The notes beneath the pieces were generated by a model. The model was not told where the DNA came from, did no database searches, and was given only the letters and a program-made list of their open reading frames with translations. Positions 1 through 64,000 of a DNA stretch of 64,000 bases are shown in pieces. Positions within the stretch are counted from its first letter, which is position 1. The number at the start of each line of letters is the position of its first letter. The stretch is from Paractinoplanes durhamensis (lineage in GTDB: Bacteria > Actinomycetota > Actinomycetes > Mycobacteriales > Micromonosporaceae). The position numbers and the translations under genes are program-made. The stretch lies in contig NZ_BOML01000021.1 in assembly GCF_016862175.1 (NCBI RefSeq), forward strand, positions 62,001 to 126,000, read 5' to 3'.

Positions 1-988
1 CATCCTCGGCTCCGACCCGAAGTTCGCGGCCGCGCAGGCCACCGCCAAGGGCAAGCTGCAGCGGACCGGCTGCAACGGCGGCGCCGACTGCTACACCTTC
101 GACTGGGGCGACCCCGACCAGCTCGCCGCCTACCTGCAGCTGCACCGCCAGCTGGCGCCGGCCGGCCTGGACTTCTGGTGGCTGGACTGGTGCTGCGACG
201 CCTCCCGCTCGACCAAGGCCGGCGTCACCCCGGACGCGTGGATCAACCAGCAGTACGCCGACGAGACCGGGTTCGCGTTCTCCCGGGCGTACGGATCGTT
301 GCAGGCCGGCGGCTACAGCGGGCCGACCGCGGTGCCGACCGGACCGTGGGCCGACAAGCGGACCACCCTGCACTTCACCGGCGACACCATCAGTGACTGG
401 GAGACGCTGCAGTTCGAGGTCGGCTACACCCCGGGCGAGTCGGCGGCGACCGGGCTGGCCGCGATCAGCCACGACATCGGCGGGCACACCGGCGGACTGC
501 AGGAGCCGGGCACCGAGGCGGGCAGCACCAAACTGCCGGACGACCTCTACGCCCGCTGGGTCCAGCTCGGCACGTTCCAGCCGATCGACCGGCTGCACTC
601 CAACCACAGCGACCGCCTGCCCTGGCAGTACGGCCCGGCCGCCAAGGCGTCCGCCACCAAGTTCCTTCAACTGCGCAAACAGCTTCAGCCCTACACGTAC
701 GCCGCGGCCGGCGTGGCAACCCGGACGGGTACGCCGATCGTCCGGCCGCTCTACCTGGCCTACCCGGGTGAGCAGGAGGCGTACGCCACCGCCGGTGCCG
801 AATACCTGTTCGGCGCCGACTACCTGGTCGCCCCGGTCACCACCCCCGGCACCAGCGCCACCACCACGGTCTGGTTCCCGCCCGGCAACACCTGGAAGGA
901 CTATTTCACCGGCCGCACCTACGCCGGCGGCAGCACCGCCCAGGTCACCACGACCCTGGACACGATGCCGGTGTTCGTCCGGTCGTAG
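1..988 (+). CDS. Glycoside hydrolase family 31 protein, 3' part only
   Basis: This is the C-terminal 328 codons of an alpha-glucosidase/xylosidase-type GH31 enzyme; the reading frame is open from base 2 and the start lies outside the window. Visible family signatures are FWWLDWCCD near residue 58, which carries the nucleophile Asp, then HFTGDTISDWETL with the acid/base Asp region, SHDIGGHTG, and RWVQLGTFQPIDRLHSNH. A beta-sandwich end follows, with EYLFGADYLVAPV and a TMPVFVRS terminus. Such enzymes cleave non-reducing alpha-linked sugars and are often secreted in actinomycetes, but the signal region cannot be seen. The exact substrate cannot be read from this fragment. Confidence 0.93.
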   Translation, partial: ILGSDPKFAAAQATAKGKLQRTGCNGGADCYTFDWGDPDQLAAYLQLHRQLAPAGLDFWWLDWCCDASRSTKAGVTPDAWINQQYADETGFAFSRAYGSLQAGGYSGPTAVPTGPWADKRTTLHFTGDTISDWETLQFEVGYTPGESAATGLAAISHDIGGHTGGLQEPGTEAGSTKLPDDLYARWVQLGTFQPIDRLHSNHSDRLPWQYGPAAKASATKFLQLRKQLQPYTYAAAGVATRTGTPIVRPLYLAYPGEQEAYATAGAEYLFGADYLVAPVTTPGTSATTTVWFPPGNTWKDYFTGRTYAGGSTAQVTTTLDTMPVFVRS

Positions 989-998
989 CTGCGCAGGT

Positions 999-1019
999 CA
1001 TAGCAGGGATTCCGCTATG
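999..1019. promoter_or_regulatory. Inverted repeat, candidate TetR operator
   Basis: CATAGC (999-1004) and GCTATG (1014-1019) are perfect 6-bp arms around 9 bp. The right arm overlaps a TATGGT -10-like box (1016-1021) that lies 9 nt before the ATG of the TetR gene. The position suits autorepression. The site is inferred from sequence only. Confidence 0.45.
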
Positions 1020-1030
1020 GTCGAAGCCTG

Positions 1031-1600
1031 ATGAGGCAGACCCGGGGAGTGCAGCGCGGCCCGCGCAGCGTGCAGGTAGTGCAGAGCGTGCGGGCCGCGG
1101 TGCTGGCCGAGCTGGACCGGGCCGGCTATGCCGGGCTGACCATCGACGGCGTCGCCAAGGCCGCCGGGGTGAACCGGACCACCATCTACCGGCGCTGGCC
1201 GTCGAAGGGCGAGCTGCTCGCGGCGGTCGTCGAGCCGATGCTGGAACGACTCGACGCCGAGCCGGACACCGGGTCGCTCCACCCCGACATGCTGGCCCTG
1301 CTGCTGTTGCTGCGCGACAACGCCGACCTGCCGGAGGGCCGGGCCCTCGCTGAGGCGGTCCGGGTCGGCTCGGCCGAGCTGCGCGACCTGGTCGACACGC
1401 TGACCGACCGATCACTGGCGCCGTTCCGCCGCGCGCTCGACCGGGCGGCCGAGCGCGGCGAGCTCCCCGCCGACGCCGACCGCCCGATGATCGCCTTCCT
1501 GGCGTTCTACGGCGTGATCATGTGGGGGCAGATCCACGACCTGCCCCCGACCGACGAGGACTGCGCCCGGATGCTCCGGGTCCTGCTGCCTCAGAGCTGA
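1031..1600 (+). CDS. TetR/AcrR family transcriptional regulator
   Basis: A 189-residue regulator of normal TetR length. The N-terminal helix-turn-helix reads TIDGVAKAAGVNRTTIYRRW (about residues 37-56), followed by SKGELL, the usual start of helix 4. The C-terminal ligand domain is all-helical with no recognisable ligand signature. The ATG start has no clear Shine-Dalgarno, but TATGGT lies 9 nt upstream, so the message may be leaderless or nearly so. The gene is convergent with the flavoprotein gene and overlaps it by 10 bp. A regulatory link between the two is possible but not shown, because the intervening promoter belongs to this gene only. Confidence 0.93.
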   Translation: MRQTRGVQRGPRSVQVVQSVRAAVLAELDRAGYAGLTIDGVAKAAGVNRTTIYRRWPSKGELLAAVVEPMLERLDAEPDTGSLHPDMLALLLLLRDNADLPEGRALAEAVRVGSAELRDLVDTLTDRSLAPFRRALDRAAERGELPADADRPMIAFLAFYGVIMWGQIHDLPPTDEDCARMLRVLLPQS

Positions 1601-3225
1601 CCGGCGGCGTGCCGGGCCGCGACGTATCCGTACGTCATGCCCTGGCCGATCGTGGCGCCCGGGCCGGGATAGACCCGGCCGAACGCGTTGCCGGCCGCGT
1701 TGCCCGCCGCGTAGAGCCCCTCGATCACGCTGCCGTCCGGGCGCAGCGCCCGGGCCAGGCCGTCGGCGCGGACGCCGCCGCAGGTGCCGAGGTCGCCCGG
1801 CACCACCTTGACCGCGTAGAACGGCCCCTTGCCGATCGGCCCGAGGCACGGGTTGGGCCGGATGCCCGGGTCGCCGTAATAGCGGTCGTAGGCGCTGTCG
1901 CCGCGGTGGAAGTCGTCGTCGCGGCCGGACGCGGCGAGCAGGTTGAACCGCTCGACGGTCGCCTTCAGCTCGGGCAGCCCGACCTGCTGGGCGAGCGCGT
2001 CGAGGCTGTCCGCCTTGACCGCGACCCCGGCGTCGTACCAGGCCTTCGGCAGCGCCTGGCGGGGGAACACGCCGCCGCCGAAGACGTAGCGGTTGCGGTA
2101 GGTCTGGTCGAAGATCATCCAGACCGGCAGCGTCTCCTTGATCATGATCTGCCCGGCGGTCATGTAGTTGACCGCCTCGTTCATGAACCGCCGGCCCTGC
2201 TGGTTGACGATGATCTGACCGGGCAGCGACCGCTCGGCCAGCAGCGGACCGGGCATCGGGCCGGGGATCGGCAGCGCCGGGAACCACCACGACTCGTTCA
2301 TGAAGGCCAGGTCGGCGCCGGCCGCCTTGGCGATCTCGATGGTGTCGCCGGTGTTGGCCGGGTTGCCCAGCGACCAGTCGGTGTCCAGCTGCTCGGACTG
2401 GAACTCGTGGCGCAGCGCGGCGTTGCGGTCGAACCCGCCCGCCGACAGCAGCACACCACGGTTCGCCCGCACGGTCACGTCGGTGCCGTCCCGGGTCACC
2501 ACCACGCCGGTCACCCGGCCGTCCTCGACCACCAGCTCCTTGAGTGGGCTGGCGAACCAGACCGGGATCTTCGACGCGCGGACCCCGGCGAACAGGCCCG
2601 CGGCCAGCGCGCCGCCGCCGGCGATGTACTCGCGGCGGATGGCCAGGCCACCCACGCCGAGGCCGAGCAGCCGGGCGGCGGTGACGATGCCGCGCGGGTG
2701 CCGGGCGACCAGGTTGAGCCACTTGTAGGTGCGGCCGGTGATCGGCATCGGGAACGGCGCGGTCAGGGCGGGCGGCCGCAGCAGGGCCCGGTCGGCGCCG
2801 AGCCGGCGGGCGTCGAAGGGTGCGGGCTCCATCGCCCGGCCGGTGGCCGAGCCGCCCGGCAGCTCCGGGAAGTAGTCGGCGTAGCCGGCCATCCACTGGA
2901 ACTTCAGGGGAGTGCGGCGGCGCAGCACATCGACCGCGGCCGGGCCGTGCTCGATGTGGGTGGCCCAGCGCGACTCGGGCGTCTCGCCGGCCGTCACGTT
3001 GCTCAGGTACTCGCGGGCGCGCTCCGGGCTGTCCACCACGCCGGCCTGCCGGAGCAGGGCGTTGTTCGGGATCCAGAAGCCGCCGCCGGACAGGGCGGTC
3101 GAGCCGCCGAAGTACTCGGACTTCTCGATGATGAGGACGGACAGGCCCGATTCGGCCGCGGCCAGCGCCGCCAGCATCCCCGTCCCGGAACCGACCACCA
3201 CGAAGTCGAAACTCGCCTCGTCCAT
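1591..3225 (-). CDS. FAD-dependent 3-ketosteroid delta-1-dehydrogenase-like protein
   Basis: A 544-residue flavoprotein of the KstD/fumarate-reductase fold. The N-terminal FAD motif is VVVGSGTGMLAALAAAESG, followed by an acidic EKSEYFGGSTALSGGG stretch. Near the C-terminus VYPGPGATIGQGMTYG keeps the Tyr and Gly that in characterised ketosteroid dehydrogenases sit at the active site, and GYADYFPELPGG resembles the first catalytic Tyr region. It would introduce a 1,2 double bond into a 3-oxosteroid-like ring, although FAD-binding dehydrogenases for other substrates share this fold. The start at 3225 is chosen because AAGGTGGGG precedes it; a longer frame would add eight residues without a better ribosome site. 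No other sterol genes adjoin. Confidence 0.88.
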   Translation of the reverse strand: MDEASFDFVVVGSGTGMLAALAAAESGLSVLIIEKSEYFGGSTALSGGGFWIPNNALLRQAGVVDSPERAREYLSNVTAGETPESRWATHIEHGPAAVDVLRRRTPLKFQWMAGYADYFPELPGGSATGRAMEPAPFDARRLGADRALLRPPALTAPFPMPITGRTYKWLNLVARHPRGIVTAARLLGLGVGGLAIRREYIAGGGALAAGLFAGVRASKIPVWFASPLKELVVEDGRVTGVVVTRDGTDVTVRANRGVLLSAGGFDRNAALRHEFQSEQLDTDWSLGNPANTGDTIEIAKAAGADLAFMNESWWFPALPIPGPMPGPLLAERSLPGQIIVNQQGRRFMNEAVNYMTAGQIMIKETLPVWMIFDQTYRNRYVFGGGVFPRQALPKAWYDAGVAVKADSLDALAQQVGLPELKATVERFNLLAASGRDDDFHRGDSAYDRYYGDPGIRPNPCLGPIGKGPFYAVKVVPGDLGTCGGVRADGLARALRPDGSVIEGLYAAGNAAGNAFGRVYPGPGATIGQGMTYGYVAARHAAGQL

Positions 3226-3274
3226 GCGCACCCCACCTTGTCCGCGCACGCTTCGCGTGCTCAGTTGACCATGG

Positions 3275-3324
3275 GTTCGACGCTAGGCCGCAGGTAGGGC
3301 CAATGGCAACAGATTGCTGCCATT
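3275..3324 (-). promoter_or_regulatory. Candidate promoter with overlapping inverted repeat for the flavoprotein gene
   Basis: AATGGCA (3302-3308) and TGCCATT (3318-3324) form a perfect 7-bp inverted repeat with a 9-nt spacer. On the minus strand TTGCCA inside it could serve as a -35 box, with TAGCGT about 18 nt downstream as a -10 box. An operator over the -35 suggests repressor control. A second small repeat, GCACGC/GCGTGC (3246-3260), lies in the leader. The repeat also abuts the methyltransferase stop codon. Confidence 0.4.
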
Positions 3325-5171
3325 TAAAGATCGAAGCTGCGCAGGTGGACCGGCTCGACGTGGGCGGGCAGCGCGTGTGCGACGCTCTCGAACAGCGGGT
3401 CGTCCTCGGTGACCACGAAGGCGACCTCGACCCGGTCGTCCAGGGCTTTGATGAAGTCCTCGGTGTGGCCGGGGTCGGCGAGGATGCCGTAGCTGTCGGC
3501 GACGGCCCAGCCGGCCGAGACGTCCTCGATGCGCCGGCCCCGGGCCCCGGCCCGCATCCACAGCAGCGGGGCGATCCGGGTGAACTCGCCGGCGTCGTAG
3601 GTCAGGGTGAAGAACTCGATGTTCTCCTCGAAGCCGGCCGCCATCGGGAACTCGTCGGTGAACCGGTAGTCGCCTTTCACCGGCATTCCTTCGGGGGTAC
3701 GACCGGTGGCCGCGGCCGCCGTCCGCGGCTTGGTGATGTGCTCGCAGATGCCGCGCGCCTCCCACTGCGGGTCGCCCGGGTGCAGGCCGCGAGCCCGCAG
3801 GCCGGCCTGCTCGCCCTCGGCCACCTCGTTGTTGGTGATCGCGATCGACGTCCGCCGGCCGCCGTCCTGCCGGTTCAGCCGGAACGTGGCGTGCGTGGTC
3901 GTCCCGGACCCGGCGAAGAAGTCGACCACCACGGCGGCCGGCTTGTCGGCGAGGAAGTGGCGCAGGCAGTCCTCGACCGCGTACAGCGACTTGGGGAACG
4001 GGAAGCGGCGGCCGGGCAGCAGGTCCTTGAGGATCTCGGTGCCGAACCGCTGGGCGTCGTGCGACGGCCGGTTCCAGGCGGTGGTCGGCATGACCAGCCG
4101 GCCGGTGACGTAGCCGGCCACCACCGAACCGTCCGGCGCCCGGCCGGTGACCTCGACGTGGCCGGCCTCGATGTCGCTGACGATGCCGCCGGTCAGGTAG
4201 CCGATGGCGTACTCCTGCGGCGCGCCCGCCGTCCGCCGCCCGGCCCGCAGGTAGCCCTGCCGCAGGCGGTTGCGGGCGGCGTCCGGGGTGAGCCCCCAGT
4301 TCATCTCGGTGCCGTCCGGCCGGACCGGGAACACCGCGACACAGCCGGGCCGCACCGGCGCGCCGGTGCGCGGCATGTCGCCGGGCAGCGGCTCGCCGAT
4401 CCCGGCGATGAAACCGGTCCGCCGGTCGACGTAGATCGGGAAGAACTGCGACGGGCCGCCCTTGGCGGTGCCGCGCCGCGAGGCGATGTCGCTGCGCCGC
4501 AGGGTGTCCCAGGTGACCGGGCGCCGCTCCTCCTGGCGCTGATCGGCGAGCACCCTCGACCGGCCGATCCGGACGAAGAAGATGTATTCGTCGGTGCGGG
4601 CGAACTCGGCGGCCCGGCCGGCCCCGGCCGGGTTGATCACCGAGGACACCATCTGCATCCGGCCGTCCGGGAAGGTCTGCTCCAGCAGCAGGCCCAACCG
4701 CAGGTACTCCTTCTCGTCGATCGTCACGATCAGCACCGAGTCGGCCGGGTTGAGCAGCTCCCGGGCCAGCAGCAGGCGCCGCTCCATGAACGACAGCCAC
4801 TTCGAGTGCCGGTAGCGGTCGTCGTCGGCGACGTAGTGGTTGTTGTACTTCCAGTCCTTGGCGCCGGTGTTGTAGGGCGGGTCGAGGTAGATGCAGTCGA
4901 CCCGGCCGCGATGGGTGAACAGCAGGGCCCGAAGGGCGTGCTCGTTCTCCGCGTTGATCACCGCGTGGAACGGCTTGTCGCCACCGAGCTCGATCTTCCC
5001 GGTGGAGACGAGGCCCGGATGGATCGGCTCGCCGGCCTCCGACGAGTGCCGCTCGAAGTTCAGCCCGAAGGCCCGGCGATCGGCCAGCGCGGCGATCTCG
5101 GTCTCGAGCCGGCGAGCCAGCCCCGGCTCGATGGCGCGAAGCTGTCTTAGCAGGTCAGTGAGCCTGGACAC
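3324..5171 (-). CDS. Site-specific DNA methyltransferase, beta class
   Basis: A 615-residue amino-methyltransferase. The catalytic motif DPPYNTG lies at residues 97-103, and the AdoMet-binding motif DFFAGSGTT comes later near residue 416. DPPY before FxGxG is the beta order seen in type III Mod subunits and many N6-adenine or N4-cytosine methylases. The start is GTG with a short AGG stretch just before it. No restriction endonuclease, Res helicase or specificity subunit lies within the window on either side, so it looks solitary: a regulatory methylase, or a remnant or member of a defence system without a local partner. The target sequence cannot be read. Confidence 0.9.
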   Translation of the reverse strand: MSRLTDLLRQLRAIEPGLARRLETEIAALADRRAFGLNFERHSSEAGEPIHPGLVSTGKIELGGDKPFHAVINAENEHALRALLFTHRGRVDCIYLDPPYNTGAKDWKYNNHYVADDDRYRHSKWLSFMERRLLLARELLNPADSVLIVTIDEKEYLRLGLLLEQTFPDGRMQMVSSVINPAGAGRAAEFARTDEYIFFVRIGRSRVLADQRQEERRPVTWDTLRRSDIASRRGTAKGGPSQFFPIYVDRRTGFIAGIGEPLPGDMPRTGAPVRPGCVAVFPVRPDGTEMNWGLTPDAARNRLRQGYLRAGRRTAGAPQEYAIGYLTGGIVSDIEAGHVEVTGRAPDGSVVAGYVTGRLVMPTTAWNRPSHDAQRFGTEILKDLLPGRRFPFPKSLYAVEDCLRHFLADKPAAVVVDFFAGSGTTTHATFRLNRQDGGRRTSIAITNNEVAEGEQAGLRARGLHPGDPQWEARGICEHITKPRTAAAATGRTPEGMPVKGDYRFTDEFPMAAGFEENIEFFTLTYDAGEFTRIAPLLWMRAGARGRRIEDVSAGWAVADSYGILADPGHTEDFIKALDDRVEVAFVVTEDDPLFESVAHALPAHVEPVHLRSFDL

Positions 5172-5232
5172 GACCTCAGTCTGCCACGGTCAAGGGGCCT
5201 TCCCGTTGATTCGCGACCGGGAGACCAACGTA

Positions 5233-5294
5233 TTGACATATTCCCGTACATCAATGAAAGGTGGCGGACATCGTTGTCGGATGACATCGTTGTC
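5233..5294 (+). promoter_or_regulatory. Promoter -35 box and tandem operator upstream of the GH92 gene
   Basis: TTGACA (5233-5238) is a consensus -35; the -10 is weak. Two identical 12-bp boxes, GACATCGTTGTC at 5267-5278 and 5283-5294, lie 16 bp apart. Each is itself a near palindrome (GACA...TGTC). They sit between the promoter and the AGGAGG ribosome site (5296-5301), a layout expected for repression by a LacI- or ROK-type sugar regulator. No such regulator is encoded nearby. Confidence 0.6.
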
Positions 5295-5308
5295 AGGAGG
5301 AGTCCGCC

Positions 5309-8146
5309 ATGCTCCGTACTCGCATCGCCGCCGCCCTGGCCGGCCTTGCCGTGACCGTCCCCATCGGCGCCTCGGCGCAGGCAACCGGGCCCACCGACCC
5401 GGCCGCCTACGTGAACCCGTTCATCGGCACCACGAATCTCGGCAACACCTACCCGGGCGCAGTCCGGCCGTTCGGCATGCTGGCCTGGAGCCCGCAGACC
5501 TCGCGCGGCAACCAGATCGCCACCCCGGCCCCGGGCGGCTATCAATACACCGCCACCCGGATCCGCGGGCTCAGCCTCACCCACCTCAGCGGCGTCGGCT
5601 GCTCGGGCGGCAACGGCGACATCCCGATCATGCCGATCACCACGGCGGTGACCGGCTCGCCGACCGCGGACACCACCGACGCGGTCTACGCGAGCACGTT
5701 CGCGCACGTCAACGAGGCGGCCGAGCCCGGCTATTACCGGGTCGGCCTGGACAGCGGGGCCGGCGCCGAACTCACCGTCACCGACCGCACCGGGCTGGGC
5801 CGGTTCAGCTTCCCCGCCGACAAGCCGGCCGGGCTGCTCTTCCGCACCTCGCTGTCGGAGACCGGCAGCGCCGACGCCACCGTCCACATCGACCCGGCCA
5901 CCCGCACCATCACCGGCTCGGTCAGCGCCGGCAACTTCTGCGGGCCGCAGAGCACCGACAACTCGCACGCCTACTACACGCTGCACTTCGTCGCGACCCT
6001 CGACCAGCCGTTCGAGACCACCGGGACCTGGACGGACGGCACGCTCAGCGCGGGCGGCACCGACGCGCGGGGCGGCAGCGGCTACAGCGCCACCGGGCGG
6101 CCGGTCGCCGGGAAGGGCTCGGGCGGCTACGTGACGTTCGCGCCGGGGACGACCGCCGTCACGATGCGCGTGGCCATCGCGTACACAGATCTGGACGGAG
6201 CGGAACGGAACCTCGCCGCCGAGTCACCGGAGGATCTTGGCTTTGATGATGTCCGGGCGAAGGCCCGGGCCGTCTGGAACGAGCGGCTCAACAAGATCAA
6301 AATCGGTGGGGGTACGCCGGACCAGCGCGCGATCTTCTACACGGCGCTCTACCACTCCGCCCTGGAACCGACCCTGACCAGCGACGCCGACGGCCGTTAC
6401 TACGGTGCCGACGACCGGATCCACCAGGTCGGCGGGCGGCAGAAGGCGCAGTACGGCACGTTCTCCGGCTGGGACGTCTACCGCGCGCAGGTCCAGCTGC
6501 TGGCCCTGCTGGACCGGCGGCAGGCCAGTGACTATGCGCAGTCGCTGTTCAACTACGCCACCCAGCGCGACGGCGAGTGGGATCGCTGGCTGCTGCAGCA
6601 CGGCAAGACCGCGGTGATGTCCGGCGACCCGGCCGCCGCCGCGATCGCCGCCATCTACGCGTTCGGGGCCCGCGACTTCGACGCCCGCGGCGCCCTGACA
6701 TCCCTGGTGCACGCGGCGACCGTGCCGACCGCGAACGACGAGAGCGACGACGGCTGCAACGTCGAGTGCGTCGGCCAGCGGCCGTCGCTGGAGGAGTACC
6801 TGAGCCTCGGCTACGTGCCGGCCGACGACTGCCACTGCTGGGGCGGCGCCGCCGAGACCCTGGAGGACGCGGCCGCCGACTACGGCATCGCCCGGCTGGC
6901 CGCGGCGCTCGGTGACCGCGCCACCTACCGGACGTTCCTGGCCCGCAGCCTCAACTGGCGCAACGTCTTCGACCCGCAGGCCAAGGCCGACCCGGGCCTC
7001 GACCACAACATCCGCGAGCACATCACCGCGATCACCGCGAGCGGCGAGAACCCGCCCAGTGAGGGGAAGGCGCAGGGCTTCGACGGCGACAAGGGCACCA
7101 AGTGGCTGACCTTCGACACCACCGGCTGGATCGCCGCCCGGCTGGACGCGCCGCTGACCGTCGACCACTACGCGCTCACCTCCGGCAACGACGAGCCGGG
7201 GCGCGACCCGGTCGACTGGGAGCTGCAGGGCTCGGCCGACGGCGTCACCTGGACCACGATCGATTCCCGAACGGACCAGACCTTCGAAAAACGAGGGCAG
7301 ACCTTGGGGTACGCCGTGAGCGAGCCCCAGCCGTACGCCAATTATCGTCTGAATGTCGTTAAGAACGGCGGTGAGGACATCGTGCAGCTCGGTGAGATCG
7401 AGCTGGCCGACCCGGCGGTGCCCACGCCGGCGCCGATCGACAGCCCGTATGTCGGCTGGATGCGCGACCGCTACCGCGACGGCACCTGGGCCGAGGGGTT
7501 CACCCCGTCCTCGCAGACCGGGTTCGTCGAGGGCAGCAGCGCCCAGTACACCTGGATGGTCTACTCCGACGTGCTGACCCTGGCCGAGCGGATGGGCGGC
7601 ACCGGCGTCGCGGTCGAGCGGCTCGACGCGTTCTTCCGCAACCCGGACGGCACGTTCGACCTCAGCGCCAAGAAGCTGACCCGCTTCGACGCCACCAACG
7701 AGCCGGACATCCAGACGCCGTACCTCTACAACTATTTCGGCGCCGCCTACAAGACCCAGGAGACGGTGGCGGCGATCATCGGCACGAAGTGGAGCAACGG
7801 CACCGGCGGCATCCCCGGCAACGACGACGCCGGCACGATGAGCGCCTGGTACGTACTGTCCGCGCTCGGCCTCTATCCGACCGTCCCGACCCGGGCCGAG
7901 CTGGCCCTGACCACGCCGCTGTTCCCGCGGGCGGTGGTCCGGCTCGGCAGCGGCCGCCCGCTCGTCATCGACGTCTCCGGCACCGGTCCCTACGTCCAGG
8001 GTCTGAAGATCAACGGCCGGGGGACGACGAAGGCCTGGCTGCCGGCTCGCACGGTCTCGACCGGCGGCCATCTGACGTACGCCCTGGGGACGGCACCCAG
8101 CCGCACCTGGGGCAGCGGCCCTGGCGACGTGCCGCCGCAGAACTGA
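5309..8146 (+). CDS. Secreted GH92 family alpha-mannosidase with inserted F5/8-type C module
   Basis: A 945-residue exported glycosidase. Residues 1-25 form a signal peptide ending SAQA. The mature part starts with the GH92 signature YVNPFIGTTNLGNTYPGA. The catalytic barrel follows, with the typical WDVYR segment, and GNDDAGTMSAWYVLSALG near residue 832 supplies the conserved acidic residues. A coagulation-factor 5/8-type, carbohydrate-binding-like module (about residues 570-705) is inserted inside the catalytic region. GH92 enzymes are calcium-dependent exo-alpha-mannosidases that trim mannans or N-glycans. The ATG is preceded by AGGAGGAG. It fits a mannan theme with the GH76 gene at 38.7 kb and the phosphomannose isomerase at 62.2 kb. 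Confidence 0.95.
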   Translation: MLRTRIAAALAGLAVTVPIGASAQATGPTDPAAYVNPFIGTTNLGNTYPGAVRPFGMLAWSPQTSRGNQIATPAPGGYQYTATRIRGLSLTHLSGVGCSGGNGDIPIMPITTAVTGSPTADTTDAVYASTFAHVNEAAEPGYYRVGLDSGAGAELTVTDRTGLGRFSFPADKPAGLLFRTSLSETGSADATVHIDPATRTITGSVSAGNFCGPQSTDNSHAYYTLHFVATLDQPFETTGTWTDGTLSAGGTDARGGSGYSATGRPVAGKGSGGYVTFAPGTTAVTMRVAIAYTDLDGAERNLAAESPEDLGFDDVRAKARAVWNERLNKIKIGGGTPDQRAIFYTALYHSALEPTLTSDADGRYYGADDRIHQVGGRQKAQYGTFSGWDVYRAQVQLLALLDRRQASDYAQSLFNYATQRDGEWDRWLLQHGKTAVMSGDPAAAAIAAIYAFGARDFDARGALTSLVHAATVPTANDESDDGCNVECVGQRPSLEEYLSLGYVPADDCHCWGGAAETLEDAAADYGIARLAAALGDRATYRTFLARSLNWRNVFDPQAKADPGLDHNIREHITAITASGENPPSEGKAQGFDGDKGTKWLTFDTTGWIAARLDAPLTVDHYALTSGNDEPGRDPVDWELQGSADGVTWTTIDSRTDQTFEKRGQTLGYAVSEPQPYANYRLNVVKNGGEDIVQLGEIELADPAVPTPAPIDSPYVGWMRDRYRDGTWAEGFTPSSQTGFVEGSSAQYTWMVYSDVLTLAERMGGTGVAVERLDAFFRNPDGTFDLSAKKLTRFDATNEPDIQTPYLYNYFGAAYKTQETVAAIIGTKWSNGTGGIPGNDDAGTMSAWYVLSALGLYPTVPTRAELALTTPLFPRAVVRLGSGRPLVIDVSGTGPYVQGLKINGRGTTKAWLPARTVSTGGHLTYALGTAPSRTWGSGPGDVPPQN

Positions 8147-8178
8147 GGTTGCCGCTTCGATGAGCGCGGGGCCGGGTG

Positions 8179-8198
8179 CACCGATAGCGTGATCGGTG
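8179..8198 (+). promoter_or_regulatory. Inverted repeat over a TAGCGT -10 box, upstream of the channel unit
   Basis: CACCGAT (8179-8185) and ATCGGTG (8192-8198) are perfect 7-bp arms. The candidate -10 TAGCGT (8185-8190) lies within the repeat, so a bound regulator would block initiation. A GGGGAG ribosome site and the ATG at 8212 follow. The -35 is not clear. Confidence 0.45.
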
Positions 8199-8211
8199 AG
8201 GGGAGTGGTGC

Positions 8212-8595
8212 ATGAGTCTGGAAAAGGTGGTCTTCGGCTTCTTCGTGCTGCTGGCGGCCACGCTGAACTTCGGCTTCTTCATCGGCGACCTGTCCGACCC
8301 GGCCCTGCACAACGTCTACGAGCTGTTCGCCGCGGTGGTGGTCAGCCTGATCACCACCGTGCTGAAGTTCGGCGACCGCACCCAGATCGGCGCGGTGCAC
8401 CTGGCCACCAGCCTGGTCGCCGACCTGCAGCTGATCGCGGCCGCGCTGATGTGGGCGTGGGGCACCCAGATCGAGGGCGGCCTGACCCCCGGGACGATGG
8501 CCGCCGTCGTGTCGCTCTCCGGCGGCGCGCTGCTGGCCAACCTGGTCTCGGTCGTGCTCCTGGTGATCGAGACGACGACGTTCCACCGCCGATGA
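8212..8595 (+). CDS. Small membrane protein of the DUF6394 type
   Basis: A 127-residue integral membrane protein with about four hydrophobic segments. They begin VVFGFFVLLAATLNFGFFIG, continue ELFAAVVVSLITTVLKFGD and end LLANLVSVVLLVIETT. The sequence resembles the uncharacterised DUF6394 group, which I recall only from general family knowledge. Its stop codon overlaps the ATG of the downstream potassium-channel gene by 4 bp (ATGA), so the two are translationally coupled and the small protein is probably an accessory or partner of the channel. The start has a GGGGAG ribosome site. No function is established. Confidence 0.82.
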   Translation: MSLEKVVFGFFVLLAATLNFGFFIGDLSDPALHNVYELFAAVVVSLITTVLKFGDRTQIGAVHLATSLVADLQLIAAALMWAWGTQIEGGLTPGTMAAVVSLSGGALLANLVSVVLLVIETTTFHRR

Positions 8596-10316
8596 CGGCG
8601 CGGCGACGCCACTTCTCGGCGCGCTACGCCGAGCAGTCCCCGACGATCTTCCTGATCCTGCGGCGGATGCGGGTGCCGCTGATCTTCCTGATCGTGATCT
8701 TCTCGGTCAGCGTGCTCGGCCTGACCCTCATCCCCGGGCAGCGCGGCACCGGCATGAGCTTCTTCGACGCGTTCTACTTCATGAGCTACACGGCCACCAC
8801 GATCGGCTACGGCGAACTGCCGGAGCCGTTCAGCGGCGGCCAGCGCCTCTGGGTGATGGCGACGATCTATCTGACCGTCGTGGGCTGGGCCTACACCATC
8901 GGCTCGCTGCTGGCCCTGATCCAGGACCGGACGTTCCGGCAGGCGCTGGCCCTGCGCCGATTCAGCCGTACGGTCAACCGGTTGCGCGAGCCGTTCCTGC
9001 TGCTCGCCGGCTACGGCCAGACCGGGCAGATCCTCGGCCGGGCGCTCGACTCGCTGGGCCGCCGGATGGTGGTGCTGGACCTGTCGGCCGAGCGGGTGGA
9101 CGCCCTGGACATCGACTCCTACCACGCCGACGTGCCCGGCCTGGTCGGCGACGCCACCGACCCGCACACCCTCGACCTGGCCGGCCTGGAGCACCCGCGC
9201 TGCGAGGGCGTGCTGGCGCTGACCGACAGCGACGAGGTCAACCTGGTGGTGGCGATGACCGCGGCGCTGATCCGGCCGGACATCCCGGTGGTGGTGCGCA
9301 CCCTGTCGCCGGCGATCGAGCACCGGATGCGGTCGTTCGGCTCGCCGACCGTGGTCAACCCGTTCGACCGTTTCGGCGATCACGTCCGGCTGGCCCTGCA
9401 CGCGCCGGCCTCGTACCAGTTGATGTCCTGGCTGGTCGGTGGGCCGGGCGCGGAGCTGCCAGCGCCCGGCCGGCCACCCGCGGCCGGGCGCTGGGTGGTG
9501 TGCGGCTACGGCCGGTTCGGCCGCAAGTTCGTCGAGGACCTGCGGGCCGACGGCCTCGAGGTCACCATCATCGACGCGGCCGAGCAGGAGGACGAGCCGG
9601 GGGTGATCGTCGGCGACGCCGCCGATCCGGCCGTGCTGCGCCAGGCCCGGCTGGCCGACGCGGTCGGGTTCGTGGCCGGCACCGACAACGACGCCACCAA
9701 CCTGTCGCTGATCGCCGCGGCCCGCCGACTCCACCGCGGCCTGTTCATCGCCGCCCGGCAGAACCGCCGGGCCAGCGCGCCGCTGTTCGCCGCGCTGGAG
9801 ATCGACTGGGTGCTGGTGGCGGCCGAGGTGGTGGCCCGGGAGATCTACGCCCAGCTGAGCACGCCGCTGCTGTGGCGGTTCCTGCAGGACATGCCGGGCC
9901 GCGGCAACGAGTGGGCGGACCGGTTGCTCGACCGGCTGCAGGCGCACTGCGGCAGCCGGCTGGGCAGCGTCTGGAAGATGACCCTGTCCGACGCGGAGGC
10001 GCCCGCCCTCGGACCGTGGCTGCGCGGCGGTGACGCCCTCCTCGGCGATCTGCTGCGCAGCCCGCACAACCGGGACGAGCAGGTGGCGGCGGTGCCGCTC
10101 CTGCTCCTCCGGGACGGCGAGACGATCCTCGGGCCGGAGGACGACGTACGCCTGGCGGCCGGCGACCAGCTCCTGTTCGTCGGCCATCCGGTGGCCCGGC
10201 GCGCCCTGATCGACATCATGCTCAACCGCGCGACCAGCGAGTACGTCCTGCACGACCGTACGGTCCCGGCGGGTTGGCTCTGGCAGCGTCTTTCCCGCCG
10301 GATACCGGATTCCTGA
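8592..10316 (+). CDS. Potassium channel protein with two RCK/TrkA-N domains
   Basis: A 574-residue membrane protein. A transmembrane segment (residues about 27-48) is followed by a pore loop with the selectivity-filter sequence TTIGYGE, then a second transmembrane helix. Two Rossmann RCK domains come next: LLLAGYGQTGQILG, and later RWVVCGYGRFGRKF. A TrkA-C-like end carries an AAGDQLLFVG motif. It should form a K+ channel gated by ligands such as nucleotides. The ATG at 8592 overlaps the stop of the preceding gene; a longer upstream frame exists but would run through that gene out of phase and is not credible. A terminator hairpin overlaps its stop. Confidence 0.93.
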   Translation: MTARRRHFSARYAEQSPTIFLILRRMRVPLIFLIVIFSVSVLGLTLIPGQRGTGMSFFDAFYFMSYTATTIGYGELPEPFSGGQRLWVMATIYLTVVGWAYTIGSLLALIQDRTFRQALALRRFSRTVNRLREPFLLLAGYGQTGQILGRALDSLGRRMVVLDLSAERVDALDIDSYHADVPGLVGDATDPHTLDLAGLEHPRCEGVLALTDSDEVNLVVAMTAALIRPDIPVVVRTLSPAIEHRMRSFGSPTVVNPFDRFGDHVRLALHAPASYQLMSWLVGGPGAELPAPGRPPAAGRWVVCGYGRFGRKFVEDLRADGLEVTIIDAAEQEDEPGVIVGDAADPAVLRQARLADAVGFVAGTDNDATNLSLIAAARRLHRGLFIAARQNRRASAPLFAALEIDWVLVAAEVVAREIYAQLSTPLLWRFLQDMPGRGNEWADRLLDRLQAHCGSRLGSVWKMTLSDAEAPALGPWLRGGDALLGDLLRSPHNRDEQVAAVPLLLLRDGETILGPEDDVRLAAGDQLLFVGHPVARRALIDIMLNRATSEYVLHDRTVPAGWLWQRLSRRIPDS

Positions 10317-10336
10317 CCGGCATTCTTGCCGGTCAG
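10313..10336. terminator. Bidirectional terminator hairpin
   Basis: CTGACCGGC (10313-10321) pairs perfectly with GCCGGTCAG (10328-10336) around a 6-nt loop. It overlaps the stop codon of the potassium channel gene and serves the convergent small gene on the other strand. There is no long U tract, as is common in actinomycetes. Confidence 0.7.
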
Positions 10337-10372
10337 CCGGTGCTCCTGCCGCTCAGCGCCTTCGGGTTTCGG

Positions 10373-10603
10373 TCAGCGGCTGAAGGCGAAGCGGCGCTTC
10401 TTCTTCGGGCGCAGGCCGGACAGGGTGTCGGCGCCCTGGCGCAGCAGGCGGGTCGCCCGGTTGGCACCGCGCCTCTTCTCCAGGGTGTCGCTGAGCTTGC
10501 GGGCGCCAGCCGCGGCGAGCGGGACGGCGACGGCCATGATGACGAAGCGTCGGATCAGATTCGGGATCATTTTCGTCAAATACCCGCTCGGGCCGCCCGC
10601 CAT
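10373..10603 (-). CDS. Small basic membrane-associated hypothetical protein
   Basis: A 76-residue protein beginning 3 bp after the nadE stop, so probably co-transcribed with it. One hydrophobic stretch, FVIMAVAVPLAAAGA, is followed by a basic tail ending PKKKRRFAFSR. An internal ATG at 10570 (MIPNLIRRF) is an alternative start that would leave the hydrophobic stretch at the very N-terminus. No known domain was recognised and no function is inferred. Confidence 0.62.
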   Translation of the reverse strand: MAGGPSGYLTKMIPNLIRRFVIMAVAVPLAAAGARKLSDTLEKRRGANRATRLLRQGADTLSGLRPKKKRRFAFSR

Positions 10604-10606
10604 GCG

Positions 10607-11449
10607 TCAGCCGCGCCACCAGTCGTCGAGCGGGGTGACCGGGACGGTGCGCTTGTGCCGGGTGGCCAGGTAGACCGACTCGACCCGGGCGGCCAGCTCC
10701 GGCGTGACGCCGACCCCCTCCAGATAGTCGTCGATCTCGGCGTAGGTGAGGCCGAGGGCCACCTCGTCGGGCAGCGCCGGGCGATCGTCCTCGAGGTCGG
10801 CGGTCGGCACCTTCTGCCAGGTGCTGGCGGGCGCGCCCAGCTCGCGCAGCAGGGCGGCACCCTGGCGCTTGGTCAGGCCGGTCAGCGGGGTGAGGTCGAC
10901 GCCGCCGTCGCCGTACTTGGTGAAGAAGCCGGTCACCGCCTCGGCGGCGTGATCGGTGCCGACCACCAGCAGGTTCAGCTGGCCGGCGATCGAATACTGG
11001 ATCACCATGCGCTCGCGGGCCTTGATGTTGCCGCGGACGAAATCGCGCAGCCGGGGCTCCTCGCCGAGCAGCTCGACCAGGCCGAGGGCGGACTCGGCGG
11101 CGACCGCGTCGGCGCTCGGCTTGACGTTGACCGCGATCGACCGGTCCGGCCGCAGGAACTCCAGGGCGATCTGCGCGTCGTCCTCGTCGGCCTGCACCCC
11201 GTACGGCAGACGGGCCGCCACGAACGTCGCCGGATGCCCCTCGGTGCGCAGCTCCTCGGCCGCGAGCTGGCACAACCGCCCGGTGAGGGTGCTGTCCTGA
11301 CCGCCGCTGATCCCGAGCACGAAGCCCTGGGCTCCAGTGGACCGCAGATAGTCCTTGAGGAAGTCGACGCGCCGGCGGATCTCCGCCTTCGGCTCGATCG
11401 ACGGTTGCACACCGAGCTCGGCAAGAATGTGCCGTCTTAGGTCCGTCAC
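10607..11449 (-). CDS. nadE: Ammonia-dependent NAD+ synthetase
   Basis: A 280-residue enzyme, the length of the E. coli-type NadE that uses free ammonia; no glutaminase domain is present. It adenylates nicotinic acid adenine dinucleotide and amidates it to NAD+. The ATP-pyrophosphatase P-loop is [15 protein letters not shown] near residue 43. [20 protein letters not shown] and LTKRQG are further family motifs. The start is GTG. TACAGT (minus strand, 11457-11462) lies 7 nt upstream and no Shine-Dalgarno is evident, so the message is probably leaderless. A small membrane protein gene follows in the same direction. Confidence 0.95.
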
Positions 11450-11599
11450 GCCCCGAACTGTAGTGGCGGCCGCCCGGCAAATCGGGCCAGACTGGCAGCA
11501 AAGTTAATTCGATCTCACCGCATCCGGATTCACACCTGGCATCTACCGGAGGCCACGGCGTAGCTTCCGTTTAGCCCCTTGCGAATGAGGAAGGACACG

Positions 11600-14500
11600 T
11601 TGACCGCGATCTTCGGAAACGCGCCGGGGTCACTCTCCGATCTGGAGGTGATCTCGCAACTCGGGCGCGGTGCGGAGACCGTGGTCTACCGGGTTCGCCG
11701 GCACGGCGGCGACTACACGCTGAAGGTGCTGACCGCCCCCGACGCGGAGAAGGCGCTGCCCGCGGTGCGCCGGGAGGCCGCGCTGCTCGGACATGTCGGG
11801 CATCCGCTGCTGCCGCGGATCTTCGAGGTCGGTTCGAGCACGGCCGGGCCCTACCTGATCCTGGAATACATCGACGGGCTCCCGCTCTCCGACACGCTGC
11901 GCCGCGGCCCGTTCGACGAGAGCGCCGCGGTCCGGCTCGCGATCGACCTGACCGGACCCCTCGCCGCCGCGCACCGGGCCGGCATCGTGCACCGCGACGT
12001 CAAGCCGGACAACGTGATCGTGGAGCCGGCCGGCACCGGCCGGCTGATCGACTTCGGGCTCGCCGCCCGCGGCGGGGTCCACGACGACCGGGTCGCCGGC
12101 ACGCTGCTCTACTGCGCCCCCGAGCAGACCGGCATGCTGAAACGACCGGTCGACGGCCGCTCCGATCTGTACGCACTGGGCGTCCTGCTCTACGAGTGCG
12201 TCACCGGCCAGGTGCCCTACCAGGCGAAGGACGCGGGCGAGCTGATCCGCCAGCACGCCACCGCGCCGATCCCGGACGCCCGCACACGGTGCCCGGGCCT
12301 CTCGCCGACGATGGCCGGGATCATCGCGACGCTGATGGCCAAGGACCCGGACGACCGCTACCAGAGCGGCGAGAGCCTGCTCAGCGACCTGGGCCGGCTG
12401 GCCGCCGACCCGGGCGCCACCCTGGTGATAACGGCCGACCAGGGTGCCGTGCAGCCGATCGGCCAGCAGCGGCTGGTCGGCCGCGACCAGGAAGTGATCA
12501 CCCTGGCGCACCGCTGGCTGCGGGCCCGGGACGGGGCCGGCGGCGCGGTCGTGGTCGAGGGCCCGGCCGGCGCCGGCAAGACCCGGCTGGTCAAGGAGCT
12601 GACCAACGCGGTCGCCTCGGACGGCGACCTCACCCTCTACGGCAAGTGCGTGCCCGACGATCCGGTGCCGCTCGCCCCGCTGCGCGGTGCGGTCGAGCGC
12701 TACCTGCGGACCGTGAAGCGCCTGCCGCCGCCCGATCGGGACCGCGCGGTCGAGCAGCTGCGCCGGGCCGCCGGCCGGGGCGGCCCGCTGCTGCGGACCC
12801 TGTCGCCGCTGCTGGCCGACCTGGTGCAGGCCCCCGAGATCGACGAGCTGAACCGGCACGAGCAGTTCGTCAACGCGGTCGCCGCGTTCCTCATCGGACT
12901 CGCCGACGAGTTCCAGGGTGCCGTCCTGCACATCGACGACGTGCAGTGGCTCGACGACCCGACCCGCCGGGTGCTGCAGCGGATCACCAGCCGGCTCACC
13001 GGCACCCCGCTGCTGGTGATCGCGACCAGCCGCGACGACCCGGACAGCGCGCCCGCCCTCAACCGCTTCGGCGCCGACATGGACGCCACCCTCGACACCC
13101 GGCTGCCGCTGCCGCCGCTCGACCCGGACGCGGTCCAGGAGCTGGTCACCGAGCACCTGGGCGCGGCCGAGCTGCCCGCCGGGCAGGTCGAGGAGCTGGC
13201 CCTGCGGGCCGGCGGCAACCCGTTCACCATCGGCGAGTACGTCCGGGCGGTCTTCGACGCCGGCCTGGTCACCCCGTCGTGGGGTGGCTGGCAGCTCGAC
13301 ATGGCCGGGCTGGACCGGCTCGAGCTCTCCGGCGACGCGGTCGACCTGGTGCTGCAGCGCATCGACGGCCTCGGCGCGGACAGCCGGCGGCTGCTGGTCG
13401 CCGCGGCGGCGGGCGGCCGGTCCTTCCCGACCGACCTGGTCGCGAAGGTCTGCGACATCGACCCGCGGTGGGCCCGCGGCATGCTGGCCGAGGCCGAGTC
13501 GCGCCGGCTGGTGACCGCCACCGGCGCCGACGGCTACCGCTTCCTGCACGACCGGATCCGGGAGGCGCTGCTCGTCGGCCTGGACGCCGACGCGATGCGC
13601 CGGCTGCACCAGCGCATCGCCGAGGTGATGGAGGCGGCCGCCCCCGACGACCCCCGCTTCGTCTACGCGATCGCCCGGCACTACGCCCGCGGCGAGACCG
13701 ACCGCCGGCCGCAGCGCGTCTACCTCAGCGGGTTCGCCGCCGGCCGGCTGGCCCTGGCCGATCAGGCCCCGGCCGAGGCCTGCGAGTTCCTCGAGGTGGC
13801 GGCGCGCGCGGCCCAGTCGGCCGGGGTCAACCCGCCGGCCGCGTTCTTCCTCACCCGGGGCATCAGCTGCGCCCGCTCCGGCCGTTTCGGCGAGGCCCTG
13901 CGCCACCTGGACGACGCGCTGCGCGGCGAACCGGACCGGCTGCGCCGCGCCGAGATCCGGGCGCAGACCGCGATGGTCCACAACAGCGCGTGGAACCCGG
14001 ACCGGGCGTTCGACGCCGTCCGCCTCGGCCTCGCCGAGCTGGGCGCGCCGCTGCCGCGCGGCCGGGTCGGGATGGTGCTGAGCACGCTGGTGTCGCTGGT
14101 GACCGGCCTGATCGTCGGCCGCACCCACCTGGGCTTCGGCACCGCCCGCGGCCGCGCCCGGGACCGCTACCGCCTGCAGGCCGTCCTCTGCGACATAGCC
14201 ACGTTCGCGCTGTCGATGCGGATGCGCCGGGCGATGCGCGCGACGATGAGCCTGCGCGCCCTCTACCCGATCAACCGGCTCGGGCCGGGCCGCGAATACG
14301 CCCAGCACATGGCTGGTCTCGGGGTGATCGCCGACGTGGCCGGCCGGGCGAAACTCGCGAACCATCTCTTCGACCGGGCCTACGCGGTGGCCGGCGACAT
14401 CGGCGACCCGCAGCTGGTCGCCTACGTCGAGTGGAAGCGCGGCGCGGGCAGCCACCTCAGCGGCCGCGACGACGAGAGCCAGGTGTGGAGCCGGGTCCTC

Positions 14501-16879
14501 ATCGAGCACGAGCGGTGGCTGGAGCTCGGCGACTACCTGACCGGCGTGTCCACCGTGTGCATGCAGTACTTCAAGCGGGGCTGCACCGCCGAGGCCGAGG
14601 CGTGGTACCAGCGGGCCCGCGCCCGGCTCGGCCCGGGCGCCGAGGCGGAGGGGGCCGCGATCGGCGCGGTCGGGGTCGTCATCGCCGCCCAGCGGGGCCG
14701 GACCGAGGAGGCGACCGCCCGGATCGAGGCGCTGCGCCGGTTCCTGCGGGCCAACCCGGAGAACCCGATGCAGCTGATCAACCTGTACGGCGCGCAGATG
14801 GTCGCCCTGGTCGAGCAGAGCGAGTTCGGCGAGCCGTTCGAGCGGCTCGCCACCGAGTTCGCGGCGCTCGGCCTGGACGCCGCGTCGATGGTCCCCGAGC
14901 AGCGCATCTACTACGTCTTCGAGGCGCTCGGCCGGCTCGCCCGGTGCCGGGCCACGCACCGCGGCCTGGACGCCGCCGAGGCCGCGATCACCGCGCTGGG
15001 GAAGATGGCCGACACCAAGCCGCTGCGCGCGTTCCACCTGGTGACCCGGGCCGACCTCGAGGTGCTCCAGGGGCGGGCGGCGGACGCGATCCGCACCCTG
15101 GCCGGCGTCGACGCCGAGCTGGTGCCGCTGGACGCGCCGCTGATCGCCTACGAGTCGGCCCGGGTGCACGCCCGCGCCCTGGAGGCGCTGGACCAGCCGG
15201 CCGCCGCCGGCCACCAGGCCAAACTCGCCCAGATGATCGCCGTCGAGCAGCAGTGGCCGCAGCGGATCCGGTGGGTCACCGACGAGTTCCGGGTCGCCCA
15301 GCACGCCTCCACCCAGCCCGGCTCGATCACGTTCACCACCAGCGACCCGATCCTGCCCCGGCCCGAGCCGGTGAGCCCGGCCGGCGGCGCCGACCGCTAC
15401 CAGCGCCGCCTCGAAGCGTTGCAGCAGGTCAGCCTCGCGTCGGCGACGGTCCTCGACCCGAGCGCGCTGGCCCGGGTGGCGCTCGACGAGACCCTGCGCA
15501 TCCTCGGCGCCGAACGCGCCTACCTGTTCCTGCTCGATCGCGACCTCGGCCGGCTCGTGCCGCACGTCGGCCGGGACGGCCAGGGCAACGACATCCAGGA
15601 GCTGACCGGCTACAGCTCCACCCTGGTCGACCGGGTCCGGCACTCCGGCGAGCCGCTCGTGGTGACCGGCAGCGAGGAGGGCGCCGCGCTCGGCTCGCAC
15701 AGCATGCAGACCCACGGCCTGCGCAGCATCCTGATCGCCCCGCTGCAGGTCGACGGCCAGCTGCGCGGCATCGTCTACCTGGACAGCCGGGTCGCCAAGG
15801 GCGTGTTCACCGCCGACGACGTCGACATCCTGAAAGCCATCACCAACCACATCGGGGTGTCCCTGGAAACCGCCCGCGCCGCCCAGCTGGAGGTCGCGGT
15901 GCAGGCCGCCCGGCGGCAGCGCGACGTGGCCGAGACGCTGCGCGCGGCGATGGCCGACCAGAGCTCCTCGCTCGACCCGGACGAGGTGATGCACCGGCTG
16001 CTGACCAGCCTGACCCGCACCCTCGGCGCCGACTCGGCGGTCCTGGTCACCCGGTCCGGCAACGACCGGCTGGAGGTCGCCGCCGCCTACGGGACGACCG
16101 CGCCGGTCGGTGCGCAGCTGCCGTCGGTACCGGCCGTCCTGCTCGACCTGACCGGCCCGCGGGCGCGGACGGTCTTCCCCGGCGACCGGGCGCCGTTCGG
16201 CGGGCTGCTCGGCGCCCCGCGCTGCTGGTGGGCGATCCAGGTGGCGCAGCGGGGCGAGCCGTTCGGCTTCCTGCTGGTCGGGGCGGACGGCGAGGGCGTG
16301 ATGACCGAGGCGCAGATCCAGATCGCCGCCGCGATCGCCGATCAGGGCATGACGGCGTACGAAAATGCTCGTCTCTTCAGCCAGGTGCGCGAGATGGCCA
16401 CCATGGACGGGCTCACCGGTCTCTACAACCGCAACCACTTCTTCGCCGAGGCGGGCCGCCAGGTGAGCCTGGCCCGGCAGTACGGGCAGCCGGTCGCCGC
16501 CATCATGGTCGACATCGACCACTTCAAACGCATCAACGACACGTACGGCCACCCGGTCGGCGACGAGGTGATCCGGATCGTGGCCGCCCGGCTGCGCGAC
16601 GCGCTCGGCGAGGGCGACGTGCTGGGCCGCTACGGCGGCGAGGAGTTCGCCGTGGTCACCGTGCAGATGCCGGCCGTCGACCTGGCCGAGCGGCTGCACA
16701 GCCTGGTCTCCGGCGAGCAGGTGCCGACCGCGGTGGGCCCGTTGCCGGTGACGATCAGCGTCGGCCTGGCCCACGGCGACGGCACCGAACCCGACCTGCG
16801 GCAGCTGCTCAGCCGCGCCGACCGGGCCCTCTACCAGGCCAAGCACAGCGGCCGCGACCGCGTCTGCGTCGCGCCGTAG
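11600..16879 (+). CDS. Ser/Thr protein kinase - AAA ATPase - helical repeat - GAF - GGDEF fusion protein
   Basis: A cytoplasmic protein of about 1759 residues. An N-terminal kinase (about 10-270) keeps the glycine loop LGRGAETVV, the LKVL lysine, HRDVKPDN, DFG and APE. A STAND/AAA-type ATPase follows (about 290-550), with Walker A EGPAGAGKT and Walker B-like HIDDVQWLDD. A long TPR-like helical region comes next (about 640-1190), then two GAF-like sensory domains (about 1275-1425 and 1455-1585). The C-terminal diguanylate cyclase has GGEEF at about 1679. The inhibitory RxxD site is not conserved (GEGD at that place), so product inhibition may be absent. The start is placed at TTG 11600 because AGGAAGG precedes it at 11588; ATG 11585 is the alternative. 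Its input ligands are unknown. Confidence 0.94.
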   Translation: MTAIFGNAPGSLSDLEVISQLGRGAETVVYRVRRHGGDYTLKVLTAPDAEKALPAVRREAALLGHVGHPLLPRIFEVGSSTAGPYLILEYIDGLPLSDTLRRGPFDESAAVRLAIDLTGPLAAAHRAGIVHRDVKPDNVIVEPAGTGRLIDFGLAARGGVHDDRVAGTLLYCAPEQTGMLKRPVDGRSDLYALGVLLYECVTGQVPYQAKDAGELIRQHATAPIPDARTRCPGLSPTMAGIIATLMAKDPDDRYQSGESLLSDLGRLAADPGATLVITADQGAVQPIGQQRLVGRDQEVITLAHRWLRARDGAGGAVVVEGPAGAGKTRLVKELTNAVASDGDLTLYGKCVPDDPVPLAPLRGAVERYLRTVKRLPPPDRDRAVEQLRRAAGRGGPLLRTLSPLLADLVQAPEIDELNRHEQFVNAVAAFLIGLADEFQGAVLHIDDVQWLDDPTRRVLQRITSRLTGTPLLVIATSRDDPDSAPALNRFGADMDATLDTRLPLPPLDPDAVQELVTEHLGAAELPAGQVEELALRAGGNPFTIGEYVRAVFDAGLVTPSWGGWQLDMAGLDRLELSGDAVDLVLQRIDGLGADSRRLLVAAAAGGRSFPTDLVAKVCDIDPRWARGMLAEAESRRLVTATGADGYRFLHDRIREALLVGLDADAMRRLHQRIAEVMEAAAPDDPRFVYAIARHYARGETDRRPQRVYLSGFAAGRLALADQAPAEACEFLEVAARAAQSAGVNPPAAFFLTRGISCARSGRFGEALRHLDDALRGEPDRLRRAEIRAQTAMVHNSAWNPDRAFDAVRLGLAELGAPLPRGRVGMVLSTLVSLVTGLIVGRTHLGFGTARGRARDRYRLQAVLCDIATFALSMRMRRAMRATMSLRALYPINRLGPGREYAQHMAGLGVIADVAGRAKLANHLFDRAYAVAGDIGDPQLVAYVEWKRGAGSHLSGRDDESQVWSRVLIEHERWLELGDYLTGVSTVCMQYFKRGCTAEAEAWYQRARARLGPGAEAEGAAIGAVGVVIAAQRGRTEEATARIEALRRFLRANPENPMQLINLYGAQMVALVEQSEFGEPFERLATEFAALGLDAASMVPEQRIYYVFEALGRLARCRATHRGLDAAEAAITALGKMADTKPLRAFHLVTRADLEVLQGRAADAIRTLAGVDAELVPLDAPLIAYESARVHARALEALDQPAAAGHQAKLAQMIAVEQQWPQRIRWVTDEFRVAQHASTQPGSITFTTSDPILPRPEPVSPAGGADRYQRRLEALQQVSLASATVLDPSALARVALDETLRILGAERAYLFLLDRDLGRLVPHVGRDGQGNDIQELTGYSSTLVDRVRHSGEPLVVTGSEEGAALGSHSMQTHGLRSILIAPLQVDGQLRGIVYLDSRVAKGVFTADDVDILKAITNHIGVSLETARAAQLEVAVQAARRQRDVAETLRAAMADQSSSLDPDEVMHRLLTSLTRTLGADSAVLVTRSGNDRLEVAAAYGTTAPVGAQLPSVPAVLLDLTGPRARTVFPGDRAPFGGLLGAPRCWWAIQVAQRGEPFGFLLVGADGEGVMTEAQIQIAAAIADQGMTAYENARLFSQVREMATMDGLTGLYNRNHFFAEAGRQVSLARQYGQPVAAIMVDIDHFKRINDTYGHPVGDEVIRIVAARLRDALGEGDVLGRYGGEEFAVVTVQMPAVDLAERLHSLVSGEQVPTAVGPLPVTISVGLAHGDGTEPDLRQLLSRADRALYQAKHSGRDRVCVAP

Positions 16880-16882
16880 GGC

Positions 16883-17308
16883 TCAGTCCCAGTCGGCCCA
16901 GGCGATCCAGCGCTCCGCCCGCAGCACCAGCAGCAGGGCCGCCGCGAGGTCGTCCGCGTCCCAGCCGCCGGCGAAGTCGTCCCGGCCGTACTTCTCGTCC
17001 AGCGCCACCAGATCGGCCATCGGCGGCGGGCGGCGGGTGGTGACCGGCCCGGACACGCTGACATAGCTGCGCACCGGCCCGTCGGTGACGTCCACGCACA
17101 GCGTCGCGTGCCCGCTACGGACCGCGTTGCGCGACTTCACCGCGGCCGCCTCGGCAAGAACGAGGATCTCGCCGCCGGCATAGCGGAAATGCACGGGTAC
17201 GGAGTGGATCCAGCCCGCTTCGTGCAGCGTGGAGAACACCCCGGTGACCGGCCGGGCCAGCAGCGCGATGCTCTCGTCGCGGCTCAGCCGCCGCCGGTTC
17301 TCGTCCAC
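16883..17308 (-). CDS. Pyridoxamine 5'-phosphate oxidase-fold protein
   Basis: A 141-residue split-barrel flavin-binding-type protein. Typical features are an early LLARPVTGVFSTLHEAG strand, VPVHFRYAGGEILVLAE, KSRNAVRSGHATLCVDV and an SVSGPVTT strand. Relatives bind FMN or F420 and reduce or sequester small molecules, but the substrate is not predictable. The GTG at 17308 is preferred to a longer frame starting at 17392, because the longer form would overlap the divergent NUDIX promoter, and TACTGT (minus strand, 17315-17320) lies 6 nt before this GTG. The gene is convergent with the kinase gene at 3 bp distance. Confidence 0.85.
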   Translation of the reverse strand: MDENRRRLSRDESIALLARPVTGVFSTLHEAGWIHSVPVHFRYAGGEILVLAEAAAVKSRNAVRSGHATLCVDVTDGPVRSYVSVSGPVTTRRPPPMADLVALDEKYGRDDFAGGWDADDLAAALLLVLRAERWIAWADWD

Positions 17309-17314
17309 GGCTGC

Positions 17315-17382
17315 ACAGTAGTCACCCTTTCGAGTTCGGTCGGGCGCGGTGCGCGCGTTGCCCGGCGCCGGTTCGCTAGCGT
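17315..17382. promoter_or_regulatory. Divergent leaderless promoters
   Basis: On the minus strand TACTGT (17320-17315) lies 6 nt from the GTG of the PPOX gene. On the plus strand TAGCGT (17377-17382) lies 8 nt from the ATG of the NUDIX gene. Neither gene has a good Shine-Dalgarno. Both fit the actinobacterial TAnnnT leaderless pattern; the -35 boxes are weak. Confidence 0.5.
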
Positions 17383-17390
17383 CGCCCGTC

Positions 17391-17891
17391 ATGAGTGCAG
17401 CCCTGCTACCCCCGGAGCAGTACTACGCCAGCCTTCCGAAGAGCATCAGTGGCGCCGGGGCGATCCTGTACGACGAGCGGGGCCGGGTCCTGCTCGTACG
17501 GCCGTCGTACCGCGACGACACCTGGGAGTTCCCCGGCGGCGGGCTGGAGGACGGCGAGTTCCCGCTCGACGCGGCCCGGCGCGAGCTGGACGAGGAGCTC
17601 GGTCTCGACCGCAAGCCCGGGCGGCTGCTGGTGGTCGACTGGGTGCCGCCGCAGCCCGACGGCCGGCCGGCGCTGGTCAACTTCCTCTTCGACGGCGGGC
17701 TGATCACCGAGGAGCAGGCCGGGCAGCAGATGCAGCTTGATTCCGACGAGCTGACCGAGTGGCGGCTGGCCGCCCCGGACGAGTGGGACGAGCTCCTCGT
17801 CCCGCACATGGCCCGCCGCCTGCGCGCCTGCGCCGACGCCCTGGCCGGGGGCCACACCGCCTACCTGCACGACGGCTGGCATCCCGGGTAG
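17391..17891 (+). CDS. NUDIX hydrolase
   Basis: A 166-residue pyrophosphohydrolase with a full NUDIX box, GGLEDGEFPLDAARRELDEE followed by LGL (about residues 44-66), which binds the divalent metal and nucleoside-diphosphate-linked substrate. Preceding strands read SGAGAILYDERGRVLLV. The substrate cannot be read; related proteins act on (d)NTPs or nucleotide sugars. The ATG at 17391 is chosen over an upstream in-frame ATG because TAGCGT lies 8 nt before it and because homologous sequence starts here. A strong hairpin overlaps the stop codon. Confidence 0.92.
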   Translation: MSAALLPPEQYYASLPKSISGAGAILYDERGRVLLVRPSYRDDTWEFPGGGLEDGEFPLDAARRELDEELGLDRKPGRLLVVDWVPPQPDGRPALVNFLFDGGLITEEQAGQQMQLDSDELTEWRLAAPDEWDELLVPHMARRLRACADALAGGHTAYLHDGWHPG

Positions 17892-17915
17892 GAAGGCGGG
17901 GCCTCCCTACCCGGG
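17883..17915. terminator. Bidirectional terminator hairpin
   Basis: CCCGGGTAGG (17883-17892) pairs perfectly with CCTACCCGGG (17906-17915), with an extra AGGC/GCCT inner stem. It overlaps the NUDIX stop codon and faces the 3' end of the decayed hydrolase gene on the other strand. Confidence 0.75.
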
Positions 17916-17925
17916 ACGGTTCGTC

Positions 17926-18949
17926 AGTCCAGTCCAGCGTGCCGCCCTCGGCGACCCGGTCGGCGATCGGCCGCACCGAGACGACCGGGGCCGGATCGTC
18001 GTCCTGGACGGTCACCCCACCCAGGTAGTCGCCGATGACCAGGCCCTTCTCGGCCTTGGCCAGCACGTGGTGCGACTCGCCCTCGCCGTACAGGATGTCG
18101 CCGGTGACCTCGACCGGCACCGGGATGGCGCGGTCGCCGGGCCGCACGGTGGCCAGCCACGACGTCGTCTCGTTCGTGGTGCTGTCGACCTGGAAGAGCC
18201 GCACCACGCCGCCGCCACGCCCGGTGACGTCGACCGGCACCTGGTAGGTCTTGGAGCCCGAGTCGCCCCTCGACGGCCTGGATGCTGCCGATGTCGATGC
18301 GCGGCAGGCCGGTCTCCTGCGGGTCGGGGGTGCCGGGGTTCCAGCCCCACGCGTCGAGCAGCCACGCACTGCCGGCCGCGGTCCGCGGGGTGAGCTCGAC
18401 CGTGGCGGCGGGCGGCGGGGTGAGCGTGTCCATGGCGGCCCGGCTGACGCCCTCGCCGCCGCGCGAGTGCCCCATCAGGAACACCTTCGACAGGTCGGCG
18501 CGCGGGGCGGCCCGGACGATGGCCGGCGCGGTCGCCCGTCCCGATCCGGCCCAGTCGGCCCACTTGGCCAGGTGCAGCCGGACCAGCGAGGAACGGGCCT
18601 GCGCGCCACCGTCGTCGAGCGCGTAGTCCTGGCCGTTGATGCCGTTGGCCGAGATCGACACGGTCACGTAGCCCTGCGAGGCCAGCAGCTCCTGCGCCTG
18701 CAGGTAGCCGCGGTAGCTGGGGATCGGGTCGGTGCCGGCCGGGCACGGCCACTCCTGCGGCACGTCCTCGTCGGCGCCGCGGTAGCAGACCGTGTGCCGG
18801 CCGTGCAGGAAGAGCGCGAGCGGCCGGGCGCCGGGCGCGTTACGCGGTGCCACCACGACGGCCCGCATCTCGACGTCGGCCGGGAACTCGGGGAGCTTGA
18901 CGCCCGGCAGGTCGTACTCGCCGGAGATGGTGGTGAAGGGGCCTTTCAC
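17926..18949 (-). pseudogene. Decayed secreted alpha/beta-hydrolase-like gene
   Basis: The 5' part encodes VKGPFTTISGEYDLPGVKLP, then LALFLHGRHTVCYRG and a nucleophile elbow GHSRGGEG. It then jumps to LLDAWGWNPGTPDPQETG and DIGSIQAVEG. At a GGGG run near 18270 the sense passes to another frame, which continues GDSGSKTYQVPVDVTGRGGG up to LDWT, where similarity ends. In intact relatives, as I recall them, several hundred residues lie between the elbow and the Trp-rich part, and more follow the end. In-frame coding-like sequence continues upstream to about 19160 without any ATG, GTG or TTG. Missing start, internal deletion, frameshift and lost 3' end together indicate a pseudogene; the single-base shift alone could be a sequencing error. 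Confidence 0.7.
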
Positions 18950-19117
18950 CCCGGGGTCGACCGGGTTGGCGGCGGCGAGCGGCGGAGCGGCCGCGACCGC
19001 CGTGGCGCGCTTGGCGGCCGGGGCGGCGGCGTCGAGGCGCTTACCTCCGGCCCGTACCGAAAGGTTGTCGACCTTGGCGGCCCGCCCCGCGAAACGGGTC
19101 GGCGTGGCAGGTGGGGT

Positions 19118-19156
19118 TACTGTTGCGCGATGAGCAAGCGGCCGGAGGGCACCTGA
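19118..19156 (+). promoter_or_regulatory. Leaderless promoter and eight-codon leader ORF
   Basis: TACTGT (19118-19123) lies 6 nt before ATG 19130, which opens an eight-codon ORF, MSKRPEGT. Its TGA (19154-19156) overlaps the ATG (19156) of the MEDS/anti-sigma gene. The GGAGGG within the short ORF serves as the ribosome site of the main gene. The arrangement suggests translational coupling through a leader peptide. Confidence 0.45.
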
Positions 19157-20106
19157 TGAGAACGGGTGCCGCGGCCGGTCACACCGGCTACTTCCACGAG
19201 GCCCTCTGTTTCTCCTCGGACGCCGAGCTGATCGCCGCGGCCGTCCCGTTCCTGGTGGACGGGGCCGCGGCCGGCGAACCGGCGGTGGTCTCGCTCGGCG
19301 AGCGCGACGCGGAGCTGATCCGGGCCGCGCTGCCGGCCGGCGCCGAGGTCGACTTCGTCGCCGGCGGTGCGGTCTATGCGCGGCCGGCCACGGCCATCCG
19401 GTCGTACCGGAAACGGCTCGCCGACTACGTCGCCGGCGGCGCGTCCCAGATCCGGATCGTCGGCGCGGTGCCGGCGGATTTCGCGACCTGGGACTGGTGG
19501 GGCCGGTACGAATCGGCCATCAACCGGGCCTACGACGATTTCCCGCTCTGGAGCATGTGCGTCTACGACACCCGCACCACCGCGGCGCCGGTGCTGGCCG
19601 ACGTGTTGCGCACCCATCCGCGCCGGGCGCTGCCGGACGGCCGGCACGTGTCCAGCGCCACCTACACCGACCCGGTCCGGTTCCTCAGCGAGGCACGGAA
19701 CCCGGTGCCGGACCCGTTGCAGGGCGCCGAGCCGCTGGCCGATCTCGTCGATCCGGCCCTGTCCGACGCCCGCCGGGTGGTGCGCGCGGCCGACCGCGGT
19801 CACCTGGCGGATCAGGACCTCGACGATCTGGTGGTCGCGGTCAGCGAGGTGGTGGCGAACGCCCAGCGGCACGGCCGCGGCCCGGTCCGGTTGCGGCTGT
19901 GGTCCGGTGCCGGCCGGATCGTCGTGACGGTCACCGACGCCGGGGCGGGTCCGGCCGATCCGTTCGTCGGCCTGCTGCCCTCGGGCGACGGTGCGGACGG
20001 CGGGCTCGGCCTGTGGATCGTCCATCAGTCGTGCAGCCACGTCGCCCTGCACCGGCACGCCGACGGCTTCACCGTCCGGCTCACGGCTGGTGCCCTGCAC
20101 CACTGA
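19156..20106 (+). CDS. MEDS-domain anti-sigma-factor-type ATPase protein
   Basis: A 316-residue cytoplasmic protein. The N-terminal half (about 5-165) has the MEDS pattern: HTGYFHEALCFSSDAELIAA, a central ADYVAGGASQIRIVG, then WDWWGRYESAINRAY. The C-terminal half (about 190-312) is a GHKL ATPase of the RsbW type, with VSEVVANAQRHG as N box and DAGAGPADPF and GGLGLWIV as G boxes. Such proteins act as anti-sigma or switch kinases in partner-switching regulation of stress sigma factors. No cognate anti-anti-sigma factor or sigma factor adjoins; a chemoreceptor gene follows 127 bp downstream. The start at 19156 has GGAGGG upstream and overlaps the leader ORF stop. Confidence 0.88.
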   Translation: MRTGAAAGHTGYFHEALCFSSDAELIAAAVPFLVDGAAAGEPAVVSLGERDAELIRAALPAGAEVDFVAGGAVYARPATAIRSYRKRLADYVAGGASQIRIVGAVPADFATWDWWGRYESAINRAYDDFPLWSMCVYDTRTTAAPVLADVLRTHPRRALPDGRHVSSATYTDPVRFLSEARNPVPDPLQGAEPLADLVDPALSDARRVVRAADRGHLADQDLDDLVVAVSEVVANAQRHGRGPVRLRLWSGAGRIVVTVTDAGAGPADPFVGLLPSGDGADGGLGLWIVHQSCSHVALHRHADGFTVRLTAGALHH

Positions 20107-20233
20107 CGGCACCATACGATCCGACATTTCGGGCAAAGAGCGAAATCTCCGAACGGGATCTCCTGCCGCCCAGGCCCCCGCATAGTGAGGGCATGGGCCG
20201 GATGCGGCGAAATTCGCCCGGAAGGGGACAGTC

Positions 20234-21868
20234 GTGAGCACGATGACCATTACCGGCGCTGGCGTATCGGCACCGCGCCGCCGACCGTCACTCGCTGATC
20301 TCAGCGTCAACGTCAAGGTGCTCTTCGCGGTGGCCGTCGCGGCCTTGGTCGCGCTGGTCGTCGGGATCACCGGGCTGGTCTCGCTGGGCAACGCCAGCGA
20401 CTCGGCGCAGTTGATCTACAAGAGCAACGTCGCGAGCGTGAAGTCGGTCGGCCAGATTCGGTACTGGGCGACGCAGACCCGCTCGGACACCGCCAATCAG
20501 GCGCTGTCGGTGACCGCGGCGACGACCCAGCAGTTCGCCGAGGCGGTCGCGACCGACATCGAGAGCTTCGACGCGGCGCTGACGGCCTACCGGACCAGTA
20601 CTCCCGCCGCGAGCTCGGCGCTGATCGGCGAGGTGGCGACCCTCTGGGCGGCCTACGTCGACATCATCAAAACCAAGCTTCTCCCGGCCGGTGAGCGCAA
20701 CGACCTGGCGGGGTGGGCCGCGATCCGGACCAGCGAGGCGCTGCCGGTGCTGAACAAGCTCTACCCCGCGCTGACCAGCATGGACGAGGCGGAGACCGGG
20801 GACGCGGCCCGTAACGCCGCGGCGGCCAAGTCGGGCTACGAGTCCAGCCGCACCACGGCGATCATCGTGCTGACCGTCGGCCTGGTGGTCGCCATGGCGC
20901 TGGGCTTCATGGTCACCCGCAGGATCGTGGCGTCGCTGACCAAGGTGACGTACGTGTGTGACGGGCTCGCCGACGGCGACCTCACCCGCACCACCGGCCT
21001 GGACACCCGGGACGAGCCCGGCCGGATGGCCCGCTCGCTGGACACCGCGATGGGCCGGCTCCGGCAGACCGTCGCCACCATCGAGGGGTCGGCCGCCTCG
21101 CTGGCCGGCGCCTCCGAGCAGATGACCAGCACCGCGGCGCAGATCGCCACCTCCGCCGAGCAGGCCTCGGCCCGGGCCCAGACGGTGTCGGCCGCCGCCG
21201 AGCAGGTCTCCCGCAGCGTCGACACGGTCTCCGCGGGCAGCGAGGAGATGGGCGCGTCGATCCGGGAGATCTCCCAGAACGCGTCCGAGGCCGCCCGGGT
21301 CGCGTCCGAGGCGGTCACCGTCACCGCCGCCACGTCGGCCACGATGAACAAGCTCGGCGCCTCCTCGGCCGAGATCGGCAACGTCATCAAGACGATCACC
21401 TCGATCGCCGAACAGACCAACCTGCTCGCCCTCAACGCCACCATCGAGGCGGCCCGGGCCGGCGAGATGGGCAAGGGCTTCGCCGTGGTCGCCAGTGAGG
21501 TCAAGGACCTCGCCCAGGAGACCGCCCGGGCCACCGAGGACATCTCCCGCCGGGTCGAGGCGATCCAGTCCGACACCAGCGGCGCGGTCGCCGCCATCGA
21601 GGAGATCTCCACGGTGATCGAGCGGATCAGCGACTTCCAGACCACGATTGCCTCGGCGGTGGAGGAGCAGACCGCCACCACCGCCGAGATGAACCGCAGC
21701 GTCGCCGAGGCGGCCGGCGGCGCCGGCGAGATCGCCCGCAACATCACCGGGGTGGCCGAGGCCGCCCGGATGACCAGCCAGGGCGTGGCCGAGACCCAGC
21801 AGGCGACCACCGAGCTGGCCCGGATGTCCACCGAGCTGAGCGGCCTGGTCGCCACCTTCCGGATCTGA
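20234..21868 (+). CDS. Methyl-accepting chemotaxis protein
   Basis: A 544-residue membrane chemoreceptor. TM1 lies at about residues 28-50 ([21 protein letters not shown]), followed by an extracytoplasmic four-helix-bundle type sensor. TM2 is near residue 212 ([19 protein letters not shown]), then a HAMP linker and a long signalling hairpin with the conserved tip [19 protein letters not shown] and the [17 protein letters not shown] segment. It would signal to CheA/CheW, none of which lie in the window. The start is GTG with GAAGGGGACA upstream. The ligand is unknown. Confidence 0.95.
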
Positions 21869-21890
21869 AGACCCACCACCGCGGTTGCAG

Positions 21891-21940
21891 GATTGCGCAA
21901 TCTGCGGGCCCAGGGTTCCGTTCACCGTCGATCGATGGTG
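21891..21940. promoter_or_regulatory. Two palindromes upstream of the LuxR-type gene
   Basis: GATTGCGCAATC (21891-21902) is a perfect 12-bp palindrome flanked by GCAG/TGC, which could also form the terminator stem of the chemoreceptor gene. A second near palindrome covers 21923-21940 with core TCGATCGA. It lies in the spacer of a possible promoter, TTCACC (21921-21926) with TGATCT 17 nt on. These are candidate binding sites for the adjacent LuxR-type regulator. Confidence 0.45.
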
Positions 21941-21998
21941 TCCTGATCTCGCCGGTCAACACGGGGGCGACCGGAACGGGGTTCGGTGGGGGTGAGCA

Positions 21999-22988
21999 AT
22001 GCCGACGGATCGGGGGACGATTCCGGCGCTTACCCGATGGGGCTTTTCGGCCGACGCCGACCTGGTCTATCGCGCACTGAATCTGCTGGGCCCGGCCGAC
22101 GGGCGCCGGCTGGCACGTGAGCTCGGCCTGGCGCGGATCCGGACGAAAGCCGCGCTGGACGAACTCGCGGCCGCCGGAGCGACGGTGGCCGCCGGAAGCA
22201 CGTGGGGGGCACGACCTCCGGCCGAGGTCGTGCGTCGCCTCCGGCGGCGGCCGTCGCCACCACCACCGGCGGCCGAGCGGTGGCGGCAGCACTTCGCCAC
22301 CATCGACGGCATCGCCGCGGCCTGCCGGCCCGAGATGCCGGGGCGGCTGTGGCCGACCCGGGCGGCGACCCGAAAACGGGTGGCGCAACTGGCCACCGGG
22401 GAGCGGCACGAACACCTGACGATCAACAACGAGCCGGTGGTGAGCGCCGAGTCGAAGTCGGCCGGCGAACCGCTGGACCGGCGGCTGGCCGCCCGGGGGG
22501 TGCGGCTGCGGGTCATCGCCCGGGGCGAGATCGCGGCCGGGACGATGCCGCTCGGCCCGGTCCGGCACATCGCGGCACCACCGGTGAAGCTGATGGTTTT
22601 CGACCGGCAGGTGGCGCTGTTCCCGGCCGACCCGCTCGACCTCGAGCGGGGTTATGTCGAGGTCGCCGACCGAGGATTCGTGGCGGCCCTGTGCACGTTG
22701 TTCGAGCGGCTCTGGGACGAGGGCCTCGATCCCTATCGCCGTCAGGAGGTGTTTCCGATCGACCTGTCGCCGCGAGAGAGCGCGTTGGTCGGTCTTCTCG
22801 CTCTGGGCCACACCGATCTGACGGCGGCGGAAGAGCTCGGGCTGAGCCCGCGCACCGTCGCGTACACGATGCGCGCCCTGATGGACCGGCTGGGTGTGCA
22901 GAACCGCTTCCAGCTCGCGCTGGCGCTCGGTGCCGCCGGCGCGGTGCGGCCGGAGCCCTGGACCACCGAGGAGAACGGACCGAGATGA
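21999..22988 (+). CDS. LuxR-type regulator with TrmB-like N-terminal and sensor regions
   Basis: A 329-residue regulator. The N-terminal part (about 15-70) resembles a winged helix of the TrmB/MarR kind (ADLVYRALNLLGPADGRRLA, then KAALDELAAAG). The middle (about 100-245) contains INNEPVVSAESKS and PPVKLMVFDRQVALFP, like the effector-binding part of TrmB-type regulators. The C-terminal 65 residues are a LuxR/NarL helix-turn-helix: LSPRESALVGLLALGHTDLT, then LGLSPRTVAYTMRALMDRLG. No receiver or autoinducer domain is present. Its TGA overlaps the ATG of a 32-codon secreted-peptide gene, so the two are co-translated. A G-rich ribosome site precedes the ATG. Confidence 0.87.
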   Translation: MPTDRGTIPALTRWGFSADADLVYRALNLLGPADGRRLARELGLARIRTKAALDELAAAGATVAAGSTWGARPPAEVVRRLRRRPSPPPPAAERWRQHFATIDGIAAACRPEMPGRLWPTRAATRKRVAQLATGERHEHLTINNEPVVSAESKSAGEPLDRRLAARGVRLRVIARGEIAAGTMPLGPVRHIAAPPVKLMVFDRQVALFPADPLDLERGYVEVADRGFVAALCTLFERLWDEGLDPYRRQEVFPIDLSPRESALVGLLALGHTDLTAAEELGLSPRTVAYTMRALMDRLGVQNRFQLALALGAAGAVRPEPWTTEENGPR

Positions 22989-23083
22989 TCAGAAAGACCC
23001 TGGCCTGGATCCTGGCGGTGACCACGGCGCTGCTGGTGATCCGGCCCGGGGCGGCCCAGGCCACCAGCATCACCGCCTACTGA
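22985..23083 (+). CDS. Secreted micro-peptide, predicted hexapeptide pheromone precursor
   Basis: A 32-codon ORF whose ATG overlaps the stop of the LuxR-type gene (ATGA). The product is nearly all signal peptide: MIRKT, a hydrophobic core LAWILAVTTALLVI, then RPGAAQA with an Ala-x-Ala-type cleavage motif (AQA at residues 24-26), leaving only TSITAY. Arginine and lysine at positions 3-4 and the Pro-Gly before the cleavage site are textbook type I signal-peptide features. The strict coupling to a regulator gene suggests a peptide signal read by that regulator, similar in logic to Phr/Rap or Rgg systems. It ends 1 bp from the convergent response-regulator gene. Function is inferred. Confidence 0.72.
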   Translation: MIRKTLAWILAVTTALLVIRPGAAQATSITAY

Positions 23084-23084
23084 A

Positions 23085-23744
23085 TCACTCGCGGGTGGCG
23101 AAGCCGGTGCGGTAGGCGACGACCACCGCCTGCACCCGGTCGCGGACGCCGAGCTTGGTGAGGATCCGGGCGACGTGCGTCTTGACCGTCGTCTCGGCCA
23201 CCACCAGCTCGGCGGCGATCTCCGCATTGGACCGGCCGCGCGCGATCAGCCGCAGCACGTCCAGCTCGCGCTCGGTCAGCGCGGCCAGCTCGGCCGGCGT
23301 GCCGGTGACCGGGGCGGGCGCGGCGAACCGCTCGACCAGCCGCCGGGTGATCGACGGCTCGATCAGTGAGTCGCCGGTGGCGGCGGCCCGCACCGCGGCG
23401 ATCAACCGGCTGGACGGGGCGTCCTTGAGCAGGAAACCGGCCGCGCCCGCGCGCAGCGCGCGATAGACGTACTCGTTCTGGTCGAAGGTGGTCAGCACGA
23501 CCACCGTGGGCGGGTCGGGCTGCCGGAGGATCTCCTCGGTGGCGGCCAGCCCGTCGAGCTCGGGCATCCGGATGTCCATCAGGACCACATCGGGCTTGGC
23601 CTGCCGGGCCTGCCGGATCGCCTCGGTGCCGGTGGCCGCCTCGGCCACCACCTCGATGTCGCCCTCCGCCTCCAGGATGACCCGGAAGCCGGTGCGCACG
23701 AGCGTCTGGTCGTCGGCGACCAGGACCCGGATCTTCGGTGGCAT
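23085..23744 (-). CDS. NarL/FixJ family response regulator
   Basis: A 219-residue two-component regulator. The receiver domain (about 5-120) has the acidic pair DD, the phospho-acceptor in VVLMDIRMPELDG, the Thr of VVVLTTFDQNEYV and the Lys of FLLKDAPS. The C-terminal LuxR helix-turn-helix is LTERELDVLRLIARGRSNAE and then VVAETTVKTHVARIL. It is divergent from the sensor operon at 23892-26698, whose HisKA_3-type kinase is the obvious partner. The perfect inverted repeat at 23810-23832 between them is a candidate binding site. The gene is convergent with the micro-peptide gene at 1 bp distance. Confidence 0.95.
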   Translation of the reverse strand: MPPKIRVLVADDQTLVRTGFRVILEAEGDIEVVAEAATGTEAIRQARQAKPDVVLMDIRMPELDGLAATEEILRQPDPPTVVVLTTFDQNEYVYRALRAGAAGFLLKDAPSSRLIAAVRAAATGDSLIEPSITRRLVERFAAPAPVTGTPAELAALTERELDVLRLIARGRSNAEIAAELVVAETTVKTHVARILTKLGVRDRVQAVVVAYRTGFATRE

Positions 23745-23809
23745 GCAGGGGATTCTCCCGGGCCCGGCGTCGTCGGTGGGTCCTCCGTGCGGATGATGCC
23801 CGCGCCAAA

Positions 23810-23856
23810 CATCGTCCTTGCGGCAGACGATGGCTACCAGCGCCGATCCCTAGCGT
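23810..23856 (+). promoter_or_regulatory. Inverted repeat and -10 box of the sensor operon
   Basis: CATCGTC (23810-23816) and GACGATG (23826-23832) form a perfect 7-bp inverted repeat with a 9-nt spacer. TAGCGT (23851-23856) is a good -10. The right arm overlaps the place of the -35, which has no consensus. This is the geometry of an activator site, and the divergent NarL-type regulator is the likely ligand. Downstream GGGGGAAG precedes the ATG at 23892. Confidence 0.5.
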
Positions 23857-23891
23857 CGTGGGCATCAACCACTCCGTTCAGGGGGAAGACA

Positions 23892-24425
23892 ATGAAGACG
23901 ATCCGGCCTCTCGACTACGTGCTCGCGGCTCTGATGACCGCCCTCGGTGTGCTGCTGATGTGGGCGAACATCACCGCCGGCGACGACCCCTCGCTGATCC
24001 ATCCGGTGTCCACCACCTCGTGGCTGATCGTGCCGGCGTTCCTGCTGGTCACCGTGCCGATCCTGGCGCGCCGGTGGAACATCGCCGCGGTCGTCGGGAT
24101 CACCGTCGCCGCCACCGCCCTGCACGTGCTGGCGTTCGACTGGCTCACCCGCTGCGGCGCGGTCCTGCCGCTGTCGTTCGCCCTCGCGTACGCCACCGCC
24201 CGCTTCGCCCGCACCCGCCGCGACCATCTCCTCAGCCTGGCCGGCCTGGTCGTCCTGCTGGTGGTGACGCTGTGGCACGACTCGTCCGCCGACCTGGCCG
24301 GCGCCCTGCCGATCGCTCTTCCCGGTGTCGCCCTCTTCTACGGGGCCGGGTTGCTGGTCCAGAATCGGGTCAGCAAGAGGACGAAGCAGCCGGCTCCGGC
24401 CGCCGCCGAGCGCGCGACCGTCTGA
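23892..24425 (+). CDS. Free-standing membrane sensor-like domain
   Basis: A 177-residue protein with about five hydrophobic segments and no enzymatic domain. It is clearly similar to the N-terminal membrane part of the next gene. Both have a Leu-rich first helix with TALG, an extracytoplasmic loop with Asp and Ser-Trp residues, and the shared motif DWLTRCGAVLPLSFALAY (GWVTRCGAALPLTFVLAF in the neighbour). The conserved Cys could act in sensing. A GGGGGAAG ribosome site precedes the ATG. It is the first gene of an operon with a degenerate and an intact histidine kinase, so a regulatory or scaffold role in that system is likely. Confidence 0.82.
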   Translation: MKTIRPLDYVLAALMTALGVLLMWANITAGDDPSLIHPVSTTSWLIVPAFLLVTVPILARRWNIAAVVGITVAATALHVLAFDWLTRCGAVLPLSFALAYATARFARTRRDHLLSLAGLVVLLVVTLWHDSSADLAGALPIALPGVALFYGAGLLVQNRVSKRTKQPAPAAAERATV

Positions 24426-24437
24426 AGGGGCGCGATC

Positions 24438-25586
24438 ATGGTTGAGGTCTTCCGTGGGGTCAGGGGCCGCGACTGGCTGCTCGCGGGAGGCCTCACCGCG
24501 CTCGGCGCCGTGCTGGCGGTGATGAACGTCGTCGCGCCCGACGCCGACACCGCGCAAGAGGTCGCGGCGGGCACGATGGCCCATTCCACCGATTCACATT
24601 CGTGGTGGCAGGTGCCGGTCTTCGTCGCCGCGTTCGTGCCGGTGCTGTGGTGGCGGCGCGGCGTCCTGGCGGTCACCGGCGTCTCGCTCGGCGTCATGGT
24701 GCTGCACGACCTGCTCTTCGGCTGGGTCACCCGATGCGGTGCCGCGCTGCCGCTGACGTTCGTACTCGCGTTTCTCGGGGCGCTGTCCTACGGGCGTACC
24801 AAAGCCTGGGTCTGCGGTTTGTGGTGTCTTGCCGAAACGGTCGCCGTGCTGGTGGTGGACTCGTCGGCCGGGACGGAAGCCCTGGTCCTGGCCCTGCCGG
24901 TGGTGCTGATCGTCTTCGGCGTGGGCCGGGCCGCCCGGCACCGCTCGCTGCTGAACCGGCAGCTCACGGCGCGCGACGAGGAGTTGCGGCAGTTGCGCGA
25001 CGATCGGGCGGCGCTGATCGTGGCCGACGACCGGGCGCGGCTGTCCCGGCAGCTGGACGGGCTGTTGCAGGAGCGCCTCGACGAGTTGACCAGGGCGGCC
25101 GAGACGGCTCTGGATCTCGCGCCGGAGCAGGCCCGGGCCGAGTTCGAGGCGATCGAGCGGGGCAGCCGGCAGACCATGGACGACATGCGGGAGATCGTCG
25201 GGCTGCTGCGCGGGGGAGAGGTGGCCCTGGCCCCGGCGCCGACGGTCGCGCACCTCGACGCGCTGCTGGCCCGGCATCATTCGCCGCAGTCCCGGCTGAC
25301 CGTCAGCGGTGATCCGCGATCGCTGCCGGCGACGGTCGAGCTGTCCGCCTACCGGATCGTGGAGTACCTGGTGACCGCGCTCGCCGACCGCCCGGTGCAG
25401 GTGTCGATCCGGTTCGACGACGAGGCGCTGGAGATCCAGGTGCAGGGCACCGTCGGCCGCGGGTCGGAGGTGCGGGCGGCCGTCGCCCGGGTGCGCGAGC
25501 GGGCCAAGCTGCACGCCGGCTCGGTGGACGTGAAGCTCGCCCGGGGTTCGGCCCGGGTGGTGGCGCAGCTGCCCGTGCTGGGGTGA
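24438..25586 (+). CDS. Degenerate sensor histidine kinase (pseudokinase)
   Basis: A 382-residue protein with five or so membrane segments (about 12-165) and a HisKA_3-like cytoplasmic part. The phospho-acceptor region reads DDRARLSRQLDGLLQ, where the intact downstream kinase has HERARIAAELHDIIG; the His is replaced by Asp. The ATP-binding N box (VEYLVTALADR in place of QESLTNALRHA) lacks its Asn, and the G box is lost. It should therefore neither bind ATP normally nor autophosphorylate. It probably acts as a sensor or allosteric partner of the neighbouring kinase. Its stop overlaps the GTG of that kinase gene. Confidence 0.85.
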   Translation: MVEVFRGVRGRDWLLAGGLTALGAVLAVMNVVAPDADTAQEVAAGTMAHSTDSHSWWQVPVFVAAFVPVLWWRRGVLAVTGVSLGVMVLHDLLFGWVTRCGAALPLTFVLAFLGALSYGRTKAWVCGLWCLAETVAVLVVDSSAGTEALVLALPVVLIVFGVGRAARHRSLLNRQLTARDEELRQLRDDRAALIVADDRARLSRQLDGLLQERLDELTRAAETALDLAPEQARAEFEAIERGSRQTMDDMREIVGLLRGGEVALAPAPTVAHLDALLARHHSPQSRLTVSGDPRSLPATVELSAYRIVEYLVTALADRPVQVSIRFDDEALEIQVQGTVGRGSEVRAAVARVRERAKLHAGSVDVKLARGSARVVAQLPVLG

Positions 25587-26698
25587 GCCGGGTGCCGATC
25601 CTGCTGGTGTTTCTGCTGGTGGTCGCGCCGACCGCGTGGCACGGCTGGCCGGACACCGCCGGCGGCAACCTGCTGACCGCCGGCCTGATCGCGGCGGGCC
25701 TGAGCCTGTGGTGGTGGCGCACGCACCCGCGGACGGTGGCGCTCGCCGGCGGCACGTTCTGGCTGGCGGCCGCGGCACTCGGCGGGTACGGCTGGTTCCC
25801 CGACCTCGCGTTCGTCCTGATGGCGCTGCTGTCCACGGTGGCCGCGCTGGGCTTCCGCAGCTACTGGACCGGCGCCTGCCTGGCCGGTTATCTCGTCGTC
25901 CTGTTCACCGTGCTGCACCTGGTCACCGGCGAGAGCAACCCGGTCCCGCTGATCATCTTCGGGGTGCCCGGCTTCTTCGCCGGCACCGTGCTGCGGCTGC
26001 GGCGGGAGACGGCCGAGCAGCTCGCCGAGCGCAACCGGGAGCTGGAGGAGGAGCGCGAGCTCTTCACCGACCTCGCCCTGCGGCACGAGCGGGCCCGGAT
26101 CGCCGCCGAGCTGCACGACATCATCGGCCACGCGATCAGCGTGATGATCATCCAGGCGGCGGCCGGGCAGCGGCTCGTCGACCGCGACCCGGAGCGGGCC
26201 CGGCAGGCGTTCGAGGCGATCGCCGAGTCGGCCCGGCAGGGACGCGGCGACCTGCAGCGCCTGGTCGATCTGCTCGGCGGCACCGAGGTCGGCGGGCCGG
26301 ATCTCGCCCTGATCGACGAGGTGGTGACCCGGGCCGCCCGCAGCGGTCTCGACGTGTCCTGCCGCTTCGAGGGTTCCCGCGACGGGGTGGCCGCGCCGGT
26401 CGCCCACCTCGCCTTCCGCGTCGTGCAGGAAAGCCTGACCAACGCGCTGCGGCACGCCCCGGGCTCGGCGGTGCGGGTCACGGTGAGCGGTGCCGAGCGA
26501 GTTCTTACCGTACGCGTGGAGAACGACCCCGCCGGACCGGACCGTTCCGGCCTGCCGGGCACCGGGCGCGGCCTGACCGGGCTGCGTGAACGGATCCAGG
26601 AGCAGGGTGGTCAGCTGGCCGCCGGCCCGACCGGGGACGGCGGCTGGCTGGTGCGGGCCAGGCTGACCGCTACTGCAAACCCGTCCGGACCGACGTGA
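25583..26698 (+). CDS. Sensor histidine kinase, HisKA_3 family
   Basis: A 371-residue kinase with about five to six membrane helices (residues 1-140). A coiled linker RRETAEQLAERNRELEEERE follows, then the dimerisation/phospho-acceptor segment ERARIAAELHDIIGHAIS with the conserved His. The ATPase domain has N box QESLTNALRHA and G box GTGRGLTGLRERI. It is the catalytically complete kinase of the operon and the likely phosphodonor of the divergent NarL-type regulator. The start is GTG 25583, in a GTGA overlap with the pseudokinase stop. Its 3' end overlaps the convergent CoA-binding gene by 29 bp. Confidence 0.94.
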   Translation: MSRVPILLVFLLVVAPTAWHGWPDTAGGNLLTAGLIAAGLSLWWWRTHPRTVALAGGTFWLAAAALGGYGWFPDLAFVLMALLSTVAALGFRSYWTGACLAGYLVVLFTVLHLVTGESNPVPLIIFGVPGFFAGTVLRLRRETAEQLAERNRELEEERELFTDLALRHERARIAAELHDIIGHAISVMIIQAAAGQRLVDRDPERARQAFEAIAESARQGRGDLQRLVDLLGGTEVGGPDLALIDEVVTRAARSGLDVSCRFEGSRDGVAAPVAHLAFRVVQESLTNALRHAPGSAVRVTVSGAERVLTVRVENDPAGPDRSGLPGTGRGLTGLRERIQEQGGQLAAGPTGDGGWLVRARLTATANPSGPT

Positions 26699-27143
26699 TG
26701 CGGTGGGTGTTGAAGCCCAGCCAGTGCATCCGGCCCACGTAGCGGGCGTGCTCGATCTTGAGGCAGCGGTCCATGACCACGGTCAGGCCGCCCTCCTCGG
26801 CGATCCGCGCGCCCTCGGCGTTGATCACGCCGAACTGGGTCCACAGCGTGCCGGCCCCGATCGCCACCGCCTCCCGGGCGATCTCCGGCAGCGCGCTCGG
26901 CGCCCGGAAGACGTTGACCACGTCGACCGGCACCGGCACGTCGCGCAGGCTCGGGTAGCTGGTCTCGCCGAGGATCTCCGGCTCCCGCGGGTTGACCGGG
27001 ACGACCTGATAGCCGTGCCGCTTCAGGTAGTACCCGACGAAGTAGCTGGCCCGCAGCGGATTGTTGGACAGGCCGACGATCGCGATGGTCCGGGCGTTGT
27101 GCAGCACCCGCTGGATGTCGGTCACGTCCTGGTATCGCGTCAT
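26670..27143 (-). CDS. CoA-binding domain protein (YccU type)
   Basis: A 157-residue Rossmann-fold protein. TIAIVGLSNNPLRASYFVGY forms the nucleotide-binding turn, followed by GYQVVPVNPREPEILGE and DVVNVFRAPSALPEI. The end contains VMDRCLKIEHAR. Members bind coenzyme A and are of unknown role; some relatives accompany methionine or acyl-CoA metabolism. Its ATG overlaps the stop of metY by 4 bp, so it is the last gene of the metX-metY operon and probably contributes to sulfur amino-acid metabolism in an undefined way. Confidence 0.9.
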   Translation of the reverse strand: MTRYQDVTDIQRVLHNARTIAIVGLSNNPLRASYFVGYYLKRHGYQVVPVNPREPEILGETSYPSLRDVPVPVDVVNVFRAPSALPEIAREAVAIGAGTLWTQFGVINAEGARIAEEGGLTVVMDRCLKIEHARYVGRMHWLGFNTHRITSVRTGLQ

Positions 27144-28447
27144 TTCGCTGCCACCCCCGCCAGGGCCTTCTCCAGGTCCCAGATCAGATCCTCCACCGAT
27201 TCGGTGCCGACCGACAACCGGACCGTCCCCGGGCCGACCCCGGCCGCCCGCAGCTCCTCCTCGCTGAGCTGGCGGTGGGTCGTGCTGGCCGGGTGGATGA
27301 TCAGGCTCTTGGCGTCGCCGATGTTGGCCAGGTGCGACCAGAGCGTGACGTTGCGGATCAGGTCCTGCCCGGCGTCGCGGCCGCCGTCGAGGTCGAACGA
27401 GAAGACCGCGCCCGCCCCGAGCGGCAGGTATTTCTCCACCAGCGGCCGGTAGCCGCTGGACGGCAGGCCCGGATAGCCCACCCGGGTCACCAGCGGGTGC
27501 GACTCGAGGAACGCCGCGACCTTTCCGGCGTTCTGGACGTGGCGTTCCATCCGCAGCGACAGCGTCTCCAGGCCCTGCAGGAACAGGAACGCGTTCAGCG
27601 GGGCCAGGGTGCCACCGAGGTCGCGCAGCGTCTCGGCGCGCAACTTCATCAGGTACCCGTACGTTCCGAAGGTCTCGTGGAACTGCAGGCCGTGATAGGC
27701 GGGCGACGGGTCGGCGATCACCGGGAAGCGGCCGTTCGACCAGTTGAACGTGCCGGCCTCGACCACCACGCCGCCGATGCTCGTGCCGTGCCCGCCGATG
27801 AACTTGGTCGCCGAGTGGATGACGATGTCGGCGCCCCACTCGATCGGGCGGCACAGGTACGGCGTCGCGAACGTGTTGTCGACGATCAGCGGCAGGTCGT
27901 GCTGGTGCGCGATGCCGGCGATCGTCTCGATGTCCAGCACGTTGCCGCCGGGATTGCCGATCGTCTCGCCGAAGAACGCCTTCGTGGTCGGCCGGACCGC
28001 CTTGCGCCACTCCTCCGGGTCGTCCGGATCGACCCAGGTCAGCTCGACGGTCATCTTGCGCAGCAGGTGCTTGAGCTGGTTGACCGTGCCGCCGTAGAGC
28101 GCCGACGACGCGACCACGTGGTCGCCCGGCTCGAGCAGCGTGAACAGCGCCGCCGCCTGGGCCGCGATGCCGCTCGCGAAGGCCACCCCGCCGGAGCCGC
28201 CCTCCAGGTTGGCCACCCGCTCCTCGAAGACCGCCACGGTCGGGTTCATGATCCGCGAGTACGTGTTGCCGTACTCCTGGAGGTTGAAGTAGGCCGCCGC
28301 CGACTCCGGATCCTCGAACACGTAGCTGGTGGTCTGGAAGATCGGCACGGCGCGGGCGCCGGTGTTCGGTTCGGGTCGCTGGCCGGCGTGCAGCTGGCGG
28401 GTCTCGAACCCGAAGTCGTGCTCTTCCTCGTTGCGATAGGTGCTCAT
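27140..28447 (-). CDS. metY: O-acetylhomoserine sulfhydrylase
   Basis: A 435-residue PLP enzyme of the Cys/Met metabolism family. It makes homocysteine (or methionine) from O-acetylhomoserine and sulfide (or methanethiol). The N-terminal GFETRQLHAGQRPEPNTGAR is characteristic of this branch. The PLP-binding lysine is in HSATKFIGGHGTS, YSRIMNPTVAVFEER forms the cofactor-phosphate region, and VDNTFATPYLCRP carries the Asp. The ATG at 28447 overlaps the metX stop, and the length matches MetY rather than the shorter MetB/MetC. With metX it supplies the direct sulfhydrylation route to methionine. Confidence 0.96.
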   Translation of the reverse strand: MSTYRNEEEHDFGFETRQLHAGQRPEPNTGARAVPIFQTTSYVFEDPESAAAYFNLQEYGNTYSRIMNPTVAVFEERVANLEGGSGGVAFASGIAAQAAALFTLLEPGDHVVASSALYGGTVNQLKHLLRKMTVELTWVDPDDPEEWRKAVRPTTKAFFGETIGNPGGNVLDIETIAGIAHQHDLPLIVDNTFATPYLCRPIEWGADIVIHSATKFIGGHGTSIGGVVVEAGTFNWSNGRFPVIADPSPAYHGLQFHETFGTYGYLMKLRAETLRDLGGTLAPLNAFLFLQGLETLSLRMERHVQNAGKVAAFLESHPLVTRVGYPGLPSSGYRPLVEKYLPLGAGAVFSFDLDGGRDAGQDLIRNVTLWSHLANIGDAKSLIIHPASTTHRQLSEEELRAAGVGPGTVRLSVGTESVEDLIWDLEKALAGVAAK

Positions 28448-29640
28448 GCTCTTCCCAGGAACTGGCGGACGATGGGGGTCTGCCGGGCTTCTTCCAACAG
28501 GAAACAGTCGTGGCCGTAGGGCGCGTCGATCAGGTGGAAGTCGACCGGCTTGCCGGTCTCCCGCAGGGCCTGCTCGATCTCGATCGACGCGGCCGGCGGG
28601 TAGAGCCAGTCCGAGCTGAACGCGATCAGCAGGGTCCGCGCCTCGACCCCGGCGAGCGCCTCGGCGAGCGTGCCGCCGTGCTGGCGGGCCAGGTCGAAGT
28701 AGGTCAGCGCCCGGGACAGCCGCAGATAGGTGTTGGCGTCGAAGCGCCGCACGAACGAGTCGGCCTGGTGGTCGAGGTAGCTCTCGATCTCGAACTCGGG
28801 CACCCCGATCGTGTACCGCACGTCGTCGGCGGACTGCAGCCGGCGGCCGAACCGCTCGCCGAGCGCGGGCGCCGACAGGTAGGTGACGTGCCCGACCATC
28901 CGGGCCACCCCCATGCCGGACTCGGGGGCCCGGCCGGTGCCGTAGTAGTCGCCGCCCTGCCAGGCCGGGTCGCGGGTGATCGCCTCGCGGGCGATCGCGT
29001 TCCAGGCCACCCCCTGGGTGTGCAGGGCGTGGGTGGAGGCGATCACCACGATCGAGTCCACCTGTTCGGGGTACATGACCGCCCACTGCAGCGCCTGCAT
29101 CCCGCCCAGCGAACCACCGGCGACGGCGGCCAGCCGCTCGATGCCGAGTTCGTCGAGGAAGGCGCGCTCGCAGCGGACCATGTCGGCGACGGTGACGACC
29201 GGGAAGTCCGACCCGTACGCCCGGCCGGTGTCCGGGTTGATCGAGGACGGGCCGGTGGTGCCGCGGCAGCCGCCCAGCAGGTTGGTGGAAATGACGAAAT
29301 AGTGGTCGGTGTCGAACGCCTTGCCCGGCCCGATCATCCCGTCCCACCAGCCCAGGGCCTTGCCGGCGGCACCGTCGCGGCGCTCGGCGGCGAACCCGTC
29401 CCGGGTGCTCGCGGCCGGAGCTGTGCCCGAAAGACCGGCCGCATGGGCGTCGCCGCTGAGCGCGTGGCAGACCAGAATGGCGTTGTCACGCTCGGGGGAA
29501 AGAGTGCCGTAGGTTTCGTAGGCCACCCGGACAGCGCGCAGCTCGCGCCCGCAGTCGAGCGGCAGCGATGCCGGCAGGTCGAGAAACTGGGTGTCGACGC
29601 TGCCGACCGAGTCGGCCGGAAGTGTCGAGGGTGACGCCAT
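28444..29640 (-). CDS. metX: Homoserine O-acetyltransferase
   Basis: A 398-residue alpha/beta-hydrolase-fold acyltransferase that acetylates L-homoserine with acetyl-CoA (some relatives use succinyl-CoA). Family motifs are VCHALSGDAHAAG, NLLGGCRGTTGPSSINP, the nucleophile elbow GGSLGGMQALQW and a C-terminal PYGHDCFLLE with the catalytic His. It opens a three-gene operon (metX-metY-CoA-binding) with 4-bp overlaps throughout. There is almost no room for a leader: TATCAT (minus strand, 29653-29648) lies 7 nt before the ATG, so the message may be leaderless, and no riboswitch fits in the short divergent spacer. Confidence 0.96.
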   Translation of the reverse strand: MASPSTLPADSVGSVDTQFLDLPASLPLDCGRELRAVRVAYETYGTLSPERDNAILVCHALSGDAHAAGLSGTAPAASTRDGFAAERRDGAAGKALGWWDGMIGPGKAFDTDHYFVISTNLLGGCRGTTGPSSINPDTGRAYGSDFPVVTVADMVRCERAFLDELGIERLAAVAGGSLGGMQALQWAVMYPEQVDSIVVIASTHALHTQGVAWNAIAREAITRDPAWQGGDYYGTGRAPESGMGVARMVGHVTYLSAPALGERFGRRLQSADDVRYTIGVPEFEIESYLDHQADSFVRRFDANTYLRLSRALTYFDLARQHGGTLAEALAGVEARTLLIAFSSDWLYPPAASIEIEQALRETGKPVDFHLIDAPYGHDCFLLEEARQTPIVRQFLGRA

Positions 29641-29681
29641 GCGGGGGATGATAGCTAGGCGGCGTCTGCGCAGGCCAGTAT

Positions 29682-29706
29682 GTTTGGCGATATCCCCTAT
29701 GGGTTT
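29682..29706 (+). promoter_or_regulatory. SigB-like stress promoter for the OsmC gene
   Basis: GTTT (29682-29685), a 15-nt spacer and GGGTTT (29701-29706) match the GTTT-N14-17-GGGTAT pattern of actinobacterial SigB/SigF-group promoters with one change. A GAAAGGGA ribosome site and ATG 29737 follow. TATCCC/GGGATA arms (29691-29696 and 29710-29715) overlap it. Confidence 0.45.
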
Positions 29707-29736
29707 ACTGGGATAAATGGGCGAAAGGGAGCGATC

Positions 29737-30285
29737 ATGACGACCGTGGACAACGGCGTGAACGTGCAGGCACTGCTGGATGCGCGCGAGGTCCTCAAGG
29801 GCGCGCCGGAGGCGGCCCAGTTCACCTGGCGGGCATCGTCCAAATGGCAGAACGGTGTGCACAGCACCGCGACCGTGGAGAAGTTCTTCGGCCTCGGGGC
29901 GGAGCAGACCCACAAGACCGCGTCGACCTTCTCGGCCGACCACCCGGCGGTCTTCGCCGCCGAGGACAACGGCATCACCCCGATCGAGTACCTTCTGGTC
30001 GGCCTGGCCAGCTGCCTGACCGCCGGGGTGGCCTCGGTCGCGCAGAACCGCGGCATCCAGCTGCGCTCGATCGAGTCCACCGTCGAGGGCAACCACGACA
30101 TCCGGGGCATTCTCGGCGCCGACAGCGACGTCCGGAACGGCTACAACGACATCAAGGTGACCTTCAACATCGACGCCGACGCGTCGAAGGAGGAGATCGA
30201 GGCCCTGGTCGCGCAGTCGCAGAAGCGCTCGGCGGTCTACGACGCCCTGAGCAACCCGACCGACATCACGGTCGAAGTAGCCTGA
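29737..30285 (+). CDS. OsmC family peroxide-resistance protein
   Basis: A 182-residue OsmC-fold protein, which in characterised members reduces organic hydroperoxides through two cysteines. The first Cys is in EYLLVGLASCLTAGVASVA. The usual second one is replaced: the equivalent segment reads KRSAVYDALSNP. A single-Cys OsmC subgroup is therefore likely, and peroxidase activity is uncertain. The ATG at 29737 has GAAAGGGA upstream. The promoter resembles the stress sigma type, in line with an oxidative or osmotic stress role. The FMO-like gene follows 31 bp downstream. Confidence 0.92.
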   Translation: MTTVDNGVNVQALLDAREVLKGAPEAAQFTWRASSKWQNGVHSTATVEKFFGLGAEQTHKTASTFSADHPAVFAAEDNGITPIEYLLVGLASCLTAGVASVAQNRGIQLRSIESTVEGNHDIRGILGADSDVRNGYNDIKVTFNIDADASKEEIEALVAQSQKRSAVYDALSNPTDITVEVA

Positions 30286-30316
30286 GGCGGGCTGTCGAGC
30301 AAGGGCGGGCCGAACC

Positions 30317-31531
30317 ATCGAACGCGTCACCACGGTAGTCATCGGCGCCGGGCATGCCGGCCTGGCCGCCAGCCGCTTCCTCACCGAGCATGGGGTCGAC
30401 CATGTCGTGCTCGAGCGCGGCGAGGTGGCCAACTCGTGGCGGCGCGAACGCTGGGATTCGCTGCGCCTGCTCACGCCCAACTGGCTGAGTCGCCTGCCGG
30501 GTCTGGACTACGACGGTCCCGACCCGGACGGGTTCATGACGACGGGCGAGGTGGTCGAGTTCATCGAGCGCTTCGCCCGGGTCGCCGCGGCGCCGGTGCG
30601 CGCCGGCGTCGAGGTCACCGCGGTGCGGCCGGCCGACGACGGTTACCACGTCGCCACCGACCGGGGTGATCTCCATTGCCGGGCGCTCGTGCTGGCCAGC
30701 GGCGCCTGCAACCTGGCCACCGTGCCCGCCCTGGCGGCCGGCGTGCCGCCGGAGGTGCACCAGCTGACCCCGCTCGGCTATCGCGGTCCCGGCCAGCTGC
30801 CCGACGGCGGCGTGCTGGTCGTCGGGGCGTCCGCGACCGGCGTGCAGCTGGCCGCCGAGCTGCGGCGGTCGGGCCGGCCGGTGACCCTGTCGGTCGGCGA
30901 GCACGTGCGGCTGCCGCGCGTCTACCGCGGCCGCGACGTGCACTGGTGGATGCACGAGTCCGGCGTGTGGGACCAGCGCTGGGACGAGATCGACGACCTC
31001 GACCGGGCTCGCCGGCTGCCCTCGCCGCAGCTGGTCGGCACCCCCGAGCGCGGCACCCTCGACCTCAACGCGCTGACCGCGCTGGGTATCGAGCTGGTCG
31101 GCCGGTTCGCCGCGGTCCGGGACGGCACCGCCCTGTTCTCCGGCGGCCTGCGCAACGTGTGCGCGCTGGCCGACCTGAAGATGAACCGCCTGCTGGCCAC
31201 GTTCGACGAGTGGGCCCTGGGCGCCGACGTGGGCCCGTCGGAGGAGTTCGCGCCGACCGCGGTCGCCAGGGCGACCCGCCTGAAGCTCGACCTGCGCGGC
31301 GGCGAGTTCAGCACGGTCATCTGGGCGACCGGCTTCCGCCCCGACTACCGCTGGCTGGACGTGCCGGTGGTCGACCCGAAGGGCCGGCTGCGCCACGACG
31401 GCGGCGTGGTCGACGCCCCCGGCCTCTACGCCCTGGGCCTGCCGATGCTGCGCCGCCGCCGCTCGTCCTTCATCAACGGCATCGAGGACGACGCCCGCGC
31501 CGTGATCGACCACCTGGCCCGGAAGCTGTAG
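30317..31531 (+). CDS. FAD-dependent monooxygenase-like oxidoreductase, apparent ATC start
   Basis: A flavin-containing monooxygenase-type protein of 404 residues if counted from ATC 30317. The FAD motif VVIGAGHAGLAASRFL needs this upstream start. The frame is open from a TAG at 30278, and between that stop and the motif there is no ATG, GTG or TTG. Homologous proteins begin M-E-R-V-x-T-V-V-I-G, and here IERVTTVVIG stands at ATC, with GCGGG 7 nt before it. The first canonical codon is GTG 30407, which would delete the FAD fold. The NADPH motif VLVVGASATGVQLAAEL and the C-terminal ATGFRPDYRWL are present. Substrate unknown. Confidence 0.87.
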   Translation: MERVTTVVIGAGHAGLAASRFLTEHGVDHVVLERGEVANSWRRERWDSLRLLTPNWLSRLPGLDYDGPDPDGFMTTGEVVEFIERFARVAAAPVRAGVEVTAVRPADDGYHVATDRGDLHCRALVLASGACNLATVPALAAGVPPEVHQLTPLGYRGPGQLPDGGVLVVGASATGVQLAAELRRSGRPVTLSVGEHVRLPRVYRGRDVHWWMHESGVWDQRWDEIDDLDRARRLPSPQLVGTPERGTLDLNALTALGIELVGRFAAVRDGTALFSGGLRNVCALADLKMNRLLATFDEWALGADVGPSEEFAPTAVARATRLKLDLRGGEFSTVIWATGFRPDYRWLDVPVVDPKGRLRHDGGVVDAPGLYALGLPMLRRRRSSFINGIEDDARAVIDHLARKL

Positions 31532-31536
31532 CGACG

Positions 31537-32307
31537 CTAACGGACGTGTCCGGTGAGGAGCATCCGCTCGGCCACTCCCAGCACCGTGTCGCTCAGCTTG
31601 CCGAGCGCCGCCAGCAGGATGATCGCGAGCAGCATCACGTCGGTGCGGCCGGTGTTCTGGCTGTCGATCAGCAGGAAACCCAGGCCCATCGACGACGCGA
31701 TCAGCTCGGCCGCGACCAGGAACAGCCAGCCCTGGGCCAGGCCCAGCCGCAGGCCGGAGACGATCGCCGGGGTGGCCGCCGGGAACAGCACGGTGCCGAG
31801 CAGCCGGACGCCGGACCGGCCGTAGGCGTGGCCCACCTCGACCAGGTGCGGGTCGATGTGGGCGACGGCGCTCGACACCGTCGTGTAGACCGGGAAGAAC
31901 GCGCCGATCGCCACCAGCACGATCTTCGGGGTCTCGCCGATGCCGAGCCAGAGCAGCAGCAGCGGCACCCAGGCCAGCGACGGCACCGCGCGGATCGCCT
32001 GCACGGTCGGCGAGAGCAGCGCGCGGGCCGGGCGGGACAGCCCGACCAGCCCGCCCAGCGCCAGGCCGAGCGCCGAGCCCGCGGCGAAGCCGATCAGCAC
32101 CCGCTGGGTGCTGATCGCCACGTGATGCCACAGCTCGCCCCGGCCGATCAGCTCGCCGACCGCGGACAGGACGTCGGCCGGCGGGGGCAGCTGCGCCCGC
32201 GAGTAGACCCCGGCCGACGCCGCCCACTGCCAGGCGAGCACGAGCAGCAGCGGCAGGATCAACCCCACCGCCCAGACCGGCGATCGCCGGCCCGGGGTCA
32301 GCCTCAC
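31537..32307 (-). CDS. ABC transporter permease, SsuC/TauC type
   Basis: A 256-residue inner-membrane permease with about six helices, opening VWAVGLILPLLLVLAWQWAA. The EAA-like cytoplasmic loop is HLVEVGHAYGRSGVRLLGTV, which docks the ATPase. It belongs to the aliphatic sulfonate/taurine/nitrate family. The start is GTG 32307, whose GTGA overlaps the stop of the binding-protein gene. It is the last gene of a three-gene unit (ATPase, binding protein, permease). The gene is convergent with the monooxygenase gene at 5 bp. Confidence 0.93.
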   Translation of the reverse strand: MRLTPGRRSPVWAVGLILPLLLVLAWQWAASAGVYSRAQLPPPADVLSAVGELIGRGELWHHVAISTQRVLIGFAAGSALGLALGGLVGLSRPARALLSPTVQAIRAVPSLAWVPLLLLWLGIGETPKIVLVAIGAFFPVYTTVSSAVAHIDPHLVEVGHAYGRSGVRLLGTVLFPAATPAIVSGLRLGLAQGWLFLVAAELIASSMGLGFLLIDSQNTGRTDVMLLAIILLAALGKLSDTVLGVAERMLLTGHVR

Positions 32308-33299
32308 GGATTGGCCCGCGCGGTCGCGAACTTCGGCTCGAACAGCGTCTCGATCGCGGTGCGGGCGTCCTGCTCGGACTTCACGTTCGCGTCGGCGACC
32401 AGCACCGGGAGGATCTTCTCGAAGACCGCGCGTTGGGCCGCGCCCGGCACCGGGTCGATGTCCAGCTTGGTGCGCTGGGTGAGGACCAGCTTCGCCACCT
32501 CGGGGGAGATCTTCGCCTCCCGCGCGTACAGCGCCACCGCGTCGGCCGGATTGTCCGAGATCCACTTGCGGGCCCGCTCGTAGGAGTTCACCACCGCCTG
32601 CACCACGTCCGGGTGAGCGGTGGCAAATTCTTCCCGGGCATTGAGTACGCCGTAGGAGTTGAACGCGACGTTGCGGTAGATCAGCTTCGACCCGGCCTCG
32701 AGCTCGCTCTGCGCCATCAGCGGGTCGAGCCCGGACCAGGCGTCGACCTGCCCGCGTTCGAGGGCGGTCCGGCCGTCGGCGTGCTGGAGGTTGACCACGG
32801 TCACGTCGGCCGGCTTGAGCCCGGCCTGGTCGAGCGCCTGGAGCAGGAAGAAGTAGGGGTCGGTGCCCTTGGTCGCGGCGATCCGCCTACCCCGCAACCC
32901 GGCCACCGAGGTGATCGCCGAGCTCTTCGGCACCACGATCGCCGCCCACTCCGGCTGGCTGAAGACGTCGATGGTCCGGATCGACGACCCGTTCGCCCGG
33001 GCCACCAGGGCGGCCGCGCCCGCGGTCGAGCCGATGTCGAGGGCGTTGCCGCGCAGGCCCTCGTTGGCCTTGTTGCTGCCGGCCGAGAGCTGCCAGCTGA
33101 CCGTCACGCCCTTGGCGGCGAGGTCGGTCTCCAGCCACTTCTGCTCGTGCAGCACCAGGCTGGCCGGGTTGTAGTAGGCGTAGTCCAGCCGCAGCGCGAC
33201 CTCAGCCTTTTTGCTGGCCGGCGTGTCCTCGCCCTGCACACAGCCGGCCAGCAGCGCCGAGACGGCCGTCACCGCGATGGCGAAGCGGGTGATCCGCAT
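32304..33299 (-). CDS. ABC transporter substrate-binding lipoprotein, SsuA type
   Basis: A 331-residue lipoprotein. The signal sequence ITRFAIAVTAVSALLAGC ends in a lipobox with Cys, then a Ser/Ala/Lys-rich linker. The body matches sulfonate/nitrate/taurine binding proteins: LRLDYAYYNPASLVLHEQKW, then RRIAATKGTDPYFFLLQAL and VDAWSGLDPLMAQ. Start 33299 is chosen because AAGGGA lies 6 nt upstream; an in-frame ATG at 33314 overlaps the ATPase stop but has a poorer ribosome site. The ligand may be an alkanesulfonate, but specificity in this family is not readable by eye. Confidence 0.92.
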   Translation of the reverse strand: MRITRFAIAVTAVSALLAGCVQGEDTPASKKAEVALRLDYAYYNPASLVLHEQKWLETDLAAKGVTVSWQLSAGSNKANEGLRGNALDIGSTAGAAALVARANGSSIRTIDVFSQPEWAAIVVPKSSAITSVAGLRGRRIAATKGTDPYFFLLQALDQAGLKPADVTVVNLQHADGRTALERGQVDAWSGLDPLMAQSELEAGSKLIYRNVAFNSYGVLNAREEFATAHPDVVQAVVNSYERARKWISDNPADAVALYAREAKISPEVAKLVLTQRTKLDIDPVPGAAQRAVFEKILPVLVADANVKSEQDARTAIETLFEPKFATARANP

Positions 33300-33310
33300 A
33301 GGTCTTCCCT

Positions 33311-34123
33311 TCATCGTTCCGGAACGCCGACGCCCAGCTCGGCCAGCAGGGCGACACGCAGGGCGGCCAGCTCGGCGTCGCCCCGATCGCGGGGGCGGGC
33401 CCCGGGCACCGCCTGGATCAGCCGGACCGTGGCCGGGCCGTCCGGGGTGGACCCGGGCGCGCCGAGCAGCACGATCCGGTCGGCGAGGTGCAGCGCCTCG
33501 TCGACGTCGTGGGTGACCATCAGGACCGTGGTCCCGGCGGCGCTCCGCACCTCGGCCAGCAGGTCCTGCATGCGCAGGCGGGTGAGCGCGTCGAGGGCGG
33601 CGAACGGCTCGTCGAGCAGCAGGACGCCGGGCCGGCGGGCGAGCGCACGGGCGAGCGCGGTCCGCTGGGCCATGCCGCCGGAGACCTGCCGCGGGCGGTG
33701 CCGGGCGAACTCGGTGAGGCCGACCACGCCGAGCCAGTGCGCGACCTCCTGCCGGGCGCGCGGGCCGGTCACGTCGCGGGGCAGGCCGTACGCGACGTTG
33801 CGTTCGAGGGTGCGCCAGGGCATCAGCCGCGGCTCCTGGAAGACGACCGCGCAGCGCGGCTCGATCCCGCGCACCGGCCGGCCGTCGACCAGCACGGTGC
33901 CGGCGGTCGGCGTGTCCAGCCCGCAGGCCAGGCGCAGCAGCGTCGACTTGCCGCAGCCGGACGGGCCGAGCAGCGCGACCACCTCGCCGGCCGCGACGCT
34001 CAGCCGCACGTCGCCCAGCACCGCACGACGCCGCCCACCGGTGGTGAAGTCCCGGCCCACGCCGGCGATCTCCAGCGATACCGCACCGGTTCGCGCGGGC
34101 ATCGATGTATCGACATCGATCAT
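33311..34123 (-). CDS. ABC transporter ATPase, SsuB type
   Basis: A 270-residue ATPase with Walker A LLGPSGCGKSTLL, signature SGGMAQRTALARALA, Walker B VLLLDEPFAALD and switch His in VTHDVDEALHLAD. PRLMPWRTLERNVAYGL is the Q-loop region typical of the sulfonate/taurine branch. The start at ATG 34123 is chosen because TATAGT (minus strand, 34136-34131) lies 7 nt before it, indicating a leaderless message. A later ATG at 34102 has no ribosome site. It heads the transporter unit. Confidence 0.93.
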   Translation of the reverse strand: MIDVDTSMPARTGAVSLEIAGVGRDFTTGGRRRAVLGDVRLSVAAGEVVALLGPSGCGKSTLLRLACGLDTPTAGTVLVDGRPVRGIEPRCAVVFQEPRLMPWRTLERNVAYGLPRDVTGPRARQEVAHWLGVVGLTEFARHRPRQVSGGMAQRTALARALARRPGVLLLDEPFAALDALTRLRMQDLLAEVRSAAGTTVLMVTHDVDEALHLADRIVLLGAPGSTPDGPATVRLIQAVPGARPRDRGDAELAALRVALLAELGVGVPER

Positions 34124-34136
34124 GGCCGCGACTATA
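34101..34136 (-). promoter_or_regulatory. Leaderless promoter with a palindrome in the first codons
   Basis: TATAGT (34136-34131) is a near-consensus -10 that ends 7 nt before ATG 34123. Directly after the ATG lies ATCGATGT/ACATCGAT (34101-34120), perfect 8-bp arms around 4 nt. As an operator it would span about +4 to +23 of the transcript and block elongation or initiation. Confidence 0.5.
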
Positions 34137-34162
34137 CCGGCAAATCCCATAGAATCACTAGG

Positions 34163-34840
34163 TTAAGCGGCCAGCGGCCGCAGCCCGTCCGCGGTCACCA
34201 GATAGGCGCCCGCCAACTCGGGCCCGGCGGCCAGACCGAGGACGGCGGCGCCCACCGACTCCGCCGTCGGCACCGTGCTCAACGCGGCCCGGTCGGCGCC
34301 GTACGCCGCGATCGCGACCTCGCCGATCGTGGTGTCCGGGGTGATGCCGGGCAGGATCGTCGTCATCGCGATGCCCAGGCCACTCGCCTCGGCCGCCGCG
34401 TAGGCGGTGATCAGCCGGACCGTCGCCTTCGCGCCCGCGTAACCGCCGCTGAGCGGTGATCCGCGCAGCGAGGCCGCACTGCCGAAGACGACGACCCGGG
34501 ATCCGGGTGCCAGCGGTACGCGCAGCGCCGCCCGCAGCCAGACGAAGGCGATCCGCACGTCCGCGTGCCAGTTCACCGAGAACGTCTGCCAGGTCTGCCC
34601 GGCCAGCGGGCCCATGCCCGGGACCGCCCCGGCCGTGATCACCAGGAGATCGGGCCGCCGGTCGGCCAGGACCTTGGCGGCGAGGTCCTCGTCGGTGGCA
34701 TCCCCCTGGACGCCGTCGGTGGTGGCCCGGGCCACCACGGTCACCTGCGCCCCGGCCGCGCGGGCCGCGTCGGCGACGCCGAGACCGAGGCCCCGGCTGC
34801 CGCCGACCACCACGACCGACTTCCCGGCTATTACTGTCAT
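34163..34840 (-). CDS. Short-chain dehydrogenase/reductase
   Basis: A 225-residue Rossmann enzyme. The cofactor motif is VVVVGGSRGLGLGVADAARA, and TAGAVPG matches the NNAG-like motif. The catalytic region SAASLRGSPLSGGYAGAKAT keeps a Ser, then Tyr-x-x-x-Lys. It uses NAD(P)H on an unknown carbonyl or alcohol. The start at 34840 has a very good GGAGGAAACG ribosome site; the four-codon longer form does not. It follows the sigma-factor gene by 22 bp in the same direction and may be co-transcribed with it. Confidence 0.92.
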   Translation of the reverse strand: MTVIAGKSVVVVGGSRGLGLGVADAARAAGAQVTVVARATTDGVQGDATDEDLAAKVLADRRPDLLVITAGAVPGMGPLAGQTWQTFSVNWHADVRIAFVWLRAALRVPLAPGSRVVVFGSAASLRGSPLSGGYAGAKATVRLITAYAAAEASGLGIAMTTILPGITPDTTIGEVAIAAYGADRAALSTVPTAESVGAAVLGLAAGPELAGAYLVTADGLRPLAA

Positions 34841-34862
34841 CGTTTCCTCCAAAGCGTCGGGT

Positions 34863-35840
34863 TCAGCTATGGAGATCCGATCCGGCTGCGAGATTCACCG
34901 GCTGCCCGAAGATTCCGAACAGCTCCGGCTGCAGGAAGATGTGGATCCGCCGGATGCCGCCGCGGTCCGGTTCGAGGACCTGCAGGGCGTGCGCCTCGCC
35001 GCCGGCGTACAGCGCATAGGTCGGCTGGCCGTTGGCGAGCGGGGTCACCGGCCGCATGGCGAACCGGCCCGGCTCCCGCAGGACGTGCGTGCCGAGGAAG
35101 CCGAGCACCGGGTCGCGGCCCGCGAACCAGGTGGCGTGCGGCGGCATCTCCAGGGTGACGTCCTCGCGCAGCACCGCGGCGAGCGCACCTACATCGGCCC
35201 GGGTGAACGCGTCCACGTATCGCCGCAATCGGGTTTGGGTTTCGGGGTTGCCGGGTTCGCTGATCTCGTCCGGGTCGGGCGCCTCCCGGGCGATCCGGTC
35301 CCGGGCGCGGCGCAGCGCACTGTTCACCGCGATCGTCGTGGTGCCGAGCGCCGCGGCCACCTCGCCGGCCGAGAAACCCGCGACGTCCCGCAGGAGCAGC
35401 GCCGCCCGCTGCGGGGCCGGCAGATGCTGCAGCGCGGCCACGAACGCCAGCCGCACCTGCGCCCGGGTGCCGGCCTCGTCGGCCGGGTCGATCGGCAGCG
35501 GCCCCAGCCAGCGGATCTCGGCGGGAGCCGGGCGCGCCGGGCGCTGCCAGTCCGGCTCGGCGCCGCCCAGCGCGGCCGGCAGGACCCGCCGTTCCAGGGA
35601 ACGCAGGCACACGTTGGTGGCGATCTGATAGAGCCAGGTCCGCACCGACGACCGATGCTCGAAGCGGTCGAAGCCGCGCCACGCGCGCAGGAATGCCTCC
35701 TGCACGGCGTCCTCGGCGTCCGGCGCCGACCCGAGCATCCGGTAGCAGTGCGCGAGCACCTCGCGCCGCAGCGGCCCGGCGACCGCCGCGAAATCCGTTC
35801 CGTTCACGTGGGTTGGACCCGCCGGACCGGCGGAACTCAC
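34863..35840 (-). CDS. ECF sigma factor with SnoaL-like C-terminal domain
   Basis: A 325-residue sigma factor. Region 2 reads HCYRMLGSAPDAEDAVQEAF, then SSVRTWLYQIATNVCLRSLE. Region 4 is LPAPQRAALLLRDVAGFSAG and AALGTTTIAVNSALRRAR. An extra C-terminal domain of about 120 residues (RRYVDAFTRADVGALAAVL, then PPHATWFAGRDPVLGFL) has the NTF2/SnoaL fold, which in related ECF groups modulates activity in place of a separate anti-sigma factor. The start is GTG 35840 with no strong ribosome site. The SDR downstream is a likely target or partner. No anti-sigma gene adjoins. Confidence 0.93.
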   Translation of the reverse strand: MSSAGPAGPTHVNGTDFAAVAGPLRREVLAHCYRMLGSAPDAEDAVQEAFLRAWRGFDRFEHRSSVRTWLYQIATNVCLRSLERRVLPAALGGAEPDWQRPARPAPAEIRWLGPLPIDPADEAGTRAQVRLAFVAALQHLPAPQRAALLLRDVAGFSAGEVAAALGTTTIAVNSALRRARDRIAREAPDPDEISEPGNPETQTRLRRYVDAFTRADVGALAAVLREDVTLEMPPHATWFAGRDPVLGFLGTHVLREPGRFAMRPVTPLANGQPTYALYAGGEAHALQVLEPDRGGIRRIHIFLQPELFGIFGQPVNLAAGSDLHS

Positions 35841-35947
35841 CGGCCCGGCAGTGAACTTTTTTCAACGTGGCGAGGGCGGCAGCGCCCGGCGCCGATCATC
35901 GTGCCGGAACCGCAGGCCCGTTGCCAGGTTGACAAAGGTTCATCTTT

Positions 35948-37903
35948 TTAGGTGGCCGGCAGGATCAGGACCTGGCCGGGGATGATCCGGTCGGGGTTGG
36001 TGAGGATGGCCCGGTTCAGCGCGAAGATCTCCGGCCAGCGGGCGGCCGCGCCGAGTCGCGCGGCGGCGATGCCGCTGAGGGTGTCGCCGCGCTGGACGGT
36101 GTACAGCCGCGGGATGCTGCCGACCGGCTGCTTCGGCGGCAGGACGAAGACCTGGCCGGGGAAGATGCGGTCGGGGTTGCGGATGACGGCCTGGTTGAGC
36201 GCGTAGATCTGCGGCCACCGGTTGGCGGCGCCGAGCCGGGTGGCGGCGATGCTGCTGAGCGTGTCGCCGGCGGTCACCGTGTAGGTCACCGGGGCCTGGG
36301 TGGTCGGCAGCACGCCGGCCAGCCGCAGGATGTCGGCGAGCTCGAAGCTGCCGGGCTTCGCGGCCGGCAGCGACGGCGTCCAGCCCGGTTGCGCCAGGAT
36401 CGAGTCGGCGCTGCGCCGCACCAGGCCGACCAGGACCTCGGCGACCAGCGTGCTGCCGACCGGGCCGAGGTGCGCGCCGTGGTGGAAATGCCTCGCCTCG
36501 GCGAGGACGTAGAACCACAGTGGCGTACGGAACTGGAAGCCGCCCGCCTCGATCGCGATGCGCTGCTCGGCGCTCGTCGCGGCGGCCAGCACGTCGTCCT
36601 TGGTCAGCACCGGCACGCCGAGGTGCTCGGCGACCGCCTGCCCGGTCGGCAGCCGCAGCCGGTAGCCGCGCAGCAGGTTGCGCACCGCCAACCGGGCCGC
36701 CAGGTCGGGCGTCTCGGTGTCGCCGGTCAGCGTCTTCAGCGCGAACAGCGCCCGGAACTCGTTGTCCTTGAACGTGGCCAGGCTCGGGTCGAGCCGCCGG
36801 GTCTTCATGACCGCCGGGCCGTCGCCGATGATGTCGCCCCACTGGATGATCCAGTTTTCCGGGAGCGTGTCGAAGCTGCCGAGCTGGCCGCTGAGCGCGG
36901 TGAAGGTGAACAGCAGCTCCAGCGTCGCCGGGATGCCGCCGCCGGTGTTGAAGTTGCTGTTGAAGTCGTACGCCGTACGCACCATCGAGTGGCCGAACCG
37001 GTAACCCGCCACCGAGAACTCCAGCGGCATGAAGGACGGCTCGGACAGCGGGTCGAACCAGCGGTTCCCGTTGGCCACCACGTCGTCCACGATCGCCGGG
37101 TCGGCGACCCGCTTGAGGTAGTCGTGCACCACCACGTGCTGGTAGTGCTGGCGCAGCACCCGGCGCGCCCCGGCGAACGACAGCCCCTGCTCGACCAGCG
37201 CGTTGTGCGCCCGCAGGAACGCCACGTGCAGCTGCGAGATGATCAGATTCTCGTCGTTGCGCGGGTCGCCGATCACCGCGGCCCGGTCGTGCTCGATGTT
37301 GCCCTCGTCGCGCGGCTCGCGCGGCAGGTCGAGGAAGTCGTCGGCGCCGGTGCCGGGCGGCCGGGCGAACGGCGGGTTCGGGTTGCCCAGCAGGGTGACC
37401 CGGCCGAGCTGCATCCGGTCGCCGTTCGCCGGGTCGTGCGGGGCCGGCAGGCCGTAGACGCTGTCCAGGTCGAGCGTGGGCGTGCGGTGGTTGAGCAGGG
37501 CGTTGCGGATGGCGGCCAGGGTGAGCGGGGTCATCGCCGGGTCGAGCAGCTGGGCCATCGTGGCCGAGCCGAAGCCCTGCTGGATCTCCAGGGTGATGTC
37601 GTGATCGACGAACTGCCCGAAGTACGTGTACGCCGCCGGGATCGTGCTGTCGTCGCCGGCCGCGTCGGTGTCCACCATGGTCGAGCCGAGGTTCTTGAGC
37701 AGCTCCGGCGTGCCGGCGGCGGCCGGCAGCAGGTTGGCCTCGTCGTCCTGCAGATCGGGGAAGAGGAAGTCGAAGCTCTGCCCGTCCACCGAGCGGGCCA
37801 GCGCGAACCCGGCCGCTGCTTCGGCGCCGGCCGCGGCGAGACCCGACTCGGCCTTTCTGAGGTCGTTCTCCGTGATTGATCGTCCGTGCCCGAGACGCGG
37901 CAT
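35948..37903 (-). CDS. Animal-type haem peroxidase with two C-terminal LysM domains
   Basis: A 651-residue protein. The peroxidase part (about 1-520) contains YFGQFVDHDIT with the distal His, LRQHYQHVVVHDYL and EFSVAGYRFGHSMVR with the proximal His, as in the peroxinectin/cyclooxygenase superfamily. Two LysM repeats follow, beginning YTVTAGDTLSSIAATRLGAA and YTVQRGDTLSGIAAARLGAA, each ending in a PGQVxxLP strand. LysM binds peptidoglycan or chitin, so the enzyme may be held at cell walls. No signal peptide is visible at the ATG start, so export is unexplained. A GGGGGTGG ribosome site precedes it. The substrate is unknown; halide or phenol oxidation is possible. Confidence 0.93.
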   Translation of the reverse strand: MPRLGHGRSITENDLRKAESGLAAAGAEAAAGFALARSVDGQSFDFLFPDLQDDEANLLPAAAGTPELLKNLGSTMVDTDAAGDDSTIPAAYTYFGQFVDHDITLEIQQGFGSATMAQLLDPAMTPLTLAAIRNALLNHRTPTLDLDSVYGLPAPHDPANGDRMQLGRVTLLGNPNPPFARPPGTGADDFLDLPREPRDEGNIEHDRAAVIGDPRNDENLIISQLHVAFLRAHNALVEQGLSFAGARRVLRQHYQHVVVHDYLKRVADPAIVDDVVANGNRWFDPLSEPSFMPLEFSVAGYRFGHSMVRTAYDFNSNFNTGGGIPATLELLFTFTALSGQLGSFDTLPENWIIQWGDIIGDGPAVMKTRRLDPSLATFKDNEFRALFALKTLTGDTETPDLAARLAVRNLLRGYRLRLPTGQAVAEHLGVPVLTKDDVLAAATSAEQRIAIEAGGFQFRTPLWFYVLAEARHFHHGAHLGPVGSTLVAEVLVGLVRRSADSILAQPGWTPSLPAAKPGSFELADILRLAGVLPTTQAPVTYTVTAGDTLSSIAATRLGAANRWPQIYALNQAVIRNPDRIFPGQVFVLPPKQPVGSIPRLYTVQRGDTLSGIAAARLGAAARWPEIFALNRAILTNPDRIIPGQVLILPAT

Positions 37904-38019
37904 GGTCCACCCCCGTTGGTTTCCGAATGCCGGTGACGATACGTAGTCAACTCGTGTCCGGCAGGCAGGAAACCGACAGCGCGACCGCGAACTGACGCGA
38001 CTGCGGTCGGCCGATCACG

Positions 38020-38640
38020 TCAGCCGACGTGCTTGTCGAACCATTGCCGCAGCGGGCGGCTGGTCCGGAAGAGGGTGACGATGCGGTCCTTCGCGGCCGC
38101 GGTGCCGAGCCAGGCGGCCGGCGGCCACTCCTGCCACGTGGTCAGCCCCTTGTGCCGCAGCAGTTCCACCCGCGGATGATCCTTCGGGATGCCCCGGGGT
38201 GCCGTCTTCAGGCTGCCGTGGCCGTGGACCGTGACGCCGGCCCGCTCGATCTCGGCGATCAGCGCGACGAGATCGGGGCCGGTCCGCGGGTCGGCCACCA
38301 CCCGGCGGTAGCGCTCCAGCTGCTCGGGCGACATCTGGTACATGCCGCAGCCCGCGGCCAGGCCGTCGCCGGACAGCTGGACATAGCCGCCGAACGAGAG
38401 CCAACCCCCGAGATGATTTTTGTACGGCGTCTTGTCCCTGCTGAACCGCACGTCCCGGTACGGCCGGAAGATCTTGCCCGGCCCGAATTCCGGCTCCAGC
38501 TCGGCGAGCAACTCGGCCATCGGCCCGCGCACCTGCTCCTCGTAGAAGGGCTGGTGCGCGGTCCAGTAGGTCTTCGAGTTGTCGGCGACGAGCCCGTCGT
38601 AGAACTCCAGTGCTTCGCTCGGCCACCCTCGGAACGTCAC
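38020..38640 (-). CDS. DUF2461 (TIGR02453) family protein
   Basis: A 206-residue protein of the uncharacterised DUF2461 family. Signature stretches are ALEFYDGLVADNSKTYWTAH, KIFRPYRDVRFSRDKTPYKN and the later YQMSPEQLERYR. No catalytic role is established. The start is GTG 38640. TAACCT (minus strand, 38653-38648) lies 7 nt before it and overlaps the stop codon of the upstream GH76 gene, so the gene is probably leaderless with its own promoter. Confidence 0.93.
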   Translation of the reverse strand: MTFRGWPSEALEFYDGLVADNSKTYWTAHQPFYEEQVRGPMAELLAELEPEFGPGKIFRPYRDVRFSRDKTPYKNHLGGWLSFGGYVQLSGDGLAAGCGMYQMSPEQLERYRRVVADPRTGPDLVALIAEIERAGVTVHGHGSLKTAPRGIPKDHPRVELLRHKGLTTWQEWPPAAWLGTAAAKDRIVTLFRTSRPLRQWFDKHVG

Positions 38641-38650
38641 GCGGAGTAGG

Positions 38651-40075
38651 TTACGGCGCGGCGTTGAGCAAATCGAGAGCACTGTGCTGACAGCTGTGAT
38701 TGGTGCCGCGGAACACCCCGGCCCAGTGCGACCCGTACGCATCGAGGGTGTCCCGGTCGTTGGCGTACGCGCTGTCGGCGTTGCGCTGCAGGTAGGCGCT
38801 GTAGGCGCCGCCGGTCGCCGAGTTGAGCACGCCCAGCCCGCGGATCGCCGCCCCCTTGAACGACACCCCGTCACCACTGCACGCGTCCGGCTCGTTCGGC
38901 TCACGCAGGATGCCGCCGGGGGAGAGGTAGCCGCTGGTGGTCATCGCGTCGCCGATCCGGCGGGCGGTCGTGATCAACCCGCCGTCCCCGGTCAGCCGAT
39001 TGAGCTCCACCAAAGCATTGATCAACACCCCTTGGTTGTACGTCCATGTCACGTCACCGTTGTTCTTGCAGGTGCTCAGGTTGACGCCGTCGTTGACGAG
39101 ATTCGAGCCGTTGAGCATCCCGGTGCCCTGGAACCAGGACCAGTCGGCCAGGGCCCGCTGCCGATAGACCGTGTCACCCGCGATGCGCCGGCTGAGCGCG
39201 GCGTTGAGCTGGATGAACAGGCTGTTCGGGATGGCGTTCTTGGCCGTCCGGGCGGTGTTCCACCAGACCCCGCCACCACACGTGGTGTCCCAGTAGCTGT
39301 ACATCCAGTCGGCGTCGGCGCGGGCGGTGTTCAGGTAGCGGCTGTCGCCGGTCAGGTCGTAGGCGGCCACCCAGGCCAGGCCCCACCAGCCGGTGTCGTC
39401 CAGGTATTCGTTGCGGAACTGCCCCGACCTCGCGGTGACCTGCTTGTCGTAGGTGCTCGCCACGGCGTACCGGTAGCTGTTCATGCCGCTGCGCCGGATG
39501 TTGTCGATGATGGCGGTGAGCGCGTTGGCGCCGGTCCACCAGCCGTTGGTGTCGAACAGGCCGGTGCCGCGGTCGAACCGCATCATCAGCGCGGTGGCGG
39601 CCGCGGTGCGCCGGTCCCACGCGTTCCAGTTGCTCCGGGTCCAGGCGGTGCAGGTGATCTCGGGCCGGTCGCCGGCCTTGCCGCAGGCGCGCAGCGCGCC
39701 GACCCCGTTGCTGCCCCAGTCGTCGACGTTGAACTGGCCGGTCCGCCAGCCACCGGAGCCGCTCGGAACGGTGGTGTCGCCGAGCTTCGAGCCGTCCGCC
39801 CAGCTCCGGCCGCCGTCGAAGGACCGGTCCAGCCACACCTCGTCGCCGGCCTGCCCGTTCTCGATCGAGGCCCAGGCCATCGCGTCGACGTCGTTGACGT
39901 GCACCTTGACGACCCGGCCGTAGATGCTGCCGGTCACCGGGGTCCGGTCGGCGGTCGCGAGGCCGGCGTCCCGGCCGTCGCAGTAGCGGTTGCAGACGGC
40001 GGCCGATGCGGCTTGGACTGACGTGAAAAGGGTCGCGGCCGTAACCAGGGCGGCGGCACCGGCGCTGAGCTTCAT
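38651..40075 (-). CDS. Secreted GH76 family alpha-1,6-mannanase
   Basis: A 474-residue exported protein. A signal peptide (about 1-26, ending ASA) precedes a small Cys-containing region with RYCDGRDAGLA. The (alpha/alpha)6 barrel follows, with the GH76 catalytic pair in EYLDDTGWWGLAWVAAYDLT. Other typical parts are CGGGVWWNTARTAKNAIPNS and TYNQGVLINALVELNRLTG. The enzyme would cut alpha-1,6-mannan backbones of fungal or mycobacterial polymers. No Shine-Dalgarno is evident before the ATG; a TAACA/TGTTA operator-like repeat lies just upstream. It pairs functionally with the GH92 exo-mannosidase at 5.3 kb. Confidence 0.94.
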   Translation of the reverse strand: MKLSAGAAALVTAATLFTSVQAASAAVCNRYCDGRDAGLATADRTPVTGSIYGRVVKVHVNDVDAMAWASIENGQAGDEVWLDRSFDGGRSWADGSKLGDTTVPSGSGGWRTGQFNVDDWGSNGVGALRACGKAGDRPEITCTAWTRSNWNAWDRRTAAATALMMRFDRGTGLFDTNGWWTGANALTAIIDNIRRSGMNSYRYAVASTYDKQVTARSGQFRNEYLDDTGWWGLAWVAAYDLTGDSRYLNTARADADWMYSYWDTTCGGGVWWNTARTAKNAIPNSLFIQLNAALSRRIAGDTVYRQRALADWSWFQGTGMLNGSNLVNDGVNLSTCKNNGDVTWTYNQGVLINALVELNRLTGDGGLITTARRIGDAMTTSGYLSPGGILREPNEPDACSGDGVSFKGAAIRGLGVLNSATGGAYSAYLQRNADSAYANDRDTLDAYGSHWAGVFRGTNHSCQHSALDLLNAAP

Positions 40076-40080
40076 AAAGT

Positions 40081-40094
40081 TAACAAAGCTGTTA
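40081..40094. promoter_or_regulatory. Operator-like inverted repeat before the GH76 gene
   Basis: TAACA and TGTTA are perfect 5-bp arms around AAGC, 6 bp upstream of the GH76 start codon. At this distance a repressor would cover the transcription or translation start. The site differs from the GACATCGTTGTC boxes of the GH92 gene. Confidence 0.4.
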
Positions 40095-40117
40095 GATCGC
40101 CGTACGTCAATGGAAAG

Positions 40118-40151
40118 CCTCGGGGGCCGCCCCTTCGGGCAGCCCCCGAGG
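40118..40151. terminator. Strong hairpin between divergent genes
   Basis: CCTCGGGGGC (40118-40127) pairs with GCCCCCGAGG (40142-40151), with an inner CGCCC/GGGC(A)G stem capped by CTTC. No annotated gene ends here: GH76 starts on the left and the DUF6188 gene on the right. It may end an unannotated short transcript. Confidence 0.5.
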
Positions 40152-40200
40152 TCTACTCAGTCGCCCTGAACCTACTCGGATCGATCGATACGGCTGGCTT

Positions 40201-40240
40201 CGGAGAATCTCCGGCTTTTAAGGCCCTGTTATGAAAGCCG
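40201..40240 (+). promoter_or_regulatory. Overlapping hairpins upstream of the DUF6188 gene
   Basis: CGGAGA/TCTCCG (40201-40213) is followed by GCTTTT, a small intrinsic-terminator-like element. Its right part, CGGCTTT (40212-40218), can also pair with AAAGCCG (40234-40240). The two pairings exclude each other, as in attenuators. No ligand or leader ORF was recognised. Confidence 0.35.
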
Positions 40241-40289
40241 AGGTTACGGTCCTGGCAGTCAGTGATCCGACAACCCGATCGAGGTACCA

Positions 40290-40691
40290 ATGGGGTCCGT
40301 CATGACCGATGCACGCCCGCGGCCCGCGCTTCCACTCGACCTGCTGATCGAGCGCAAGCTCGACTACGTACGGCTCGACGACGCGATCGTCCTGAGCCTT
40401 TCCGGCGGCGGCCAGGTCCTGATCGAGACCTGCGCGCAGCTCACCGGCCCGCACGGCCGGTTCCTGGTCGAACCGGGAGTGGCCACGTCGGACATCGTCG
40501 CGACGCTGCTCGGCGACCTGGTCCGCGACGCGCGGGTCAGCGACACCGGCGATCTGCGGATCACCTTCGACAGCGGCTCGGAGCTGCTGGTCGAGGCCGA
40601 CCCCGAGGTCGAGTCGTGGGCGTTCGTCGGCCCGGACGGCCTGCTGGTCGTCTGCCTGGCCGGCGGCGAACTGGCCCGCTGGCAGCGCTAG
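40290..40691 (+). CDS. DUF6188-like protein
   Basis: A 133-residue soluble protein. The stretch LRITFDSGSELLVEADPEVE then SWAFVGPDGLLVVCLAGGEL resembles the uncharacterised DUF6188 group, some members of which are found near toxin or immunity genes; no toxin is seen here. The start at 40290 has a GAGGT ribosome site; ATG 40302 is an alternative. Its TAG overlaps the stop of a convergent small gene. No function is inferred. Confidence 0.8.
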   Translation: MGSVMTDARPRPALPLDLLIERKLDYVRLDDAIVLSLSGGGQVLIETCAQLTGPHGRFLVEPGVATSDIVATLLGDLVRDARVSDTGDLRITFDSGSELLVEADPEVESWAFVGPDGLLVVCLAGGELARWQR

Positions 40692-40894
40692 CGGCTGTTG
40701 AGGAAGCCCAGCACGACCGCCGTCCACCAGCCCAGCTGGGAGAGGGCGGTCGCGGCGACCGACCGGGCGAGCAGCGCGGCCGACGGGTGCGGCCGGGGCG
40801 CGACCGCCACCACCGCGATCCAGCACAGCACGACGGCCGCCCCGCGCCCGACCGGCAGCGCGTGGCGCCGGTGCTGCCCGACGTGATTGACCAC
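40688..40894 (-). CDS. Small membrane protein, hypothetical
   Basis: A 68-residue protein with two hydrophobic stretches, GAAVVLCWIAVVAVA and LSQLGWWTAVVLGFL. The start is GTG with no visible ribosome site, so the call is weaker than for its neighbours. The stop overlaps the convergent DUF6188 gene stop by 3 bp. No domain was recognised. Confidence 0.5.
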   Translation of the reverse strand: MVNHVGQHRRHALPVGRGAAVVLCWIAVVAVAPRPHPSAALLARSVAATALSQLGWWTAVVLGFLNSR

Positions 40895-40940
40895 GAAGGG
40901 GAGACGGCCGGGTGGCCCCCGGACAACACAAATTCAGCGC

Positions 40941-40980
40941 GGACGAGCCCGGCCGGTGCAGAAACCGGCCGGGCTCGTCC
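40941..40980. terminator. katG terminator
   Basis: A perfect 17-bp stem (40941-40957 with 40964-40980; arms begin GGACGAGCCC and ACCGGCCGGG) around the loop GCAGAA lies 15 bp beyond the katG stop codon. It can act in both directions and also insulates the small convergent-side gene. Confidence 0.85.
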
Positions 40981-40995
40981 GTGCTGTCGCAGAGA

Positions 40996-43679
<2,684 letters not shown>

Positions 43680-43685
43680 CCGACG

Positions 43686-43715
43686 AACATAGGCCCTTGT
43701 CTGGAATGAATCAAG
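43686..43715 (-). promoter_or_regulatory. Leaderless furA-katG promoter with FurA-box-like repeat
   Basis: On the minus strand, TTGATT (43714-43709), a 17-nt spacer and TATGTT (43691-43686) form a near-consensus promoter ending 6 nt before the GTG. The arms CTTGA/ACAAG (43715-43711 and 43700-43696) make an imperfect inverted repeat over the -35 and spacer, where FurA is expected to bind. Confidence 0.7.
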
Positions 43716-43716
43716 T

Positions 43717-46011
43717 TTAGAGTGGGCCTGTTTCCGCAGCCTTCATCGTCTCGGCACGCAGCAGATCGGCGAGCGCCGCCGCGGTCAGCGGGCGGGCGTA
43801 GTGGAAGCCCTGACCGCTGCGGTAACCGAGCAGGGTCAGCTCGGTCGCCTGGGCCGGCACCTCGATGCCCTCGGCCACGGTGTCCAGGTTCAGGGCCTGG
43901 GCGAGCCGGATGACCGCCTCGGCGACGGCCGAACCCTGCGGCTCGCCGTTGAGCTCGGAGACGAAGCAGCGGTCCAGCTTGAGGATGTCGATCGGCAGCC
44001 GGGTCAGGTAGCGCAGCGACGAGTAGCCGGTGCCGAAGTCGTCGACGGCGATCCGGATGTCGTGCCGGCGCAGCACCTCCAGGACGCCGGCCCCCTCGCT
44101 CTCGTGCACCAGGGCGCTCTCGGTCAACTCCAGCACCAGGTCGTGCGGGTCGAGGCCGGCGTCGGCGAGGGTGGCGAGCACGGCGTCGGTCAGGCCGGGG
44201 CTCTTCAACTGGTACGGCGAGAGGTTCACGCTGACGTACAGCCGCCGGCCGAACTCCTGCTGCCACTGCCGGGTCTGCCGGGTGGCCTGCTCGAGCACCC
44301 ACAGGCCGAGGCCGTCGATCGCGCCGGTCCGCTCGGCGGCGGCGATGAAGGTGTCCGGGAAGAGCGTGCCGCGCTCCGGGTGCTCCCAGCGGACCAGGGC
44401 CTCCACCCCGGTGATCTCGCCGGTGGCCAGCGTGACGATCGGCTGGAAGGCGAGCCGCAGCTGCCCGGCCGCGGCGGCGGCGAGCATCTCGGCGTCGAAC
44501 GTCTCGGCCGCGCCGGTCGCCGACTCCAGGCCCGGGTGCCACTGCTCGGGGCGGCCGGTGCCGGCCCGCTTGGCGGCGTACATGGCCATGTCGGCGCGGT
44601 GCCGCACGGTGGCGACGTCGGTCTCCGGGTCGGTCATCACCACGCCGATGCTGCAGCGGATCGGGGTGGGCAGCCCGGCGACGTCGCGCGGCTCGGCGGC
44701 CCGGTCGAGGATGCGCTGGGCCACGGCGAGGGCCTGCTCGATATCGCCGGGCCGGTCGAGCAGGACGACGAACTCGTCGCCGCCGACCCGGGCGGCCACG
44801 TCGCTGCCGCGTACGGTCGCCCGCAGCACCTCGGCGAACGCCACCAGCATGGCGTCGCCGGCCTCGTGACCGCGGGTGTCGTTGATCTTCTTGAAGCCGT
44901 CCAGGTCGATCACCAGGACCGCGGACGCGGCGCCGGTCTCGTGGTGGCGCCGGACCGCGGCCTCCAGCGCCGGGGCCACCGACAGCCGGTTGGCCAGGCC
45001 GGTCAGGTGGTCGCGGACGACCAGGCCGTGGTTCTCCCGCATCGCCACGATCTGGCGCAGCACGACCGCGCCGGTCATCACGATCACCCCGGCGGCCAGG
45101 CCGCCCCACGGGTAGAACGCGTGTTCCCGGGCGGCCGCGAACAGCAGCATCACGTAGCCGGCGAGCAGGGCGGCGTACGGCAAATAGGCGATGCCGGAGC
45201 GTCCGCGCTGCTCCGTGCCGGTGTCGTCGCTGCGTCGCGTGATCTGCATGGCGGCGGCCATCGCCATGATCAGATCGGCGCCGTTGAGGGCCACCGAGAG
45301 TGCCGTGGGCCAGGTCATCGGGCCCTGGTCGACGAGGTACGCGTAGATGATGTCGCCGGCGAGGTAGGTGAGCAGGCCGGCCAGGAACAGCGGCAGCGGG
45401 CCGCGCCAGGACGTGACGCCGTTGCGCAGCAGCAGCGCGCACACCCCGAAGATGAGGGCGAGGTCGGTGACCGGGAAGCCGATCACGACCATGGAGTCCG
45501 GGCCGATGTGGCCGTCCTGCAGGGCCGGGCCGAGCTGGAAATACCAGGAGACGACGAAACCGCCGCCGATGACGGTGGTGAGGTCGGCGATGAACCGGGT
45601 CCGCTGCCGGCCGGTCAGCGTCTTCATCGGGAAGGCCAGGATGCCGGCGAGCACCAGCGGCGCCCACACCAGCCGGCCGATCAGCGCCGCCATGATCCCG
45701 GACAGCGGCAGCTCACCGCCGTGCATGGCGGCCATCACGACCGCGTACGGCTGGGGCAGCAGCATCACGGTGAACGCGACGGCGAACCAGCGCCACGGGC
45801 GGCGTGCGGCGGGCGACCCCCGGAACGCGGCCACCCAGCACAGGGCGGTGGTGACCACCGAGGTGATCAGGTACGACCGGAAGAACTCGGCGTTGGCCAG
45901 CGCACCCTGCGGGTTGGTCACGATCCGCGCACCGACGGTGGCGGCCGCGGCCAGTCCGATGATGATCAGCAGCGCGTGCGACCGCAGCCACCTGCCCACC
46001 TCAGCCACCAC
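43717..46011 (-). CDS. Membrane GGDEF-EAL protein
   Basis: A 764-residue c-di-GMP enzyme. Eight or so membrane helices (about 1-310) precede a GGDEF domain with DLDGFKKINDTRGH and ARVGGDEF; the inhibitory site RGSD lies five residues before GGDEF and is intact. The EAL domain has GVEALVRWEHP, ELTESALVHE, DDFGTGYSSL and KLDRCFV. Both halves keep their catalytic residues, so synthesis and breakdown are possible and the net direction is not predictable. The start at GTG 46011 is set by GGAGGAGG; longer forms lack a better site. It follows the next GGDEF-EAL gene by about 75 bp in the same direction. Confidence 0.94.
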   Translation of the reverse strand: MVAEVGRWLRSHALLIIIGLAAAATVGARIVTNPQGALANAEFFRSYLITSVVTTALCWVAAFRGSPAARRPWRWFAVAFTVMLLPQPYAVVMAAMHGGELPLSGIMAALIGRLVWAPLVLAGILAFPMKTLTGRQRTRFIADLTTVIGGGFVVSWYFQLGPALQDGHIGPDSMVVIGFPVTDLALIFGVCALLLRNGVTSWRGPLPLFLAGLLTYLAGDIIYAYLVDQGPMTWPTALSVALNGADLIMAMAAAMQITRRSDDTGTEQRGRSGIAYLPYAALLAGYVMLLFAAAREHAFYPWGGLAAGVIVMTGAVVLRQIVAMRENHGLVVRDHLTGLANRLSVAPALEAAVRRHHETGAASAVLVIDLDGFKKINDTRGHEAGDAMLVAFAEVLRATVRGSDVAARVGGDEFVVLLDRPGDIEQALAVAQRILDRAAEPRDVAGLPTPIRCSIGVVMTDPETDVATVRHRADMAMYAAKRAGTGRPEQWHPGLESATGAAETFDAEMLAAAAAGQLRLAFQPIVTLATGEITGVEALVRWEHPERGTLFPDTFIAAAERTGAIDGLGLWVLEQATRQTRQWQQEFGRRLYVSVNLSPYQLKSPGLTDAVLATLADAGLDPHDLVLELTESALVHESEGAGVLEVLRRHDIRIAVDDFGTGYSSLRYLTRLPIDILKLDRCFVSELNGEPQGSAVAEAVIRLAQALNLDTVAEGIEVPAQATELTLLGYRSGQGFHYARPLTAAALADLLRAETMKAAETGPL

Positions 46012-46085
46012 GTTGCCTCCTCCGCTGCTTGGTCCTCTCACCATCGGTCACTCTCCGAACCGGCGCCCGGAATCGGGCTAATTTG

Positions 46086-48278
46086 CTAGGCCACCGCGAG
46101 TGCGACCTCGCGGAACGGGTCCTCGACCGGCCGGCCGAAGTGGTAGCCCTGCGCGAAGCGGTAGCCGAGGCGGTGCAGCTCGGCCGCCTGCTCGGCGGTC
46201 TCCACGCCCTCGGCCACGGCGGCCAGGTGCAGGCCGTCGGCGACCTGGATCAGCGCCGTCGCGATCACCGCGTGCTCGCCGGCCATCGTCACCGTGTCGA
46301 CGAACTGCTTGTCGACCTTGAGGGCGTCGACCGGCAGGGTGCGCAGCAGACCGAGCGACGAGTGCCCGGTGCCGAAGTCGTCCAGCGAGATCTTCACCCC
46401 GAGGTCGCGCAGCGCCTTGACCGTCTCGACCGCCTGGCCGCCACCGAAGACCGCGGTCTCGGTGATCTCCACGGTCAGATTCGACGAGATCATGCCGGTC
46501 GAGGCGAGAACCGAGGCGACCGTACGGGCGAAGTCCGGCTCGGCGAGCTGGCGGGCGGAGACGTTGACCGCCACGTGCAGCGGTGCCCGGCCGGCGAGGG
46601 TGTCCCGCCACCACACGGCCTGCTCGCAGGCCCGGCGCAGGATCCACTCGCCCAGCTCGACGATCAGCCCGTTCTCCTCGGCGACCGGGATGAAGTCGAC
46701 CGGGCTGACGAAGCCCCGGGTCGGGTGCTGCCAGCGGATCAGCGTCTCGACCCCGACGATGTCGCCGGCCGGCAGCGTGACGATCGGCTGGTAGACCAGC
46801 CGGAACTGCTCGCTGTCGATGGCCAGCCGGATGTCGGCGCCCAGTCGCGCCTTCTCCCCGGCCCGGTCGTCCAGGTCCTCGGTGAAGCGCAGCCAGGGGC
46901 GCCCGGCCGCCTTGGCGGCGTACATCGCCACGTCGGCGCGGCGCAGCAGCTCACCCGGGTCGGTGGCGCCGGGCGCGGACGCGATCCCGATGCACCCGCT
47001 GATCAGCAGTTCCTGGCCGCCGGCCGGGATCGGGGCGCGCAACGCGGCCACCAGGCGGGCCGCCACCGAGTCGCCGGTCTCGGCCGACGCGTCCGGGATC
47101 AGCACCGCGAATTCGTCGCCACCCATCCGGGCCACCAGGTCGGTGCCGCGCAGCGCGGCGGTGAAGCGCCCGGCCACCGCGGCCAGCAGCTGGTCGCCGA
47201 CGGCGTGACCGAAGCGGTCGTTGACCGCCTTGAACCCGGTCAGGTCGAGCAGGGCGACCTGCGGCTCGCCGTCGGCCACCGCCTCGGCCAGGCGCTGCTC
47301 GAACTGCCGGCGGTTGGCCAGCCCGGTCAGGTCGTCGCGCAGCGCGAGCTGCTCCATCTGGCCGGCCTGCCGCCGCAGCCGGACCACGAAACCGGTCATC
47401 CGGGCGGCCACCAGCAGCACCAGCACGGCGGCGGCGCAGCCGATCTCGGCCCAGCCGTCGGCGTGGCCGACCCGGGCGTCCTGCACGAAGATCATCGTGG
47501 GGATCAGCAGCATGCACGAGACAAGGATCGTGATCCGGCCGTACCGCGGCGATCCGGTGACGTCGTCCTCCCCGGGCACGTCGACGCGCGGAAGGATCGC
47601 GGCCGCGCCGAACAGCACGTTGGCCAGCATCCAGCCGATCGCGACCAGCCCTTCCGGCAGGCCCAGGCCGGGCAGGACGAACGTGACGATGTCCGACCCG
47701 ACCAGGCACAGCACCCCGCCGACCACGGCGGTCACCGCGGTCCGGCGCACGCCGGCCCCGATCAGCAGGCGGGCGACCAGGGCGATCAGCACGATGTCGA
47801 AGGTGGGGTAGGCGATGGCGAGGAGGGTCGGGTCGGTCATCGGCTCGATGACGAACAGCCACCACACCAGGCCGAGGCCGCCGGCGATCACCGCGGCGTC
47901 CAGGTAACCGGCCCGGTCCAGGCGTAACCGGCGGTGCGCCAGCCGGAGCGCGCCCGCGACCAGCAGCGGGTAGGCCAACAGGTAGAACACGTCGGCCGGC
48001 GACTGCCACGGGGAGCGGTGCAGCACCTGCCGGTAGATCTCGTAGGTCACGTCGCCGAGCAGCCGGGACGCCGCGGCGGCGGCGATCAGCGACCAGCCGA
48101 GCCGGCTCCCGCCGCCCTGCACGGCCCGCACCACCAGGGCGATCACGACCGCCAGGGCGAGCGCGTCGTAGACGTACGCCGCGGCCGGCGTGCCGATCGG
48201 CACGAACTGGTAGCCCGCGACCACGCCGAGGCCGACGGTGCACCACGCGGCGAGCACGTCCTGCCTGATCCTGGTCAT
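46086..48278 (-). CDS. Membrane GGDEF-EAL protein
   Basis: A 730-residue c-di-GMP enzyme with an N-terminal membrane part of about nine helices containing SPADVFYLLAYPLLVAGALR. The GGDEF domain keeps LLDLTGFKAVNDRFGH, the inhibitory RGTD and RMGGDEF. The EAL domain has the variant VETLIRWQHP, EITETAVF, DDFGTGHSSL, KVDKQFV and AEGVET, and looks competent. It is a close paralogue of the protein at 49164, with the same membrane architecture. The ATG lacks a clear ribosome site. It probably forms an operon with the following GGDEF-EAL gene. Confidence 0.94.
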   Translation of the reverse strand: MTRIRQDVLAAWCTVGLGVVAGYQFVPIGTPAAAYVYDALALAVVIALVVRAVQGGGSRLGWSLIAAAAASRLLGDVTYEIYRQVLHRSPWQSPADVFYLLAYPLLVAGALRLAHRRLRLDRAGYLDAAVIAGGLGLVWWLFVIEPMTDPTLLAIAYPTFDIVLIALVARLLIGAGVRRTAVTAVVGGVLCLVGSDIVTFVLPGLGLPEGLVAIGWMLANVLFGAAAILPRVDVPGEDDVTGSPRYGRITILVSCMLLIPTMIFVQDARVGHADGWAEIGCAAAVLVLLVAARMTGFVVRLRRQAGQMEQLALRDDLTGLANRRQFEQRLAEAVADGEPQVALLDLTGFKAVNDRFGHAVGDQLLAAVAGRFTAALRGTDLVARMGGDEFAVLIPDASAETGDSVAARLVAALRAPIPAGGQELLISGCIGIASAPGATDPGELLRRADVAMYAAKAAGRPWLRFTEDLDDRAGEKARLGADIRLAIDSEQFRLVYQPIVTLPAGDIVGVETLIRWQHPTRGFVSPVDFIPVAEENGLIVELGEWILRRACEQAVWWRDTLAGRAPLHVAVNVSARQLAEPDFARTVASVLASTGMISSNLTVEITETAVFGGGQAVETVKALRDLGVKISLDDFGTGHSSLGLLRTLPVDALKVDKQFVDTVTMAGEHAVIATALIQVADGLHLAAVAEGVETAEQAAELHRLGYRFAQGYHFGRPVEDPFREVALAVA

Positions 48279-48351
48279 GGCAGTACATTCGCCGGAATCG
48301 CCCCCCGGCTGAGTGCTTGTGCATTGCCGGACGGGTGCGCTTGAGTTGGGC

Positions 48352-49089
48352 GTGCGCCATTACGCCGTACACCTCGAATCGCCGAACGGCGCCGCCGGCA
48401 CGGTGGCCGCCTATGGCCACTGGGGCCGGCCCCTGCTGGTTTTCCCCACCGAGAAAGGGTCGGCGGGGGAGTGGGCCGAGCAGGGCATGGTGGCCGCGGT
48501 CGAGCACCTGATCGACGCCGGCCGGATCAAGCTGTACTGCGTCGACTCGTTCGACGCCGGCACCTGGTCGGCGGCGCACCTGTCACTGGAGGAGCGGGCC
48601 CGGTCGCATGCCGGCTACGAGTCGTGGCTCCTCGACGCGGTCGTGCCGCACATCCGCGCCGGCACCGGCGACGCCGACATCGTCACCGCGGGTTGCTCGC
48701 TCGGGGCGTTCCACGCGCTCAACCTGGCGTTCCGCCGCGCCGATCTGTTCCCGCAGGCCCTGTGCTTCTCCGGCAACTACGGCCCGGGCGTGTGGAACGG
48801 CTGGGGCGAGCGGGGCGACGCGTTCTACTTCAACAGCCCGGTCGACTACGTGGCCAACCTGCACGGCGACCACCTCGACTGGCTGCGGTCCCGGCTGTCG
48901 CTGCTGCTGGTCTGCGGGCAGGGGCAGTGGGAGGACACCACCGGCGCGCTCGACTCGACCCGGCAGATGGCGGCCCTGCTGGCGGACAAGAGCATCCCGC
49001 ACGAGCTGGACGTGTGGGGGCCGGACGTGCCGCACGACTGGCCGTCGTGGCGCGCCCAGCTGGCCCATCACCTGCCCCGCTTCTGCTAG
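48352..49089 (+). CDS. Esterase-like alpha/beta hydrolase
   Basis: A 245-residue cytoplasmic hydrolase. The nucleophile elbow is TAGCSLGAFHALNLAFRR (GxSxG with Ser), the early oxyanion region is GRPLLVFPTEKGSAGEW, and a late GPDVPHDWPSWR supplies the His. It resembles the esterase/S-formylglutathione-hydrolase-like family (putative esterase PF00756 type). GTG 48352 is taken as start because the 13 upstream codons do not look conserved; neither start has a good ribosome site. It lies between two paralogous GGDEF-EAL genes, but a functional link is not evident. Confidence 0.87.
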   Translation: MRHYAVHLESPNGAAGTVAAYGHWGRPLLVFPTEKGSAGEWAEQGMVAAVEHLIDAGRIKLYCVDSFDAGTWSAAHLSLEERARSHAGYESWLLDAVVPHIRAGTGDADIVTAGCSLGAFHALNLAFRRADLFPQALCFSGNYGPGVWNGWGERGDAFYFNSPVDYVANLHGDHLDWLRSRLSLLLVCGQGQWEDTTGALDSTRQMAALLADKSIPHELDVWGPDVPHDWPSWRAQLAHHLPRFC

Positions 49090-49163
49090 CCGGCTCCGCC
49101 GACGTGGCCTGCGTCATGCCGCCGACTTCGCTCAAGCCGGTCGCCGCCTGCCGATAGGAAGCC

Positions 49164-51347
49164 GTGCGGAAAGCGGGCTGGTGGGGCGGATGGATCGCGG
49201 TCGGGTTGCTGGCGACCGTGATCCACTACCTGCTGCCCGGCGACGGTCTCCGGTCCGATCTCGTCTACGACGCCACCGGGCTGGCGGCCGGCCTGCTGAT
49301 CCTGGTCGCGGTGCGGCTGCACCGCCCGGCCCGCCCGGCCATGTGGTATCTGTTCGCGGCCGGCCAGATCCTGTCGGTCACCGGCGACTTCACCTGGGAG
49401 TACTACGAGTACGTACGGCACGAGGAGCCGTACCCGTCGTTCGCGGACGTCTTCTACGTCGCCTCCTATCTGCCGCTGATCGCCGGGCTGTTCCTGCTGG
49501 TGCGGCGCGGGCGCGGGAACGGCGGCAGCCTGCTCGACGCGGCCATGGTGGCGACCGGGCTGGGCCTGGCCATGTGGGTGTTCGTGCTGCATCCGGTGGC
49601 GGCCGGCGAGTCGGCGTCGACCCTGGAACGCGTGATCAGCACCGCCTACCCGGCCCTGGACGCCCTGCTGCTGACGATGCTGGCCGGGCTCTTCGCCGAT
49701 CCGGCGTCGCGCACCCCGAGCACCCGCCTCCTGGGGCTGGCCGCGATGCTGCTGCTGGTCTCCGACGTGGCCTTCTCGGTGGCGTCGCTGTACTGGGGAT
49801 ACGACGGTCACCTGCTGGACGGCGGCTGGATGATGGCCTACGTCGTCTGGGCGGCGGCCGCCCTGCACCCGTCGATGTCGGCGGCGGCCGCCCCGGAACG
49901 CCCGGAGAGCGCGAACCGGGTCAGCCCGCGGCGGCTCGCCGTGCTGGGCGGCTGCTCGGTGCTGGCGCCGAGCCTGCTGTTCCTGCCCCGGATCGGCGCG
50001 GACCGGCTGGACCGGGCGGTCGTCGCCGCCGCGGCCGTGCTCCTGTTCCTGCTCGGCCTGGCCCGGATGGCCGGCTTCGTCAGCAAGATCCGCCGGCTGG
50101 CGATGCAGGACGACCTGACCGGCCTGAGCAACCGCCGGCACTTCGCCGAGACGCTGGGTGCCGCCCTGGCCGCCGGCCGGGCCGAGGTCGTCCTGCTCGG
50201 GCTGAGCAACTTCAAGGCGCTCAACGACGAGGTCGGCCAGGTGATCGGCGACCGTCTGCTGGTCCTGTTCGCCGGCCGGCTGCGCGCGGCCGTGGGGGAG
50301 GGAGCCCTGGTCGCCCGGGTCAGCGGGGACGAGTTCGCGGTGCTGCTGACGGAGTCCGGCGACATGGACCGGATCGTGGCCACCGTCCACGACCCGATCC
50401 GGGTGGGTGACCACGAGATCCTGCTCGTCGCCGGGGCCGGGGTCGGCGACGGCACCGGCACCTCCGACCCGGCCGAGGTGCTGCGCCGGGCCGGGGTGGC
50501 GATGTATGCGGCGAAGCGGACCGGCGAGCCGTACCGGAGCTGGAGCCCGGCCATGGACGAGCGGGCCGGCCAGAACGCCCGGCTGGGCGCGCAGATGCGG
50601 GCCGGGCTGGACGACGGCCAGTTCCGGGTGGTCTACCAGCCGATCGTGGCGGTGCCGGAGCGCCGGGTGGTGGCGGTGGAGGCGCTGGTGCGGTGGGACC
50701 ACCCGGACCGGGGCCCGATCAGCCCCGCCCATTTCATCCCGGTCGCCGAGCAGAACGGGCTCATCGTCGAGCTGGGCGAATGGATCCTGGTCACCGCCTG
50801 CCGGCAACTGGCCCGGTGGCGGGCCGAGCTGGGCGATCGTGCGCCGGACAAGGTGAGCGTCAACGCGTCGGCCCGGCAGCTCGCCCGGCCCGGCTTCGCC
50901 GCGACGGTCACCCGGGTGCTGGCCGACGCCGGCCTGCCGGCCCGGTGCCTGACCATCGAGGTGACCGAGACCGCGGTCTTCGAGGGCGGTCAGGCCATCA
51001 CCACGCTGCACGAGCTGCGGGCGCTGGGGGTGCGGATCGCGCTCGACGACTTCGGCACCGGGCACTCGTCGCTCCGCCTGCTGCAGACCGTGCCGGTGGA
51101 CATCCTCAAGGTCGACAAGTTGTTCGTCGACCACATCACCGAGGCCGGCCGGCCGACCGTGATCGCCCGGTCGCTGATCCAGATCAGCGACGGGCTGGGC
51201 CTGACCGCGGTGGCCGAGGGCGTGGAGACCGCCGCACAGGCCGAGGCGCTGTACCGCCTGGGCTACCGGCTGCTGCAGGGCTACCATTTTGGCCGCCCGG
51301 TCGCTGAACCCGACTTCGACCTGACCGGCGTGCGGGCCGCCGCCTGA
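49164..51347 (+). CDS. Membrane GGDEF-EAL protein with degenerate GGDEF half
   Basis: A 727-residue protein with about nine membrane helices and the family motif PSFADVFYVASYLPLIAGLF. The GGDEF domain is defective: the metal-ligand Asp is lost (LGLSNFKALND), the signature is SGDEF, and the RxxD site reads GEGA. The EAL domain is complete: VEALVRWDHP, EVTETAVF, DDFGTGHSSL, KVDKLFV, AEGVET. It should therefore act as a c-di-GMP phosphodiesterase with a regulatory, perhaps GTP-binding, GGDEF domain. The start is GTG with GGAA just upstream. Clear paralogue of the gene at 46086. Confidence 0.93.
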   Translation: MRKAGWWGGWIAVGLLATVIHYLLPGDGLRSDLVYDATGLAAGLLILVAVRLHRPARPAMWYLFAAGQILSVTGDFTWEYYEYVRHEEPYPSFADVFYVASYLPLIAGLFLLVRRGRGNGGSLLDAAMVATGLGLAMWVFVLHPVAAGESASTLERVISTAYPALDALLLTMLAGLFADPASRTPSTRLLGLAAMLLLVSDVAFSVASLYWGYDGHLLDGGWMMAYVVWAAAALHPSMSAAAAPERPESANRVSPRRLAVLGGCSVLAPSLLFLPRIGADRLDRAVVAAAAVLLFLLGLARMAGFVSKIRRLAMQDDLTGLSNRRHFAETLGAALAAGRAEVVLLGLSNFKALNDEVGQVIGDRLLVLFAGRLRAAVGEGALVARVSGDEFAVLLTESGDMDRIVATVHDPIRVGDHEILLVAGAGVGDGTGTSDPAEVLRRAGVAMYAAKRTGEPYRSWSPAMDERAGQNARLGAQMRAGLDDGQFRVVYQPIVAVPERRVVAVEALVRWDHPDRGPISPAHFIPVAEQNGLIVELGEWILVTACRQLARWRAELGDRAPDKVSVNASARQLARPGFAATVTRVLADAGLPARCLTIEVTETAVFEGGQAITTLHELRALGVRIALDDFGTGHSSLRLLQTVPVDILKVDKLFVDHITEAGRPTVIARSLIQISDGLGLTAVAEGVETAAQAEALYRLGYRLLQGYHFGRPVAEPDFDLTGVRAAA

Positions 51348-51372
51348 AAGGCCCGGCAGCAGGGAGTACGCC

Positions 51373-52371
51373 ATGACCGCGCGCAAGGTTCTCTTCATCG
51401 GTGGCACCGGGAACATCAGCTCGGCCTGTGCCCGGCTGGCCGTCGACTCCGGCATCGACCTCGCCGTCCTCACCCGCGGCAGCACCACCGACCGGCCGCT
51501 GCCGGCCGGGGTCACCACGCTGATCGGGGACATCCGCGACCCGGCCTCGGTGGCGGGCGCGCTCGGCGACCGGACGTTCGACGCGGTGGTCGACTGGGTC
51601 GCGTTCACCACCGGGCACGTCCAGGCCGACATCGACCTGTTCCGCGGCCGCACCGGGCAGTACGTGTTCATCAGCTCGGCATCGGCCTACCAGAAGCCGC
51701 CGGGCCGGGTGCCGATCCTGGAGTCGACGCCCCTGCACAACCCGTTCTGGCAGTACTCCCGGGACAAGATCGCCTGCGAGGAAGTGCTGATCCGGGCCTA
51801 CCGCGAGGAGGGCTTCCCGGTCACCGTCGTGCGGCCGTCGCACACCTACGACCGGACCAGCATCCCGCTCGACGGCGGCTGGACCGTCATCGACCGGATG
51901 CGCCGCGGTCAGGAGATCGTCGTGCACGGCGACGGCACCTCGCTGTGGACGCTCACCCACCACACCGACTTCGCGAAGGCGTTCGTGCCGCTGCTCGGCC
52001 ACACCCGCACGATCGGCGAGAGCTACCACATCACCTCCGACGACGTGCTCACCTGGAACCAGATCGCCGAGACCCTGGCCGCCGCGGCCGGCACCACGGC
52101 CCGCATCGTGCACGTCCCGTCGGACGCGATCGCCGCCGCCGACCCGGCGTGGGGTGCCGGCCTGCTCGGCGACAAGGCCCACTCGGTGGTCTTCGACAAC
52201 GCCAAGATCAAGCAGGTGGTGCCCGGCTACGTCGCCACCGTGCCGTTCGAGCAGGGCGCCCGGGAGATCATCGACTGGTACGACGCCGACCCGTCCCGGC
52301 AGCACGTCGACCCCGCGACCGACCAGCTGATCGACAAGCTGGTGGCCGCTCACCGGGTGGACATCCGCTGA
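51373..52371 (+). CDS. NAD-dependent epimerase/dehydratase family protein
   Basis: A 332-residue extended SDR. The NAD motif is KVLFIGGTGNISSACARLA, the catalytic Ser region is YVFISSASAYQKPPG, and Tyr-x-x-x-Lys is in QYSRDKIACEE. PVTVVRPSHTYDR is the substrate-side strand. The group includes nucleotide-sugar epimerases and isoflavone-reductase-like enzymes; the substrate is not readable. AGGGAG precedes the ATG. It follows the GGDEF-EAL gene by 25 bp and is convergent with the LysR gene. Confidence 0.93.
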   Translation: MTARKVLFIGGTGNISSACARLAVDSGIDLAVLTRGSTTDRPLPAGVTTLIGDIRDPASVAGALGDRTFDAVVDWVAFTTGHVQADIDLFRGRTGQYVFISSASAYQKPPGRVPILESTPLHNPFWQYSRDKIACEEVLIRAYREEGFPVTVVRPSHTYDRTSIPLDGGWTVIDRMRRGQEIVVHGDGTSLWTLTHHTDFAKAFVPLLGHTRTIGESYHITSDDVLTWNQIAETLAAAAGTTARIVHVPSDAIAAADPAWGAGLLGDKAHSVVFDNAKIKQVVPGYVATVPFEQGAREIIDWYDADPSRQHVDPATDQLIDKLVAAHRVDIR

Positions 52372-52384
52372 GGTCCATCCACGC

Positions 52385-53260
52385 CTAGTCGTAGGGGCCG
52401 GCCTCCTCGACCCACCGCCGGAAGCGTTCCGCCGGTGGGGCCGGCTTGCGGTCGGTGCGCCAGGTCAGGCCGACCACCCGCTCGGCGCCCGGGGCCCACA
52501 GCGGGATGCCGATCGTGCCGGTCGCGCCGGCGAACTGCTCCGGCACCACGGCCACGCCCAGGCCCGCGCCGACCAGGCCCTCGACCGTGCCCAGGTCGCC
52601 GATCTCGAACGCCACCCGCAACGTCGCGCCGGCCGCCGCGAACAGCTCCTCCACCTGGGCGCGGAACCCGAAGCCGGGCGGCACGGTGACGAAATCCTCG
52701 CCGGCCACGTCGGCCGGGCGGGCCGAACGCCGCCCGGCCAGGCGGTGTCCGGGCGGGACGATCAGGGCCAGGCGCTGCCGCTGCATCACCTGCCAGCCGT
52801 ACGGCCCGTCCGGGCGCGGTGAGGTCAGGGCCAGCTCGGCCGCGCCGGTGGTCAGGTCGCGCAGGATCTCGTGGCTCGGCTCCTGGCGCAGCTCGATCCG
52901 TAGGTGCGGCGCCCGCTGCCGGACGTCGTGCAGCATCCGCGGCACCAGCGACGTCGACATCGAGTCGAGGAAGGCGAGCCGGACCGTGCCCGAGTCGGGG
53001 TCGAGCGCGCTGGCCAGGTCGCGGCGCAGCCGGTCGTACCGCTCGACGATGTCCCGGGAGGCGGCCAGGGCGAGCTCGCCGAGCGGGTTCGGGTGCACCC
53101 CCTTGGCGTCCCGTTCGAAGAGCCGGGCGCCCAGTTCGGCCTCGATCCGCACCAGCAGCCGGGACAGGGTCGGCTGGCTGGTCTGCAGCGCGGCGGCGGC
53201 CTCGGTGACGTGTTGGTGCTCACCCAGAACCAGCAAACTGCGGAGCTCCTCGATCTGCAC
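52385..53260 (-). CDS. LysR family transcriptional regulator
   Basis: A 291-residue LysR protein. The N-terminal helix-turn-helix reads VTEAAAALQTSQPTLSRLLV, then RIEAELGARLFERDAKGV. The effector domain contains VRLAFLDSMSTSLVPRML and ends with a VGLTWRTDRKP strand. GTG 53260 is taken as start because TATGAT (minus strand, 53273-53268) lies 7 nt upstream, giving a leaderless message that opens VQIEELRSLL; ATG 53272 is the alternative. It is divergent from an MFS exporter gene, the usual arrangement for a LysR regulator and its target. Confidence 0.93.
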   Translation of the reverse strand: MQIEELRSLLVLGEHQHVTEAAAALQTSQPTLSRLLVRIEAELGARLFERDAKGVHPNPLGELALAASRDIVERYDRLRRDLASALDPDSGTVRLAFLDSMSTSLVPRMLHDVRQRAPHLRIELRQEPSHEILRDLTTGAAELALTSPRPDGPYGWQVMQRQRLALIVPPGHRLAGRRSARPADVAGEDFVTVPPGFGFRAQVEELFAAAGATLRVAFEIGDLGTVEGLVGAGLGVAVVPEQFAGATGTIGIPLWAPGAERVVGLTWRTDRKPAPPAERFRRWVEEAGPYD

Positions 53261-53342
53261 GGCAGGCATCATACGACGTACGCATGCAACTGACGCTTTT
53301 CATGTATTAGACGCATGGAAGCTGGTGGCGGAGGTTGGCCGG

Positions 53343-54575
53343 GTGCGTACCAACCTCGGATACCAGGCCGGCACCGTCGGCTACCGCCGCGTCTGCCTGG
53401 CCCTGTTCGCCGCCGGCGTCGCCACGTTCGCCCTGCTCTACAGCACCCAGGCGGTGCTGCCCGAGCTGGCCGGCGCCTTCCGGATCACCCCCGGCCAGGC
53501 CGTCTGGTCACTGTCGGTGGCGACGATCGGCCTCGGCGTCGCGCTGCTGATCACCGGCCCGCTCTCCGAGAAGATCGGCCGCACCCGCCTGATCCACCTG
53601 TCCCTGACCCTGTCCGGCATCGTCGGCCTGGCCTGCGCGATCGCGCCGAGCTGGCCGGCGCTGCTCGGCCTGCGGCTGCTGCAGGGCATCGCGCTGGCCG
53701 GCCTGCCCGCGGTCGCCACCGCCTACCTGCGCGAGGAACTGCACGCCGGGACGCACGCCCGCGCGGCCGGCCTCTACATCGGCGGCACCGCCCTGGGCGG
53801 CATGTCCGGCCGGCTGGTCACCGGCTGGGTCGCCGAGGCGGCCGGCTGGCGCTGGGCCCTGGCCGCGGTCGCCCTGCTCGGCCTGTTCTGCGCTTTTGTC
53901 GTCGCTGGGGTCCTGCCCGCGTCGCGCAACTTCGCCCCCCGGCGCTCGCGGACGGTGACGTTGCGCGCGGTCACCGACCCGGCGCTGCTCTCCCTCTACG
54001 GCATCGGCGCGTGCGCGATGGGCGCATTCGTGGCCGTCTACAACGCGATCGGCTTCCGCCTGACCGCGGCGCCGTTCCTGCTCGGCGCGGGCGCGGCCGG
54101 CGCGGTCTTCCTGGTCTACCCGGTCGGCACGCTGAGCTCGACCCTGTCCGGCCGGCTGGCCGACCGCTACGGCCGCCGCGCGGTGATGCCGTTCGGCTGC
54201 CTGCTGACCGCGGCCGGCCTGCTGCTCACCCTGCCCGACCGACTGCCGGTGGTGGTGCTGGGCTTGGCGGTGATGACCGCCGGCTTCTTCTGGACCCACG
54301 GCGTGGCCAGCGGCTGGGTCCCGGTCCGGGCGCACGCCGCCGGCCTGCCGGCCGGCCAGGCGGCCTCGCTGTACCTGTTCTTCTACTACGCGGGTTCGTC
54401 CATCTTCGGAAGCCTTTCCGGTACGGCGTGGTCCCTCGGCGCCTGGCCCGCCGTGGTCACCCTGGCCTTCGCGTTCGTCGTGCTCAGCGGCCTGCTGGCC
54501 ACCGGCCTGCGCCGAGTCCCGGCCCTGATCCCGGCGTCGCCGCCCGCCCGACAGCCCGCCGGCGCCACCCACTGA
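53343..54575 (+). CDS. MFS transporter, drug/sugar efflux type
   Basis: A 410-residue major facilitator with about 12 helices. The loop 2-3 motif is GPLSEKIGRTRLIHLSL, the helix-4 segment LRLLQGIALAGLPAVATAYL, and the matching loop 8-9 motif GRLADRYGRRAVMP. It resembles the YbcL/NepI/AraJ group of proton-driven exporters. GTG 53343 is chosen because GGAGG lies 8 nt upstream; GTG 53325 is in frame but lacks a site. It is divergent from the LysR gene, and two ACGCATG boxes (53280-53286 and 53311-53317) in the short intergenic region are candidate LysR contacts. Confidence 0.93.
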   Translation: MRTNLGYQAGTVGYRRVCLALFAAGVATFALLYSTQAVLPELAGAFRITPGQAVWSLSVATIGLGVALLITGPLSEKIGRTRLIHLSLTLSGIVGLACAIAPSWPALLGLRLLQGIALAGLPAVATAYLREELHAGTHARAAGLYIGGTALGGMSGRLVTGWVAEAAGWRWALAAVALLGLFCAFVVAGVLPASRNFAPRRSRTVTLRAVTDPALLSLYGIGACAMGAFVAVYNAIGFRLTAAPFLLGAGAAGAVFLVYPVGTLSSTLSGRLADRYGRRAVMPFGCLLTAAGLLLTLPDRLPVVVLGLAVMTAGFFWTHGVASGWVPVRAHAAGLPAGQAASLYLFFYYAGSSIFGSLSGTAWSLGAWPAVVTLAFAFVVLSGLLATGLRRVPALIPASPPARQPAGATH

Positions 54576-54645
54576 GCGAACCGCCCTGCCAGCGCGTGCT
54601 TGTCGGCCCGTGCCTGTCAGCCCGCGCCCGTCAGCCCGCGCTTGG

Positions 54646-54770
54646 CTCGTCGCACCAGAACGATTTCCTTGATGTCGGGGCCTCGGGCGTGCGACGAGAG
54701 CCCGATTTCCAGGAAATCGGGCTCTGACTGCGAGGGCGAGGCCCCGGCTTCCGCGAAGTCGGTAGCCGGG
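54646..54770. repeat. Nested inverted repeats between the MFS and aldo/keto reductase genes
   Basis: Three or more stems lie within 125 bp. CTCGTCGCAC (54646-54655) pairs with GTGCGACGAG (54689-54698). CGGGGCCTCG (about 54676-54685) pairs with CGAGGCCCCG (about 54732-54741). AGAGCCCGATTTCC and its complement (54697-54725) form an almost unbroken palindrome centred on one base. GCCCCGGC/GCCGGGGC adds a fourth near 54735-54765. The region codes for nothing recognisable and may be a terminator cluster, a structured RNA or a mobile-repeat remnant. Confidence 0.6.
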
Positions 54771-54815
54771 GCGGCCACTCCGGTGGAGGGCTTTGCCCTG
54801 GTGTTGGATGGGGCC

Positions 54816-55868
54816 ATGACGATCATGGAACGGCTGGCCGGCACTTCCCGGATCGGGCTGGGGCTGGCGGCTGTCGGGCGGCCGGGGTACATCAATCTCG
54901 GGCGAGACGTGGATCTGCCTGCCGATCGCACGGTCGAGGTGATGCGGGACCGCGCGCACGAGCTGCTCGACCGGGCGTACGCGTCGGGGGTCCGGTATTT
55001 CGACGTCGCGCGCTCCTATGGTCGCGCCGAGGAGTTCCTCGCCGGTTGGCTGGGCGGCCGGCCGGATGTTGCGGACGTCGTCGTTGGCAGTAAGTGGGGT
55101 TACACCTATACCGCCGGGTGGCGGATCGATGCCGAGAAACACGAGGTCAAGGACCACGGTGTGGCGACCTTCGAGCGGCAGCTCGGGGAGACGCGGGCGC
55201 TGCTCGGGGATCGGCTCGATCTCTATCAGGTCCACTCGGTCACGCCGGACAGCCCGGCGCTGCACGACGTCGAGCTCCATGCGCAGCTTGCCGATCTCGC
55301 CGCGCAGGGCGTCACCATCGGGCTGTCGGCCAGCGGTCCGGGGCAGGGTGCGGTGATCCGGGCCGCGCTGGGGGTCGAGGTTGGTGGGCGACCGCTGTTC
55401 CGCAGCGTGCAGGCCACCTGGAACCTGCTCGAACCGAGCGCCGGGCCGGCCCTCGCCGAGGCCCATGATGCGGGCTGCCTGGTCATCGTCAAGGAGGCCC
55501 TGGCCAACGGGCGGCTCGCGGTGGGGGAGCGGGCGCCCGGCGACGTGGCCGCCCTCGCCGCGGTGCTTGCCCAGCCGTGGGTGACGATCGCGCTCTCCGG
55601 CGCGGCAACCACCGCCCAGCTGACCTCGAACATGCGAGCCGAAGACCCGCGAGCCGAAGACCCGCGAGCCGATGATCCGCGAGCCGATGATCCGCGAGCC
55701 GAAGATCCGCGAGCCGAAGATCCGCGAGCCGATGATCCGCGAGCCGAAGATCCGCAGGCTGAGGGACCGCGGGCGGGAGACGCGGAGGCCGGGGGTGCCG
55801 GGTGGGGAGAGCTGGCGATGCCGGCTGAGGTCTATTGGCGGGAGCGGTCAGCTCTGGCCTGGGGTTAG
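54816..55868 (+). CDS. Aldo/keto reductase with an acidic pentapeptide repeat near the C-terminus
   Basis: A 350-residue NADPH-type oxidoreductase. The catalytic tetrad is visible: Asp and Tyr in YFDVARSYGRAEEFLAGWL, Lys in VVVGSKWGYTY, His in LYQVHSVTPDSP. After the barrel (IALSGAATTAQLTSN, about residue 272) comes a tandem repeat, eight units of R-A-E/D-D-P (about 274-313) plus decayed units. A 30-residue end with EVYWRERSALAWG closes the protein. The repeat is an unusual insertion; the flanking fold appears intact. ATG 54816 is taken as start with only a weak G-rich site. Convergent with the DeoR gene, overlapping by 21 bp. Confidence 0.9.
   Translation: MTIMERLAGTSRIGLGLAAVGRPGYINLGRDVDLPADRTVEVMRDRAHELLDRAYASGVRYFDVARSYGRAEEFLAGWLGGRPDVADVVVGSKWGYTYTAGWRIDAEKHEVKDHGVATFERQLGETRALLGDRLDLYQVHSVTPDSPALHDVELHAQLADLAAQGVTIGLSASGPGQGAVIRAALGVEVGGRPLFRSVQATWNLLEPSAGPALAEAHDAGCLVIVKEALANGRLAVGERAPGDVAALAAVLAQPWVTIALSGAATTAQLTSNMRAEDPRAEDPRADDPRADDPRAEDPRAEDPRADDPRAEDPQAEGPRAGDAEAGGAGWGELAMPAEVYWRERSALAWG
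55635..55754 (+). repeat. 15-bp tandem repeat inside the aldo/keto reductase gene
   Basis: Eight contiguous 15-bp units of the form CGAGCCGAAGAYCCG or CGAGCCGATGATCCG encode R-A-(E/D)-D-P. Two diverged units follow. Units of the same type cluster in pairs, which suggests stepwise slippage or unequal exchange. The frame is kept because the unit is a multiple of three. Confidence 0.9.
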
Positions 55869-56663
55869 GAGCTCTACGCCGTTTGATGCCAGGGCGTCGC
55901 GCAGGTCGGGCGGGGGTGCGGCGTCGGTGATCAGGTAGTCGGCGGCGCCCAGCTCGGAGACCTGGGCGAACAGGCGGCGGCCGAACTTCGACGAGTCGGC
56001 CAGGATGGCCACCCTTGCGGCTCGGGAGATCATCTCCTGCATCATGGCGGCCTCGGCCAGGTTGCTCGTCGTGTAGCCCGCGTCGGCGGACACCGCTCCC
56101 ACGCCGATCAGCGCCAGGTCGCAGCTGATGTCCAGCTCGGCGCCGGTGTTGCCGCGGAAGCTGACCGGGCCGACGGTGGCCAGGGTCAGGGCGCGCACCG
56201 CGCCGCCGAAGACGTAGATGTCGCGGACCGAGGTCGGCGGCAGCGCGCCCGGCACCAGCAGGTTGTTGGTCGCCACCGTGAGGTCGCGGTGCTGGCCGAG
56301 GTTGCGGGCGAGGGCGAGGATCGTCGTCCCGCCGTTGATCATGATGGTCGAGCCGTCCTGGACCAGGGCCGCGGCCAGCGCCGCGATCTTCTCCTTCTCC
56401 TGCTCCTGCACGGTGAGCCGCTGGTCGACGGCGCGGTCGGTGCGGGAGACGGTGGAGAGGCTGACGGCGCCGCCGTAGGTGCGGACGAGGCTGCCCTCGG
56501 CGGCCAGCTGATCGAGATCGCGTCGAACGGTGTCGATCGAGACGCCGAAGCGTTCGGCCAGCTCGCCGACCGTGACCTGACCGGTCTCGGCGACATACGC
56601 CGCCAGCTGGGCTTTGCGGCCGGCCGGCAGGTGACGCTGCCGCTCGTTGCTGTCGACGCTCAC
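55848..56663 (-). CDS. DeoR family transcriptional regulator
   Basis: A 271-residue regulator. The N-terminal winged helix-turn-helix is VTVGELAERFGVSIDTVRRD then LVRTYGGAVS, a classic DeoR signature. The C-terminal sugar-phosphate sensor reads STIMINGGTTILALARNL, then DLALIGVGAVSADAGYTTSN and VAILADSSKFGRRLF. It should repress the adjoining sugar operon (56960-63152) and release it on binding a phosphosugar of that pathway. The start is GTG 56663 with GAGGGGGG upstream; a longer frame to 56747 would run through the promoter region. Confidence 0.94.
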   Translation of the reverse strand: MSVDSNERQRHLPAGRKAQLAAYVAETGQVTVGELAERFGVSIDTVRRDLDQLAAEGSLVRTYGGAVSLSTVSRTDRAVDQRLTVQEQEKEKIAALAAALVQDGSTIMINGGTTILALARNLGQHRDLTVATNNLLVPGALPPTSVRDIYVFGGAVRALTLATVGPVSFRGNTGAELDISCDLALIGVGAVSADAGYTTSNLAEAAMMQEMISRAARVAILADSSKFGRRLFAQVSELGAADYLITDAAPPPDLRDALASNGVELLTPGQS

Positions 56664-56685
56664 TGATCCCCCCTCGTCAGTGCGG

Positions 56686-56931
56686 CAGTATGCCACAAAT
56701 GCGTGTCCATTGAGCACACCGCTGCGTAGAGCTGCGGAGAGCCGCAAGGTTGGGCACGACCAGCCAAAAGACCACGCTGACGCGCCAATGCCCAGCTCGG
56801 CGGGTGGCTCCGAGCTGCCTTATTCTGCTCCATGGCGCAACAGTATGCCGTACTCCGCAGTTTTCTGCTGTTCTTCTCTTGTCTTCATCTGTAACACGCT
56901 GCTAACGTGGCGCCAACACGGCAGAGAACAG
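56686..56931 (+). promoter_or_regulatory. Control region of the sugar operon
   Basis: TTGTCT (56879-56884), an 18-nt spacer and TAACGT (56903-56908) form a good promoter. CTGTTCT (56868-56874) and AGAACAG (56925-56931) are inverted arms bracketing it. CAGTATGCC occurs twice, at 56686-56694 beside the DeoR start and at 56841-56849 before the operon promoter, each within a small palindrome. Both pairs could bind DeoR and support looping. The leader ends with AAGGAG at 56949. Confidence 0.5.
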
Positions 56932-56959
56932 AAAGATCTCTATATAGAAGGAGTCCGCC

Positions 56960-58249
56960 ATGGCGGTTTCTGCATCCCGGCTGAAGCGAGTAATAGGGGC
57001 GGTGACGGCGGCCAGCCTGGTCGCGTTCGTCGCGGCGTGTGGCGGCGGCGACTCGGATGACTCGGCTTCGGGCGGAGATGTGACGCTCGAGTTCGCCCAG
57101 TGGTGGGGCGCGGAGCTTCCGGCCGGCGATTTCGACAAGATCATTAACGACTTCACGACGGCAAACCCGAATATCAAGATCAAGCTGATCTCGGCGCCGT
57201 ACGCTTCGACCAAGCAGCAGCTGATCACCGGCGCGGCCTCGAAGACCCTCCCGGACGTGGTGGGCCTCGACGGCGCCTGGGTCAACGACTTCGCCAAGCA
57301 GGGCGCGATCGCCGACATGTCCAAGCTGATGACCGACGCGAACTATGACTCCAGCCAGCTGGCCAGCCAGATCCAGCTCGAGGGCAAGACGTACATGATC
57401 CCGGTGGTCAACTTCGTCTACCCGCTGTTCGTCAACAAGGACCTGCTGACCAAGGCCGGCGTCGCCAAGACGCCGAGCACGCGCACCGAGTTCCTCGACG
57501 CGGCCAAGAAGATCAGCGCCACCGGCGGCAACGTGAAGGGCTGGGCGCTCCCGCTCGACACCGCCGTCCCCAACGGCATCCAGAACGACGTGATGTCCTG
57601 GCTCTGGGCCTCCGGCGGCAGCATGCTGGCCGACGGCAAGCCGGCGCTGCAGACCGACGCGGTCAAGAGCACCGTCGAGTACGTCAAGAGCCTCAACGAC
57701 GCGAACGTCATCGCCCCCGGTTCCCTCACCATGAAGGAGCAGGACAAGGTCGAGAAGTTCACCCAGGGCCAGGTCGGCATGATGATCGACTCGCTCGCGC
57801 ACGTCAGCCTGATCAAGAAGAACAAGCCGGACCTGAAGTTCGAGATCGCGGCCATCCCGGCCGAGGACAGCTACACCGGCAAGCGCGGTATCCCGTACGC
57901 GTCCTGGGGCATCGGCATCTCGAACTCCACCAAGCACAAGGCCGAGGCGTTCAAGTTCGTCTCCTACCTGATGAGCGCGGAGACCAACGCGAAGCTCGCC
58001 ACGATCGCCAACGGCTTCACCGGCAACAAGAACGCCGAGCCCGACTTCAGCAACAGCGACCCGCTGTTCAAGCAGGCGTTCGACATCTACAAGGAGGGCA
58101 CCCCGGCCAACGAGTTCGTCGGCCTGCCCAAGTCCGAGGACCTCATGCGCAGCTTCGACGAGCAGCTCCAGCTCGTGCTGACCGGCAAGTCGAGCGTCGA
58201 TGACGCCCTCGCCAAGGCGCAGGAGTCCTGGTCCTCGGTGATCGGTTAG
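56960..58249 (+). CDS. Sugar ABC transporter substrate-binding lipoprotein
   Basis: A 429-residue family-1 solute-binding lipoprotein. The signal peptide ends at a lipobox VAAC (Cys near residue 27), then a Gly/Ser/Asp-rich linker. The body has LEFAQWWGAELPAGDFDKII, then TLPDVVGLDGAWVNDFAKQG, and a late GIPYASWGIGIS, all usual for carbohydrate binders. The ATG is preceded by AAGGAG. It is the first gene of a six-gene unit with two permeases and phosphosugar enzymes. A hairpin separates it from the permeases, which favours higher binding-protein expression. The sugar is probably mannose-, fructose- or tagatose-related. Confidence 0.95.
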   Translation: MAVSASRLKRVIGAVTAASLVAFVAACGGGDSDDSASGGDVTLEFAQWWGAELPAGDFDKIINDFTTANPNIKIKLISAPYASTKQQLITGAASKTLPDVVGLDGAWVNDFAKQGAIADMSKLMTDANYDSSQLASQIQLEGKTYMIPVVNFVYPLFVNKDLLTKAGVAKTPSTRTEFLDAAKKISATGGNVKGWALPLDTAVPNGIQNDVMSWLWASGGSMLADGKPALQTDAVKSTVEYVKSLNDANVIAPGSLTMKEQDKVEKFTQGQVGMMIDSLAHVSLIKKNKPDLKFEIAAIPAEDSYTGKRGIPYASWGIGISNSTKHKAEAFKFVSYLMSAETNAKLATIANGFTGNKNAEPDFSNSDPLFKQAFDIYKEGTPANEFVGLPKSEDLMRSFDEQLQLVLTGKSSVDDALAKAQESWSSVIG

Positions 58250-58256
58250 TCCGCCC

Positions 58257-58299
58257 GGGCGCCGTGCCGGCCCCCTGACATAAAGCCGGTACGGCGCCC
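58257..58299 (+). promoter_or_regulatory. Intercistronic hairpin
   Basis: GGGCGCCGTGCCGG (58257-58270) pairs with CCGGTACGGCGCCC (58286-58299), with one G-U pair, around a 15-nt loop. Lying between the binding-protein and permease genes with no U tract, it is likely a partial terminator or mRNA stabiliser that sets the expression ratio. Confidence 0.6.
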
Positions 58300-58316
58300 G
58301 ACCTAGGAGACAAGCC

Positions 58317-59246
58317 ATGACAATGCTCGCAACGAAGACCGCCGCGCCGGTCGAACCGGCGGCCCCCAAACGAAAGTCCCTGGCCCGGCGCCTGGTCCCG
58401 TACGGCTACCTGTCCCCCACGATCGTCCTGATCGTGGTCCTGATGGTGGTCCCCATCGTCATGGTGATCAGCTATTCGTTCCGGGACAACGTGATCGTCC
58501 AGGACAACTCGGTGTTCGCCGGGTTCGCCAACTACACCAAGGTGCTCACCGATCCGGACTTCCTGGCCGCGATCAAGAACACCGCCATCTTCATCACCGT
58601 CAGCATGGTGGCCCACCTGGTCCTCGGCCTGGCGTTCGCGATGATGCTCAACACCGAGCTGCTCGGCGGGGTCACCAAGGCCATCTTCCGGATCGTCTAC
58701 ATCCTGCCGTGGCTGTTCACGATCGCGGTCATCGCGGTCATCTGGCGGCTGCTGCTCGACCCGGCCGGCGTCATCAACTACGTGCTGCACTCGATCGGCC
58801 TGATCAACGAGGGCGTGAACTGGCTCGGTGATCCGGGCAAGGCGCTGTGGGCGGTCACGTTCATCAACATCTGGTCGGGCTACCCGTTCTTCATGATCAG
58901 CCTGCTGGCCGGTCTGCAGGGCATTCCCAAGGACCTGTACGAAGCGGCCGCGGTCGACGGCACCAACTGGTTCCAGCGGTTCCGCCACGTGACACTGCCC
59001 CAGCTCCGGCCAGTGATCATCAGCATGGCGGTGCTCGACCTGATCTGGACGTCGCAGCAGTTCGCGCTGATCTGGATGACGACCGGCGGCGGCCCGCTGA
59101 ACACCACCGAGATGCTCAGCACCTACACCTACAAGCAGGCATTCAGCGAGTACGAGTTCTCGACCGCGTCCGCCGCGGCCGTGATCGTCCTGCTGCTGAC
59201 GATGATCCTGGCCTTCTTCTACGTGCGTCAGCAAAGGGAGCGGTGA
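58317..59246 (+). CDS. Sugar ABC transporter permease, MalF-like
   Basis: A 309-residue inner-membrane protein with six helices, opening YGYLSPTIVLIVVLMVVPIV. The ATPase-docking loop is LYEAAAVDGTNWFQRFRHVT with the conserved Glu-Ala-Ala and Gly. A GGAGACAA ribosome site precedes the ATG. It is followed by the second permease with a 4-bp overlap. No ATPase gene is in the operon, so a shared MsiK-type ATPase encoded elsewhere is expected, as is usual in actinomycetes. Confidence 0.95.
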   Translation: MTMLATKTAAPVEPAAPKRKSLARRLVPYGYLSPTIVLIVVLMVVPIVMVISYSFRDNVIVQDNSVFAGFANYTKVLTDPDFLAAIKNTAIFITVSMVAHLVLGLAFAMMLNTELLGGVTKAIFRIVYILPWLFTIAVIAVIWRLLLDPAGVINYVLHSIGLINEGVNWLGDPGKALWAVTFINIWSGYPFFMISLLAGLQGIPKDLYEAAAVDGTNWFQRFRHVTLPQLRPVIISMAVLDLIWTSQQFALIWMTTGGGPLNTTEMLSTYTYKQAFSEYEFSTASAAAVIVLLLTMILAFFYVRQQRER

Positions 59247-60097
59247 TCGCCGTGGCCGTGGCCGTCAAGACCAAGCGCACGCTCGCCAAATCCGGCGTCC
59301 TTGCCGGGCTGATCATCGGTGGCCTGTTCGCCGGCCTGCCGGTGCTGTGGATGCTCTCCACGTCGTTCAAGGGCAACGGGGACGTCTTCCAGAACCCGCC
59401 GAAGCTGATCACCTCGACGTTCTCGTTCGACGCGTACTCCGAAATCCTCGGTAACGGGACCCAGCTGCGCTACTTCCTGAACAGCTACATCGTCGCGATC
59501 GCGGTGACCCTGCTGACGCTGCTGGTGGCGCTGCTGGCCGGCTTCGCGTTCAGCCGCTTCAACTTCCCGTTCCAGAAGACCATCAACGCGGTGATCGTCA
59601 GCGTGCAGGCGGTGCCACCGATCACGCTCGTCATCCCGTACTTCGGCCTGGTCGTCGGTCTTGGCCTCTACAACACCTACGCCGGCCTGATCCTCACGCA
59701 CATGGTGTTCACGCTCCCGTACGCGATCATCATGATCACCGCGTATCTGAACACGCTCCCGAAGGAGCTGGACGAGTCCGTCAAGGTCGACGGCGGCACC
59801 GGCTGGACCGCACTGTGGCGGATCCTCGTGCCGATCTCGGTGCCCGGCCTGATCGCGGTCGGGGTCTACACGTTCATGATCTCGTGGAACGAATACCTGT
59901 TCGCTCTCACGCTGACCCGCACCGATGACATGCGCACGGTGCCGATCGGCATTCAGATGCTCATGGGCCAGCACTCGTACGAGTGGAACCAGATGATGGC
60001 CATGAGCATTCTCGGCTCCATTCCCGTTCTCGTCCTCTTCCTGCTGTTCCAGCGGCGATTCATCGGCGGACTGACCGCCGGCGCCGTCAAGGCATGA
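59243..60097 (+). CDS. Sugar ABC transporter permease, MalG-like
   Basis: A 284-residue permease with six helices. GLPVLWMLSTSFKGNGDVFQ is the typical MalG opening and LPKELDESVKVDGGTGWTAL the docking loop (with DES in place of EAA). ISWNEYLFALTLTRTDDMRT follows near the end. The GTG start overlaps the upstream stop (GTGA) and has AAAGGGAG before it; a much longer upstream frame overlaps the first permease and is rejected. It pairs with that permease to form the channel. Confidence 0.95.
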   Translation: MIAVAVAVKTKRTLAKSGVLAGLIIGGLFAGLPVLWMLSTSFKGNGDVFQNPPKLITSTFSFDAYSEILGNGTQLRYFLNSYIVAIAVTLLTLLVALLAGFAFSRFNFPFQKTINAVIVSVQAVPPITLVIPYFGLVVGLGLYNTYAGLILTHMVFTLPYAIIMITAYLNTLPKELDESVKVDGGTGWTALWRILVPISVPGLIAVGVYTFMISWNEYLFALTLTRTDDMRTVPIGIQMLMGQHSYEWNQMMAMSILGSIPVLVLFLLFQRRFIGGLTAGAVKA

Positions 60098-60140
60098 CCC
60101 CCTCGCACTGCATTACCGAACCAAAGGGAGAAACACCGAA

Positions 60141-61007
60141 ATGCTGACGACCGGCAAGGCGATCCTGGATGTCGCCAATGAGCACAGCTTCGCCGTGCCC
60201 GCCTTCAACATCAGCGACTGGGCGATGTTCAAGGGAATCGTGGAGATCAGCGAGGAGACGAACGCTCCGCTGATGGTGGCGATCCACCCGGACGAGGTCA
60301 AGCACATCGGCCCCGAGATGATCAAGGGCATCATCGAGCGGGCGCACCGGTCGAGCATCCCGATCGCGATCCACTGGGACCACGGCGCCACCTACGCGCA
60401 GATGCTCGAAGCGTTCCAGTACGGGTTCACCTCGGTCATGCTCGACGCCTCGACCAAGCCGTTCGACGAGAACGTGGCGATCTCCAAGCGCGTCGTCGAC
60501 TCGGCGCACGTGCTCGGCATCTCGGTCGAGGCCGAGCTCGGCACGATCGGCGCGAACGACAGTTACGCCGAGTCCGAGGGCACCGCGACGATCATCTATA
60601 CCGACCCGGACGACGCGGTCACCTTCGTCGAGCAGACGGGCGTCGACTCGCTCGCCGTCGCGATCGGGACCTACCACGGCTTCTTCCCGAAGAACCTGAA
60701 GCCGGAGCTCAAGCTCGACCTGCTCAAGGAGATCAAGAGCCGGGTGCAGATCCCGCTGGTGCTGCACGGCGGCTCCAACAACCCGGACGACGAAATCCGC
60801 GAGGCCGCGCGAATCGGCATTAACAAAATCAACATCTCGACCGACATCAAGGTGGCCTACCACAACAAGATGCGCGAGGTGCTCGGCACCGACGAGAAGG
60901 TCCGCGAGCCCAACGCCATCCAGCCCGCCTGCATCGAGGCCATGAAGATCGTCGCCGCCCAGAAGATCGAGCTCTTCGGCGCCGACGGCAAGGGCTCGCT
61001 GTTCTGA
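60141..61007 (+). CDS. Class II ketose-bisphosphate aldolase
   Basis: A 288-residue zinc-dependent aldolase of the fructose/tagatose-bisphosphate family. Zn-site and active-site motifs are IAIHWDHGATYAQML, ISVEAELGTIGAND, AVAIGTYHGFFPKN and PLVLHGGSNNPDDEIR, followed by INKINISTDIKVAY. It cleaves a ketohexose bisphosphate to DHAP and glyceraldehyde phosphate. AAAGGGAG precedes the ATG. Its place beside a sugar-phosphate kinase and a phosphomannose isomerase suggests it handles the product of this pathway and not housekeeping glycolysis. It could prefer tagatose- or another epimeric bisphosphate. Confidence 0.94.
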   Translation: MLTTGKAILDVANEHSFAVPAFNISDWAMFKGIVEISEETNAPLMVAIHPDEVKHIGPEMIKGIIERAHRSSIPIAIHWDHGATYAQMLEAFQYGFTSVMLDASTKPFDENVAISKRVVDSAHVLGISVEAELGTIGANDSYAESEGTATIIYTDPDDAVTFVEQTGVDSLAVAIGTYHGFFPKNLKPELKLDLLKEIKSRVQIPLVLHGGSNNPDDEIREAARIGINKINISTDIKVAYHNKMREVLGTDEKVREPNAIQPACIEAMKIVAAQKIELFGADGKGSLF

Positions 61008-61008
61008 G

Positions 61009-62202
61009 ATGAGCGACTCGTCCCGCGTAGTTCTAGGCCTCGGTGGGTGCGTCGACTACGAGTTGAAGCTGACCACCGCGGTCCTGGAAAAGCTGATCAT
61101 CGAGTACGGCATCGTCGCCGCGGAACTGACGTCGCCGAATACGGTGACCGGCGAGCGGGACCTCCTGGTGTCGATCCTGTCCTATGTGGCCCGGGGTGGT
61201 GGCGGCGAGCACTTCGTCGCCTCCGCCCCGGCGCTGGCCACCTTCGCCGATCGCTTCCCGCACCGGGAGACGCTGGGCGGCACGTCGGTCCGCGCCGGGA
61301 TCCTGATGAGCCGGCTGGGGGTTCCGTCGACGCTGCACCTGGTCAGCGTCAACGACACCTTCCGCCGGCTGCTGCCGCCCGACAGCGAATACATCAACAG
61401 CGGCACCGACGACACCTTCTATCCACACCTGATCGTCCAGTACGACCAGGGCCTGTGGATCCGGGCGAACGACATCGACATCCACGCCCCCTTCCCGAAC
61501 CGCCTGATCTACGTCAACGACCCGGCCAACGCCGACATGCTGATCGGCGAACTCGGCGACCGGCTCGGCAAGGCGTCGGTCTTCCTGATCTCCGGCTTCA
61601 ACGCCATGCGCGACGAGGCCGAGCTCAACGTGCGGCTCGCTCTCCTGCGCGAACACATGCGGCAACTGCCGCCGGACGCGGTGACCTACTTCGAGGACGC
61701 TGCCTACCACGAGCCGGCGTTCAGCCGCCGGGTCCGCGAGGCCCTGCTGGAAACCATTGATGTGTACGGGTTGAACGAGGACGAACTCCAGTCCTATCTC
61801 CGCCGCCCGGTCAACCTGCTCGACCCGGCCGACGTCGCCGACGCGCTCACCGCCGTGCACGCCCTCATCCCGGTGCCGACGCTGGTGCTGCACACCAAGT
61901 ACTGGGCTGTGGCGCTGGGCGCGGGCGACTACACCGACGCCCTCGACACCGGCACCGTCATGGCGGCCACCCGCTACAGCCACGGCGACGACTTCACCGA
62001 CGCCGACGTCGCCCGGCTGCGGGCGCAACCGCGCCGGCCCGAGTCGGTCGCCTTCGCGGCCGAGCTGCACGCCCGGATGGGCGACGTGGTCCGCTGCGTG
62101 CCCGGTTTCGTGCTCGACGTCCCGAACCCGACCACGGTCGGGCTCGGCGACACCTTCGTCGGTGGCTTCCTCACCGCGCTCGCACTCAGGGAAGAACGAT
62201 GA
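61009..62202 (+). CDS. ADP-dependent phosphofructokinase/glucokinase family protein
   Basis: A 397-residue kinase of the ADP-specific PFK/GK family (ribokinase fold). The C-terminal catalytic motif is PTTVGLGDTFVGGFLTAL with the GxGD Asp. Other family-like parts are LGGTSVRAGILMSRLGVPST, FLISGFNAMRDEAEL and VLHTKYWAVALG. In archaea and some eukaryotes these enzymes use ADP as phosphoryl donor; bacterial members are rarer and their donor is often untested. It would make the bisphosphate used by the aldolase. The ATG lies 1 bp after the aldolase stop, and its own stop overlaps the isomerase start. Confidence 0.88.
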   Translation: MSDSSRVVLGLGGCVDYELKLTTAVLEKLIIEYGIVAAELTSPNTVTGERDLLVSILSYVARGGGGEHFVASAPALATFADRFPHRETLGGTSVRAGILMSRLGVPSTLHLVSVNDTFRRLLPPDSEYINSGTDDTFYPHLIVQYDQGLWIRANDIDIHAPFPNRLIYVNDPANADMLIGELGDRLGKASVFLISGFNAMRDEAELNVRLALLREHMRQLPPDAVTYFEDAAYHEPAFSRRVREALLETIDVYGLNEDELQSYLRRPVNLLDPADVADALTAVHALIPVPTLVLHTKYWAVALGAGDYTDALDTGTVMAATRYSHGDDFTDADVARLRAQPRRPESVAFAAELHARMGDVVRCVPGFVLDVPNPTTVGLGDTFVGGFLTALALREER

Positions 62203-63152
62203 CTGTCGAAGCATTGCCCGCCAACCAGCCCGAGACGTTCTACCGCGGGGCCGGCCGGATCGCCGAGTTCCGCAACGTGCCCGCGCTCGCCGACCGTCCC
62301 GAGGACTGGGTCGGGTCGGTGACCAGCCGGTTCGCGCTCGCACCGGCCGGGCTGTCCACGCTGGCCGACGGCCGGGTGCTGGCCGAGGCGATCGCGGCCG
62401 ACCCGGGCTGGTGGCTCGGGCCGGACCGGGCCGACACCGGGGTGCTGGTCAAACTGCTCGACGCCGGCCAGCGACTTCCGCTGCACGTGCACCCCGACCG
62501 GAGGTTCGCCACCGCGCACCTGGCCACGCCGTACGGGAAGACCGAAGCCTGGGTGATCGTCTCGGCGCGGCCCGGCGCGTACGTCCATCTGGGGTTTGCC
62601 CGTGATGTTTCTTCCGCGGAATTGGGCGGCTGGGTCGAGGGCCAGAAGAACGACGAGATGCTCGCCGCCACCAACCGGATCCCGGTGGCGGCCGGCGACG
62701 CGATCCTCTGCCCGGCCGGGTTGCCGCACGCGATCGGCGACGGCATCCTGCTGGTCGAGATCCAGGAACCGACGGACTTCTCGGTCCTCCTGGAGTACGA
62801 GGGCTTCGGCCTCGCGGACGGTCACCTCGGCCTGGGGTACGACCTGGCCCTGCAGTGCGTCGACCGCGGGGCCTGGACGCCCGCGCGCCTCGACGGGCTC
62901 CGCGGCTCCGCCTCGCAGTTGCTGCCCGCGGCCGCCGACGAGTTCTTCGCCGCCAACCGGCTCCACGGCGGCGACCAGCTTCCGCACGAATTCAGCATCC
63001 TGGTCGTCGTCGGCGGCGAGGGCCGGCTCTCCGGGGCGAACGACGATCTCGCCGTCCGGCGGGGGGACACGCTGCTCATTCCGTACGCGGCCGGGCCGCT
63101 CCGGCTCGACGGGCAGGTCGAGGCCGTCCGCCTCGGTGCCTCCCGCCACTGA
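62199..63152 (+). CDS. manA: Mannose-6-phosphate isomerase, class I
   Basis: A 317-residue cupin-fold isomerase that interconverts mannose-6-phosphate and fructose-6-phosphate. Zinc ligands are seen in RLPLHVHPDRRFA, YGKTEAWVIV and AGLPHAIGDG; the phosphate-binding side contains VLLEYEGFGL. A shortened class I form without the large helical insertion is likely. The ATG overlaps the kinase stop. As the last gene of the operon it would feed mannose-6-phosphate into the kinase/aldolase route. A strong terminator follows at 63219. Confidence 0.93.
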   Translation: MTVEALPANQPETFYRGAGRIAEFRNVPALADRPEDWVGSVTSRFALAPAGLSTLADGRVLAEAIAADPGWWLGPDRADTGVLVKLLDAGQRLPLHVHPDRRFATAHLATPYGKTEAWVIVSARPGAYVHLGFARDVSSAELGGWVEGQKNDEMLAATNRIPVAAGDAILCPAGLPHAIGDGILLVEIQEPTDFSVLLEYEGFGLADGHLGLGYDLALQCVDRGAWTPARLDGLRGSASQLLPAAADEFFAANRLHGGDQLPHEFSILVVVGGEGRLSGANDDLAVRRGDTLLIPYAAGPLRLDGQVEAVRLGASRH

Positions 63153-63218
63153 CTCCTGGATCCCGGGTGTAAGCCGTGTTCCGGCAGCCGATCTGCCGTG
63201 ATGCCCGGGGCTCGGGGG

Positions 63219-63260
63219 AGCGGGGCCTCGCCATGTCCCTTTGGCGGGGCCCCGCTTTAT
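63219..63260 (+). terminator. Intrinsic terminator of the sugar operon
   Basis: AGCGGGGCCTCGCC (63219-63232) pairs with GGCGGGGCCCCGCT (63243-63256), with one G-U pair, around a 10-nt loop. TTTAT follows directly. It lies 66 bp after the manA stop. Confidence 0.88.
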
Positions 63261-63341
63261 GTTCCCGTGGGGAGAGGCAGATCACGGGGTTCGCTCCCTG
63301 TTCGCTACCAGAACGCTTACCTTTCGGCGGCGGCGGCCGAA

Positions 63342-63382
63342 TGAAGCACTCGACCGGGTTCCCCCTTCCGCGAGGTGCTTCA
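63342..63382 (+). promoter_or_regulatory. Leader hairpin covering the ribosome site of the PilZ gene
   Basis: TGAAGCAC (63342-63349) pairs perfectly with GTGCTTCA (63375-63382), extended by TCG/CGA with a bulge. The right arm contains the GAGGTG ribosome site (63372-63377) of ATG 63386. The fold would mask translation start; what would open it is unknown. Confidence 0.5.
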
Positions 63383-63385
63383 ACC

Positions 63386-64000
63386 ATGATTGCTTCGGCC
63401 TCTGTCGCTACCGAGTTGCCCGCCATCGGCGCGCCGATGTTCCTTGTTCTCGGCGAAGGCTTGAACTTCCGGTCCCGCCTCGAGTCGATCGACGGCGACA
63501 CCTTCACGGTCGCCGCGCCGCTCGAGACCGCCGACCCGGCCGAGATCGTGCCGGGTCACCTGTTCGACGTGTTCTGGGCGCCGCCGCGTACCCGGATCGT
63601 GCTTCCCACCCGGCTCGTCGCCATCTCCGAGCAGGCGCCGTACCGCTGGACCCTGGCCCCGATGGAGGCGCCGCGGCAGAGCAACCGGCGTGAGTTCGTC
63701 CGCGGTGGCGGCGGCGCCGTCGTCCGGCTCGCCAACGAGGACCGCGCGATGGAGGGCGCCCTGCTCGACATCAGCGAGGGCGGGCTGCGCTGCTGGATCG
63801 ACGAGCCGGTGAAGCTGACGGTCGGCGACCACCTGCGGGCGGCCGTGAGCCTCGGCGACGCCGGCGAGGTCGAGATGACCGGCACGATCCTGACGGTTCG
63901 CGACGCCCCGCACGGCGACCCGGGCCAGCACGTGGTGCTCACCTTCAACTCCGAGGAGAGCCTGGCCCAGATGATCCGCCTCTACGTGATGACGTGGGAG
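63386..64000 (+). CDS. PilZ-domain c-di-GMP receptor, 3' end outside the window
   Basis: 205 codons are visible with no stop, so the gene continues past the window. An N-terminal beta-rich region (about 10-95) resembles the YcgR-type N domain: FLVLGEGLNFRSRLESIDGD, then ADPAEIVPGHLFDVFW. The PilZ domain follows with the c-di-GMP-binding arginines in NRREFVR (100-106) and the DxSxxG motif DISEGGLRC (from 128). It would bind the c-di-GMP made or removed by the GGDEF/EAL proteins of this window and affect motility, exopolysaccharide or development. The ATG at 63386 follows a GAGGTG site held in a hairpin. Confidence 0.88.
   Translation, partial: MIASASVATELPAIGAPMFLVLGEGLNFRSRLESIDGDTFTVAAPLETADPAEIVPGHLFDVFWAPPRTRIVLPTRLVAISEQAPYRWTLAPMEAPRQSNRREFVRGGGGAVVRLANEDRAMEGALLDISEGGLRCWIDEPVKLTVGDHLRAAVSLGDAGEVEMTGTILTVRDAPHGDPGQHVVLTFNSEESLAQMIRLYVMTWE

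Follow-up and report, generated by a model that had tools for sequence, protein, structure and literature searches.

Fusions of a Ser/Thr kinase, an ATPase and a histidine kinase in one polypeptide are well known, an example being WP_181727154.1 (L239), annotated as 'Trifunctional serine/threonine-protein kinase/ATP-binding protein/sensor histidine kinase'. This trifunctional type contains Pkinase, AAA_16, a long middle part and GAF in the same order as the 1759-residue protein described here, which is encoded in a 64,000-nucleotide stretch of Paractinoplanes durhamensis DNA (the window) and is referred to below as the window protein. The matched scaffold stretches are about 27-30% identical, but the trifunctional type has a histidine-kinase output and its kinase motifs are decayed in the five examples that were aligned. 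Kinase-GAF-HisKA proteins are represented by HstK/cbSTKIII of cyanobacteria (PMC2176072). The combination of kinase, TPR and GGDEF is not new, as an 1826-residue Ser/Thr kinase with six TPR repeats and a C-terminal GGDEF domain was reported from Clostridium thermocellum in 2005 (PMC1262709). Compared by description only, it resembles the window protein in its N-terminal kinase, TPR, C-terminal GGDEF and length, but it comes from a different phylum and the passage describing it names neither an ATPase nor a GAF domain.

Two other systems share the central part of the window protein. MalT and PknK are grouped with the STAND proteins, whose activation is by inducer-dependent multimerization (PMC4381067), and PknK of Mycobacterium tuberculosis, again compared by description, has both a kinase and a MalT-like domain (PMC4381067, PMC1262709). 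The MalT protein of E. coli is similar to the window protein in fold (Z 20.9). To our knowledge, neither PknK nor MalT contains GAF or GGDEF. The TOMM kinase/cyclase fusion (TIGR03903) likewise combines a kinase and an ATPase with a nucleotide cyclase in a single polypeptide, although its cyclase belongs to another class. The TIGR03903 model matches residues 291-727 of the window protein with a whole-protein E-value of 2.8e-55, and its 187.8 bits are far below the cut-off of 705.75. At the C-terminal end, PadC (5llw) and Dcsbis (4zmu) share the sensor, long helix and GGDEF arrangement but lack the kinase/STAND part. Among the papers listed in searches of the open-licence PMC literature, there was no experimental study of a protein that combines a Ser/Thr kinase with a diguanylate cyclase, nor any mention by name of the family to which the window protein belongs (family A), which is widespread in Actinoplanes and its relatives and little described.

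Domain layout and predicted folds of the window protein

The gene (11600..16879, + strand) is complete in a single frame and its relatives align with it nearly end to end. TTG at 11600 is the likeliest start because a Shine-Dalgarno-like AGGAAGG (11588..11594, + strand), read from the sequence, sits 5 nt upstream; the in-frame alternatives are ATG at 11585 and TTG at 11579. A search for consensus promoters and terminators came up empty, a result that is uninformative in high-GC DNA. The preliminary description proposed a kinase, a STAND-type ATPase, TPR repeats, two GAF domains and a cyclase in one frame, and on this Pfam and the structure models agree, with Pkinase, AAA_16, GAF and GGDEF all well above the Pfam cut-off. 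All features given below are on the + strand.

The Ser/Thr kinase domain (residues 16-256, 11645..12367; Pfam E 3.6e-36) has its best PDB matches in PknB chains and contains an intact glycine loop, K42, HRD (131-133), N138, DFG (151-153) and APE. It is followed by the AAA_16/STAND NTPase (residues 291-474, 12470..13021; Pfam E 2.2e-23). For the STAND part, the alignment identifies the P-loop or Walker A sequence GPAGAGKT (residues 321-328, 12560..12583), a Walker B DD, F-x-H-D and GNP, the last of which we take to be the STAND marker (GxP type, winged-helix module). The TPR-like superhelix (about residues 660-1235, 13577..15304) is seen in the structure model, and the Pfam TPR models reach sub-threshold scores only. 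GAF1 (residues 1285-1423, 15452..15868) is supported by Pfam GAF, by the model and by strong conservation in family A. A 50-residue helix (residues 1405-1454, 15812..15961), which overlaps the end of the Pfam GAF match, leads in the model to the poorly conserved GAF2 (about residues 1460-1562, 15977..16285), identified by the model and by an extra GAF_2/GAF_3 stretch, as GAF_2 and GAF_3 each pass the Pfam cut-off in two stretches of the protein. A further modeled helix (residues 1570-1602, 16307..16405) connects GAF2 to the GGDEF domain (residues 1600-1754, 16397..16861; Pfam E 1.5e-43), which has the A-site GGEEF (residues 1679-1683, 16634..16648) and the metal-binding Asp. No HisKA or HATPase match was found at the C-terminus with Pfam up to an E-value of 1. 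The kinase, Walker and GGEEF motifs are thus intact on alignment, as had been claimed, and by motif criteria the window protein is a Hanks-type kinase, a STAND NTPase and a diguanylate cyclase in one chain, with activities that are predicted.

Two parts of the protein were modeled, residues 275-1270 with 12 sequences and residues 1262-1759 with 11. The former gave a STAND NTPase and a helical-repeat superhelix (pLDDT 83.3, pTM 0.77) that resembles the STAND-TPR protein 6mfv (VIA Z 21.2), MalT (8bob, 20.9), MalT domain III (1hz4, 20.8), a Rap protein (20.6, TPR part only) and Apaf-1 (19.5), as well as plant NLRs. According to a note of the search tool, helical repeats alone reach a Z of about 13, and so the matches that extend across the nucleotide-binding module count most. 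The C-terminal model (pLDDT 82.7, pTM 0.41) consists of GAF, the 50-residue helix, GAF, a helix and GGDEF, and the low pTM makes the mutual arrangement of these domains unsure. It resembles PadC, Dcsbis and PleD with whole-model TM-scores of about 0.3, low values that are expected of a flexible chain. These helix-linked cyclases work as pairs of GGDEF domains. The linker between GAF1 and GAF2 is helical in the model and highly conserved (the 17 orthologs are on average 94% identical to the window protein in this helix), and the S-helix class comprises a helix of about 40 residues with a published sequence signature. In a survey of 2006 (PMC1592074, in the passage cited), animal receptor cyclases were the only proteins in which the signaling helix lay downstream of a kinase domain of the Ser/Thr type.

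Spread and conservation of family A

The host genome (10.5 Mb) contains four full-length copies of the kinase-STAND-TPR-GAF-GGDEF fusion, and relatives that are 37-80% identical to the window protein can be aligned with almost all of it, which makes the architecture more than chance. Relatives over most of the length come from Actinoplanes, Paractinoplanes, Planomonospora, Jidongwangia, a Micromonosporaceae MAG and an Acidimicrobiaceae MAG. With the ATPase-TPR part as query, at least 66 of the 67 genomes in the genus sample (a genus group tied to Actinoplanes, Paractinoplanes and Jidongwangia by 500-residue stretches identical to loci of these names) were matched at 1e-20, many further matches being to the ATPase only. 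The same query matched 27 of 150 genomes and 7 of 44 genera of the family sample at 1e-50, 55 of 200 genomes of the order sample at 1e-20 (with long matches only in the host genome and five others), and 4 of 396 genomes of the phylum sample at 1e-35, including the host, where one of the other three was full length (L238). Loci were fetched for 140 of the 143 listed places in other genomes. Two contig-edge rows (G721) and three short matches (G301, G290, G110) were left unfetched, as were genus rows weaker than about 1e-70 with the exception of L200 (1.9e-51).

Kinase, ATPase and GGDEF occur within one frame in 134 of these 140 places and, in at least one copy, in 62 of the 67 genus genomes. 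G045 should be counted in addition to these 62, as it has GGEEF in its frame that BLAST missed; the frames are split in G023 and G030, and among the matches listed G018 had none and G052 only ones of ATPase length. Among the copies fetched, 39 genus genomes have one, 17 have two, two have four and four have five. A one-off fusion is ruled out by the four copies in the host and by the 62 genomes, and the rarity implied by the preliminary description did not survive the same counts. A GGDEF profile built here identified the domain in 144 of the 146 family A rows, which include the window gene and fragments. Of the remaining two, L121 is interrupted ahead of the domain, whereas L195 (1029-6050, - strand) ends in HisKA-HATPase-receiver, a histidine kinase and receiver in place of GAF2-GGDEF, on a scaffold that is closer to family A than to either group B (see below) or the outside histidine-kinase types. 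Relatives that are divided between frames or interrupted by a stop (L121, L129, L199) could reflect decay or sequencing error. Judged by its predicted functions, family A is a conserved lineage of STAND receptors in which a canonical Ser/Thr kinase forms one end and a diguanylate cyclase the other.

The kinase catalytic and GGEEF columns are among the most conserved of family A (K42 0.97, D133 1.0, N138 0.99, D151 0.99; GGEEF 0.97-0.99). In the active-site table of 154 rows, which includes five duplicate genes and four group B rows, the HRD Asp is present in all 154, the DFG Asp in 153, the β3 Lys in 149 (Arg in four) and the αC Glu in 134 (Gln in 15), DFG is kept to the letter in 134 and GG[DE]EF in 150. 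The two GAF domains differ sharply, with 39 of 123 columns conserved at 90% or more in GAF1 and four of 113 in GAF2, and for this reason GAF1 probably responds to a common signal and GAF2 to a variable one or to none. The most widespread paralog group (49 rows in 41 of the 67 genus genomes) has Arg in place of the P-loop Lys in 48 of its rows (L012 and 47 others), and its use of ATP may differ. A few other rows have further P-loop changes.

The inhibitory RxxD site is common in diguanylate cyclases and is not required. That the window cyclase lacks it was noted in the preliminary description and is borne out, as GEGD is found at this position (residues 1670-1673, 16607..16618). The history of the site was followed on a FastTree phylogeny of 145 family A rows with long branches flagged, from which five duplicates, L121, L129, L195 and L225 were left out, as was L199 from both alignment and tree. 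RxxD is missing in 52 of the 145 rows and at least 15 changes are required. It is missing in 17 of the 18 rows of the ortholog group of the window protein (the exception, L113, has RDGD) and kept in the three sister rows, in the other three copies of the host genome and in every one of the 49 rows of the most widespread paralog group. Loss of RxxD characterizes this ortholog group, but it is one loss among many. Since the site changed at least 15 times its absence says little, and it is a weak hint that the window cyclase might run without product inhibition.

Group B and the exchange of outputs

A second, separately derived set of kinase(-like)-STAND-TPR-GAF proteins is present in the Micromonosporaceae and is designated group B (L246-L295). 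Members L028, L030, L031 and L032 come from Catellatospora, Parafrankia and MAG relatives and end in GGDEF, but they align end to end through GAF with the histidine-kinase types and not with family A. In a careful tree they join, with full support, four of the five outside histidine-kinase types, the only five used in the scaffold trees; the fifth, L241, stands beside family A on a long branch. A single origin of all GGDEF-bearing scaffolds, with family A and group B as one clade, is disfavored (lnL 86.8 lower, AU p 2e-49). Because the trees separate the two groups, kinase-STAND-GAF scaffolds acquired GGDEF on more than one occasion. The group B scaffold matches 50 of the 150 family-sample genomes and 13 of the 44 genera, the host of the window being without a match, and none of 396 genomes at 1e-50 in the phylum sample, which has no positive control.

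Outputs were read in 45 group B places, 15 of them hand-picked for spread among the listed places, and proved to be GGDEF in 32 and a histidine kinase in 13. The statement in the preliminary description that kinase-STAND-GAF proteins usually end in a histidine kinase holds for the five plasmid-borne relatives that were scanned (two more lie outside that scan), but GGDEF is the commoner end in the mostly Micromonosporaceae loci analyzed here (144 of 146 in family A, 32 of 45 in group B). On a tree of 57 rows (47 from group B, five from family A and the five outside types), obtained by a short search with no bootstrap and with L241 on a long branch, the output label needs six changes, four of them forced by starred branches. 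With at least four output changes needed on this tree, the scaffold is a platform that takes exchangeable outputs. Both GGDEF and histidine-kinase outputs are dimer-dependent, and their exchange on related scaffolds (at least four changes, together with L195) suggests one shared activation step.

The kinase motifs of group B are mostly decayed, with DFE, DFA or DFD in place of DFG, which is kept in L263/L279, L290, L291 and L292. The glycine loop is absent in the five histidine-kinase types and in the three group B rows aligned; in L239 and L243 the Lys and the DFG Asp are missing too. As judged from these motifs, it is the canonical kinase that marks family A among the kinase-STAND-GAF-GGDEF scaffolds.

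Possible mechanisms and genomic context

By analogy with MalT and Apaf-1, we lean moderately toward the view that the window protein acts inside the cell as a STAND receptor with an enzyme at each end, switched by inducer-driven assembly. The STAND core would rest closed with ADP; binding of an inducer to the TPR superhelix, and perhaps also to GAF1, would enable it to bind ATP and to assemble. In the assembly the N-terminal kinases would be close enough for trans-autophosphorylation, after which they might phosphorylate their own chain or partner proteins, and the C-terminal GAF-helix-GAF-GGDEF modules would pair, turning on c-di-GMP synthesis. ATP-driven switching may not hold throughout the family, given the P-loop Arg of the most widespread paralog group and the other P-loop changes. 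A more specific version, which we put forward tentatively as one possibility among several, is that one inducer elicits two outputs at once, with STAND assembly triggering both kinase trans-phosphorylation and c-di-GMP synthesis, the kinase gating the cyclase via the GAF2/helix region, and the scaffold serving as a platform of repeatedly exchanged outputs.

How the two ends relate can be seen differently. Kinase and cyclase might simply share one sensor and signal to separate pathways with no mutual regulation, a somewhat doubtful reading with which the exchange of the output domain on a persisting scaffold agrees, as does the retention of GGDEF in group B despite a mostly decayed kinase (DFE, DFA, DFD), from which it follows that the group B cyclase needs no active kinase. 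In family A, however, kinase and GGDEF stay in one chain and both catalytic sets are kept in nearly every row, which is compatible with joint function. The same conservation, with the HRD Asp in every row of the table, the DFG Asp in 153, the Lys in 149 and every motif in the window protein, makes it unlikely that the kinase is mainly structural or nucleotide-sensing, in the manner of a pseudokinase, and that the protein amounts to a diguanylate cyclase under STAND control; what speaks for that idea is the decay seen in related scaffolds, where the glycine loop is gone in the five histidine-kinase types and three group B rows, and the imperfect motifs within the table (αC Gln in 15 of 154, β3 Arg in four, DFG to the letter in just 134).

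The resemblance of the STAND-TPR core to Apaf-1 and plant NLRs raises the question of whether the protein is an NLR-like defense or stress receptor, detecting an intruder and relaying the signal through its kinase and a cyclic dinucleotide. This is very improbable, as the listed 25 of 32 PADLOC families match just the generic kinase part and extend no further than residue 330, and family A is present in nearly every genome of the genus. Typical defense genes are not known to have such a distribution. The few relatives that are split over frames (L121, L129, L199) might suggest an assembly artifact or a chance join of neighboring genes, and the chance of this is negligible, refuted as it is by the 134 of 140 fetched places in which kinase, ATPase and GGDEF share a frame. 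Family A and its relatives constitute a natural experiment in which related scaffolds have a cyclase or histidine-kinase output, an intact or decayed kinase, RxxD or not, and a P-loop Lys or Arg.

The loci of six relatives revealed no conserved neighbor gene pointing to a substrate or pathway. The window gene is flanked by genes for NAD synthase, a PNPOx-like protein (just below the Pfam cut-off) and NUDIX, and a conserved operon was rejected when these three neighbors had no match in loci L019-L022, L024 and L026, with flanks of about 1 to 8 kb. Actinoplanes is counted as one of the organisms with the highest density of c-di-GMP enzymes (PMC10333796), and is listed, in the passage cited, as having WhiG and lacking RsiG (PMC8325347). 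Its presence in nearly every genome of the genus makes family A a concrete entry point to the use of c-di-GMP in Actinoplanes. The c-di-GMP repertoire of the host genome is very dense, with 98 GGDEF matches in 10.5 Mb (one below the cut-off and a few partial), and three GGDEF-EAL genes of the window fall within a span of 8 kb, two in tandem (43717-46044 and 46086-48278, - strand) and one on the + strand (49164-51347). Positions 56001-62000 of the window have a GC content of 0.64-0.66, compared with about 0.69-0.76 elsewhere in it, and may be an acquired stretch.
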